DNA of 64,000 nt from Antedon bifida (Eukaryota > Echinodermata > Crinoidea > Comatulida > Antedonidae). Shown piece by piece: positions 1 through 64,000 of the stretch. How positions within the stretch are numbered: position 1 is the first letter of the stretch; each line of letters begins with the position of its first letter. A program made the translations under genes and the position numbers. The stretch is from contig OY727096.1 of assembly GCA_963402885.1 (NCBI GenBank), positions 22,983,820 to 23,047,819 of the forward strand, given 5' to 3'. Under the pieces are notes generated by a model. The model made no database searches, had not been told where the DNA came from, and saw only the letters and a list, made by a program, of their open reading frames with translations.

Positions 1-440
1 CTAGGCCTACTCGCCGTTAATGTACACTTTTTAAAGAGTCGAACTCGGGTCTAATCGGATCTATACTCGGTTAATGTACACTTTTAAAGAGTCGAACTCG
101 GATCTAATCGGATCTATACTCGGTTAATGTACACTGTTAAAGGGTCGAACTCGGGTCTAATCGGATCTATACTCGGTTAATGTACACTTTTAAAGAGTCG
201 AACTCGGATCTAATCGGATCTATACTCGGTTAATGTACACTGTTAAAGAGTCGAACTCGGATCTAATCGGATCTATACTCGGTTAATGTACACTGTTAAA
301 GAGTCGAACTCGAATCTAATCGGATCTATACTCGGTTTATGTACACTGTTAAGTCAAACTCGGATCTAATCGGATCTATACTCGGTTTATGTACACTGTT
401 AAGTCAAACTCGGATCTATACTCGGTTAATGTACACTGCA
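1..440. repeat. 53-bp tandem repeat array
   Basis: About eight head-to-tail copies. The phrase ctatactcggttaatgtaca recurs at 61, 114, 167, 220 and 273, a strict 53-bp period. The last units are shortened to 50 and 40 bp near 376 and 416. Copies differ by a few substitutions (ttaatg/tttatg, aaagagtcg/aagtcaa). The array starts at or before the window edge, so its full size is unknown. It contains no coding potential. Confidence 0.95.
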
Positions 441-730
441 AGCGGATTCAATTAAAACATTTTTCTAATTGTTTGATCGCTTGAAGATTGTTACACTTTC
501 ATCATTCAAGGACATTTTAGTAGAACTGACGTTAAATTTAGATCTGATAAAAGCACGGTCTCACTCAAATTAAGATTCCATGCGTTAATCTACATTTTAC
601 ATCAGTGAGTTGTGAAATTAAGGAGGAATTTAAAAGCTATATTTATATATCGAAGAGAAGAGACATAATTCGAGTACATGCGTGAGATGATGTGCGTTTC
701 GGGTCAAATGCGGCCGGTTGTCCGAAAGTT

Positions 731-872
731 TGGTTTATGTCACACTAGGACGTAGGCGTAACGCAGGTAAGTTGACCAATCACAGGTAACAGTTCGGGTT
801 ACCCATGGCTTATGATTGGTCAACTTGCGTTGCGCATACGACCTTACGTTGCGTCCTAGTAGGAACCAATAA
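731..872. mobile_element. Palindromic MITE-like element, copy 1
   Basis: Diverged copy of a family of about 140 bp with long imperfect inverted arms. The inner arms read gttgaccaatcac and gtgattggtcaa; the outer arms carry gacgcaacg-type repeats and end in ggttcccact-like sequence. No coding capacity. Related copies lie at 1398, 2499, 3821 and 3981. Confidence 0.7.
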
Positions 873-1397
873 ACGGAATGTACAGCGTGGATACCGGTAA
901 CTGATCAATTTGCTGGAAGGGGGATGTATCTGTATTTCTTTTATACATCCTTGTTTTAATATGTTTTTTTTTTTCGATTTATGAGTATAACAAATTGAAT
1001 ATGTAAGGAAAGAGGACATAAAATTCTTTGCGATCTATATAAAGGGCAACATGCAGTAAGATGAATTGAGTTGAAATATTAAAAGTAGGGCCATATAAAA
1101 TAAAGGGCGTCACAATAGTTGATATAGTATTTATTTTTAGATTATTTTTAGATGCAAGTGTAATCACGTGATCACTTACAAAGTGTTTTCCAATTTTAAA
1201 ATGTCTACTAATCAGAATACCTTTTTGTATCTTAGTTACGGTTGCTATGTCATCAGCAACACGCAGTAAAATGTCACGTGGAATCGTCTAATTATAACAA
1301 TTACTAAAAATAGAAAGCTTCATCTTGAATGAGCAATTTGTCATTGCATAATTAGAGTCATGATAAATTATACAGTTGAGTAGCATGTATCTTTTAC

Positions 1398-1539
1398 GCT
1401 TGGTTCCCACTAGGGACGCAACGTAAAGGCGTAAGCGTAACGCACGTAATTTGACCAATCACGAGACGCGATGGATCATCCGAACTGTCGCTTTTCATTG
1501 GTCAATTCACTTGCGTTGCATCCAAATGGGAACCAAGCT
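1398..1539. mobile_element. Palindromic MITE-like element, copy 2
   Basis: The best-preserved copy. It begins gcttggttcccact and ends with the reverse complement (about agtgggaaccaagc, here with tccaaatgggaaccaagc). The flanks TTTAC on both sides could be a target-site duplication, but its length is uncertain. The interior keeps ttgaccaatcac and its inverted partner. Confidence 0.8.
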
Positions 1540-2498
1540 TTACCGGTATCAAAACCAGAATATTTATACAATGATGCTACATAAGAAAATGCCGAAATGA
1601 ATATTTGAAATCAACAGGTTATACCTCAATAGTCCTTAGCTTTCCCGATGTAATATAACAGAAATGGAACAATAATCCACGTAAATGTCCCTTTAAATAT
1701 AGCAGACAATGCTGCATTTTGGACCTCCGAGAAAATCAAGATGAAAACTAAACGAGTGAATGTTCATTTCAAATTTTAGCTAGCAATCATTTCACTTTAC
1801 TAATTTCTACAAAAGAAAGGAAAATAATTTAATTGAATGTCTCTTTACAATATCGTACAGAGATGATATTATCATGCCGCTTTAAGAATTGGCAGCAGAG
1901 ACGACCCTTTACTCTGAGGAGTTACTTTCATCCCAATCCACTCATGATGACAAGTATTTGATATATTACGACAGTAATAGAGTTACATAAAGTGTAATTT
2001 ACAATTTGAACATAATGATTAATTTGTTATTAAATTCTTCTTCATTATTATATAAAATGACGTCTGTGGCAGTCACTTCTCATCAACACTGTAGCCTCAA
2101 CTGTTTTCTGTTTTGACTATCGTGCCCCTTAGCGTCAATGACGTAATTCGATTAAAAATTAAAGAATATACATTTTTAATAGGTAATGAATGGGATATAA
2201 ATAGATAATCGACTGTTGATGAGAAAGAGAAAACCAGATTAAATATATATCTGACGTCAATGGGACTTGCATTCACACTCAACATGACTTAGCGGCCGAG
2301 AAGAGGGATAAACTGTTATGTTTGAAGATTTTTAAAACCCATTTTTGGTAAAAGGTTACAGATAGACACCACAGCTACAGTAAAGATCAAAGTCATATAC
2401 ATTTCAAATAAACCTTTTTTGGGTACACGGTCGATTTTAGTGGACAAATACATCATTTAACAAGACGTCGAAAATCGAAATCTCCCTGTGAGCTTTGA

Positions 2499-2638
2499 AC
2501 TTGTTTCCCTCTTCTTGGACGCAACGCAAGGACGTAGACGTAACGCAAGCGTGTTGACCAATCATAAGTAAGTTCGAATGCTTCACCGCGTCGTGATTCG
2601 TCAAATTACTTGCATTGCATCCAAGTGGGAACCAAGCT
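2499..2638. mobile_element. Palindromic MITE-like element, copy 3
   Basis: Copy with a worn left end (gaacttgtttccctcttc) and an intact right end (aagtgggaaccaagc). The sequence following it, gaaggcggcagaagcagaga, is repeated at 2885-2904. The right end plus flank was therefore duplicated as a remnant around 2850-2912. Confidence 0.7.
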
Positions 2639-3820
2639 TGGACAATTTTGAAGGCGGCAGAAGCAGAGAGAAAAGGATGCTAAAAGTTGCATTTTCTTAT
2701 AGCATAATTTGCAGTTTGACTAACGTGACGGATTATTTTGATTGTGTATAGTTCCCTTTGATGATCACATCAGAAAATACGTTATTTTCATTTAGCACGT
2801 TTGTAACAATATTCAATGCTTACATCTTCAGAGAGAGTAGGCCCTTGTGTTGCATTCAAGTGGGAACGGAGTTTTAGCAATTTTGAAGGCGGCAGAAGCA
2901 GAGAGAAAAGGAGGGAGTATTGGCACCGGAATTGGTTGTGAATATTATTGTGAAATTAAGTTATGTGCAAGAATTTAAGACTTTTACATACAAAATACGA
3001 TGTCCACCACTACTAGCGACAAATATCGTTTTTACACGTGCGTTCGTGACCATTTGCAGTTTGGAACACAGTCACCCTAGAGACAAAATCCAGCCATGCA
3101 TTAATAGTTATGTAGCCTACATCAGTGTAAGAAATGAAGACTTAAGCACTAAATTGCATTCTATTCCTATTTATGTACCGATAACCAGATTATAAATGAA
3201 AAGAGCTTAAAATAAAATTATCACGTAAGCTACTCATTATCATTACAACTACTGCAGTTGGCTCAACCTACTACGAATATATAAATATAAATGCAATGGA
3301 AATCATCGGTTTTATTACCCGTGCAAACACCTTATAAAGCGGCTATAAAAACACTAAAGAAACCCATTACAGAAAAGTCGTAAAAGCTGCTGGTTGCCAG
3401 GTAGCTTCTGAGCGTCTATGCGAAATTTATTTCCCGCGAATCTAATTGGTTTATATACGCATGGATAACTACAACTACTCTATATGCAGTGTGCGCCAAA
3501 ATGCTCTACCAATAAGAGCTCAGGAATGTTCGATTTGCATGAATAGATTTGCCTAATATATAGTATGGAAAACAGTGGTACGTCTTCTCACTGAAGTAGC
3601 AATCGGTAAGGACAGTCCCTTCAGTTCGCAACTGTACAGCGCAGACGTGTACAAAAGTAGTCACTACTAGTTACAGTTATTGCATTGTGCATTTATCTTA
3701 ACCACTAATCAGTGTTGAGGTTTCCGCTGTTGGGTGAAATTGTTGAAGAAATTATAATATCAACATTCAATGTACGCGTTCAATTGATGGTACACGCGTA
3801 ATTCATATACCGTCCCTGTA

Positions 3821-3977
3821 AAGCTTGGTTACGACTTGGACGCAACGTAAGGACGTAGACGCAACGCAAGCGAGTTGACCAATGACAAGCGACAGTTCGA
3901 TTAATCCATCGCTTGTGATTGGTCAAAACCCTTACGTTACGTTATGTCGTTGTTTTGCGTCTCTAGTGAGAACCACG
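3821..3977. mobile_element. Palindromic MITE-like element, copy 4
   Basis: Starts aagcttggttacgacttgga and ends ctctagtgagaaccacg. It is immediately followed by copy 5 in the same orientation, so the two form a tandem pair. It shares the CCAAT-containing inner arms with the other copies. Confidence 0.75.
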
Positions 3978-3980
3978 CAC

Positions 3981-4131
3981 AAAGCTTGGTTACGACTTGG
4001 ACGTAAGCGCGACGTAAACGTAAACGTAAGCAATTAACCGCGATGGATCATCCAAACTATCACTCGTGATTGGTCAAATTATTTTGTACAGCGCGTCCTT
4101 GTGTTGGGTCCTCTAGTGGGAACCAAGCTTA
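3981..4131. mobile_element. Palindromic MITE-like element, copy 5
   Basis: Starts aaagcttggttacgacttgg and ends agtgggaaccaagctt. The interior is more diverged than copy 4. It lies about 480 bp upstream of the PKI coding exon. Confidence 0.75.
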
Positions 4132-4622
4132 ATTTACTTATTAAATATTTCTCTCATGGAGACAGAAGATGTATTTGTATTCATGAAATTAACATATTAC
4201 AATTCAAAATTACTCTAAGCTATTCCATGTTTTAAAATATCTGTCATTTCCCATGCAAACAATGCCTTTGCTATACGATTGATTAGTACAGGTGATGTTG
4301 GTCTATTTTTAATTCTCAAATACAGCTGTTACTGTACAACCAAGTAGGTCTTCAACCATCACTGTTCATAATAGCCGATTTCTGACTATTTAAAAAAATC
4401 TACTTAACTAACGAATTACCATTAGACAATGCAAAGGTCATTTTGAAATGTCATATTTGCTAAGATAGCTGTAAATTAAATTAGGAATTATTAATTCAGA
4501 TGCTTTATTGAACACAGCAATTTAAAAACTTAATATTATATTGATGAATTGTCGTTAATTACAAAAACAAGGCAGGCAATACTGTTGACACCATTATTCC
4601 TTTTTCAGATAATTAAACCGCC

Positions 4623-6575
4623 ATGACTGAGGTAGCACCAAAGCTAGTGGAGTTTGCACAAACGAGCAGGTCTGGCAGAAGGAATGCATTGCCGGATATT
4701 TTACACGTTTCAAATGAAGTACCAGTCTCAGAACTGGTAGAAAAACTGGACCAGTTATCTGTAGGCAAGTAAAAAAAAAAAAGAGATATATGTTTAGATG
4801 CATAATATGCTACATGTATGAGGTTATACATCTCAATCCTGAACATTAATACTAGATGTATGAGGCTATACTGTATGCTAAAAAGCAAACATCTCAGTCT
4901 TGAACATTAATACTAGATGTATGAGGCTATACTGTATGCTAAAAAGCAAACATCTCAGTCTTGAACATTAATACTAGATGTATAAGGTTATACTGTATGC
5001 TAAAAAGCAAACATCTCAGTCTTGAACATGAATACTAGATGTATAAGGTTATACTGTATGCTAACAAGCAAACATCTTAGTCTTGAACATTAATACTAGA
5101 TGTGTCAGGTTATACTGTATGCTAACAAGCAAACATCTCAATCCTGAACATTAATACTAGATGTATGAGGTTATACTGTATGCTAACAAGCACAAATCTC
5201 AGTCTTAAACATTAATAAAACATGACAATGGGTAGAAGGGCTGATTATCACTAATATGTCAACTAAACCTGCAGATCATGTATTACTTAATGTTCTTGAC
5301 TATTGATCAGGTTTAAAAGATGACTTGTAACCATACTCTAATTTGAAATATGCAAATTTTACTTTCTATATATGTCTAAGCATAAGTATATTATAGATCT
5401 TTGGCAATATTTATTGCGTGCATGAATAATTTTTTTCTGTGACAATACTGAAATAATTTTAGTAGTGTTATAAAAGTAGCAATTTTCTGTAATAATAATA
5501 ATTGTGATTATGACGACGATACTCATCATAATTATAATCATGATATTTTGATGATAGTATGTGTTATATAAAGTGAATGTTATTGTTTTGGTTTTCACTG
5601 TTCCTTGGCAAATGCTTTCAAGTTTAGTTTTTATGGTCCAATATTTGATGCATGATCTACTCTTTCAAAGATCTTAAAGCATACCACAACGCATGTGTCA
5701 TAAACCACTAATTACATTTACAAGTACCACCAATAATTGAAAATATTATAATTAAAAAATGGTAATTATATCGGATTATAATAAAAACGGAAGCAATTCA
5801 TCAAAATGAAAACATAATCTGTTATATTCTAAAATATTATGGTGTCTGAAATAAAGTCACTTGAGCTTTCTTGTTAAAAATACAAAATTTGGCCAAAAAT
5901 TACTATTATTTGGTTTCAAACTTTCTGGTTTTCATAAAAATATGTACTGTAAGCAGTTTCCCCAAATGAAGTAATAAGTAACATTAATTTTATTTCAATA
6001 TAGAATCATAATAGCTTGACTCACTTTTTTCCAGAGTTTTTTTTACATTATCATAATTAGTTTTTATTTTCTATGTAAATTAAACGAACGATGTTCATAA
6101 TGCTAATGTTGCATTTAATAGCGCTTTTAACAATCAGCAGATTGTCCCAAAGCGCTTATAATAAAAAATGAAAGAAAGATTGAATTACAATCAACTAAAA
6201 AGGGTTTTGAAACTTTGATTGAAGGCGACTCTTTCAAGCTCTATCTACACTATCAAATTTTATGTGACAAAAAAATGTGATGTGCCCATACAGTATATGA
6301 TGATTTGGGCATATCACTACCATATTAGGCCACATCACACTTCTTTTGTCAAACTAGTTTGATAGTGTAGACAGAGCTTTAAAGAAGATTGTTTCACAGT
6401 TTAAACTACATTATGTTATTAATATTATAGTAAAATTTCAAAATTGTCATGCATTTGATAATTTCATTTATTTTCAGAAGGAAATGAAGATGGTAAATCC
6501 AGCGCCGCGGAAAGTCCGACAGAAGAATCAAATCCATGCTTAGAAGAAAACAAATTGTCATCGTCAGAAACATAA
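4623..6575 (+). CDS. PKI: cAMP-dependent protein kinase inhibitor (PKI family)
   Basis: Small heat-stable inhibitor that binds the catalytic subunit of protein kinase A as a pseudosubstrate and exports it from the nucleus. Two coding exons, 4623-4764 and 6478-6575, give 79 aa (human PKI-alpha has 76). The pseudosubstrate is SGRRNALPDIL at residues 17-27: Arg19-Arg20, and Ala22 in place of the phospho-acceptor. Phe11 lies 11 residues before Ala22, as in the family, and Arg16 matches the conserved P-6 arginine. LVEKLDQLSV (38-47) matches the leucine-rich nuclear export signal. The acidic Ser/Glu-rich tail ends at taa 6573. The ATG is the first after an acceptor at 4607-4608. The reading frame joins only if the donor is the non-canonical g|gcaagt at 4765. 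The nearby gt at 4769 would shift frame to an early stop. Which vertebrate paralogue (A, B or G) it matches cannot be decided here. Confidence 0.9.
4812..5216. repeat. 61-bp tandem repeat in the PKI intron
   Basis: About 6.5 copies. The word actagatgt recurs at 4851, 4912, 4973, 5034, 5095 and 5156, exactly 61 bp apart. Units carry actgtatgctaacaagcaaa or the aaaaagcaaa variant. The array lies 50 bp inside the intron, just downstream of its unusual donor. Confidence 0.95.
6237..6380. mobile_element. TTA-flanked MITE (AGCTCTGTC family), PKI 3' intron copy
   Basis: The terminal inverted repeats are about agctctgtctacactatcaa and its complement. The inner inverted repeat is tgtgatgtgccc / ggccacatcaca. 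Flanks read TCA and TTA, a worn version of the TTA/TAA target duplication seen at other copies. It lies about 100 bp before the second PKI coding exon. Confidence 0.85.
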
Positions 6576-8343
6576 CACATGATAACAATGAACCAATGAA
6601 CTTGCAACAATTTCAAAGTACAACTGGCTAACGTGCAGAACGACATAATTAGTACATATGTACTTTGCTACAGATGAAGTTTGTTGAAAGAACTCACTTA
6701 ATGATGATTGTTGGTAACAGTTCATTTGTGATATTTTAATATCAACAGAAAGTAATATGCAAGATGGATAGATTGCTTGGTAATATCTAAGCCCGCAGGG
6801 TTTACACACAAGATCAATAGCAGATCAGGCTTTGGCAAGGGATTACTATCTTTGTATGAAATGGAAAATGAATACTATTTAATGATCTCTAGGACATTTC
6901 TTGCAAATTGGATCGTTCCATGCAATGTTTATATTAGGGAATCACAGTTATTTCCAGGAATTTCCCATGAAAACATCCTTAACTTATTTGGAATTTCCCA
7001 TGGAAATGTGCTTAGCTTAATTTGAATTTTACATGGAAACAAGTAAATAAGTCTGTATATGCAAGTCAAAGAAGAACTATTGTTATCAAAAGCTGAGTAA
7101 ATAGAAGTTACTGAATTGATAACAATTCTGTTGCAATCCACAAACTACTCAGGGTGGATCCAGGTGAACGAGAAAAAAAGAATAACCTCCAAAGCTTTTC
7201 TCCTCATCTAACTATGATCGCTACATCAATACATCAATCTTGGATCCGCTCCTGGTACAAGAGATACTTTCTTTTACTGTATCGAAAAAGCTAGATTGTT
7301 TACTGTGTAATTATGAAGAATAACCGTCGACAACTTTTCACATAACAAGACCATGCTTTAAAGTTAAATATTGAATTTGAAATTCACAAAGTGCAAGTGG
7401 ACATAAATATGACCTTAGAACCAATGGATGGATTGTGAAACGGCAAAAATCAAATGATAATGCCAAGCTTTAATGAAGAAAATTATGAAAAATAATTGAT
7501 TACATTTGATTTGTAATTAATACAAACGTATAATGCTTTTATAAAAAAAATGCTGTTATATAAGATTTTTACGACATTTACACATGATTCAGTTTTGTTT
7601 AATGTTCAACCCATAAAATAAAAAAAACACCCTAATTTATAGTTATTTCAGAGTCTGAACATGCTTTGTATTTTATCTTTATTTAAATGATTAAAATGTA
7701 TTATATTGCTTTAAGATTTCTTAATGTGGTTGTTTGATGGATGAGCTTTAGGATAAAAAGAAAATCCAGGCTTAGTATTTAAGCATATAAAAAATGATAA
7801 CATGCATACTTGTATTACTAATAATAGATGTATGCAATTTTCCTTTAGCATTTATATAACTAATGACTCTTATTTAACATGATGCCCTTTAAAAATCAGG
7901 ATAAACATATTATGACTGCGAGGTATGTAATATAACTTATTAAACTGTTGAATGTCATTTGTATTATTAATAATATTAGCATACATAAGGTGTACATTTT
8001 ACAAATTATATTTAATTTCTGCTCATTCCATCATTAAAGACAAGAGTTTGGCATCTGAATATTGTAAATACTGTACATGTAACACATTGAAATAGCTAGG
8101 TCTTTGAGCAAAAGGCATACTTTCTACAAACACTCCTTAAAATAGTTCCGGTAATTGGCAATTTGAATTATAACGCTTATCTACGATAGAGCCTGATTCT
8201 TTAAGATTGGTTAGCAAAAATCAATGTAGAATGCACTGAATATTTGAAAAGAACATCTTGAAATAAAATATTCAAATTGTGAAGCAGTAATGTTGAAGAT
8301 ACAATTACAATATTAAAGGGCTCGTTGAGAATTGTTATTATTT
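6576..8343. other. PKI 3' UTR and intergenic DNA
   Basis: Probably the PKI 3' UTR at the left, although no single polyadenylation site stands out (an aataaa lies near 7615). Several phrases resembling gaatttcccatggaaa recur around 6955-7035 as a weak local repeat. I see no gene. Confidence 0.4.
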
Positions 8344-8593
8344 AAAATGGCGTTTTCTTTTCTGCATTATTTGGGTGAAAACAAAACTTTTTAATCAACA
8401 ATTAAGTAAACATAGATGCTATGATTATTATTACAAATATCTATCTATTTTGTTGGATGATAACACATAAAATGGCGTTATCTTTTCTGCATTATTTGGG
8501 TGAAAACAAAACTTTTTAATCAACAATTGAGTAAACATAGATGCTATGATTATTATTAGAAATATCTATTTATTTTGTTGGATGATAACACAA
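8344..8593. repeat. 125-bp direct duplication
   Basis: Two adjacent copies begin at 8344 and 8469 with aaaatggcg and differ at only a few bases over about 125 bp. The duplication is recent. Non-coding. Confidence 0.9.
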
Positions 8594-10221
8594 TAACATA
8601 TCAGACTCATACATATTGTTGCCTAAAAGGTTATGTGAACTTTTCATATTCATTTGCATTATAAATCATCAAAATTGTTTCCGGCATGTAAAGTACGTAT
8701 TATAAAATTTATGTCGCTAGCATTTAATTACAACTGTAGTGTCACTCTAGATCGGTGGCTAAATTAACTGGCTACTGGGTTCAAATCACACCAGTAATTT
8801 TGTAAAGTAAAAATCAAATTTAATTATTTGAGGCTTTTGGTAGTCACAATTTGAATAGGTTAATTGGTTTGATTGGTAACTGGACCTACTGCATAGCTGC
8901 TCAAGGATTGATCATGTGACCATAATTGCACAAGATCAGGGAAGATTTAACTCTTCCCTGATAAGATTAATTGGGTAGCTGGACCTGCTACTCTAGGAAT
9001 ATTAACACCTTGCATACTGTAAGTCCTAGGCCCTGGTCATCACAAAATAAAAAAGGTTGATTGGTTAGCTAGACCTACTACTCTGGGATTCATTATCAAA
9101 CCTCATTTGCCTAATCCATGAAATCAAATGATGTATTAATTGAGGAAAAAATGAAAATTATACATCTTTCTATTTCCTAAATCTTGAATTAGCACAATTA
9201 CTATTTTTCACCCTTTTTCATTTTTACCTGGTAATTTGCCTTTTTTTGTCCCAAATTTATTTTCTATGGCTTTTTTCCCATATTTTTTTCCTGTTTTTTC
9301 TTGATGTTTTCCAGATTTTTTTTCCATTAGAATGTATAGTGTGGTCAGTACATGGTCAACGCAAATGATGCCTCCTTTAATAAAAACCTATATTTGCGTT
9401 TCTCATCAAGAATTTATGCATGTTTACATAGAGTCTTTGAAATTCCACTTGCATTCCAAAGTCATTTACGTTGAGCTAGAAATAAATACACCAATATGCA
9501 GCCGACATAGATTAAATTAAAATCAATTCTCAACATGATATATAGGTCTGTACACAGTTTGGATAATCTTATTAAAACTATGTCATATGTATTTAAACCA
9601 TATCTGAATAGATGGCAGAGGCCTATGTAGGAGTTATAATATACAGTATTGTTATAATAGTTGTATATGACTAGAATTTGTTATACAACTACTGTATTCA
9701 CTATGGCACAGGATTAGTTATACTGTAGTAGGAAAAATAGCATAATAATTGCTACACTTGCTGTATTGGGAAATAGTGAACAATTGATATAGCTGCTAAT
9801 AATAACTGTTATTATGCTATAGCTACTATTATTATGCTATACTGTAGCTACACTAATAGGTATGATTATTTTAGTACAGGTGCGATTATTGTATATGATC
9901 ATGATAGCTGCTATTTTGCTATAGCTACTAATAGGTGCTATAGCTGTAGGTGTGATTATCTAGTGGTTATTTGGCTATAGCTACTAATGCTATTTAACAG
10001 AGGTGAGCTAATTCTGCTAATAGCTGTTGACTGTAAATAAAAAATTGTTATTTAAATCAGGAAAAACTATAGAAGGTTCTGCCCACCCCTTAAGATTCAC
10101 AGGTATGAAGAGATTGCATTTAATAAATGATGCCAAAGTGACATAAATATGCTGCTAGGTGTTCAAGCTAAATTGTACAGACACCCTCTCAAACATGCTG
10201 TTGTACAGTACAACTAACAGT
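8594..10221. other. Intergenic, low-complexity AT-rich DNA
   Basis: No gene seen. Weak repeats of the phrase ttggttagctagacctacta occur at about 8870, 8970 and 9055. 9640-10010 is a degenerate simple-sequence tract built from tatagctactattatgcta-like words. A ggttcaaatc word near 8790 resembles a tRNA B box and may be a SINE scrap. Confidence 0.5.
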
Positions 10222-10637
10222 AGGCATAATACTACTACCTGTACAACAGAAGTAGTTGAGAGTGCTATAATTTTGTCAATGTGTTAATTCTATATTGTTT
10301 GTACTGCAGTCTCGATCACCAACAAAGGCCTAATACTACTACCTGTACAACAGAAGTAGTTGAGAGTGCTATAATTTTGTCAATGTGTTAATTCTATATT
10401 GTTTGTACTGCAGTCTCGATCACCAACAAAGGCCTAATACTACTACCTGTACAACAGAAGTAGTTGAGAGTGCTATAATTTTGTCAATGTGTTAATTCTA
10501 TATTGTTTGTACTGCAGTCTCGATCACCAACAAAGGCCTAATACTACTACCTGTACAACAGAAGTAGTTGAGAGTGCTATAATTTTGTCAATGTGTTAAT
10601 TCTATATTGTTTGTACTGCAGTCTCGATCACCAACAA
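10222..10637. repeat. 104-bp tandem array
   Basis: Four units. gtacaacagaagtagttgag recurs at 10241, 10345, 10449 and 10553 with an exact 104-bp period, and the copies are almost identical. This indicates very recent expansion or homogenisation. It is followed directly by a second array. Confidence 0.95.
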
Positions 10638-10649
10638 TTATGGTAATAG

Positions 10650-11125
10650 TGTACAGCACTTCTTATTATTTTTTCATCTAACACTGCCAGGTACACCATT
10701 AACATTAATAGACACGTTCCTTGTTGATTGTTGTGTTAATTTCACATTGTTTCCAAAAAAGTATGGTTAGTTTATGACATTACTTATTATTTCTGAATCT
10801 ACCAGGTACACCATTAACATTAATACACACATTCCTTGTTGATTGTCAATGTGTTAATTTCACATTGTTTCCAAAAAAGTATGGTTAGTTTATGACATTA
10901 CTTATTATTTCTGAATCTACCAGGTACACCATTAACATTAATACACACATTCCTTGTTGATTGTCAATGTGTTAATTTCATATTGTTTCCAAACAAGTAT
11001 GGTTAGTTTATGACATTACTTATTATTTCTGAATCTACCAGGTACACCATTAACATTAATACACACGTTCCTTATTAATTGTCAATGTGTTAATTTCACA
11101 TTGTTTCCAAACAAGTATAGTTTAA
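10650..11125. repeat. 115-118-bp tandem array
   Basis: Four units. ggtacaccattaacattaat recurs at 10690, 10805, 10923 and 11041. It shares the phrase tcaatgtgttaattt with the preceding 104-bp array, so the two arrays appear related. Confidence 0.92.
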
Positions 11126-11374
11126 TACAGCATTTCGGATACTAGCAGGTTTTCTTCATTAACATTACACTTGCCTTGTTCATCAACCAGCAACTGGAAC
11201 TGATTAAAGCAATAAAAATATTCCAAAGAAGTAGGCAGCTTCATATTGGCATGGTTCGTCAGTGAATTTTGAATAGCTTTTCAACAAAATTATTCATTAA
11301 AAATATCCAAAGGTTGTAATCTATATCAATAATAACACAACATTTGACAACTTACTGAAACTCTGGCTATCCGC

Positions 11375-11550
11375 GCAGCTACTAGCTACTATATTTTTAC
11401 ACCTATTCTTGCATATCTGCTACATTTTACCTATTATCGTGCGGCTATCTACGCTTGCGTAGCTACTGCATTTTACCTATTATCGTGCGGCTATCTACGC
11501 TTGCGTAGCTACTGTATTTTACCTATTATCGCGCGGCTATAGCTAGGCTT
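11375..11550. repeat. 46-bp tandem array
   Basis: About 3.5 units. ttttacctattatcg recurs at 11425, 11471 and 11517. Units contain the near-palindrome ctacgcttgcgtag and are locally GC-rich. Confidence 0.9.
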
Positions 11551-11917
11551 GCATTCATCACTATAGAATGTGTTTTCTTTTGCTAATGCAGTCTGTCATT
11601 CAGCCATGTTATAATCTAAACATCAGCCTACTTATTATCACAAATCATTTCCCTAGATGGATGTTCACAATTATAATATAAATGCAATTCTCATAATAAT
11701 GTGATCGCCAGTATTTATACTCTGACAATATAAAATAAGTTTATTAAGTCCAGTGCCACACTGCTGCTATAAAATTACAATATATAACATGAAATTTATT
11801 TATTTCTTTCAGTGATACATAAAAATGGAGCACTAAGGACAGATAAGAGCTGTCAAAGACAGCTATCGCCAAAGGGCGAGTCTCTCCAACAAACACTGCT
11901 ACGACACTGTCACACTG

Positions 11918-11962
11918 TGACATTGCCAACTTGTCACATTGCCAGCTTGTCACATTGCTACA
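11918..11962. repeat. 16-bp minisatellite
   Basis: acattgccaacttgtc is repeated about three times. A related cttgtcacat word recurs at 12246-12290, beyond the LINE remnant. Confidence 0.75.
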
Positions 11963-11989
11963 AACACAGACATTACAGCCAATTTATCT

Positions 11990-12235
11990 ACAGTACTGTA
12001 CATACAAGATTTTTTGCGCCTTTTCCTGGTCAGCTAAGTTCTTTGGAATGCCCTTCCAAACCAAAAGCTGAATCGCTCACCACATTCAAACAACTCCTCA
12101 AATCCCACCTTTTTAATTTGCCCTTTCAACATTAATCTTTTACTCCTTCTTCTTTATATCTTTGTTTCCTGTTGATTGTTCAGCACTTAGAGGTGGCCTG
12201 CGCTAAATTAAATTGAACATTATTATTATTTTTGT
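11990..12235 (+). mobile_element. Decayed 3' end of a non-LTR retrotransposon
   Basis: An open frame ends AESLTTFKQLLKSHLFNLPF at about 12068-12129. This is the characteristic C-terminus of reverse transcriptases of the CR1/L2/RTE-like LINE groups. The usual preceding W-N-A-L-P motif is present at about 12042 but in another frame, so at least one frameshift separates them. A short 3' UTR follows and ends in an attattatt tail (about 12220), typical of these elements. Only this terminal scrap remains, with no catalytic domain. Confidence 0.7.
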
Positions 12236-15200
12236 GACCATGTAAGCTTGTCACATACATTTGTGACACTGTCACATTGCTAGCAAATTTGACATTGTAT
12301 TTTATTCTATTCTCTTTAATGATATTTCTCTTTGATATAAATGAAAAATATATAAATAAAATTAATGGAATGAGAAAAAACCATTGCCAGTTTGCAACAT
12401 TGCTTGTTTAACAAAAATACACTAAAAAATAAAAATAAAAGAAAATTGCACTAAGTACAGCTGGAAAACGTAATTCCATGTTCTCTAGAATAAATTAAAC
12501 TAATTGTTATGTAGGTTTAGACAGCAGACCTGTTCTGAGATATCACCATCTTGAGATATCTGGTACATGAACAGACAGACAAACAAACAGAGATGATACT
12601 TCATCATTTAATCATTCACACAGCATAGCAAATACACACTACTAATTAGAAGCTACAACAAGATGATCAAACTATATGAAATGACACACCATATGTTGCA
12701 CATACACTAAAATAGTATTATATGATAATAAAATATCTATGATATTAGGGAGAGAGTTTTTTGTACATTATAAATATGTTACTGCACGAATTCATCATGG
12801 GATGACGGGAATTACTGGGTACAGTACTGTACATTTGAAAATGATGTCCTGGACGTGAATCTTACAAATAAAGAGAATACAGTTATATCTAGGCTTTATA
12901 TCTAGGCTAAGTGAAACACCTGTACAAATACATGTTCCCAAAGGTAAAAATCAAAATAAGAAGTTTATCTATTAATAGAACCATGGCTAGATTATTACAT
13001 TAGTTACACTGAATAACACCCTAGGGAGAAAGATATCAGTTGAAGATGGTAAAGATAGAAAATGGGTTGATTATTAGGAAACGATGTTCTACACAGAGCA
13101 GTAATCTGTGTATCGACAAGATGCTCATTAACAATTCTCTTCAAATGTAGATTAACTTTTATTTAATGATCATTGCAATGTAAATCTAGATGACATTATG
13201 GTGAATGATAACTAGGTACTTGTCACTTATAAGGTGACATTATGGTGAATGATACCTATGTATTTGTCACTTTTGTGAATTTTGCTGTCTTGACTTTAAG
13301 TATTCCTTCAAGAATTGACTTTCATTTGGAATAGCTGTGTAATCACTCTCCATACGCTTTTATGAGCCACTAACTTCTGCGGAAATTAAAGGACCGCAAA
13401 TAAATAAATAGGACACACAATTATATAATGCCTTTACAGTGAGATAATCAGTTAATAAGTGTGAAAATTAAAAGCTGTAAAATACTTGTTTTTAATAATA
13501 AAATTACAATTTTTTTATTTTTTTATTTTTATTTTATTTCATCAAAACCAATAGCAACGAAAGTTGCCACTTAAAGGTATGAAACAGAAAACAGATACAA
13601 TAAATACTATATGAAGCAAACCTAAATAAATATGTAAATAGTAAAAATTAGATTTGAATGATGAACTCTGAAATTTTGAACTCTACTAGCAACATATGAA
13701 TAAAAATAATAATAATAAAAACTACTTAATAATGGTTATTGAATGAATTTGGTTATTAAGCAATTTATTGTTATAATAAAAATGGATAACAAAAATTATT
13801 AAAATTGGATACGCTTGCATTCAATAATATAGATAAAATAATATTTTTTTGACTGATGCACTTTAAAATTTAGAAACTCTACCAATGTAGAAAGAAAGAT
13901 ACAATAAAAACTACTTTAACCAAAGTGATCGTTAAATAAAAATTTGAATAGATAACAAAAATAGATTTTCCTCACTTAACATTTAATGATGCTAAAACGT
14001 CATTTACGAGTTTACAATTCAATGAAGGTCAAAGGTTAGGGTTATAACAGACGTTGATGTAATCAATACAGAATTTCATATGTATATAAACACGATAAAC
14101 TCCCAAATGATTTGGCATAACAAATTGATATGATATAATTAATTCTAGGTATATTCAATATACAGCTTTTACACATTTTCTATTTATAAATTCTATTTAA
14201 TTAGGTTACCGGTAACGCACTATTACAATTCTACTGTATATTAAAACTGTAATGATCAACATGATGATCAATGGTAATACTACTGTATCTTGCACACAAA
14301 CAAATGTTCTTTCCATCGCACTATCTTTTCTCTTTTATCCATTGATTTTGGTCATAATAAAATAGTATGCCACAACACTTTTATATATTGAGAATTAGTT
14401 TTATTATCCCGGGCTGGCTGTATGTATGCAAAGCTTTCACAGTGTTTTATTTTTTCAAACATTCAAATCTTGGGAATAAATTGGAACAATTACATAATGA
14501 AAACATTGGCTATAACTTATGTTAAGGATTTTGTAGAGGCCTGTATCATTGAAAGGTTGCGATGGAAGAACAAATTACAACTCCACTCCCAAAAACTTGT
14601 TTAAAGACTTTATTTATGTAGAGCATTTTATGTGTATGTCTTGTTTATCCCTGGCAATTTGCCTAAATACAAAAGAGTTAAGACCAGACCAGGAATATTC
14701 AATTATTGTATTCATTATTCCTTATTCAAACAACATATTTAGGTTGCTACATATAACAAAATACTTGTGTAGCATCACACATCCTAAAAAAAATGTATCT
14801 GTCAAAAATGATATTGCGATTCAAAATACTGTACCTTTTAAATAATCTTTAGCAGGGAATTATTGAAAGATTACCAAAATAAAAAAATTATCTTTTTTTT
14901 TTCATTCTTGGGTGATTTTTATATGGCTATATTTGAATTTCCAGAAACTCCTTTTAAAAATGTATACAATAACACAGAAAATAAAACAATCAATAAACTA
15001 AAAAATGTTTGTGTCAAAATATATATTTTCCTACGTTTGTTAATATATCAAAAATAGAACAGTTAATTCGTCATCAACTATCGCTTGAACACGAAGGCTG
15101 AACTAAGATTATTTATCAATCTGTTTGCTGCAGCTAAAAATAGTTAAAGCAAAGCGATGATGTAAATGAAGTATTAGTCGATATGACCCAAAGAAACATT

Positions 15201-15349
15201 ATAAATTCACAACCATATAAAATAATTTGTATTTATTACTTAGTGATTGATTAATACACCTTCACAACACTGGTTTCTACCTTTTACCTCGATTCAGAGA
15301 AAATCCAAGTACTGTAGATACATATACTGAGATTTATTAATAAGAAGTT
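12236..15349. other. Gene-free AT-rich intergenic DNA
   Basis: No supported gene. A small local duplication around 13188-13270 repeats gacattatggtgaatgata. Short open frames here (14422-15057) are lysine/isoleucine-rich with no domain and look like chance. Confidence 0.5.
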
Positions 15350-15406
15350 ATTAAATAAATCAATGTTAACTTTTTGGTTAAACCAGTTAACATTGATTTA
15401 TTTAAT
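15350..15406. repeat. Perfect 22-bp inverted repeat (hairpin)
   Basis: Arms 15350-15371 and 15385-15406 are exact reverse complements over 22 bp (left arm begins attaaataaatcaatgttaa), with a 13-base loop. It is not part of the other inverted-repeat families. Confidence 0.92.
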
Positions 15407-15631
15407 ATATATTTGAAACCAGATGAAATTTTTTGAGAAAGAAGTTATTAAATGAAAGATTTGAATATTAGATAATTAAGTGGATAGATGAGCCTGGATA
15501 TTTTCAATCAATTCACTACAAATTACTGGTTAGCAGTATAGAATGAGCCACTTATCACATACTCTGTGTTTGGCCATTAGTAAAACCCTCGCTGCTATGA
15601 TGCAATTCATCGTAAGATATTACAGGACATT

Positions 15632-15768
15632 TAAGAAAAAATGTGATGTGCCCAAATACGGTAGTGACATGCCCAAATACGGTAGTGACATGCCCAAATA
15701 TGGTAGTGATATGACATCAGTCATCATGTCCATATAATGGGCACATCACATTATTTTGGTTTGAGCTT
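15632..15768. mobile_element. Core-only relative of the TTA-flanked MITE
   Basis: Carries the inner inverted repeat tgtgatgtgccc / gggcacatcaca. Between the arms the phrase gtgacatgcccaaatacgg is tandemly repeated. The outer AGCTCTGTC terminal repeats are missing or badly worn. Confidence 0.75.
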
Positions 15769-17136
15769 ACAGATATAAATAATCTCTCAAAAGTGACTTT
15801 CTGTGAGACAATAAACAAATTTATTATATTGCAACATGGATGCCCGAAAACAATCTCAGAAACATTTAGTAATGAAAAGAAACGTTTTAAGTACTCAAAA
15901 TAAGAAGGTTGATTCTGAAAGGCAGACAAAAGTTGTTTTGTACAAATAGAACACACGCAATAGGAAATAATAACTCAGCACATTTCCTATCATAAATATA
16001 TTAGTGGTTATCTACCAATTGTCTTTAAATTCCACACATGTTATTGCTAACTTGTGGTTCACTGAGCATAGATACTATCAAAATGAAACTCATTATCAGT
16101 ACTTGTCCGTGTCTACTCCTCTAACGGTTTCATTAAATGTAACGATGTTTGCCTCGTTGAATCAATTTCTTTTCACCTTCAAATGAAGTGTGGACAGAAT
16201 CTATCTACAGTTTTGTAACGAAGACACTGTACAACGCCAATAGCAAATCATTTCTAAATTCAATGCCAAAGCTTAATTGTAATCCATCTAATGAATATGT
16301 TTGTTGGTTAATAAAAAGAGTAAAGCTTAAAGAATTTGGATTTCCACCAGGGGCAGATTTACAGGGCTGACATTGTTCTCTGTTTTAAATAAAATTGGTG
16401 TATTAATAAAGTGTATTTGTATGTTTTGTCAGTACTGGATGATAGATCATTTTCTCTACAAGATTTTGTTTGTATATTTTCATGAGTAAATAAATACAAA
16501 AATAGGTAAATTTCAGCACATTATTCACTATTTTTTAAGCCCATCTCCAAGACTGATATCTAAAAATGTATGTGGAACATACTATATATGCACTGATCAC
16601 GATTAAGTAACAAGAGAAACCTAAATCCAAATTATGAGAGGGAAATTGAATTTGATTTGTAAACTAAAGTTAGCATACCACAAGTTATTGATATAATATT
16701 GACAACAAAACAGGTCTACAAATCTTACATTCAACTCGGCATCATTAATAAGAAGAATGAACAGATTATAATGTAATCAACAGACTTATGAGATTCTATA
16801 GCAATTATTACTGTCATGGATAAATGCATGTCTTGGTAAGAAAACACTAAGAAGGATTATTCTTTGTTAATTAATAGAAGATATACATTGCTGAGTATAA
16901 TAATTGAAACAAACAAGATTAACTTAACAACAGCACAATGTACTAGACAGCAACATGTTACTCACCAACATGTTATTTAGCTGGCATAACTGCGTCTAGT
17001 GTATAGTGTTACGTGAGTTTGTAAAGCAGATTTGCAATATCTCAATAACACTAAAGGATTGATTGATTGATTTAGTTAGTTCGTACTAGTTTTCAGAAGA
17101 CATGGCAGACTCGCACTCTATCAGTAGTTCTCTCTT
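15769..17136. other. Intergenic DNA, no gene seen
   Basis: AT-rich non-coding sequence. Open frames at 16004-16186 and 16188-16370 have no recognisable domain and no clear splice context. Confidence 0.45.
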
Positions 17137-17247
17137 AAGCTCTGTCTACACTATCAAACTTTATGTGACAAAAAAATGTGATGTGCCCATATGGACATGA
17201 TGATGTCATTTTTTTGGTCAAATTAGTTTGATAGTGTAGACAGAGCA
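17137..17247. mobile_element. TTA-flanked MITE, internally deleted copy
   Basis: Both terminal repeats (agctctgtctacactatcaa and its complement) are present. The interior keeps tgtgatgtgcccatatggac but has lost the right half. Flanks are TTA on both sides, consistent with a 3-bp target duplication. Confidence 0.88.
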
Positions 17248-18908
17248 TTAGACACAGCAGACTGGGCTATTACTAAATCAAGTCAAATGTTATAGTAGTT
17301 GTCTTTAGACGTGCCAAATTGAGACTAAATTACTCAATTTAATAAGTTGGGACTAATTTTCAGTAGATATGGTAGTCTGCGGCTATCTGGGGAGTTATCA
17401 ACAACTCTGCTATTACTAAATTAGGACGGAATAACTTTCACTAGGCTTGAAAGAAAATAAAAACAAAGGTTTACTACCAAATACAAACAGTATCAGCACA
17501 ATACAGATATACATATTACTAAATTAAGTCGGAAGTTCAATAGGCCTGAAAGAAAATATCTGTAAAAACACAGATGCACTAGTGTAACATGAATGATGAA
17601 TGTAAATAGTAGTTGCACAATACAGATATACAGTACTAGGCCCTACCCTGAAAACAAATATCTGTAATACGATGTATTACGTAACCCTGAAAGCAAAAAT
17701 AGCTGCACAACATTCATGAACTATCAGAACAAACAGATTGAACTCAATTATTATTATGTAAACATGCATGAAGCAAAATTGCAAGCATGGTCAGCAAAGC
17801 GGTGATTTGAGCATGATCAATGCAAACCCCACAGGCCTACATTTAATTTATGAAATGTATGCATCATACACAATTATATACAGTTTAGAAACATGTATAA
17901 ATCTTGTTTAAATAAGCAATTTTAATATTGTTGGTGAAATATTTATTTCGCTTTTTAAAATATCTATAGTAGAGTTTAGAAAAAAACATTTGATAGCTGC
18001 AAAATCAGCAAACCAGCAAGCATTATTTGGGAAATTAATTTTATGAAATAAATAAAATATTGGTAGATTAGCTACACTAAAAAAAGTATTTACCACCAGT
18101 ACTACATCCAGCAAACATTTTAAACTAGTAACTTTGAAAATCTACTAATATATACTACTGTATAAGGGTGAATGTTGAGCCCTGTGATGTGACAATTGTA
18201 CAGTCAAATCTGCCACCAATACTGTTCCTGTAATTACACTAAATACTAATATTGCATTTTGTCCAAACATTTTTTTCTGCGTATTGATCATGGAGCAGAT
18301 GTATTTTAATACATTGATACATTTCAGGAAACTAAACAAAAACATAAGTAGATGACAGACTGATGTCAATAATTATTATTCATTATTATAAAAAAAAAAC
18401 ATTAAAAATATTAAAATATTCAATGCATACAAGTAAAAAAAAAAATTCAGAGTGTGATGATGCGTTAACTGGGTTAGGTTTGCATCAAACAAACTATAAA
18501 GTCACAATTATTACCCATAAAATAAAGATTCAATTTATTATCGCATAAAAAAATTACATGTTGTTTGTTTTTCAGAGCTAAGATTAAAATATCAAATATA
18601 TATAAAGTATTAATATAAAACACAACATATGAATTAACTAAAAATTAATGAATTCATGACATAAACATTTTAAAGAATCTATAAAATGAGCCTGCAGTTG
18701 ATAGAGAATATTTACAAAAAATGTTCAATAAATTTAGGAAGTCAATTATCTAAACACGTCTCTAATTATTATTTATAAATAACTGTATATGGGATTATTG
18801 ATTGTTTGAGTTGAATATGAAAATTACAGTGGTAGTTGATGAAATATTTATTGAAAAGCAATTTCTATATTGTTATTGTTATGTTGATTAATCTGCTATT
18901 GTATGTAA
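17248..18908. other. Intergenic DNA, no gene seen
   Basis: AT-rich. The phrase tattactaaatta recurs near 17270, 17410 and 17515 as a weak local repeat. No gene is supported. Confidence 0.45.
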
Positions 18909-19065
18909 AGCTCTGTCTACACTATCAAACTTGACAAACAAGTATGATGTGCCCAAATATGGTAGTGATATGCCCAAATATGGTAGTGATATGACATCAT
19001 CTTGTCTATATATGGGGCACATCACATGTTTTTGTCACATAGAGTTTGATAGTGTAGACAGAGCT
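18909..19065. mobile_element. TAA-flanked MITE, near-complete copy
   Basis: 157 bp from agctctgtctacactatcaa to its complement, with TAA at 18906-18908 and 19066-19068 as target duplication. The interior has the inverted repeat (worn to tatgatgtgccc on the left; gggcacatcaca on the right) and two ccaaatatgg words that fit the CArG consensus. Confidence 0.92.
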
Positions 19066-19144
19066 TAACATTACAAATAAACTAAAAATAAAAGTTTATA
19101 AAAATATATTCCATGTTTGTATACTTGTGAGGACCAAAAACCAG

Positions 19145-19206
19145 TGTGATGTGCCCAAATATGGTAGTAATATGACTTCCTCGTGTCCATATATGGGCAC
19201 ATCACA
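19145..19206. mobile_element. Solo inner core of the MITE family
   Basis: tgtgatgtgcccaaatatgg ... ccatatatgggcacatcaca without the outer AGCTCTGTC arms. The flanks both contain aaaaacca. This hints that the core inserted on its own, though the exact ends are ambiguous. Confidence 0.75.
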
Positions 19207-20072
19207 AAAACCAACCATTAGGAAAATAAATTGGACAAAATGTAATTATTTTGTTGTCATAAAAAAAAGTTGATTAATCAAATTGTCTAAATTTCATATT
19301 TGATTCATTTAAAACTTTATCTACGAGCAAACACATACAAGATGAAATAAGACAGTTGCTATTTGCATAAAACAAGATGCTGACGAAGATATTGTGTTGC
19401 GACTGTTTGCAGAAAATGCGTGTAACACTTAATTTACAAGAAACTTAACATTGTGTACACACACATACCGCGATAGGTTAATTAGCGTATAGGTTTTATT
19501 TTTAACTCGTTTGTTTGCCGACTTGTTTGCTGCCAAATGCTAGCACTCTTTAAACATGATATTGGTTATATTTGCCGCACTAAATAAATTATGCTTGCTG
19601 TAATTAATGCCATGAGTTAATTTTCAAGGTGATCAGGTTGAAGCTAATATTTGTACATGAATGCTGATGAGACATATTTATAAGGTAAACATTAATTTCA
19701 GTGAGATTAATGTTCTTAATGTTACAGAAGCAAGATTACGTGTTTTGACTTTTAATCTTTTCTTTGTCCTCAAAGCTATAGAGCCGGATTTTTAAATTTC
19801 AAACCGGATGCAGCCATATGACGTCTCGAAGATGGTACCGTATAGCCGTATAAACTATTTGGTAGCGAAGTTATTGATGTGTATGTGACGTCACATCCCG
19901 TCTTATGACGTCATTACAGCTTCTTTTGCTGTACCCCGAGTATCACACATTCGTGCTTGTTTGTTATCTGTACAATGATTTCTTAGATTAAGCTTATTTT
20001 TTTTCTTTTGCTATGTATATATTATGTGATCATGGTATTCCGAAATAAAAAAATTAATGAATGATACCTTAA
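19207..20072. other. 3' flank of SNRNP48 with a CRE-like cluster
   Basis: Non-coding. Most of it is unremarkable AT-rich DNA. The right part probably includes the SNRNP48 3' UTR (gene on the minus strand). Confidence 0.4.
19819..19913. promoter_or_regulatory. Cluster of CRE-like TGACGTCA sites
   Basis: Three sites within 95 bp: TGACGTCT at 19819, and perfect palindromic TGACGTCA at 19886-19893 and 19906-19913. The sites match the CREB/ATF consensus. No transcript start is visible next to them, so a function is only possible. Confidence 0.4.
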
Positions 20073-23000
20073 TCATCTTCGTTCCTTGTGCTTATGTTTT
20101 TTGTGTTTTCTATCTACATCATGTCTGTCTCTGGAACGTGATCTACTTCTGTGTCTATGTCGGTCCTTATGTGGCTTAGTCCGATGCGGTGAAGCATTAC
20201 GTTGTGGACTAGATTCATTTGAAATTCTGCTGCTGCATTGGCTCCCTTCACGTGAGGAATGTTTGGAAGAAATTCTATAACAAAAATATTAGAAAAAAAA
20301 TGAAAAAGGTAAATTTATTTGCGCGATTTGGTTCAATGCCCAACCAGCAAGAGTTTAGAATGTTCAATTCGCTTAGTGGAAAACAGGCTTTAGATATTGG
20401 ATGAAGAAATTCTATATTAAAATTTTTCAAATAAATTAATTACAACACAGATAATACAGATATATTAATAGGCAAAGTTAAATATTTCAATCTATTTTTT
20501 GCAATGCAAAAATGCAACCAATCAGAGGTCAGGAATGTTTGAATCGCCTGGTGGAAAACCTGATTTAGAAACTTTTTCAGACACAACACCGTTCGGCGCA
20601 TTCCTAAACCTTTCCATTATGCTTCTTCTGCATTGTACACAACAAATATTATTTATCACCATACTTAAGTTACATGTAAACTCAATAGTGATTATATGTA
20701 AGGTAATTAAAATGACAAATTTAGAGCAATTCATGATCAATCAATGTATCATTAAATCTTCCGACACATTATTCCAAAACTCAAAGTTAAGTAAACACCT
20801 AATAAAAACATAAAAATCAATGTTATTAACATAAGTATGAAATGTCAACACATGATTCCTTTCTAATGGATGACATCAATTCAATAACTCTAAAATGACC
20901 CACTTTCATATTGTTGGAAAGTAGTGCAATTATTGTTGCCTAACATCATCAGAAAAGCGTTTATTATGTACAGTACAGTTGTCCAATAACTGTAAAGTGC
21001 TCCACATTAAACTAACAGTTTAAGAAAGCTTACAGATAAGCAAACAAGCCCATAAAATCATACTTATTCATTGTAATCATTATACAATATGAGTATGAAC
21101 TCAATGGAACGTTACAACATACGTATGGATATGAAGATAAATACTATAGAAATACATACAAACTAAGCAAAAATATAATTTGTTTTTCTTTTTTAAATAA
21201 AATACACTACTTTCGTGTCACCACTACTGTATATACCATGCAGCAACATTTTCTTTACACAACACACTATTAGACTACACGGCTGTTGTGTCACCAAGTC
21301 ATTCTGCAAATGCTCATGAGTCATCATATGTTTCTGAGCATGTGCAGAATAACTGAAATCTTTCATAAGACTTCAGAAATTAGTTTAAATGAGCATACCT
21401 TTCCGTATTGGTCTTTCTCCTATCTTGTTCTCCGTCATTTTTCTCCTCTATTTTATTTCTAGTATTCAGTTCAAACAAATCCTCCATTTGTGAGTCTATA
21501 ACCTCTCTTAAAATCTATACAAATAAATAAAGTAGTTTATATACTTCTTTAACATCTGATGATGAATTGTAAATGTGTACAATAGAAATACAGAACTTTG
21601 TTACTCTATTTTATAATGTCTAGCTTTTTAATACTTAAATTGCTCTCCACATTTTGAGACTATATTAGTTTTGTTTCCATCAATTCACTTAAAATTGTTT
21701 TTAACTAGACAAATCTGTCATATTTTGTTGTCTAAAATTTCAATTCCTAAACTCAAGATCAAGCCACTCCTCTTATTACTTAGTATTAAGTAAGTACTAA
21801 GTATTATCTTGCATTGTTAAATAATTTATGTCAATTATGATGAGTTTAAATTCTTGATAAGCAGTTTGGTCACACTCATACCTACCTCTGTCTGTGATTT
21901 CTTATTTGACGTCACTCCTTTGGACTTGCCTTTGTAGGTCTGCCGACGCCTCTTGTAATCTCGCTGAGCTGCGAGGAGTTCTAAATACGTTGTCGGCTCT
22001 TTCTTTTCTTCTGTAGAAAGCAATAAATTTATATAAGTTTAGCTAATTGAGTCACCGGTACTATAAATAAATGCAATTCACAAGTAATACCAAGACCTAA
22101 TTGCTAATGTCAAAGGTCATCTACTTAGTAGTGTTTGTTTACAAATCTGAATGGTTCTATAAAAATATCTATGAATTACCTTTCAACTGAAGTAGTGAGT
22201 CAGAGGTCAAATCGACACTTATTACATTGTCACTTCGCACTTTCTTAGCATATTTGACAACATGGTCGTGGATGAACGCTCTTTCATGCGGTGTCAGGTT
22301 GGTGACCTCTCGTTCTGCTGTCAAAGCAACTGGCTTTTGAGAATAAACACCTAAAAGAGGATAAAACATTGATGTTTATTGTAAGAGCACTGCAAACAGT
22401 ATTCCTGGTTTCATCACTTACTCAGGAATTAATATCTTTGATGGTCCATTACATTTCTAAACAAAATCCACTTTGAACAGTTTTACATGACAGATAAAAA
22501 AAAAGTGTCATTGTAAAGCGCATTAAGCTCTGCCTACACTATCAAACATTATGTGACAAACATGATGTGCCCATATATGGTAACGTTGACATCATATCAC
22601 TACCATATTTGGGCACATCACACTTTTTTTGTCAAACAAGTTTGATAGTGTAGATAGAGCTGTAGTAATATTGTGTTTCTTTGCATTTCTCTTTAATGAG
22701 AGTCAAATTTTCCATGATTTTCCCAATTTTCAATGACCTGTGTTCAAACACAACAAGTTTCTATTTCAGGACAGAGAGAGTAATATAGCAAATTACAGAT
22801 TACTTTTCAACACTACCATCACTTGATGCTTAGGTACTGGATATGAAACAAAAAAGTTCAACCCACAATCTCGGGGAGAACAAAGCATATTACGATACAA
22901 TACACTCATTATTGTCAAACAGATTACTATAGTACTATTACGTTTGAGATACACTTTGTATTGCTAAATTCAAGTGCACAAATAATAATTTTAAAAAGGA

Positions 23001-25287
23001 ACGGGGAAATCAAAGAAGGTAAAGATATATAACGTAATATCTTTTATTGCTTTTTTGTTATAAGAAACAAATTTCATTACAATAATGTTTCATCTATCAT
23101 CAAAAGAATACAATTACATTTACACATATTTCAACTGTGTTGATAGAAACATTGTTTTATCACAGCAATTTTATCGGACGGGAAGCATTTTATAGACACA
23201 CTTTGTACATGTATGTTTAAAGTCTACTATGGATTTGCTAAATTTACTTTTTCTGAGAAAAGTTACAGAAAATTTAATTATTTCATGCCTCAAAACTTAA
23301 ATATTTCTTTAATAACATTTTGAATGGAAAACATCAACAGGAAGCTACAATCTATACAAACAAAGTTTTGGAAGTGGAGTTGTTCTGGCATTAAAAAAAA
23401 CAAACCCTAGAATCTTACAGGATTTGAACCAAAGACCCTAGGATTGGTAGCCGAGCACCAAGGAGGTAAATGTTGCTCTTTCAAGAATAAAAATTATGTC
23501 TAAAAAATCAATTATCAGTTAAGGATACCATTAAGGATATTAGATGGTGTATGATAAAATCAGAATGTGAAGAAAACAAGACGAGAATCAACACTGTAAA
23601 GAAAAAATACAATGAATATATTATTAACTTTATTATTATTTAATTTGATATTTTAAAGAATGTAAAGAACATTCACACTATTATTAGTAATGGCCGAAAA
23701 AATTACATTAAAAAAAAAACCCACATAACTTCTTTTATGTGTTGTTTCATTGCTGTGAGACAAATTGGTAAAATTCTGTTGACTGTTAAAACATGAGTAT
23801 GAGTGCTAAAACAAATTAAAATTAAATGTATAATACTGAATACATGTTTACCTGTTCCCTGTAACAGGATATCCGATTGTAGCTTTTCATCTGAAAATAA
23901 AAAATAGTTAAAAGTCATATTGATGATGGTTGGGTAACACCCAAGACAAGAGCAAGAACACGTGTCGAGTTGTAAGAAGTGCATTGGGTGAATAATTCAA
24001 ACACATACATAGGAAATAAGAGGCCTTCTATATATAAATAGTATTAAGCCTTGTCTACACTATCAAACTTTATATGATAAACAAATGTGATGTGCCCATA
24101 TATGGACATGATGATGTCATATCACTACCATATTTGGGAATATCACTACCATATTTGGGCACATCACACTTGTTTTGATAAGGTAGACAGAGCTTTATAG
24201 TTTAAACATATTTAGGAGTAAAGCAAGATAAAAAAATGATTTGTAACCAGGACCTTTGAATTGGTAGGACAAGACATATAAGCAACAACCTACAGGTTCA
24301 TTTACCTAAATTAACAGAGACTACATTCTTCATTTTTGAATACAACCAATCTAAAGATGACATTTGTTCCTGAAAAAAGAAAAGTAGTAGTATGTGATAT
24401 TTGTTAATTTATTTACAGTATCATGGGTTACTCATAACATAAACAGTATCTGTAACCCAGCTACTGACTGTTAAGTTGTGATACTCAATACAACCATAGA
24501 AATCTTTCCCTCAATTGTGACAACTGTCCACCCTGGAACACTGAATGCTTTGAGACCAGTGACTTGTTCTATTAAGGACTTTCTTTTAAAAGTCATAATA
24601 ATAATTTTCAGAATAGATGTTTAGACGTACCTGTTCTTCCAAAGTATAGCCGTGTTGACTTAACTGACATTGCTTAGAATGACTTTCCAGAGACTCCTCC
24701 GATACAAAATGATCACTATTTACTGGACACTGCACCAATGGCTTGCAGTCCTATTAAAAGAAATAAAAACATTTAATTACATCTGCGTCTTTTAAAATTA
24801 GAGGAGGATGAGGAGAACCACAAGACAGTGTTTTTGTACGCTTTTGGTAATCCTGCCGGCCATTGTGGGAGAGTTAGAGAGTAATTCTTTTCATTATGTA
24901 TTCTGCTTTTGTGTATTAACTGACTGACAGTGTGTAACTATACCGTGTGCCAACCACGAAAATCTCTTCTATTGCTGAACAAGACATTCGATTGACCTTA
25001 ACCCTCGCCATCGTGTGCCCCCTATCTTCCCATTTTTAGCTTGTTCGTGAATTTGTTATCGGAATAAAATGAAAATGAAATACTGGTACTGGTATTTTAA
25101 TAATTTATTTATCTATTCATTATTATATTATTTTAAGAAAATGATGCTGACAAACCATGGTCTTGTCGTGTGTCCAGTTTAACTTGACCATCAGGTTATC
25201 AAGTTTCGTTTCATGTTCACCAATGAATTCACTCAAATCTGATATTATGGTTTGTCTTTCATTACCGTCTGTTTGTTGAAATTCCAT
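20073..25287 (-). CDS. SNRNP48: U11/U12 small nuclear ribonucleoprotein 48 kDa protein
   Basis: Subunit of the U11/U12 di-snRNP; helps recognise the 5' splice site of minor (U12-type) introns in the nucleus. Eight coding exons in transcript order: 25287-25156, 24750-24631, 24369-24306, 23890-23852, 22350-22180, 22010-21886, 21514-21399, 20274-20073; 969 nt, 322 aa (human about 339). Residues 52-75 form the U11-48K CHHC zinc finger: Cys-x5-His (CPVNSDH), then His-x3-Cys (HSKQC), followed by the family's GYT-L-E-E. The block RDYKRRRQTYKGK with a downstream K-S-Q-T-E is the other conserved segment. The C-terminus is rich in Arg-Ser and Lys-His, like SR-type splicing factors. All GT-AG junctions keep frame. 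A non-coding first exon probably ends at 25714 (caag|gtacgt) and joins an acceptor at 25298-25299. Confidence 0.93.
22526..22661. mobile_element. TTA-flanked MITE in a SNRNP48 intron
   Basis: Terminal repeats agctctgcctacactatcaa and complement. Inner inverted repeat tgatgtgcccat / gggcacatcaca, with ccatatatgg and ccatatttgg words. The left flank is TTA; the right flank is mutated (GTA). Confidence 0.9.
24057..24194. mobile_element. TTA-flanked MITE in a SNRNP48 intron, second copy
   Basis: Starts agccttgtctacactatcaa; the right terminal repeat is worn (gataaggtagacagagct). TTA on both sides. It contains three CArG-like words (ccatatatgg once and ccatatttgg twice), the second a local duplication. 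Confidence 0.9.
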
Positions 25288-25297
25288 ATTGTCTTAT

Positions 25298-25860
25298 CTG
25301 TAAAATACCGCAGAAAGTAAACAACTTAATTTCTTAAAAGTTATATTAACAAATATTAATGACTACTACTCTAGGCGCTTGATATATTATTTATAAATAA
25401 CAAGGCAAAGAAAATAATTAATTGAAAGAAGATTATACAGTAGGCGCGTTTGACTACGTACAGTTAGTACGCCTAGGCCTAGCCTGCGACCAACTCACAC
25501 AGCAGTCGATCCGAGCGGGGTTAATGATCGGGTGGGGTAGGCCTATATAGGCCTACTGCCTGTCTGTGACACAATTTGTGTCACAAAACACGCTGTGTAC
25601 TGTGGTTAGCTAGCCGACTAGAGAACGAACGAAAGACCTACATCCCCGCCGACATTTTGATTTGTATAACATTTCTTTATATCTCATCTATTTTACTCTT
25701 TGATTTTACGTACCTTGAAATCAAATTGTTTTAACACCGTCGTGATATTTGCATGTTGTTGTTGGTTGTGTGTTTGATGATGGTATGGCGCATGTTTTTT
25801 AAATGTCGCCCTCACTTTTATCAATAATGGCGCCCTCTCCAATGTTGCAGAGTTGTGGGG
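25298..25860 (-). promoter_or_regulatory. SNRNP48 5' UTR exon and promoter region
   Basis: The putative non-coding exon ends at 25714 with a strong donor. Its start is unclear (25800-25900). 25440-25560, inside the first intron, is GC-richer and contains an 18-bp palindrome, taggcctatataggccta, near 25537. No TATA box is obvious; a CpG-type promoter is inferred. Confidence 0.35.
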
Positions 25861-26277
25861 GTTTCCAGTACGCGATACGGGTCTGGGATTTTCCAGATGA
25901 GATCATCTGGATAATATAATATACGTATCTATCGAATATTAAGTCGAATCGCTGTCTAGAACAAAAACTACCTTGTAGTTAGCATTTTACTCTTTCTTCT
26001 TCATCATGGCATCTTATAATTATGATGCGACGCATAAAATACAACTGAACTGAAGTCGATGATACACTATACAATACCCAGATCACCCTGTTTCAAATTT
26101 TAATTTATAAGTACTGTATACAAGATTTTGTGATCACATATAACATGAAAAATACATTTTTCTTAATACAGTAAATTATTTATATTTGACAATAACATGA
26201 CATGCTCTCCTCTTTTTCAACAGAAATGTCTATTTCAGATAGTATTGATAATCAGTCAATTAGAATACTCTGGTGTT
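25861..26277. other. Intergenic spacer between SNRNP48 and PYCR
   Basis: Short AT-rich spacer. Both genes are on the minus strand, so it contains the SNRNP48 upstream flank and the PYCR 3' UTR. Nothing else seen. Confidence 0.45.
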
Positions 26278-29252
26278 TTAATCCTTTGACATGCTTTCAG
26301 CTCTTTTAACACCAGCCTCTATTCCCGATATCAAACAGTCCCGAAATCCTCCCTTTTCCAAGGCATGGATTCCACGTATAGTTGCACCGTTAGGAGAGCA
26401 AATGTTATCTTTCAGTTGACCAGGATGTAGGCCTGTTTCCAAGATCATTTTCCCAGCACCCTGGAAGTGAATTTTGTTAAACATTAATATGTTGACTTTG
26501 TGTGACACAAATTTTGCGTATGTACGTATGATTGTGTTTTAAAAAATCAGGGTTTGTTTGCAACTATGCTTGATTACTTAAACATTGTCTCCACTGTGCA
26601 CAAATAGTCTGTTGTTTAATGACCCCTGCTTGTGGGAACTGGCACACAAAAGAGCTAGTTTGAAGAACTATTGCGCTGGGGACAGCTTGGCTAGCCGATA
26701 ACTGGTGCACAGAGGACAGATTGGCTAGCCCAAAGAACTGGTGCACATTGAACATATTGGCTAGTCCGAATAACTGGTGCACAGAGGAGAGAGATTGGCT
26801 AGTACAAAGTACTGGTAGAAAGAGGACAGATTGACAAGCCTAACATCGTTTTAGGAGACATTTCACACTGGGCTCTTACTAAATACAATTAGAAATAAAG
26901 TAGGCAAACTAAAAAATATAAATGATAAAAAAAATAATAAAAAAAATTTTAAAAAATCTTACAATCAAATTGTTGGCAGCAATCTTGATGGCAATATCTC
27001 TCTGCATTCCGACCATAACAGAGCCATCAGCTAAAGCATCTACAGCTGAGAATAACTAATAAACATCAACTTAAATTATGCAAGTTGTTCAAAATCATTT
27101 AACATAACACAGTAGGACCCCTATTCAGGGGAGACCTTCAGGGCCAAAAATAGTGTCCCCCAAATAGGGGTTGGTCGTAGTGGTAAACCATATATTGTCC
27201 CTCGTTCATTTTTTGGGAAAATATTCATTTAATATGGATATATTGATATAAATATACAACTTCTGAAATAAAAGAAATTAAATTAAAAATAAAGATAACT
27301 CACAAATGCAGGTACAGCTCCGCAGCATATCGCGGCAGCATTCATGAGTCGTTCTTGGATTTCAAAGCACATGCCGACCTTTGACAAAAAGAGCTCAACA
27401 AGTTGTTTGTCTAAATCAGTGACCAGACTGTTGCCACAGTAACTACTGACACCAGCCAATACTAAGCAGGGCGTTGAGGGCATCACTCGTATAACTCTGC
27501 ATTCTTTACCAATATTCTAAAAGAAAAATAAATGAATTTCCAAAAGAACAGGCACTACGGCCAACTCCTATTCAGCAGGGGAAACTTTTTTGGGTCCCGA
27601 AGGTGTCCCCTTAAATAGCGGGTTGTGTTCCTGTAGTAATTTTTTAACAGATTGCATTACATTGATATTTATTAGTTATTCTCTACATCATATGGCAATT
27701 TCACACCATACAGTTTTGAGCATGATCTAAACTTTTGAGCATGGTCTAAACTTTTGAGCATGGTCTAAAATTTGAGCATGGTCTAAACATTTGAGCATGG
27801 TCTGAACTGTTGAGTATGGTCTAAACTTTTGAGCATGGTCTAAACTTTTGAGCATGGTCTAACTGTTGAGCATGGTCTAAACTTTTGAGGATGGTCTAAA
27901 TTGTTGAGCATGCTCTAAACCTATGAGCATGGTCTAAACTGTTGAGCATGGTCTAAACTTTTGAGCATGGTCTAAACCTTTGAGCAAGGCCTAAACTTTT
28001 GAGCATGGTCTAAAATGTTGAGCATGGTCTAAACTGTTGAGCATGGTCTAAACTTTTGAGCATGGTCTAAAATTTTGAGCATGGTCTAAACTTTTGAGCA
28101 TGGTCTAAACTGTTGAGCATGGTCTAAACTGTTGAGCACGGTCTAAACTTTTGAGCATGGTCTAAACTGTTGAGCATGGTCTAAACTGTTGAGCATGGTC
28201 TAAACTGTTGAGCATGGTCTAAACTTTTGAGCATGGTCTAAACCTTTGAGCATGGTCTAAACTGTTGAGCATGGTCTAAACCTTTGAGCATGGTCTTAAT
28301 TAATGTAGTTGTTTACATCTTCAATAAATTTGATGTCCATTCCAGCGATGACAGAAACTAGTAGCTTGTCTTTTGTGACCTCAGATTTGACCTCTGCTAA
28401 TACATCACCAAGTTGGTAAGGCTTACAGGCTAAGAATACCATGTTACAATCTTTCATTACTTCACTATTCACATTTGTTGTCTTCATGCCTTTTTCCTAA
28501 AAAAAATTCAATGACACATAAAAGTTGGAATTATCTGATAAAACTCCCCGACTGCTGTAATAAAATGAAACTTATATATTCTATAACGGTGCTACCATGC
28601 TTTCACAGCTACTGAGATTTATCATCTTTAGGGTTAGGTTCAGACCACAGGCGATGATAAAAAAATCTGGGTAATGCAGAATTAATGCCAAAATGACTCT
28701 GAGCTAGCCTATTTAGTGTTTAACTTATTTTGAAACTTACTTGCCACTTTACAAGATTTTTATCACTTGGTGCACTTGCCATAACACGGTCAGCTGTTAC
28801 AAGACCTGTAGCAATATAAACAATAATTGTACATTAAAACGTCTTTTTTAACCACAATGTAGTCCAGGTTCTAGATGGCGATTCAACTTTTTTTAAATAA
28901 ATAAATATTATGGCACACATGGCGTTTCATACGTATAATATAAACATGCTGTTTCAATAATTATGGTGTCATGTCTTGCCTAAGCACATACTTAACATCA
29001 AACAAGTCTAATAACTAGGCCTAAGCCTAATGAATGAGGCACCCTGCTTCCTCTCACGCATAAGCACCGGGACCATGGCCTAGCCTATCGTGTAGCCTAC
29101 TGCAGCGTGGCTCTCAGCTCTCTCAAGTCATCAAAGTCGATCGTCGATCGGTAGATTTCACACGCACCTGTTTTTACGAATCCAAACGCCATGGCTTGGG
29201 CCATATTACCAGCACCAATAAACCCAAGCTGGACCTTTTCTAATTCAGACAT
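26278..29252 (-). CDS. PYCR3: Pyrroline-5-carboxylate reductase, PYCR3-like
   Basis: NAD(P)H-dependent enzyme of the last step of proline synthesis (P5C to proline). Six exons in transcript order: 29252-29168, 28805-28741, 28496-28317, 27516-27304, 27055-26963, 26460-26278; 819 nt, 272 aa (human PYCR3 274). The Rossmann motif is [12 protein letters not shown] (residues 10-21). [10 protein letters not shown] after the first intron resembles PYCR3 more than PYCR1/2. The family signature [20 protein letters not shown] is at 227-246 and includes Thr239 at the catalytic threonine position. The normally well-conserved TGLSGSGPAY loop reads [13 protein letters not shown] (169-181). That departure may mean altered activity or merely lineage divergence. 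No mitochondrial presequence is seen, which fits a cytosolic PYCR3. Assignment to the family is firm; the paralogue less so. Confidence 0.9.
26650..26845. repeat. 34-38-bp degenerate tandem repeat in a PYCR intron
   Basis: ggctag recurs at 26689, 26723, 26759 and 26797, in units containing aactggtgcacagaggac and ttggctag. Period 34-38 bp, diverged. It lies in the last intron. Confidence 0.85.
27108..27190. repeat. Dispersed repeat (cctattcagggg ... gtcccc family)
   Basis: aggacccctattcaggggag ... gtgtcccccaaataggggtt. Related sequences occur at 27555-27640 and at 58370-58510 in a RIF1 intron, so this is an interspersed family of unknown type. Confidence 0.6.
27555..27640. repeat. Dispersed repeat, second copy
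   Basis: ccaactcctattcagcaggg ... gggtcccgaaggtgtcccct. Same family as 27108-27190, in the adjacent PYCR intron. Confidence 0.6.
27714..28300. repeat. 19-bp minisatellite in a PYCR intron
   Basis: About 30 copies of gagcatggtctaaactttt with variable last bases (tttt, gttg, cctt). It ends only 17 bp from the donor of the third coding exon (28317). On the transcript strand each unit carries a tttag word. Confidence 0.97.
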
Positions 29253-30989
29253 ATTTAATTAATTATTATTAATCGTTACACAATCAATAGAGTTTTCAGA
29301 TTTAGTCACGGATTTAGTGAATCCAGTCCAGTATCTTCCACGACAACCGGTACCAGCACACCAGGGCGAATACCTGTAATAACAAAATGCGAGTCAGCGA
29401 GGCATGTGAGGCATCGGACGAAACCAAAGAAACAGATTACTGCACCTGAAAACGAGGCATCGACTTACCAGGCACTATTGTATTACTATTATTCCTCAAA
29501 CTTTGCAATGGTAATTCAACAAACTGCAGAAAACAACATATTTAAATTAATGATATAACGTGTTCAATAATAATAATATCCTGGTCTTAAATATCCAGAT
29601 CAGTCTATATTAGAACGAAAATCAGCCTAGGTCAGGAGTAAACTATTGCTTGTACCCTTCAAAAAAATAATTAAAAAAAAAAATGTTTTATTTACAATAC
29701 TACAATCAATTTTGAGATTCCAAATAATTGTGTTTTCCCCATGGTAACGTGGTTCACGCCGGGTCGTTTTGCCCTGATGGGGAGGGTCATCCCCTAATTT
29801 TCCACATGAATGCACTGTTCTCAAGTTTTCATGTCTTACAAAATCAGTTTTCAAAAGTTCTAATGAAAGCAGCATAAGATTAATTTTTATAAATTATTCA
29901 ATAAAAAGTTCGGAACTTGTCCAAACGTGAGGGCGCACTGATTGTCACTCTATCATCGTCCATTTTTCAGAGTGTCTATTTTAAAGATTGCATGTCCAAT
30001 GATTTAGATATGCTTTCCCAGTCCGGGAATAGTATGAAAATTAATTTCATTTTTAATAAAAAATTTATTATCCTACAATGAAGAGTATGTGACACTGTAT
30101 TTAAGTTGAAATAATAATTTGTTGTGATGTTTAATAATTAGAGGCCTATACAGGTCTAGGCCTACATAGCATATTTACATAAAAACACTGTTTTTTGCTT
30201 TCGTTTGTGAGATTCACGCTCACCTTTATTTCCATTCTTTATTACAACATTTCATCATAATCATTATAATGTATGTCATGCCATTGTATTACATTTCATG
30301 TTAATACATATCTTTTTAGATACAACATAAAATATATAAGAAGAAAATAAAAAGAACAAATTACCGGTAATTAAATTAACTTTTCATCAATAAAAATTAA
30401 AAATTAACTTCAGCAATTGGCACGAATTTTAATATTATTATAAAATATTATATTAATTACAATAATTACATTACAATAATTCAACTAAAAATAAACTTGA
30501 TAATTACAGACTGAAAAATACGTACAAAAACGTAGTACAACATACAATTGCTAGTAAGCACTAACAGTATACATTAACAAGTCACAACCAAATTAATGGG
30601 AGAAAAAAAAGGGTATATGCTTGAAAATATATCATATATAATTCGCAATTATTATATCCAATAGCATGTCATTGATATCATGTTACCCACAATGAATACT
30701 TTATTATTATCCGCATCAGCTCTTGGTTGTCACGTCACGCGTATGATTCATACATTGTATGATCCGCGGTCAGCCTATTATCTAAGAAGTTGATTAAGAA
30801 TGAAGTGATATGTGTATTCAAGATTAACAAGACATTGTTTTACAGTTTTGTAAAGGTACAATTATTATATTATGTTGCATGCAATCTTTGGATTACAGAC
30901 GCAAATCTATTGAGAATGAAAATGTGTCACTTGCTACGAGCTGCGTTCATATAGAATTGAGACCAGGCATTATCAGTAAGATTATTAAA
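29253..30989. other. Intergenic DNA between PYCR and NLR1
   Basis: The left end should contain the PYCR promoter and 5' UTR. 29690-29875 is a coding-like island described separately. From about 29990 the sequence (tagatatgctttcccagtcc) resembles 39472 onward, 3' of NLR2, so the NLR duplication includes 3' flank. Confidence 0.45.
29690..29875 (-). other. Unrecognised coding-like island
   Basis: An open frame on the minus strand, GC-richer than its surroundings. It contains the charged segment HSCGKLGDDPPHQGKTTRRE. Composition and hydrophilic residues look protein-like, but there is no clear start, splice site or recognised domain. It could be a gene or transposon fragment. Confidence 0.25.
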
Positions 30990-33900
30990 TTAAAAATAAA
31001 AATCTATTTCTCTCTTTGAAGATTCTGTGATCATGTGATTTATTACGTCACCTGATAGATTGCAATTCTTCATCCAAATCGCCCTCAGCTTAGGAGACAT
31101 AAGCAATAAAGAACCCAGTAAAGTACCATCGATGTTGTGGAGGTCATTACCAGAGATAACGAGAAACTCTAATGCTAAAATTACTCGTTTATCTGAACAC
31201 TCTTGAATCATGCTATTTATTATGTCATCTGATAGATTGCAATTACTCATGTCAAGCCTCCACAGTTTAGGAGACATAATCAAGAAAGATCCTAGTAAAG
31301 TACCATCAATGTTGTAGAGATTATTTCCAGAGATATCGAGCGAATATAATGCTAATTGAACTCGTTTATCTGAACACTCTTGAATCATGTGATTTATTAC
31401 GTTACCTGATAGATTGCAATTTAACATATCAAGCGAATTCAGTTCAGGAGACATAATCAATAAAGAACCCAGTAAAGTACCATCAATTTTGTCGAGCTTA
31501 TTACCCGAGATAACCAGAAATGCTAGTGCTAATTGAACTCGTTTATCTGAACACTCTTGAATCATGTGATTGATTACATCACCTGATAGATTCTGAATCG
31601 TAATTTTCTTACATTTAGCTTCAATGCCTAAAATATGTGCAATAACTCTTCCCTTGCACTCCAATGCCATCTTACTACAAAATGTATTTAAAGTGTTACT
31701 CTCTTCAATAATAGAAAACAATTCTTTGTCAACATATTCCATGCAATAAAGTTGCATAATTAGATGTACGAAATGCTCAATACAATGTACACCTGGACTA
31801 AGGTGATCAATAAACATTCTTATTGAAATAGATATATCATCCATATGGTTTTTTAGTTCTAAATCTTTGCTTTTCATGTAATGAATTAATGCATTTACCA
31901 CGGCATCTTTATCTTTTTTTTTTAACAAATTTAAATTACTCGGCAGAGACCGATATGTTGATAACTCATTTGTAATACAATGCCTTAACAGTTTATCAGC
32001 ATTAACACCAAGAAAACCAATTGCAAACTCTTTCGCCATCTTTATATGCCTACTCTCTCTTATCATTGCCCATTCATCATCATCCAATGGTGTAAGCAAT
32101 TGTCCTACATCTTCTGTGTATTTATTCTCCATTCCTTCACTTTCACATAATTTGAACAAATAAAATCCTACCAATGACTCTACTATCAACTTGTGAGGAG
32201 GCATAAAAATATTATCAAAGTTAGATTTTGAAATTGGTGCTTCTTCATAAACGAATCCCAGTTTTACGGCCATGTCAATCATATCTGTTTCAGAATGTGT
32301 ATCATTCAAATCGTTTATGTTTATTGAAAGCTTATTTACTTTTAAGCTTTTATACATACATTTTCCTAACAAAATCATAGCCTTTACATAATTGGCTGGT
32401 GTTTCTTCAAATTCAGAAATCTTTTGAACTTTTTCTTGAGTGTCTTTAAACTTTTGTTTGTTAATAAATTGATTCAAAATACTACGAAATATTTCCTTAA
32501 AAAGGTCCGTTTTATTTTCAGAAAGACGTTGATAGTCTTCCCATAGAATACAGATTGAAAGAAGTAACATTGGATTTTTGCACATAGAATATGCCTCTTG
32601 ATGTTTTCTTTCATGCCAAAATATGTCAATATATGTATCTAATTCCTCTCTAAGAGATTCTCCTAAGTGTGGTTTTTTAAAATACCCAAAGTATCTATCA
32701 ATATATTTTCCTATGCTCTCTTCATTAAATCCATTAACTCTTACATGTACGTTACACTCTTTTATGAATTCATCTATGTTTTCTGGACGTGAAGTAAGTA
32801 TCACAGTACTCTTCCCTAAGTTGTTCTTTCTGAAGAGACTAATTAAGCTTTGATTATTAAACCGTAATTCATCTAACCCATCTAACAACAAGACAAGTTT
32901 ATCATCATGGGAGAATAGAAAATCTAAAATCAACTCTGAATCTTTTGGAAGTTTTAGGTGTCTGTTGAAATCTTTCATATCCAGTTGCTTTTTAATCAGA
33001 TCTAAGATGTCATCTTGTTCTTCTAACTGTCTTACACTTAAAAAAAATACAATTTTACCTTCAAATACTTTAAATGATTTGCCAGTAGCCCAGTTGTATG
33101 ATAAATACCTTAACATAGTAGTTTTACCAATACCTCCCTCACCGTCAATGAGAACTTTACATTCTGGTGTGGAATCGATAACATTTATCATTTTTTCTAA
33201 AGTTGTTGGTTTGCAGCCCTCGTTGTTTTGAGTTTCTTTGAGTAGTTCCATATCTGTGAACATCTGCGAAATATCAACTTTGTATCTTTCCCGCATTATT
33301 TCTGGCGTAAATCTACAGTCTTTGCTACACAAGTGCTTTTGTTTTTTAACCAGATACTCTTCTATTTTTTCTAAATTCAGATAAAATAATTTAGTTAAAA
33401 TCGTATATTTAATCTTATTTAATAATTAATATAAAAAATAAATAACGTACACATTATTTGATTGCACTGTACAGTATTATCAAAGATCTTTGGTAGTGTC
33501 ACATCTTTAGTAATAAGATCTTTGGTATTATTCAATTACATTTATAGAGGGCGACAGACACAAACTAATCAGAAATAGACTATCATCATGACTTTGACTT
33601 TACCACCGAAATCATATCCATGATACATGATGTAGAAGCTGATATATGAGCAAAAATCTGTATTTTATGGCGGCCATTTTAAATCCAAAATGGCGGCTTT
33701 CCTCGGGCCAGATAAATTGGAACAGTTGAGAAACACTTAGGGATACTACGTCATGGTTTAATAAATAGTAATAAAAAGGATATTTTTACTTCGTTTGAAT
33801 AGAAGATGAGTATTCGATATAAATCAAACTACCACCATGATAAACTTTTGGTTCAGGTGTAAGTAACTAACCTGTTTCTGATTTAACCTCTTTTTGCATT

Positions 33901-35295
33901 CCTTGTTCATTCCTACTGGTTATCGCCACTTCTACTGTTAAATAAATAAACAAGAAAAATATGATATATGATATTAATTCCATGAAGCCAACGATTGGAA
34001 ACATAAATTCAGAAAAATTGTATTGTCATTTTGTTTATAAGAATTATAATTCAGCAGAAAGAAGAATAATAATAACTATTATTATTTGAACACACAATTA
34101 GGTTCATTGATTAATTTTTATTTGGTCAAAATAATTGTCAACATGTATACAAGACAACAACAAAAAATACACATAAAATAGAGTTAAAATGGTATAAGTG
34201 CAATAAAACAATAATTAAAAAAAAATTAGAAATCGTGAGTTAGAATATTGAAAATACAGTCATAAAAGATATAGTAAAATAAGTTTAATAAGGTATAAAA
34301 ATACATAACAAATTTAATGTATAAATAAATAAAAACCTGGTTAGAAAATGTTGAGTTGATTTGGCAACTTAAAAAGGTGTATTTTTTTTTATTTATTGTT
34401 ATTTTATTTGCTGTTTCTAGTTGTACAGTACTCAAAATCTGCATAGTTAAAATAAATAAATAAAAAAAAAACAAATTTGTTTATTTAGAAAACATGATCA
34501 AATGGCAAAAGTCAAAATGGGAGCCAGATTTTGGAATTGTTCTGGTTTTTTCCAAATAGTAATTATGTTTACCTACCTTTAGTCAGCGATGTTACGGCTA
34601 GCTTTCTGAGATTTTTAATAAATTCTTCCAGATTTTTGTTACAAAGAATTTGTCTATGTTCCAAATTCATGATCATACTCCAAGCATCTTTATAATTCTT
34701 TACAGGGGTATTGTACAGTCCATCAATTCTTGCAACATCATCTTGTGTCAGTCCATTTCCAAAATCTACAATTTGTAGTCGATATCGAGTAAACTTTGTA
34801 ATTGTAACTTCTCTAACGTTGAGAAGACATTGTTGAAGACCTTTGATGACACCAAACTGCTGGGTTACTTTTATTGTCTCATACAGTAACGCAAGATTAT
34901 CTGAACTTAAATTTCCAGAATTTCTCAATTCATTCAGTAAGTCTAACGTTGTCTTGGCTTTGTCTATGTTTGCTACTGCAATCAAATCTGCATATAAAAC
35001 TTTCAGCTGTCTGAGTAGGTCACGATCATCGTACCACGTTGAGATTGTAGTTAAAGTCAGGTTAAAATTTAAATCTACATCTTAAAAAATGGAAAAATAA
35101 GAAAATTAGAAGAAAGGGATACTATGTCATGTTATGGTTTAATAAATATTAATAAAAGGATATTTTTACTTCGTTTGGTCATAAGATTAGAAGATGAGTA
35201 TTCGATATAAATCAAACGAAAATAAATGAAATAAAATGAAATACACAATGCAATGCAACACAAAATACTTTTTATTTTCCATTACCTGTGGCCAT
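30990..35295 (-). CDS. NLR1: DED-like/NACHT/LRR receptor
   Basis: Putative cytosolic innate-immune NOD-like receptor of 985 aa. Four exons in transcript order: 35295-35286 (atggccacag), 35080-34577, 33934-33872, 33370-30990; all internal junctions are phase 1. Residues 4 to about 171 are helical and death-effector-like (DLLNELRNSGNLSSDNLALL), with a second similar bundle ending LEHRQILCNKNLEEFIKNL. A 21-residue linker exon follows. In the NACHT domain the Walker A is GEGGIGKTT (269-277), the Walker B LLLDGLDEL (about 353-361) and the sensor-like motif VILTSRP. HKLIVESLVGFYL sits where NACHT proteins have their conserved C-terminal block. Three two-LRR units (about 57 residues each; ISGNxLxxIDGTLLGSLL, then NLSGDVINHM) fill 780-985. 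No transmembrane segment. The ten-base first exon matches NLR2 exactly in structure. DED versus another death fold is inference. Confidence 0.88.
33741..33829. repeat. NLR1 intron repeat, copy A
   Basis: gggatactacgtcatggttt ... atgagtattcgatataaatc recurs in direct orientation at 35118-35219 in the first NLR1 intron. It probably marks past duplication of an exon-intron unit. Confidence 0.8.
35118..35219. repeat. NLR1 intron repeat, copy B
   Basis: gggatactatgtcatgttat ... atgagtattcgatataaatc; partner of 33741-33829 with about 13 extra bases. It lies between the ten-base first exon and the DED-like exon. Confidence 0.8.
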
Positions 35296-35931
35296 GTTGT
35301 CAACTCAATCTTCTGTCTTAATTCCTGAAAACAACACATTTAGAATACATAACCTCAAGCTGTTTAAGAACAAACTTTTGTTTGTAAAAAGTCAAATCGA
35401 TTCTTGCAATCAAAATATTCATAACATTTGAATTTAATAAATCATGACTTGATTCTTAAAGTTAATTTAGTATTACCACATTTTCTGACACACACAATTA
35501 TTTTAAATGATGAAAGGGGAAGAAATCAGATGGGGCCTGATTCTCACCGCCTTTGTATGAAATCAATATTTAAAAATAACTGCTAGTGTATCTTAGTAAA
35601 TTTATATTTTAATGGTAAATTATATTTAAATTCAAATTAATATAAATATTTGTAATAACATGTATAGATTAAGAAGTACGGGACGCCGTCTCGTATTCGT
35701 AATAACTGTATTTATGTTGACATAATCATTTATGTCCCGAACGACGCCCCATGCCAGAATAACATTGCTGGTTCACATAACAGTATTGTCATGTAGTCTA
35801 GGACCTGGGTCAGATTTGTATGCATTTAATTTAGGAGAGATTATCTCAACTGTTATAGGATAATTTGACCCCAAGGAACAACAGGGGATATGTGCCAAAT
35901 TTGCTATCCGGGGCGAACATGCCCAAAACCG

Positions 35932-35944
35932 GGGTCAAAGGTTA
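35932..35944 (+). promoter_or_regulatory. DR1-like nuclear receptor site
   Basis: GGGTCAAAGGTTA, one mismatch from a DR1 (two AGGTCA-type half-sites, spacing 1). One of four in the foldback element. Function not shown. Confidence 0.3.
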
Positions 35945-36074
35945 AAAATGTGTGGTTCTTAAATCTCGACAACCACTTGTCGATTTGGTTTTGGTGTCAA
36001 ATTGTTCAGAATATACATATTTATATTCGGTCTAACACAACTTTTAGTGAAAAAATGACCGGAAATGCTTTTAC

Positions 36075-36087
36075 TGACCTTTGACCC
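36075..36087 (-). promoter_or_regulatory. DR1 nuclear receptor site
   Basis: TGACCTTTGACCC, the complement of GGGTCAAAGGTCA. It fits the RXR/HNF4/COUP-type DR1 consensus and is repeated at 36611 and, inverted, at 38052. Confidence 0.35.
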
Positions 36088-36610
36088 AAAAATGACCAAA
36101 AACACATTTTCGGGTTAAATTATTCTTTAAAATGCAAATGGACAAACTGTATGGTATCAAATAAAAGCATACACAATATGCTACCCATTGCTATCAAACT
36201 TGTATTGAAAAAATTTAATTATGAAGCTAATTGTATGGAAAATGTGCATATTTTGATTACTTCTATAGAAAAAATGAATATTTGGTAGCGTAATTGTTAT
36301 GTTTATTTATATAATATTAAATAATTTAAGTGTTTGGAAAAACTATTTGGTATCAATTGAAAGCCCATAAAATATTCTATCCATTGCTACCCAACTTGTA
36401 TTAAAAATCTGTAATTATGATGCTAATTTTGTTAAAAATGTGCATATTTTATTATTTTTTAACAAAAATGAGTATATTAAATAGTGTAAATGTATTTTGG
36501 TTTATTTATAATATTAAATAATTCAAATGTTCTTTTGGTGTCAAATTATTAAGAATATACATATTGACATTCACAACTTTTAGCGAAAAAATGACCGGAA
36601 ATGCTTCTAC

Positions 36611-36623
36611 TGACCTTTGACCC
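36611..36623 (-). promoter_or_regulatory. DR1 nuclear receptor site
   Basis: TGACCTTTGACCC again, in the internally duplicated part of the left arm of the foldback element. Confidence 0.35.
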
Positions 36624-38051
36624 CAAAATGACCAAAAACACATTTTCGGGTTAAATTATTCTTTAAAATGCAAATGGACAAACTGTATGGTATCAAGTAA
36701 AAGCATACACAATATGCTACCCATTGCTATCAAACTTGTATTGAAAAATTTTAATTACGAAGCTAATTGTATGGAAAATGTGCATATTTTGATTACTTCT
36801 ATAGAAAAAATGAATATTTGGTAGCGTAATTGTTATGTTTAAAAATATTCTATCCATTGCTACCCAACTTGTACTGAAAATCTAATTACGATATTTAAAA
36901 AAAAAAATGTGCATATTTTATTAATTTTTAACAAAAATGAGTACTGTATACTGTACGTAAGTGCAAGTAGTGTAAATTTATTTTGGTTTTTTGTATAATA
37001 AATCAATATTTTTTAGGTTTATTGAACTATGTTACATATCAAGCCAATCAAATGCTATCCAATTGAATTGTAAAGTTAAAATTATAAAGCTAATTTAGAA
37101 ATTTTTATATATTTTGGTTTATTATACATTTAATTCTAGTGTTTTAAATAACTAATTGGTATCAAATTAAACCCCATAAAACATGCTACCTAGTACATAC
37201 ATATTATCCAATATGTATTGAAAATGAATCTTTTGTTTTTAAATATAGAATTATATAATATTATAAATAAACCAAAATAAATTTACACTACTTACTGTAT
37301 ACTCATTTTTTTCAACAAAAAAGAATATTTTCAAAAAAGTCATAATTGAAGATTTTCAATACAAGTTGGGTACCAATGGATAGTATATTGTATGGGGTTT
37401 TATTACTTATACCAAATATAACGCTAGAATTATTTAAACCAAAATAAATTTACACTAATTTATACTCATTTTTTACTAAAGTTAATAAAATATGCACATT
37501 TTCCAAAAATAGCATCACATAATTAAACATTTTCAATACAAGTTGGGTAGCTATGAATAGCATATTTTATGTGCTTTCCTTTGATACCAAATATGTCTTC
37601 CAAACATTTGAATTATTTAATATCATAAATATTAAAACCAAAATACATTTACACTATCTAGTATACTCATTTGTGTCAAAAAAACAATAAAATATGCACA
37701 TTTTTTACAAAATTAGCATCATAATTACAGATTTTTATTACAAGTTGGGTAGCAATGGATAGAATATTTTATGGGCTTTCATTTGATACCAAATAGTTCT
37801 TCCAAACACTTAAATTATTTGATATTATATAAATAAACATAACAATTACGCTACCTAATATTCATTTTTTGTATAAAAGTAATCAAAATATGCACATTTT
37901 CCATACAATTAGCTTCATAATTAAGAATTTTCAATACAAGTTGGGAAGCAATGAGTAGCATATTGTGTATGCTTTCATTTGATACCATACAGTTTGTCCA
38001 TTGCCATTTTAAAGAATAATTTAACCAGAAAATGTGTTTTTGGTCATTTTT

Positions 38052-38064
38052 GGGTCAAAGGTCA
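38052..38064 (+). promoter_or_regulatory. DR1 nuclear receptor site
   Basis: GGGTCAAAGGTCA in the right arm of the foldback element, the inverted counterpart of the site at 36075. Confidence 0.35.
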
Positions 38065-38360
38065 GTAAAAGCATTTCCGGTCATTTTTTTGCTAAAAGTT
38101 GTGTTAGACCGAATATAAATATGTATATTCTGAACAATTTGACACCAAAACCAAATCTGTACGACAAGTGGTTGTTGAGATATAAGAACCACACATTTTT
38201 AACCTTTAATTGACTCCGGTTTTGGGCATGTTCGCCCCGGATAGCAAATTTGGCACATATCCCATGTTGTTCCTTGGGGTCAAATTATCCTATAACAGTT
38301 GAGATATTCTCTCCTAAATTAAATGCATACAAATCTGACCCAGGTCCTAGACTAATGACA

Positions 38361-39344
38361 AGTACAATGGATCACAACGAAACAAAAATCTACTCACAGA
38401 GTAGGCCTATAGGACATAAGGTATTGTGTCGGACAGCTTCCTTTCCTTTCCCTATCTACTTACTTAATTTCATCAGATCATGGAGCTATAGAATTATCTC
38501 TATGCTCTGACGACCAAGGCAATTAATCTAACTGTTAGATTTCCTTGAATGTTAGAACTGTCCCTCCGCTTTACCAACAGATCGTCATCAGTGTAGCACT
38601 TGTGGCTATAGGGCCTATATTACACTAGATAATATAAAATTCTTACTTTTAAGCAAGTCTATATTTTGCTGACCATCACAAAGCTTTTCGTCCGTATGTC
38701 AAAGATGAACTCAAACAGATCAAGTTTCGAGTCGGAATCAAAATTATCTGGCAAAATAGGTCGTTGTCGTGCTCAGTTTAACAACAGAGTGGTAAAATGT
38801 ATAAGGAACTTCGCTTTGATAAATCCCAACAATGGTGGGTAAAGGTTAATATGTATGCATCGCGTGATGTTTGTATAATCATGTTTTAGTTCCTACTTCC
38901 TTATTTCGATTCAATTAAAAGAAAAGTTACAACTTATTAAAATTAAAAACACATAATGTAAATTTAGTTTAAATTAAACTATGTTGAATGTAAACACATT
39001 AATCAGGATATCAATCATTATTGAATGGTCACATCAGCTTAATTTGCTCCATCATGGTTACTTGGACAAATGTACCTATAAATGTACATATCAGAACAAT
39101 TCAGACATTTTCGATTTTCCAATCACCGTGAATTTGGTGTGACGTCATGTGTGCATCGGAAACATTCAGCAAGTAGGCCTAAATATCCCTCCAATTGCTA
39201 AATTTACCAGTGGAAGTACTAGATAATCTAGTTTTACGGTGATGTGCGGTGATCAACACCTAGAAATCAGTTTTCACAAGTCCGCAATTAGTCGGATGAA
39301 TAAGGTAACCGATAATTAGTAGCTCTGTGGAACGGGTATTACAT
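38361..39344. other. NLR1 far-upstream region
   Basis: No gene. 38746-38885 (aaaataggtcgttgtcgtgc ... gtttgtataatcatg) resembles 53630-53765 and more weakly 52650-52740 upstream of NLR2. It therefore looks like the duplicated 5' flank of an NLR unit. Confidence 0.45.
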
Positions 39345-39445
39345 CACTATGTCGGTAGATTAGTCGGTCGGTAGATTGGTCGGTCGGTTGGTTGGTCGAT
39401 AAACACTAACTTGAGCACGCGACTGCAGCCATGTATATGGCCTTG
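39345..39445 (+). repeat. GGTCG-rich repeat, inverted partner of 53943-54056
   Basis: Contains ggtcggtcggttggttggtc, then aacactaacttgagcacgcg and actgcagccatgtatatggc. The reverse complement of the same three blocks, in the same order, is at 53943-54056. The two copies bracket the NLR2 gene. Confidence 0.88.
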
Positions 39446-39886
39446 TTAAATATATTTGACCAATATAATTTAGATATACTCTCCCGAGTCCGAGAATAGT
39501 ATGCACATTAATCTCATTTTCAATAAAGATAGTATACAAGAAAGATTTTTATATGCACTATGCACTATCACTATTTCAAGTTTAATTAATAATTTGTTCT
39601 TTTGATGTCATAATACATAGATTTACACAAACACTGTCTTCTTTTGTGAGATTCTCTCCATTATTTCCATATTTAATCATAATCTTATTTCATGTCAATT
39701 GCATTGTAATACATTTCATCTAAATAATTATTATACAATTTAATTTTGTATTGATACAACATAAAAGATTAGAATAAGATAAACAAACAATTACTGGTAA
39801 GTAATTTTATTTGTCATTAATAAAAAAAATTAGAAAATTTAGAAATTGGCACATATTTCATATATGATAATAATAACAATAAGTTA
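39446..39886. other. NLR2 3' flank
   Basis: Non-coding. 39472-39540 resembles 30000-30065 downstream of NLR1 (cgggaatagtatg-like words), showing that NLR flanks were copied with the gene. Confidence 0.45.
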
Positions 39887-40234
39887 TTAAAGATGTATTG
39901 TCCCCCAAAAACATGAAAAATGAAGATTAATTAAATCAGACTTTGAATAGGTTTTTTTGTAGTTTTAATAAAGTGAATCACATCCGTAGAAAAAACGGAA
40001 AGAAATAATGTTTTCAATTGTAAAATGACAAAATAAATGGTTAAATTCAACCAAAAATCCATTGGCTGGCAGCCAATTTGACCATTTTTTGTTTTTATAT
40101 TCTATTTTTTTCAGGTAAATACATTTTTTTTCGATCCAATTTTTGGTAGAAGTCAATAACTATTACATTAAAATGGCATATTCAACAACAAAAATTTAAA
40201 AAAATTATTTTTCAGGGGGACAATACATCTTTAA
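39887..40234. mobile_element. 348-bp MITE with TTAAAGATGTATTGTCCCCC ends
   Basis: Terminal inverted repeats ttaaagatgtattgtccccc and gggggacaatacatctttaa, 20 bp, perfect. The interior is AT-rich with no transposase. Whether the outer TTAA belongs to the element or is a duplicated target cannot be decided from one copy. Confidence 0.92.
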
Positions 40235-41041
40235 CACATTAATAATAAGTAACAGTTACATCTCAACAATTTGTCTGAATTATACAATAAGCCTTGTTTG
40301 AGTTAAGTTAAGACGGATCCGGGGAGAGACGGGCACCCGACCTGTCCCACTGGCCCCATCATCCTAGATTTTGATAAATAGTGTAGTGCAAAAGATAAAC
40401 CATCTCCCTGATTAAATTCAGCACTTTATTATACAACTTTTATTCCCTGCACCCTTCACATATTTAAAAATCACGAATCGATCTGCAATTCTTAATAACA
40501 TAAAAAAAAAAAATTCTGCTGTTACTGTACATTATAATATCATCAGTTACAAATTACATTAATTTCACTGTCTGAGATAGGGTTCACTATCTCGATCTAC
40601 ATTGAAACCAGATGAATGTTTTTACATCAATATTTAGTTATCATTTTAATTAGTACAAACCGATTGTTGCTTTTATACAAACAAAGCAACCAGCTCTTAT
40701 AACAGCAATCTTGATATTATACTGATTGCAATTAAGATTAATTGAAAGTGAATGTTTTAAGGTTGATATTATGTGACTATAATATAAAACTATTGCCTAA
40801 GGCATTACTTTTTCATTCATTTTTATTGTAATCTGTCGACCCCTCTCAGATTATGAGATTTACAATAACACTTATCAAGTACTGTATTAGAGAAGTATGT
40901 GTTAACAAAAGAAAGAGCATATTACTTAACATATAACACATTCAACATAAAATGAGCTGTACATTCTTCTTGCTTTGAAATATTTAAATAATCATTAAAT
41001 TCATGGCAGATAGGCAATGATGGTTTAGCCGTAAATTCTAT
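40235..41041. other. Intergenic DNA, no gene seen
   Basis: AT-rich apart from a short GC-rich patch at about 40312-40362 (gggagagacgggcacccgac). Nothing recognised. Confidence 0.4.
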
Positions 41042-41369
41042 GGTTAACTCAGTACAAACTACCTATTCAAACTGATATAAATGGTGGGCTTACTATATCA
41101 CCAGCTGCAACAAACTTAATTTATACATTCAAGTCAAATACTATTATTATTCCTTTGTACATTAAAATATGTATATACGTTTTTACGATAACATACAATG
41201 GTTAACTCAATACAAAATTACCTATACTAAAACACTCAAACTGATATAAATGGTAGGCTTACTATATTACCAGCTGCAACAAACTTAATTTATACATTCC
41301 AGTCAAATACTATTATTATTCCTGTGTACATTGACAAATATATATACGTTATTACGATAACATACAATG
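41042..41369. repeat. Direct duplication of about 160 bp
   Basis: Copies start at 41042 and 41200 with ggttaactca and share ccagctgcaacaaacttaat and gataacatacaatg. Moderately diverged. Confidence 0.88.
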
Positions 41370-42121
41370 ACGAACTGTTAAAAATTATTCAATTTATTTA
41401 TGCCATTTTAATACCTGCAAAAAGTAATAACTTGTAACAAGTTGTGATAAGATTTGCATTGTGTGAAGACAATTTTCTGGAAAATCTGCCAAGATTTCAT
41501 CTGTGCAGATGTGAAAAGGGTATAAGCAGTCGAACTTAAAAGCTCTCGCACACACGAGCGTAAATTATTGCTTTCTGAAAGTGCGACCATTTACTAATTA
41601 TCCCCGTCAAATCAATTAAATTTGAAACAATATAAGAACAAGTTAAAGTATTATGTTGCTCCTATACTGTACTCCTACTACTGCTACTGTGGCGCCATAT
41701 AATATTTGCTCTAGAGCTAGTATAGTAAAATCAGTTTTAGCAATTCTTTACTCCATGGGATTTCACGCGCATATATGATGTGTATTTTGGAGGCAATCTT
41801 TGATTTGAGGATGACCGCAGTGAATTTGCAACGGTACACCTCTGAATTATTTTTCCTAAGGGTGTAGGCTAACCAAAAAACTTGGTGTACTAAGTTTGTA
41901 GAGAGGTGGCGATGAGACATCTTAACGAAGTCTCATTTGGGCACTTGGAGCTCCGCTTATGTTTCATGCGCGCGGGTGGCTAAAAAGTTTAACTTTACAA
42001 GATTTGAATGAAATGAAAATCGCATTTTTTTCTCCTCTCACACATACATCAAGTGCTAGAATACTCAGTAAGTTTGCTTTGAATTTCACGCGCATTTATG
42101 TACGAATTTAAGATTCCGAAT
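41370..42121. other. NLR2 3' region, no gene seen
   Basis: Probably includes the NLR2 3' UTR at the right. Contains several cacgcgcat/gcgcgc words, GC-richer than the surroundings. No coding sequence supported. Confidence 0.4.
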
Positions 42122-45100
42122 TCAATTAAAATCAATTTCTCTCGTAGAACATTCTGCCTCCATGTGATTGAGTACGTCATCTGATAGATTGCAATTACTC
42201 ATGTCAAGCATCGTCAGCTTAGGGGCCATATTCAATAAAGAATCCAGTAAAGTTCTATCGATATCGAAGAGCTTATTACCAGGGATATCGAGTCCTTCTA
42301 ATGCCAATTTAACTTGTTCATCTGAACACTTTTTAATCATGTGATTTATTACGTCACCTGATAGATTGCAATTACTCATGTCAAGACTCATCAGCTTAGG
42401 AGACATACTCAATAAAGAACCCAGTAAAGAACCCAGTAAAGAACCCAGTAAAGTTCCATCGATATTATAGAGCTTATTACCAGGGATATCGAGCCTTTCT
42501 AATGCTAATTTAACTTGTTCAACTGAACACTTTTTAATCATGTCTTTCATTACGTCACCTGATAGATTGCAATTCCACATACAAAGCTTTCTCAGCTTAG
42601 GAGAAATAATCAATAAAGAACCCAGTAGAGTGCCATCAATGTTGTCAAGATTATTTTCAGAGACATCGAGCTCAGTTAATGCTAACTTCTTTGAACACAC
42701 TTGTTGAATCATGTTATTTATTACGTCACCTGATAGTTTGCAATTACTTATGTTAAGGCTCCACAGCTTAGGGAACATAATCAATACGGAACCCAGTAAA
42801 GTACCATCAATTGTGAGGAGAGTATTACAAGAAATATCGAGGCAACCTATAGCTAATTGAACTTGTTTACACTCTTTAATCATGTGATTGATTACTTCAC
42901 CTGATACATTGCATTTCCTCATGTAAAACCAGCTCAGCTTAGGAGACATAATCAATAAAGAACCCAGTAAAGTACCATCAATGTTGAAAAGATCATTACC
43001 AGAGATATCGAGTGAATCTAATGCTAATTGAACTTGTTTATCTAAACACTCTTCAACCATGCGATTCATTACGTCACCTGAGAGATTCTTAATCGTAACC
43101 TTGTTACATTTAGCTTCAATGCTTAAAATGTGTGCAATAACTTTTCCCTTGCACTCCGATGCCATCTTACTACAAAATGTATCCAAACTGTTGCGTCTAG
43201 TAAAATTCGGTTCTTTCATACAATAAAGTTTCTGAAGTAGACCTATGAAATGATCTTTACATTGTACACTTGGACTAATGTGGTTAATATACATTCTTAT
43301 GGAGTTAGATATATCAGCCATATTATGCTTTGTTATTTCTAAATCTTTGCTTGTCATGTGATTAATTAATGCATTTACCACAACATCTTCATGTTTTTTA
43401 GCCAAGTTTAAATTACTCGGCAGAGAGCGACATGTTGATAACTGATCTGTTATCCAATGCTGTAAAAACTTAACAGCGTTAGAACCAAGGAAGCCAATTG
43501 CAAACTCTCTCGCCATCTTTAAATACTCACTTTCCCTAATTACTTCCCATTCATTATCATCTAATGGTGTGAGTAATTGTCTTACATCTTTTGTGTATGC
43601 ATGCTCCATACCTTTACTTTCACATAATTTGTATAAGTAAAATCCTACCAATGACTCTACTATCAACTTGTGAGGAGGCATGAACATTTTTTCAAAGTTA
43701 GATTTTGAAATTGGTGCTTCTTCGTAAACAAATCCAAGTTGTAGGGCCATGTCAACCATATTATCTTTAATTGATAGTTTTTTCAAATCTTTTTTGTTTA
43801 TTGAAAGTTTATTTTTTTTCAAATTATTATACATAGATTTTCCTAACAAAATCATAGCATGTATATATTTGTCTGGAGTGTTTTCAAACCTAGAAATCTT
43901 ATCGCTTTCTGTTTGTTTGATAGACTGATTAAAAATAGTACGAAACATTTCTTTAAAAAGGTCAGTCTTATTTTTAGGAAGACTTTGATGGTCCTCCCAT
44001 AGAATACAGATTGAAAGAAGTAGCATTGGATTTTTGCACATTAAATATGCTTCTGGATAGTTCCCTCCGGTCATATACTGTGTGCCAATATCTAATTCCC
44101 TCTTAAGAGATTCTCCAAATTGTGGCTCTTTAACTTGCATAAAGTATTTGCCAATATACTTTACAATGCTCTCTTCACTAAATCCATTAACTCTTACGTG
44201 TATGTCGCTTGCTTTTTTGAATTCAGTTATGTTTTCTAATCGTGAAGTTACTATGACAATACTTTTCTCTAATTTTTTTTTTTTGAAAAGACTAATTACG
44301 CGTTGATTATCCAATCTTAATTCATCTAAACCATCTAATAACAACACAATTTTAACATCATGAGTCATTAGAAAATCTTCAATAGAATCTTTTGATAGTT
44401 TTGTACGCCTGCTGAAATCTTTCATATCCACTTGCTTTACAATCATATCTAAAATATCGTCATCCTTTTCTAAATCTCTTAGACTTAAAGGAAATACTAT
44501 TTTACCTTCAAATACTTTAAATGATTCGCCAGTAGCCCAATTGTATGATAAATACCTTAACATCGTAGTTTTACCAATACCGCCCTCCCCGTCAATAAGA
44601 ACTTTACAAGATTTGATTTGATTTGGTGTGGGTTCGATAAGCTTTACCAATTCTTCCAGTGTTGTTGGTTTATTTCTTGTATTGTTTTCCCCTACCTTGA
44701 GCAGTTCCATATCGGTAAACATCTGCGAAATGTCAACTGTATATTCTTTATTCATCGTTTCTGGTGTAAACTTACTGGCCTCGCTGCAGATGGTCTTTTG
44801 TTGTCGAAGCAGATATTTTTCTATCTTTTCTAAATGCAAAAATAAATAATAACTAGAATTTAATTCGTCACTTTGACGAATTATAGGTGATCATTTTTAT
44901 CATTTTACTGAAATTAATTTTTTTAAACATGCACGTACGTTAACATACGATCGGAAAATGTTGATGTATGCCATCCTATTATATGCTTATAGTGCTGAGT
45001 TGTGCCTATATGCCATATACAATATGTACACTATATACAGTGTAGCATAGGTGAAATTACGGGACACACATGTTCTAATTTTTTGGCATGATGACGTTAT

Positions 45101-48100
45101 CAAACTAAACTTTAAGATGACAATTTCGAAAGATAATTAATTGAGCAAAAAAATATAAGATTTTGAAAAAAATTTGGCACGTAGAAGCGCTGTGCGCGCT
45201 CTTTGAATTGTGTATAACTTTGACGAAAAATTTGAAAAAACTACTTTTTCAATTCAACTGGCCATATGTTAACGTCACAACATCCGATAGGCTTAATTTT
45301 TATATGAATTAATATCTACATTTCATCAGCTTTCATAATAAATTATAATCATCAAGGTAACCTTCAATTCTGAAGAGCTGTAAGATATTCAAATTTACTG
45401 CGAAGGTGAAATTACACGGCCTACGTTATTCAAGTTTTTACGCGTGATGACGTCATTAAAATGAAGATAGTGTCAACTCATGATAAAGATAATTAATTAA
45501 GCAAGCACATACTGAAAGTTGTGCGAAATTCGAGCACACATAACCAAGATGCGCTCTGTTGAATGTGATAATCTACACAAAAAGATAACAAATCCTAATT
45601 TTTAAATTCAAGTGGCCATTTGATGACGTCAAAACATTTTGTACGTAAAGTGTGTACATGAATTCATATCTACAACTCAATGGCTTCCAGAATAAGTTAA
45701 AAAAATCGGGGGTCATCTTGCATTCTGAAGAATTATTTTCATTTTAAAAAAGACCTATTTTTCACCATTTTCAGAACTTTTGTAAAATTAATATGCGCAT
45801 TTTGTCATTTTTAACGTGCTCGTATAGCGTTATTTTAAGTCGGAACTGACTCAAATTTGGTGAATGTACTAAGGATGGTGAGTAGAATGAGATTTGTAAA
45901 AAAAATTCATATTTTTTACGCTTTTTAAGTATCGCGCGCGCAAAAACGCATTTTTGCGCAGTAATTTTTTGAAACACGCAAATGGCCTAATTCATGCTCT
46001 AAATTGATCAAAACTTAATTTTGAGCGTTTTAAATTTTTAACGCGCGATATCACGCGCATGAACCTACGTGCGCGTGCGTTTTTATTTGCTAATATTTTT
46101 ACCCTTGACCTGAAGTTTACGTGTAGTGAATTTCATTAATATGTGATAATGAATTATGGAGATATGATTGATAATGTGATTTCGCAAAATGGCGTATAAA
46201 TGTCGTCACGGATGAGTGATCATGCTGGAAAGCTTATTAGGATTAAGTTATATTATTTGAAAGATATTCTGAAATTTTGGTAATCATTGACATTAAACTT
46301 TTTGAGATAATTGTTACACAAAATAGTGTACAGAAACAATAAAAAGAAAAAAAATAAAGATTTCATACAATAACAATAGGTGATCATTTAGCATTCTAAA
46401 TGATCACCTAATAACAATAATAATAAATACCTAAAATATAAAAAATTATTCAGATGAAATCGTAAACTGAATCTAATTTTATATAGCGTTATATTGTTAT
46501 TTTAAAATAATTATATTTTTGATATAATGATGCATCACCATACACATACATGATTGTTTGATTCTTTTTTAGACCTTGTCAATAACGTGCTTGTAATAAT
46601 AGAGGGCGACAAACATAATTTGTAATCAACCAGAAGAAAACTTTTGTTGAAAATATCCCAACAGAAGGCAGCAAACAGAAAATAAATTTATCACAATTGA
46701 ATAGGTTTTTAGGACGCAGATTTGGTCAAATCAACTCAACAAATTCATGAACGCTATTATATTTTTTGGAATCTACATACACTGTTATCGTAACATTCTT
46801 TTTTCCACTATAATAACAATAACATAGAATTGTCATTGATTATGAATGAAACTTGTTTGCTTGTGATTAGAAAAGTCTTAGCCTAATCAACAAAAATGCA
46901 GAAACACATAATTGTAATTCAGCATATATATTTGCAGGATATTTTTCGTCATGGATACTTCCTTTATGTTATGAACAGATACTTCAGATATTTTGTCTGC
47001 CTAATGACTTAGATATATTTGTTGCCGTCTGGTTATGTGTAAAAAATATAAACATAAAACAAAACGACTTAGGTTACTACAGGCACTTATCTTGGGTCAT
47101 ACTTATTTTATTCATATAAAATATAATTTGAATCATTGAATCGATGCAAACATTGTGGTTCAGTCCAGCAAAAAACAAAAATAGTTAATTAACTGTAAAC
47201 CGAAAAACAAAAAAATAATATGTTCAAGGCGATCACAGTTAATCATAACGAAAATAAATTATTCAAATCCGACCATTTGTCTATACATAAAAAAAAAATA
47301 GTGAATACTTTTTGGAGGGGAACATACTCTCCTCTTTTAATAAATCTTAGTTTTTTTTGAATTTTTAAACAATCTTGTGAGTCTAATCAAGCCAGAGTTA
47401 TTTGTAATTTGTCTTCATTAATTTGACTCTTCAAATAAAAACAAAATTACAGTTTGTGTGATTAAAATGTTTAAAACCTAACATTACCCCATAGTATGGG
47501 AGTAATTAATGCTCCTACCATGGACCTATAAATTAGATACCTGGAATATGTAGGCCTACATATTCTGTAGTTTAGTTTATGATTATATTTTTGTTCTGTA
47601 CAGTAGGCCAGACTATTTTACACAAAATGTTTACTACTGATTGTTAAACAAAAATATATATAAGATATTTTTACTAACCTGCTTCTGTAACCTCTGTTTG
47701 CTTTCCTTGTGCTTGGTTGCTAGTCGTTGACACTTAAATAAAATAAATAAATAAAAAGAGGAAACAATTGAATTTACAATGATTTATTGTGTTATTTGAT
47801 GACCATTATTGCTAATTTGTTTTCCACTGTTACGATTAAGAGTAATAAATGAATAATTGGTTAAAGCCTGGTTCAAACCTGAAAGAAGACGTAAAATGTA
47901 AAATAATTCGAAAATCGTATTTAGAATTGAACTGCGCCGACTTCCATTGCGAGAAACTTTCACTCACCTGTTCCTGATTTAAACTCTGCTTGAATTCCTT
48001 GTCCTTGGTTACTAGTTGTTGGCACTACAAATACATAAAACAAGAAAACAAAATGAATTTACAATGATTTATTGTGTTATTTGATGACCATTATTACTAA

Positions 48101-51100
48101 ATTGTTTTCCACTGTTACGATCAAGAGTAGCAAATGATTTTATGGTGATGATTTTAAATTCATTTATTTTACATTACATCAAATTTGTTAAAACCTGGCT
48201 CAAACACGAAAGAAGACGTAAAAATGTAAAATAATTCGAAAATCGTATATCGAATTGAACAGCGCCGATTTCTATTGCGTGAAACTTTCACTAACCTGTT
48301 TCTGATTTAAACTCTGTTTGAATTCCTTGTTCTTGGTTACTAGTTGTTGGTACTACAAATAGGCCTACATAAAAAAGAAGAAAAAACATTGAATTTACAA
48401 TGATTTATTGTGTTGTTTTGTTCAAATGACCATTATTAATATTGATTGGTTCACACCCGTTTTGTTAAATAGTGCAAAAATGTATTAATTTAGAATTAGC
48501 GCCAACTTCCATTTCGTGAAACTGAACAATGTGAATGGAGCTTTAATGTCTGTCATGTTCAGTGTTCAGTTTATAAGAAAAATAATTCACATTGAAAAAA
48601 CAGCTGTACAGTTATTCAGAAATGTATTCCAATTATAAACATTATTTTAGCTTGCGTCAAATTGCAATGAGGCCTAAAACGGTTTCCTGTAAACAATTTC
48701 AATCGACTATTTTAAAACGTAAAAATCAATCAATATAATGATAAATAAATAGATTAATATCCAGACATAAAATATCTTTGCTTGTTTGATCGTTACCGTA
48801 ATACATGCATAAATCTTTTTCAAATTTAAGGACAATTAGGAAATATAATTCTGTGACGTCCTGTTGCCTAAATTGAGTAAACAAGTTACATATCAACCAT
48901 ATGGGAATAAAACATACTCTCTGTATTGCTTGATGGTTCGGTTTCCCTCCTTGGTCGTTCAGGCCTACCTATAAAGAAATTGTTTAGTAAAATAGTTAGA
49001 TTATCAATTTTTGATGTATTCACTCTTTTACAACTAATAGAATATTTCTCGCACACCATTCTACTACCTATATCACCAGGGACGACCAACGACAAAATGT
49101 GCATAGGTCCTAGTTCATCACAAACCTATACTCTTTATTATTTATACTAAAAAACAATCATCAATTTACATTATAGCTTGATGATGCATTGCAATAAATT
49201 AGTGACACAATTCATGTAGCCATCCAGAATATTAACTTCCTAATGTGTTTGTTGGAAATATGTAAGAAATATATTCTATATAAAATGTGAAAACTGACAT
49301 CAAAGTTGCTTAAATTTAAAAGTAGAATATTGACACCAGAGCCCTATAAATATAAAACATACTTTTTTTATTGCTCCATGATGGTCCAGGTTCACTCCTT
49401 CGTCGTTTATTGTTTGGTCGTTTACCTATATAAAAAATGTGTTTTAGTATAGTTACAATATCAATTGTGATGAATAGTAATACTATAAAAATATTTTAAT
49501 ATATTAGCTGTGATATAATGTCATTGAACTACAGTTGAATTTTGCATTTATTATTACTGTATTATTGTTTTATTAGACAAAAAAGAATTAGAGAATTCAA
49601 AAATTAAAACGTAAATTAGAAAAAGGCCAATATATAAACAGTAGACAAGCATATTTGGTTTAATATTATTTTATCCATATAAAATTGTTGACAATTCATC
49701 ATTGAATCGGTGGCACATACTAAAAGGGAAAAACCTCCAAAATAAAACATTGTGAACTTTATTAAACCTAAGAACGGAAGTAAAATAATCCGTTTAATCC
49801 AATCCAGTTATGCTAAGAAAACAAATTATACAAATTTCACAATTTTTCTACAAAATGTATCAAAATAACAATTAGGAAGGGGTACAGACATTGCGCATTT
49901 AATAAACTTCATCACACAAAAAACATTACCGCATAATGTACAGAAATCTGTGATTTCATTTTGTTGATATAACCTTAAACATCAAACGAGCGCCACCACA
50001 AATAGGGTATTTTTTACTAACCTGCTTCTGTAACCTCTGTTTGCAATGCTAGTTCTTTGTTACTAGTCGTTTGCACTTCTAAATAAATAAATAAAAAGAT
50101 AGCAAAATGAATATGTATTGTACGGTACCTCACGAAAAACAATGGTTGGCAACATAAATTCATATGTGTTCCATTTTTATAAGAAATATTATTTACATCC
50201 ATTCAATTAAAAAAAAACATTTATTTCTCTTTCTTAATCGAATACAAGAATCAGTTAAATTGTATATGAAAGCCGAAGCTTGTGTCAGAATGCACTTACT
50301 ATGTATAAAACAGAAACGAAATAAAAAAGTTATGCAGCAGAACTATTTCCATATTACGCGTGTTTGAATAAAATGTAATAAATGTTGAGAAAATGACTTG
50401 CGCTGTAAATATTTTACTAAAAGCGTCGCATTTCTTCAAAACGACGCTGCTAATTTCCACTTTATACGGTAAAATATAATCAACTAAAAGCATTATGTGA
50501 AAGGGCTATCATTTCTGGGCTTACAGTGTACTTGTATTGTGACATTATTTTTTCTGAAAAAAGTTATAAGGTTATATCCAGACATGAAACGTTTTTTGCT
50601 TGTTTGTTTGTTTGATATCGTAGAACATAAATTATACTATAGGGCATCATGCATGGTGTTTAGATTTTAAAAAAAATATTGAACAGTTAATTGTTCTAAA
50701 CTTGATCCCCGCATTACCACATACCTTTGGTCAGGCATATTACCGTTGATTCCAGTCCAATTTGTTTTAGCCTGTTGGTAAATTCTTCAATTTTTTCTTT
50801 ACAAAGTATTTGTCGGTGTTCCAAATCTAGAATCATGCTCCAAGCATCTTCATAATTCGTTAAGGGATCATTGTAGAGTGAATCGATTTTCTTAATATCA
50901 GCCTTTGTCAGTCCATTTTCGAAATCTACAATTCTTTGTCGATATGGGGTTAAAATTGTAATTTCAACTTCACGAACTTCGAGAAGACATTGTTGGAGAT
51001 ATTTAATAACACCGAACGTTTGAGTTACCTTTATTGTTTCGTAAAGTATCTTAAGCTTTTCTGAACTTAATATTCCTGATTTCCTCAATTCATTCAGTAA

Positions 51101-51440
51101 GTCAATCGTTGTACCGGCTTTGTCTATGTCTGCAACTGCAATTAAATCGTGGTATAACACTTTCAGCTGTTTGAAGAGGTTGTGTTTATCATACCATTCT
51201 GATACGTTCACTAAATCCACATCAAAATCTACGAAAATTGAAATAAGAAGGTTATAAAATGTGAGGTTAAAAAACGTAACGTTTGAATTTGTTATGATTA
51301 GATAATTATTGATAGATAAAATAGATTATTTGAATTTCATTATTTTCGTTACTGTTTTAACTTTATATGTGAGACCAGCACCATCATTTCCATTTGAGAA
51401 GGAATAATATATTATCTCATCTTATCTTACCTGAAGCCAT
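42122..51440 (-). CDS. NLR2: DED-like/NACHT/LRR receptor with extended linker
   Basis: Paralogue of NLR1, 1186 aa, nine exons in transcript order: 51440-51431 (atggcttcag), 51228-50725, 50078-50022, 49425-49363, 48968-48918, 48352-48296, 48024-47968, 47732-47679, 44829-42122. All junctions are phase 1 and the total of 3561 nt is in frame. Residues 4-171: DED-like (TIDLLNELRKSGILSSEKL) plus a second helical bundle. 172-284: six short linker exons of 51-63 nt. Four (57, 57, 57 and 54 nt) resemble each other (TTSNQxQG, TSNKE); two encode Arg/Pro/Ser-rich stretches. NACHT: Walker A GEGGIGKTT (365-373), Walker B LLLDGLDEL (about 447-455). Five two-LRR units fill about 876-1186, with an LLGS tandem in the fourth. 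Head-to-tail with NLR1 on the same strand; likely cytosolic immune sensor. Splicing of the two Arg-rich exons is the least certain part. Confidence 0.87.
42409..42456 (-). repeat. 12-bp in-frame repeat inside an NLR2 LRR
   Basis: aaagaacccagt is repeated three times and encodes LLGSLLGSLLGS on the minus strand, against a single LLGS in the other units. The reading frame is kept. Confidence 0.9.
44885..46409. mobile_element. 1.5-kb TA-flanked repeat element in the last NLR2 intron
   Basis: The left end is taggtgatcattt and the right end aaatgatcaccta, so short inverted ends next to TA. Two diverged tandem units of about 355 bp (about 45050-45405 and 45406-45760) share gtgaaattac, gataattaattgagca and atgaattcatatctaca-like phrases. 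The rest is rich in cgcgcgc words. No open frame long enough for a transposase. The element boundaries are inferred. Confidence 0.6.
46378..46409. repeat. Perfect hairpin at the right end of the TA-flanked element
   Basis: aggtgatcattta (46378-46390), six-base loop, taaatgatcacct (46397-46409): 13-bp perfect arms flanked by TA on both sides. Confidence 0.92.
47660..48560 (-). repeat. Tandemly duplicated exon-intron units in NLR2
   Basis: Three units of about 290-330 bp, each containing one linker exon (47679-47732, 47968-48024, 48296-48352) and the same intron phrase tttacaatgatttattgtgt. The second and third exons differ at only a few bases. Confidence 0.9.
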
Positions 51441-52640
51441 GTTGATCAGTATTATCTCTTCATTTCTGAAAAATATCAAATTTATTTAAAGTATTTAGAG
51501 TTATATTTAATTAGGTCCGCTGTTGGCAATCCATTTTTAATTTGTATTATTGTATTTTTCTGTAATTTTTGTTATGCCGAAATTGAATAAATTAATCAAA
51601 TCAAACTATAAAAGATGACAGGAGATGGATGGAACTGCTGCTTTACCGATTTCTCAAGTTGCATAAAAAATGTGGAAAATCTTGAAAGTTTAATGTTAAA
51701 TGTAATGGTTCACATAAAGATCGCAAATGGATCTTGCTTTCATTTGTGATGATCAACGTAATATGAATGGAACTAAGTTTTATTGAGTAGGAATCTAAGC
51801 AATGCGGCTTATTGTAACTCCATTGTCTTCGAAATAGAAATATTAATTAATGTCCAGGTAATTTATGTGTATATTATTCCTAGGTCATTTACTCAGAAAG
51901 AAAAACAAAACATCTTATTTTAGCTGGGGAAATTGAGGGGTCCGGACGAAACGAAGACAATCATGTTTAGAGAAAGGATTGCAAAAGAACTCCAACTGAA
52001 TTCTGAAGACATTTTCAGAGTTCTGAGAATAGAAGTATGGAAAGCCATCACCACCACCACAACATTCATGGCACATGGAGAAGAAGATCCTTACAAAGTA
52101 CATGAGTATTACTCATTGCAAGCTTGGTTCTTTGTTGACAGAGTCGCTTGCCTATTTGTGAGTGGCTATGTTAAAATTCATTCACTCTTTATTTGGTGTT
52201 TTAAAATTACAAAATATTTAAACCTTAGTAATTAAAAATAACAATTTGAATTCTACGAGGCAATAAGTTAAACAAAATCAAGGAAAATCATTGTTTCTCA
52301 CAACAGCTTCCATAAGGGCTGTATAGACTACTCACAGGTTATCACTGGTCTGTTCCTTCTTCTATTTTTCCTTGCCACAGGCTGGCTGAAAGGTCATGTT
52401 CTTCACTTAAATATTTCAATCTTCTAGGTAATGACAAGTTTAAACTTAAAAGCTTAAACTTCTGAACTGATGAAATCGAAGCTTTAGGTGTTTTATCCGA
52501 CTGTCGCCAAGTCGGATAATCAAAAGCGGAATCATCGGCTACTTGGCCTGATAACCACAAGAGTATATCATGTAGTTAAACGATCATCTTGCCGCTAAAT
52601 GATATACAGAAACAATTGATGTACGTTTTCAAGTCCAAAA
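51441..52640. other. NLR2 upstream region
   Basis: The NLR2 promoter must lie here; no TATA box is convincing. A 10-bp inverted repeat (ttatccgact / agtcggataa) is near 52493-52520. A coding-like island at 51925-52150 is listed separately. Confidence 0.4.
51925..52150 (+). other. Unrecognised coding-like island
   Basis: After an acceptor-like ttttag (about 51925) an open frame reads RGPDETKTIMFRERIAKELQ and continues for about 70 residues of mixed, protein-like composition before becoming AT-rich. No domain recognised and no start or partner exon found. It could be a transposon or pseudogene fragment. Confidence 0.25.
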
Positions 52641-53942
52641 TCACGAGGTATAATATCTGATAAAATAGGGCTTTTACCTGATTAGTCAATAATGGTTTGG
52701 ACAAAGGTTATGGCGTGATAGAATGTTTATGAAACCAAGTCAATCAAACAACATGACACTACGCTTTACATAGATCAAACGGAAAGGTTTGGCGCCCGAT
52801 ACATGCCCCGCCCCTACACCTTTCATAGATTTGTCATTGGCCAATTGCTTCCACAAAATTCTATTAGGATCTACGTGATTGCATGGTAGTACCAAAACTG
52901 TACCATCCATCCGTACCTTAATTTAGATAAAAACCCTTCCCACTTTATTTTAATTTTATTACGGTATAAAAATATAATATAAAAAGCAGCAAAGGCTAAA
53001 AGCACTGTATGTACATATAGTACTAAAAATATAAAAAATTATGGGCAGCACACACCAGGAAAATCAAGACAATGGGCAATGACAAATATAAAATTATATT
53101 ACAATTATAAGTCAATTGTGAGATCCTATTGCACAAATACATAGTTGATTAATTGTTTAAAGCTTATGTAAAATGTCTTTCTAACCTAAAATCCAATTTA
53201 AGAATAACGCTTATAAAATTTACCTATGATGTTTATTTAAAAAGTGGGTACGGGTGACATCCTGTATCTTTGAGTTTTAAATCTATAAGGTATTTTAAGC
53301 AAATTATTAGATTAGATTCGAAAGTGTGTGATACGGGGGAAGCAAATCTAGATGCCTAAATTATTTTTACCAGCAAAACATTGTTAAAAAAATACAGGTA
53401 TTAATGGTAATGATTTCAAACGTCATTTTGGCTGATTTAGCACATGATCAATGCACTTGTTCATCTCGTGTGTTACCGAAATAAGTTATAATGGACACAC
53501 AGACTATATTAGGTCGTGCTTTCTCAGTTATCCAATAACAATTTAACCGATAATTATTCGATAAAGTTCCATCGAAACGGGAACAAACGAGCTAGTTCTC
53601 GAGTAATCTCGAAGTAAATAAAAGTTTATCTGATGAAATAGGGCGATGGGGTGATTAACAACAGTGGTAGGGGCAAAGGTAGTGTTTCGCTAACTAACAC
53701 TTATGCAACAATGTGTAAAGGTTACGTTATGCATGGCGTGAGTTGTATAATCATGGCCGCCGAAGTGCTTTTTTTGCTTCCTTTTATTTGAATTTTAAAA
53801 GCCACGAAATACACTAATGCAATTTTAGTTTTTAAAAATAGTTAAAACTATGCATAATATATTACAATTAATATTACAAATTACAAATAATATTATTGGT
53901 CCTGATGCTTAAATGGTCACGTGCCTTGCTTCATGATCTATT
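52641..53942. other. Repeated NLR upstream segments, no gene
   Basis: Segments at 52650-52740 and 53630-53765 resemble each other and 38746-38885 (gataaaatagggc, ggttatggcgtgat and ataatcatgg words). The remainder is AT-rich with nothing recognised. Confidence 0.4.
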
Positions 53943-54056
53943 GGATTAACAAGACCATATACATGGCTGCAGTCGCGTGCTCAAATTTGAGTTAGTGTTT
54001 ACCGACCGACCAACCGACCGACCGACCATCCGACCAACCGACCGACCGACATAGTG
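53943..54056 (-). repeat. CGACC-rich repeat, inverted partner of 39345-39445
   Basis: aagaccatatacatggctgc, agtcgcgtgctcaaatttga and a run of accgaccgacc words. Reverse complement of the 39345 copy with a longer simple-sequence part. Confidence 0.88.
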
Positions 54057-56054
54057 AGCTGTAGAGTCGCGTTGCACGCACGCGACTAAATGACAACTGT
54101 ACGGTAATTGTTTACCTTTACTAAAAATTAGAACAATTGCGAGATTTTCATACGATCGCAATGAATTGGAAATTTAAATACAGCAGCAAGTAGGCCCTAT
54201 TGTTGAATCATCCGTTCAGTCTGTTAATTTGAAGAAAACTGTTTACAAAAAATCAGATAGATGACAGAAACAGTAACAAGAAAATCGAAATTTATATTTT
54301 TTACAATTTATTTTAAATAATTTAGTGCTTCGGGACATAGCTTGGTTTCCACCACGTAAGAGCAACAAGTGGAGTATTCTAACTGTGATGACTCGCTAGT
54401 TTTTTATATTTTGTGTGTGTATTATATATTATTACGATATAAAATGAAAAGTTCAAAGTTAGGCTATAGCTAAAAGCTAAACCTAAAACGCATGAACATA
54501 ATTACGGCAGGCGCAGCGAAGATATCGTTTAAACTTGACTTTTTTTGTTTCTCTATAACATCTGTGATATTACTCGTTAAGAATGGGTTAAACAAATCAC
54601 TTCTGATTCATTATGCTAAATAAACAGTTCTTTCATTCGGATCACAATGATGAGGAGGATAACATGATGAACTTTTTTTCTTCCCACTATTTCATCGAAA
54701 ATAAAACGTATCATTCTTTAATAAACATGTATTTATACAGTATTTAAAAGTAAATTGCATTGTCATGTCCACTTACGTAAAATATCATATATAGGCACAA
54801 AGTCTAATATAGCAGGCCTATACAAACAAACAACGAATCCTCCAAACTTATAACACTGTCTGTCCAATGATAATACTTCTACTATTACTTCACCATCCAA
54901 TTAGAATAGATAATTCGTACTTCCGATTAGACTTTCATACAGACGTACTGTGGTTATGAACCTGGTTTGGCGCGTGTCGAGTCTTGTGTGTGACGTATGT
55001 GTCGTACAGTGTACACGTCACTCAGTATTTTGTAACCAAACCGCGCGAAATCATATTATCATACATACTACATAGGTGTATTTGTTGTATTGCTGACACA
55101 AGATCAGAGTAAAAGAAAGTAAATTTGCCGTAACAGAGTTGTATTTGTAATCTGTAATATTTAGCTTCATTCAATTGTTGTTTTATTTATTATTATTTTA
55201 TTTCAGTTTGTATGTTAACCTGACGTATCTGAATGAAGTTTGATTCACGACTTTCTTTTTGTGTGACCCCTCAATTCTCATAAAGCCTAGCTAGGCCTAG
55301 GTTAGATAGGAGGCCTAGTAGGTCTATTGACTGAGTGAGGGGTAACCGGGGAATATTCTGGCTGGTGCCGAGGCCTAGCTTCTTGAATGTCTAACCATTT
55401 ATTTATGTATGCATGAAGCCAGCACCTCAACTACTACTAAACTACTACTAGCTACTTATTTAATTGCACACTTATTTTTTTTTCCTATTGAAATAAAATT
55501 TTCCTTTTTTCCCATTTTGTTTCTTCATGAAACTATCCAACCAACAAAATGACAATAATATATGTCTGGTGTAGGGTATCCTGCCAGTATAGTGATACGT
55601 TGCATAGAATAGAGTGACTAGTGTCGATACACTGCCACCATTGTAGCGAAAACATTGCGTGTCTAAGATACGGTACCGTATCAAAAGGTGAAGTTGTGAT
55701 GTCGCTACTGTCCCACCATCATGTATTCATATACAATTTTTAACATTGATCGATGATTAATATGCTTCCTAAATAATGAATACTTTTTTTTACTCACCAT
55801 CGTGTTTCAATGAGGACAAAAGTTATGCCTTTACATGCCATTTGCTAATTAAAAGGGAACATTTTTTAGGGAGTATTGTAAGCTGTCTCTTGGCAATTTA
55901 CCATATATTTAGCAGCCAAACGCTTTGATACAGGATCTTATTCTATGTAATGTAATGAGTTATTTAATGTACACATATTTTTTCCCTGGTTTCAGTAGTC
56001 TAGGAAACTTGAAAGGCTACAGAGCATTATTGTTGATGGATGCTGTGTAACAAT
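54057..56054. other. RIF1 upstream region
   Basis: Contains the candidate RIF1 promoter (listed separately) and an AT-rich stretch with several aggcct words at 55280-55375. An acceptor at 55994-55995 (tggtttcag) shows that at least one non-coding exon lies upstream. Its position is not determined. Confidence 0.45.
54966..55050 (+). promoter_or_regulatory. Candidate RIF1 promoter with E2F-like sites
   Basis: TTTGGCGCG at 54966-54974 and GCGCGAAA at 55043-55050 both match E2F consensus in opposite orientation, about 70 bp apart. gtgacgt and cacgtcac words lie between. The CpG content is well above the surroundings. It is the only such patch within 2 kb of the RIF1 coding start. Confidence 0.35.
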
Positions 56055-59000
56055 ATGATGGTAACAGTTACTCACGTCAGCGATGATGGCGAAGGGGTCG
56101 CTAAATTTCCCCAAATTCTTAGCAAATTGGAAGCAAAGGGAGTTTTATCAGAAGAAAAGTTAGAAGCATACAAGAAGCTAACAGAGTAAGTTACCCGGTG
56201 ACAGCAAATTTGGTTGCGATAGCATCTTCCAGAATTTTAATCATATTATCATTATTGAGTACAAGGGTCAGTCCGGCTTTACAATAACCACCTCGCTTTT
56301 ACTCAATATTGCCTGGAGGTATATATTTTTTGGTCTACCAACTTGAAACAAGACCAATTTCAAACGTGACACTGATCGTAAACCCCTTTCCCCTTATTTA
56401 AATCGTTTTCCCAACTTTAATGCAACTTAAATGCAATAGATATCTGCAATTAACAATTACATGAATTATTAATTATACTGTAACTACTATTATATCATTA
56501 GTTTTATTATTTCAAATGCGAAATTAACATTAGAAAATTTCTTTTTAGAAAGTTATATAAAGACAACTTAGGGGAATTTGTAGCAGAGTTTACTCAGAGT
56601 GGGTCAAAGCTTGTCAACATATTCTGCGTTGATGTAATGAGCACGTCCCCTGATATTTCCCAGGCTGCATTGCAAGCTGTTGGCTTCTGTATTTATCACG
56701 AAGATATAATCAAAATCTTATCTGAACCAGACATTGATATTCTTTTAAAAGGTATCTATTTTATTTTATTACATAAAATGATAATTTATAATAATTACAT
56801 CATGAAAAGTACTCTTGATTAAACTTGGGACAAGCATGTTAATGACCAAACTTAAATTATATTTTTTTAAATTGAATCTGTTCAGGTGTGCCAGTTTTAT
56901 TTTTAAAGCATCATTGCAAAATGTTTGTGGAAAAGTTTAACCTCATTACTCCAGGATGGCTTAATTTAAAACCTTTTCAGTACAATAATGGTAATTTTGA
57001 TATCGTGTGTATGGATGCATAACGAACAAGCATCCAAGATGTTGAAAAGTGGGACATTTTGGCCGCTATATTGGATCCAAGATAATGTTAAAATGTCATA
57101 TAAACCTTCCCAGTACAATTACGGCCATTTTGATACCCTGTGATGTATGGATGCGTGCAGAAAAAAAAATGTGTATCACAAACAACCCTGGAAACTCAAT
57201 TCTATATATATATAGACATTCCTAGCCTAATTAGCTAAATTTTTATCAACTCACAATAACATGATCACTTTAAATAAATTATTTTTTATTTAGCCCTTCA
57301 GAATGTCTTGCTAAAAACAACAGATAAAGGAACTTGTACTCGTGCATTGTGGTGTATCGCTAAGCAGAGCTTTCCCGTCAGTCATGTCAAAGATCATGTA
57401 TGTACATTTTGTAATTAGTAACTGATTGATTGTTTTTGAGGCAAATATGTTTTTCTAGACTAGTGAAATTCCTCAAACATTGATACAAAATAGAATTTTT
57501 AAAATGCGTAGGAAAGAAATGATATGATTTATGATCTGTCTATCACAGTTGCTCAGAAATGATTTTCGTTGGCGTGGCGGGTCAATGTGATATTGATAGA
57601 GCTGCAATTTTGTTGTATTTTTAGTGAAACTATGTGTGTGTAATATGGAATGAACAGTTTATGATTTTATTCATTGATAATTTGTTTATGTTGTGCAGAA
57701 TGAAATGTTAAAGAATAAAAATATTGACATCCCATAATTACTTTTTAAGCGGTCGTTTGACCTCCCTGACCCCAGTTCCTATGATGTGTTATTGATATTG
57801 TTTTCTGTGTATTGCAGCTACATGGATTATTGTGTTCTCTGGAACATGTTCTTGTGAATGGTGAATTTAAATCTGTTACAGTTGAACATGAGGCCATCAA
57901 TGCAATTATCAAGTAAGTAATAACCATGCTTCTGTTACATACAATACAATACATTTAAAATCTTAAAATCCTGTTTAGGTGGTTTACTTCAGATAACAAA
58001 ACAGCTTAATTAATTCAAATTTCTCTAATTTCAGGCTTCTGGAATCATTACCAAATGAAATGCATGTCAACACTTTACGATGGTCGAAGCTGATACTGCC
58101 CTCCCTTGTGCACTCAGCTGTGAAGGTCCGCTTGAAAGCTTTGAATGCTTTTGAGTTAGCTTTACCTGCTATGGTGAAGTTTAGTCAGGATCTATCCTCA
58201 TCTGTTGTACACATCCTAAAGACAAGTCTCATAGCAGAGATGAATAAGCTCTTTGCCTGCAAGCATGAACTATATGTCCTCAAGATCTGGGGCTACTTTT
58301 TGACCGTACTTGGCAAGGTTAGGATTTTCATATTTATATTGTTTTATTAACAACAGCAGAAATTGAACTCCTATTAAAAGGACACATTTGGGACCCAATA
58401 AACTGTCCCCTGAATTTGTTCAAACATGTGTTACCCCTTGTTCGTTTTAAAATAAAGTTTCCCCTTAATAGCGGTGCTCCATGAATAGGAGTGTCCCCAA
58501 GAAGAGGTTCAATATATTACGCTTTTAGGTCAATGAAAAATCTTTAAAAATGTACATTGAAAGAAACAAATGTATGAATCAAATCAAATACTTCTTCCCT
58601 TCAGACATTGCATCGAGGTGGCAGTTTGATCAATTCCATGCTAGGAATAGTTGAGCAAGGGTTTAAGCATCAACTCACAGATGTTAAGATTGGTACTTTT
58701 AATGCTTGGAAAATTCTTATTGAGAACTTTGCACTTGATCCAGGTAAATTCAACTTAATTAATTTTGCATAAGTATCTAACCTGAGTATGTTCTATTGAT
58801 TTTCTATACAAGTTGTCAGCACTATTTTGTTAAATGTTATCTCTTTTTTTTCAGATGTTATTTACAACCAGAAACGCATCAAACTATTAGTGCAGCCTTT
58901 TAAAGTGAACAATGCTAAGACGGAAAAGGTTGCCATGGTGAAATTTGATGTATGGTGGTTTCTGATAAAGAAATTTGGACCAAAGGCTGCAACTAATTTT

Positions 59001-62000
59001 GACCAGGTAACACTCCAATGTTACTAGGCCTAACTAATAAATTTGTTTTAGTTTAATGTTTTGTTTGTTTATGTTTGGTCAGGTTAAACAGAATAAAGTA
59101 TATATACTTTTATATTTACTAATATTCTTTATTGTTCAACTCTTTCACCCATTTTATTTCTTTAGATTTTAATGTTTTCTTAATAATAAATTTAAAATTG
59201 TTGTTGAATTTCTAAGCCCTATCACCAAATGATGCCAATATAACATTTTTTTAAACTATTTTCTCAAATCTTATTCCTGCAGGTGTGTGCTCCCCTGTTG
59301 CAGTTCTCCCTTGGACTGGGACCTTCAAATGGGATGTACCTACCTGTTACCTCTGGTACAGGTAATGGTATTAAAAACCTACTAAGCACACCTAAGCACA
59401 AAAAAGGTAATGATAGGTTTTCGAAAAACTGGTATGCAAATTGTATCCACAATTCTGGACAAATAGATAGTGTTGTTAACCCCGCCTGGCTGTAAATATA
59501 ATTGTTGTGTTTACCATTGAATTATGCTGTAACTGTTAAGAAAAATTGATTATGAGTTAACAAATGTACTACACTAACATTGTCCGAAGCCAAAAATTTA
59601 GAAAGAACAAATTTGGAACTGTAAGAGATTTAGTTTTGAGTCCGGTTCAAAGTGAGTTGATCGCTAACAATAAATTAATGAAATCAATTTTATGTTTCAG
59701 GGTCTGCTACACCAGCCACACCAACACTGAACCTAAGCCTCACTGGATCACCAGGCCCAATCCATCCTGTCTTCAAATCAATACAGCTGAAAGGCGTTGA
59801 GGCCCTGGCACACATTCTTGGCAAATGGGATCCGTCTATTGGTTTACCCATGCCTAGTTTTACTTTAGGTGTGTTTAGTTAATTTTTATTGAATAATATG
59901 TTGCTTCTTTTTATTCCTATTAAACTTCTTGTCGTCGATATTTTACAAGTTTAAGACTGAATAAATGTCATTGAATCTAAATGAAGCAGTTAAACATTTA
60001 TTTTTAATTAAAAAAATGTTTTTTTTTTCAGAACCACTGAAGCATGACATTGTCACAAGCCCGACACTTTTTAATAAATTAGGCCACACTCTTTTGCAAG
60101 CTGCTACCATCGTCTGCTGTTCCCTAGCAACTGATGTAGAACGTATGTTTGTATTAAAATGTTATTAATAATAACAAATCATTGTAAAATTGTCATCTAG
60201 ACTCTACAATTAATGCCTTGGCTGCAATTACTTTGTAATTGTAATTTGCCTCTGTATTACCACAATTAATTAACTTCTGATTATTTTTAGGTGCGCAAAT
60301 ATTCCATATTTGGTATTCAGTAGTTGCCCACCTCAAGAACCTGATTGATAACACACCACGTAGCGAGAGCTCAGACATGTTGTCGCATTTCTTCATGTGC
60401 ATTCAAAGTATTGTGAAAGCAGAATCCTTACCAAAGTGCACAGTATTGGTACGTTTTAAATCACAGGAACTATGGATATATAAAGAATTTTCTCAAATAA
60501 TGTGTTTTTCCCCTAGACATATTTTTAAAAAAACAGACTTGTATTTGAATCTTGTTCAAAAACTAAAAATCCAGGTTTTCACCAAAAAAAAGCTAGTATT
60601 CCTGCCTAAGAGCATAAAAGTTTTTTTTTCTTGTTCAGAGGCTATTAGAAGCTGTGAGTGCCTTACCAAAAAAAGCATTGAGTTCGTCTTTTTTCACAAC
60701 TGGAGCGGTACAGCTTCTTCATGTAAGTATTACAGTTTTTTTACATCACAAACGTTCAGAATACTGTAGCTACATTTTTGAATGAAATTCATAATTGTTG
60801 AATTAATTTGTTTTATTTTCAGGGTACCCCAGCTTTGTTTCTCATTGGTTTACTCTTTAATGATTGCTTTATACATGATCTTGAGGAAAGGTATGGTGCA
60901 ATAACTTCATAATTATTTTCTGGCAATATTTAATCATCTATGCGAATGAGGGTATTATTTATCAGCAGACAGTCGAACGGTATTATTGCACATAGAAAAT
61001 GCGTTTAGGATTTGGATTGTATGGTATTCTTTTATTAGCAGCATCAACACAATACAACTTTGGTGATAACAACTCTGTCTACACTATCAAACTTTATGTG
61101 ACAACAAAATGTGATGTGTCCATATATGGACATGATATCATAATTATCACTACCATATTTGGACATATCGCTACCATGTTTAAGCAAATCACACTTTTAT
61201 TGTCAAACTAGTTTGATAGTGTAGAAAGAGCTTTACATTTTACTTCATTTCATCTCTGTTTTTCAGGTTTTTCTCTATTTTCGAAGCACTTGTTGATTGT
61301 GGTATGACAACACCAGGTGGTGCACTGGGGTTTTCCCAATCTGTCTTTAGCCTTGTTGACACAGCCGCTAGTAAGATATCAAACAAAGAGCAGATATGGA
61401 GACTATGGAGTATTGTGGTCAACCCATTGTTAAATGAAATTGAAAAGGTATAGATTATATTTACACTGGTCAGGTTTGTGGTACACTATGTGATTCTAAA
61501 AGGGTTGAGAATGTTTTTTACATTTATTCATTAACTTTATTTTTATCTTGCAGACAAATGAAGTGAATCAGGGAGACTCATTGGAGCATGACTTTAGTAC
61601 CATGTATGCTGCCCTGACACTGCCAATTAAACATATTTTACCAAACACTATTCCTCATGTAAGTTCTTCATTGTATTTTCAGCTCAGTTAAAATTTCTCT
61701 TGCAAATATCTTGGGTTGATATTCTTAAACTCTGTCTACACTATCACATTTTGTTTGATAGTGTAGACAGAGCTTTACTACCATCATATGCATTAGTTCA
61801 AACATTTATTGCAACATTTTAACAACATAGGAAATGGAAATCTGTTCATTGTTTTTAAAATATCTTTTTAACATTGTGCATTATTTGTTTTAGGCCAGTC
61901 AGAAGAGTTTACTGAAGACTTGGTCAGAGCTTTACAAAACTTTCTCTCGGTGCTCTGCCTTAGTGGCTACAGCGGAGGCTAACCATGCTTGTGAGGAACT

Positions 62001-63715
62001 TGCTGCAAAGATCATCAAACTGATGCACGAAAATATTCTTTCAGTAAGTGCTTTTGTTTTTTCCATAATCTATAAAACTATACAATTTTTATAACGCACC
62101 TGAATAGATTATTGTCATTTGATTGGAGGATTTTGGATCACATGATGTTTAATAGTACTATTAAACTTATATCAGAGTGCATATTCTTGTGTAACATACA
62201 CGATATAACTTTTCATCTTTTACCTCATGAAATTATTTACCCCATTGCACTCTTAAACATTCATTAGTTGTATATATTTGCATTGCAGAGCACTATTAAC
62301 TCTTTTTTTTTACCAATACAGAACATCTCAACAGTGGATGCACTATCCCAGATCTCTCTTGTTATGATCCAAAACTATGACTTTTCTGCAATTTCCAATG
62401 AAAATCAAGGATTGATGTCACCTCATAAAAGAGCGGGACTTAGCAGACGACCTCTTGGAAACTTAACATCGTTCATGAAAGTTCTTAGTCAGGTTATGTG
62501 TTCTTTTAACAAGAAGATGTCCACTGTGTCTGATAAAAAAGCAGATGTGAGTAAAAGTTTATTTTAAACCCTCAATTATTGGTGTTTTGTGTGTGGAGAA
62601 ACCAACAAAACAAACAAATAAGTGTACAATCAATTTATTGTATGTTGTGTCTATTTTATTTGCATTTTGTGTTCTTTTAACAGGTTCCTCCAATGGGTAC
62701 TCACATTGTGTCGGCCATAACTAATTTCTTAGAGGTACTATCCCGGCTTGTGGCTCATTTCACCTTACCTAAACATCTGATAGCATTGTTGGATAAGATT
62801 GTAAAATCTGTTGCTGAGTTCTATGATCCATTGTCAAGGTAACTAAAATTGTTGTCAATCTGATGCCAATTTATTAGTGTAAAAATTTGTTTGCCATTCA
62901 TTTACAAAATTGGTGGAAAATGTTTGTTGTTTTTGTATAAAACCATTGAACATTCTGATGTCCATGAGTAACTTGTGTACTATACTAATTTTCAACCAAT
63001 ATTTTTTGGAATTATAATTTTCTTGTTTATACATGGCAAAGAATGGAGTTTCATAGAACACAATGATTTTTAATGTAATGAATTTGCTTTGGGTTTTCCT
63101 TAATTATAGGAAGGGTGTTTGTACAGCATCACAGATATCAGCTGTAGATGACAAACTTAAGAAGTTCTTACTTGAACTCTTCACTGCTGTGCAGAACAGG
63201 ATCAAGGGTCAATTTGATAACAGATTACTTGCTATCATGTCACCGATTTTAGAGAAGACATTAAATCATCCAAAACGCAATATTAAAAGTCAAGCCGTAC
63301 TCTTCTGGAACTCTACCTTTGGAAAAGCCAAACAGCTTGATTATCCAAAAGATATTAAGTAAGAATTTTTTTAATTTTAAGATTTTGGGAATAACCTACA
63401 AACTGTCCTGGACAAAAATAGAACTGGAGAAAAATAGTGGAAAGTGTAATATGTTGCACCATGAAAAGATGAAATATGTCATTCTGGGTTGAATGTATTT
63501 GTTTGTTTATATCTTAAGCTTAATGTTGTGAGTAAAGCATCTTGTATCTTTTTTATTTATGTTTACTATGACATAAATGAATATTATTTCTTCCTTTTCT
63601 CGATTATAGGCCTGTGTTGAAGAAGGTAAATCAGAAAACACCTCTATTGCTACCAAGCTGGTCAAATGAAGGTGATGAAGTTGTGGAAGAAACCCCAATT
63701 AGTCAATTTAATGAT
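56055..63715 (+). CDS. RIF1: RIF1, replication timing regulatory factor (N-terminal part, continues beyond window)
   Basis: RIF1 recruits PP1 phosphatase to chromatin, controls replication timing and acts with 53BP1 at double-strand breaks. Twenty coding exons here: 56055-56185, 56549-56751, 57294-57397, 57818-57912, 58035-58317, 58605-58743, 58855-59006, 59283-59406, 59701-59868, 60032-60142, 60291-60448, 60639-60722, 60823-60890, 61267-61447, 61554-61658, 61894-62043, 62322-62546, 62684-62838, 63110-63358, 63610-63715; 2991 nt, 997 aa, all in frame. They cover the helical-repeat Rif1 N-terminal domain. Family landmarks: AALQAVGFCIYHEDI, TRALWCIAKQSFP, TLHRGGSLINS, TNEVNQGDSLEHDFSTMYAA, LFWNSTFGKAK. 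The C-terminal PP1- and DNA-binding parts lie outside. An in-frame ATG at 56040 is a possible alternative start; 56055/56058 have better initiation context. Confidence 0.95.
58370..58510. repeat. Dispersed repeat (gtcccc family) in a RIF1 intron
   Basis: gaactcctattaaaaggaca ... ccccttaatagcggtgctcc ... ataggagtgtcccc. Same family as 27108 and 27555; here the two ends are roughly inverted to each other. Confidence 0.6.
61071..61232. mobile_element. TTA-family MITE in a RIF1 intron
   Basis: Terminal repeats aactctgtctacactatcaa and complement (gatagtgtagaaagagct). The inner core is tgtgatgtgtccatatatgg ... caaatcaca. Right flank TTA; left flank mutated. It ends about 30 bp before the acceptor of the next exon. 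Confidence 0.88.
61728..61774. mobile_element. 47-bp terminal-repeat-only MITE in a RIF1 intron
   Basis: aactctgtctacactatcac followed almost directly by tttgatagtgtagacagagc. TTA at 61725-61727 and 61775-61777 forms a target duplication. No inner core. It is the smallest member of the family in the window. Confidence 0.9.
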
Positions 63716-64000
63716 GTAAGTTTCGGTATTTTTAATCATTTAAACATTTGTATCATAATTTACTAATACCCCAAAGCAGGTTTTTCCAGCCAGATTTACG
63801 AAAGAATTTAAGAAAATCTAAGAGTGATAGGTCAGTCATAGCCATTGTAAAAAAAAAACAAACCCATAGACTATATTTTGTCAATTAGATCTATAATACA
63901 ATACATTTGAATTGATTGAACATATATCATATATAATTTGATATTGACCAAAGTTAATTTCTATATTGGGAGAACGCTTAAAATAATATTGATATGAAAT

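Follow-up and report, generated by a model that had tools for sequence, protein, structure and literature searches.

How two neighbouring NLR genes of Antedon bifida came to carry linkers of such different make-up between their death-fold and NACHT parts, encoded by one short exon in NLR1 and by six candidate exons in NLR2, is the question raised by this locus. The window, i.e. the whole analysed stretch of 64,000 nucleotides, shows a eukaryotic gene structure and carries two long open frames on the minus strand (of 811 and 922 codons from stop to stop) with matches to NACHT and LRR. The NLR1 and NLR2 models were assembled manually on the splice sites and are predicted from the sequence. The NLR2 model runs on the minus strand from 51440 to 42122 and encodes 1186 residues, the NLR1 model runs on the same strand from 35295 to 30990 and encodes 985 residues, and both are without an internal stop codon. 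The two models have the same layout, with all coding introns in phase 1, and in NLR2 an ATG exon is followed by a death-effector-like exon, six mini-exons and one NACHT-LRR exon. The first coding exon of NLR2 (ATG GCT TCA G, 51431..51440) ends in phase 1 and has its counterpart in NLR1 (ATG GCC ACA G, 35286..35295). The death-effector exon has a length of 504 nt in both genes (50725..51228 in NLR2, entered and left in phase 1, and 34577..35080 in NLR1), and the NACHT-LRR exon, which extends to the stop codon, occupies 42122..44829 in NLR2 and 30990..33370 in NLR1. All of these exons, as well as the linker exons described below, lie on the minus strand.

The domains were assigned according to Pfam. 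NACHT was matched over the cut-off in both NACHT-LRR exons (E 4.4e-20 in NLR2 and 2.6e-23 in NLR1), and LRR_1, with a cut-off of 20.6 bits, was matched at 27.2 bits in NLR2 and, under the cut-off, at 18.2 bits in NLR1. DED passed the curated cut-off of 35.9 bits in NLR1 (38.6 bits) and fell slightly under it in NLR2 (33.8 bits, E 4e-08); the death-effector exons of the two genes match each other at 63% over 170 columns. Chains of NLRC4 and NLRP3 were among the 20 PDB sequence matches listed for NLR2, as was ribonuclease inhibitor on the LRR side, and the top match was 5irm, which is entitled 'Uncharacterized protein' there and which we take to be NOD2. The death-effector exon gave no match to PDB sequences up to E 0.1, and the confidence of its single-sequence fold (pLDDT 49.6) was too low for use. 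From these matches the predicted proteins are assigned an N-terminal death-effector domain, a NACHT domain and C-terminal LRRs, and NLR1 and NLR2 are adjacent paralogous animal NLR genes with the order death-effector, linker, NACHT and LRR. FISNA and B30.2 were absent among the 10 Pfam matches (up to E 0.1) listed for each NACHT-LRR exon, both of which end in a stop codon, and membership of the zebrafish NLR-B30.2 family was rejected on this ground. Searches for relatives in viral contigs (1 pattern match) and in prokaryote genomes (9 pattern matches), both of which are poor places for an animal gene, gave 0 confirmed ones.

The original prediction had placed six linker exons of 51-63 nt in NLR2 and one in NLR1, with phase 1 on both sides, and every one of them was located on splice sites. 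In the direction of transcription, those of NLR2 are E1 (57 nt, 50022..50078), E2 (63 nt, 49363..49425), E3 (51 nt, 48918..48968), E4 (57 nt, 48296..48352), E5 (57 nt, 47968..48024) and E6 (54 nt, 47679..47732), and that of NLR1 is 63 nt long (33872..33934). E1, E4, E5, E6 and the NLR1 exon, referred to as type A, encode TTSNQ-like peptides, and E2 (polybasic) and E3 (basic), referred to as type B, code for basic ones, among them KRPNNKRRR and RPERPRRE. The six exons sum to 339 nt, which gives a predicted linker of 113 residues in NLR2 versus 21 residues in NLR1. Two adjacent in-frame acceptors are present at E1 (yielding 57 or 54 nt), and alternative in-frame acceptors are also present at E4 and at the NLR1 linker exon.

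Because one common phase is used by all coding introns, the symmetry of the mini-exons is a consequence of the architecture and no separate surprise, and each exon copy adds 17-21 residues with the frame intact. The proposal that the exons can be added, lost or skipped in frame was borne out, as 64/64 subsets of the six NLR2 exons (and 2/2 in NLR1) are open to the normal stop codon. These open subsets, together with near-identical exons and short introns (271 nt before E5 and 235 nt before E6), could also point to a splicing cassette whose receptor products would vary in their number of A exons and would include or lack the basic B exons. For the analogous exon 3 of NLRP3, however, the accessible part of the source (PMC13226650) states that no natural skipping was seen in human cells, and a cassette of this kind is regarded as unlikely.

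Whether all six candidates are real exons was assessed from their splice sites and reading frames. The donor of E3 is weak (score 6 of 9, AGA/GTATGT), that of E2 is moderate (score 7), and a signal of synonymous-site constraint is absent, as would be expected if only some of the candidates were exons and the rest were intron relics, with a mature linker as short as that of NLR1. Against such relics, no stop codon interrupts any of the six in the phase set by the flanking exons and every subset is open too, the donors of the other 4/6 score 8 or 9 of 9, and the three gaps in the alignments of the exon copies are all divisible by 3, so that this reading is considered quite unlikely. The gaps were multiples of 3 in 3/3 cases in the exons versus 5/19 in the introns (p about 0.02), where the exon gaps (3, 9 and 3) hinge on the chosen splice sites, the intron gaps were tallied by hand (n = 19), and one more gap of 3 nt, where E1 begins, was excluded because it simply follows from which acceptor is chosen.

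For the chance control, phase-1 symmetric open candidates of 40-80 nt were counted and compared with those in 200 shuffles. When a donor score of at least 8 of 9 was required, 4 phase-1 candidates were obtained versus a shuffle mean of 0.085, and 0/200 shuffles reached 4; phase 0 gave 3 candidates at the same strict setting (0/200 shuffles). Lowering the donor threshold to 7, which admits E2, gave 5 candidates versus 0.745, and lowering it to 6, which admits E3, gave 10 versus 3.7, with the observed number being reached by 2/200 shuffles at either threshold. These counts are taken as support and not as a proof of coding, since the A exons are copies and their four hits are thus non-independent, phase 0 scores as well, and the excess becomes smaller at the looser thresholds. 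The alignments and the phase fixed by the flanking exons are the stronger support.

Tandem duplication of the symmetric exons, which the original prediction had put forward, is well supported by homology that runs through exons and introns alike, and is extended here to two exon families and to a junction at E6. The three units of about 300 bp, said to share intron sequence, are real and were also recovered as repeat families: E4 and E5 are equal at 53/57 bases, and their introns agree at about 80% upstream and 88% downstream. Comparison of the linker region with the window gave an off-diagonal self match of 76% over 498 columns (E 1e-110). The introns preceding E4, E5 and E6 match mutually at 75-81% over 65-267 columns, those following E1 and E6 share 68% identity in an alignment of 192 columns (E 5e-07), and the homology of the E2 and E3 blocks extends into the introns (72% over 125 columns). 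On these alignments the six exons form two duplicated families, A and B, of which the E2/E3 pair goes beyond what had been predicted. Each of the four A exons of NLR2 is matched by the NLR1 linker exon, at 72-76% or, in the case of E1, at 70% over 194 columns with the exon included; for most of the introns there is no such alignment. The intron upstream of E1 matches that of NLR1 weakly (73% over 63 columns, E 0.001) and that of E6 in a 19-base low-complexity stretch. Upstream of E4, a piece of unit intron with no A exon before it (48463..48523, minus strand) is 77% identical over 65 columns to 47897-47958, and may mark the edge of the array or be what is left of a lost unit. Units which share both intron and exon sequence would also be expected if they were exonised copies of a dispersed transposable element, but the only copies in the window beyond the linker and its downstream intron are the NLR1 linker exon, a weak match on the opposite strand (13501-13561, E 3e-4) and a second weak one of 29 columns at 34448-34474 (E 0.001). 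This origin was rejected, as convincing dispersed copies were absent within the window, and is held to be extremely improbable.

The sixth exon lies where two kinds of sequence meet, its upstream intron being E4/E5-like and its 3' half and downstream intron being E1-like. Among the sites that separate E1 from E5, with gaps excluded, 49/53 are consistent with a single switch from E5-like to E1-like in E6, and when E4 was required to equal E5 and gap columns were counted, 41/44 fit one switch; 0/10000 permutations were as good in either case. After polarisation by NLR1, three derived events within the E6 exon are shared with E1 (base changes at 47725 and 47682, and a deletion of 3 nt), as against a single one shared with E4/E5 (47715). 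Placing the switch between 47703 and 47701 was dropped, since several of the sites on which it depended are private changes of E1 according to the same polarisation. Because the derived events shared by E6 and E1 lie inside the exon, the junction may sit at the acceptor rather than mid-exon. The pattern of sites places a recombination junction in or near E6, which may have arisen by plain duplication, by unequal crossing-over or by conversion.

The relative age of the copies was estimated from their divergence. Between NLR1 and NLR2, dS is 0.43 for the NACHT-LRR exon and 0.71 for the death-effector exon, with dN/dS of 0.47 and 0.34, respectively. Since the dS of the genes exceeds the divergence of the E4/E5 introns (12-20% differences), the E4/E5 copies arose after the genes themselves had duplicated, unless their divergence has been reset by conversion. 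For the older copy pairs this may not hold: the flanks of E2/E3 (52-65% identity) and the downstream intron of E1/E6 (about 67%) are approximately as diverged as the dS of 0.43-0.71 between the genes, so that some copies may predate the gene duplication. This would be in keeping with NLR1 as a reduced copy, descended from an ancestor with several linker exons of which all but one were lost by recombination. However, the E4/E5 copies are younger (introns at 80-88%), and BLAST found neither a B exon nor a second A exon in the linker introns of NLR1; a reduced NLR1 is therefore regarded as possible, yet doubtful.

The reading which we consider probable is that one ancestral A exon was multiplied in NLR2 by tandem copying and recombination, and that a long tether with a basic patch resulted. 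The comparison is based on two genes, NLR1 and NLR2, and from it we infer the following order of events. The ancestral gene would have resembled NLR1 in having a single short A exon, in phase 1, in its linker; in NLR2 this exon together with its introns would have gone through tandem copying at least twice, and a basic exon of type B would have been duplicated as well. The copies would have been joined or reshuffled via recombination; the first copy would retain the old left flank, as the weak match of the intron upstream of E1 suggests, and the last copy, next to NACHT, would retain the old right flank. If all six exons are spliced in, the most likely product would be a receptor with a hydrophilic and probably disordered tether of 113 residues and a basic patch, and the tether would set the reach of the death-fold relative to the NACHT oligomer and perhaps surface binding.

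The composition of the predicted NLR2 linker, with 57% S/T/N/Q/G/P and 12% aromatic, aliphatic or Cys residues, suggests that the tether is probably disordered. Its B part has a pI of 11.6 and contains 12 K/R in 38 residues; this basic patch calls to mind the linker of NLRP3, and could equally be a nuclear signal. No purifying selection on amino acids was visible in the A exons, in contrast to the NACHT-LRR and death-effector exons with their dN/dS of 0.47 and 0.34; in the A exons, changes were found at 20/125 replacement versus 3/34 silent sites (Fisher p 0.41; 3/10 pairs pooled as near-independent with all 10 computed, and few sites). The exons of E4 and E5 were not significantly closer than their introns (4/57 versus 31/200 differences, p 0.13), and neither purifying nor diversifying selection was seen in the linker at the few sites available. 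As purifying selection is not visible, the A copies could be near-neutral filler or unused, and the pattern would suit a spacer, in which length or composition matters more than sequence, and equally suit filler. The further view that the linker is a two-letter modular cassette, in which A spacers and basic B patches are varied between paralogues, individuals or isoforms, is thought improbable; if it were true, such a cassette would retune the cell location of the NLR and the reach of its death-fold, as an evolvable dial between sensing and signalling.

Tandem duplication of symmetric exons is a mechanism long described, and NLR2 shows the same mechanism in the setting of a death-effector NLR, between the signalling and the sensor domains. 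The earlier remark that such an arrangement was not known to be described as a general feature of NLRs proved too strong, given the zebrafish repeat exons of variable number and the skippable NLRP3 linker exon in the accessible parts of the sources (PMC4852459, PMC11192531 and PMC13226650). No report of linker-exon arrays in invertebrate NLRs was found among the titles and abstract openings listed, with most subscription journals lying outside the search. According to the sections of the sources at hand, the NLRs of zebrafish carry N-terminal peptide repeats, each on a single exon, of two main types and in variable number (PMC4852459, PMC11192531), for which exon shuffling and gene conversion were inferred (PMC4852459). 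The likeness of zebrafish NLR-B30.2 or NLR-C to NLR2 consists in short repeat exons of two types (PMC4852459; PMC11192531) and in their place upstream of NACHT. The zebrafish units are of about 30 residues versus 17-21 in NLR2, the zebrafish receptors have FISNA and, in most groups, B30.2, neither of which was matched in the NACHT-LRR exons here, and their LRRs are on separate exons, whereas those of NLR1 and NLR2 lie within the NACHT exon (PMC4852459).

The exon 3 of NLRP3 resembles the NLR2 linker in being a short exon between death-fold and NACHT with a basic motif: it is described, in the text available, as one short exon encoding a PYD-NACHT linker of 40 residues with a polybasic motif, and its counterpart is absent from some NLRs (PMC13226650). 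When this exon was skipped experimentally in human cells, no significant change in IL-1beta release was obtained, and deletion of the linker changed the oligomer form and the recruitment to the Golgi with the inflammasome still functional (PMC13226650). The linker between death-fold and NACHT matters there for oligomer form and membrane recruitment (PMC13226650). NLRP3 differs from NLR2 in having a single exon and a PYD, with duplication unmentioned in that part of the source, in contrast to an exon array and a death-effector domain (PMC13226650). Modular exons that permit variation of NLRs by splicing are also known from the LRRs, for which exon modularity and alternative splicing were shown with transcripts in the portion of the paper available (PMC6642158); that case concerns the LRR end and is transcript-based, whereas the case of NLR2 concerns the linker and is predicted from genomic sequence. 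A paralogue pair with one and six linker exons, respectively, and with a visible junction, offers a natural test of a possible tuning of linker length and charge in immune receptors. The NLR2 array differs from the known cases in gene family, death-fold type, unit length and the visible recombination junction; exon copying of a similar kind is already known in fish receptors, and NLR2 is a clear example of it.

Two splice acceptors were found side by side at 50075-50081, at the first of the six linker mini-exons of NLR2 (50078-50022, minus strand), and both of them were in-frame (TTTAGAAG). The choice between these adjacent acceptors could, judging from the sequence, add or drop one residue.

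The LRR region of NLR2 (42122-43100) aligned to that of its neighbouring paralogue NLR1 in several offset registers, and the number of LRR units, too, may therefore differ between the two genes, within one exon. A short GSLLGSLLGSLL run was also present in this region of NLR2. Directly upstream of NLR1, a large, imperfect inverted repeat was located at 35794-38354. Its arms measured 479 nt (95%) and 145 nt (98%), and it may represent a foldback or DNA transposon.

Other features of the window were a pyrroline-5-carboxylate reductase exon (26281-26538, minus strand; P5CR_dimer, E 1.6e-16), an ACCG microsatellite of 12.5 copies (54001-54050) and an exon of a RIF1 homologue (57997-58347, plus strand; Rif1_N, E 9.6e-14). 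The plus-strand open frames beside the latter, up to about 63360, gave no significant Pfam match but appear to belong to the same gene.
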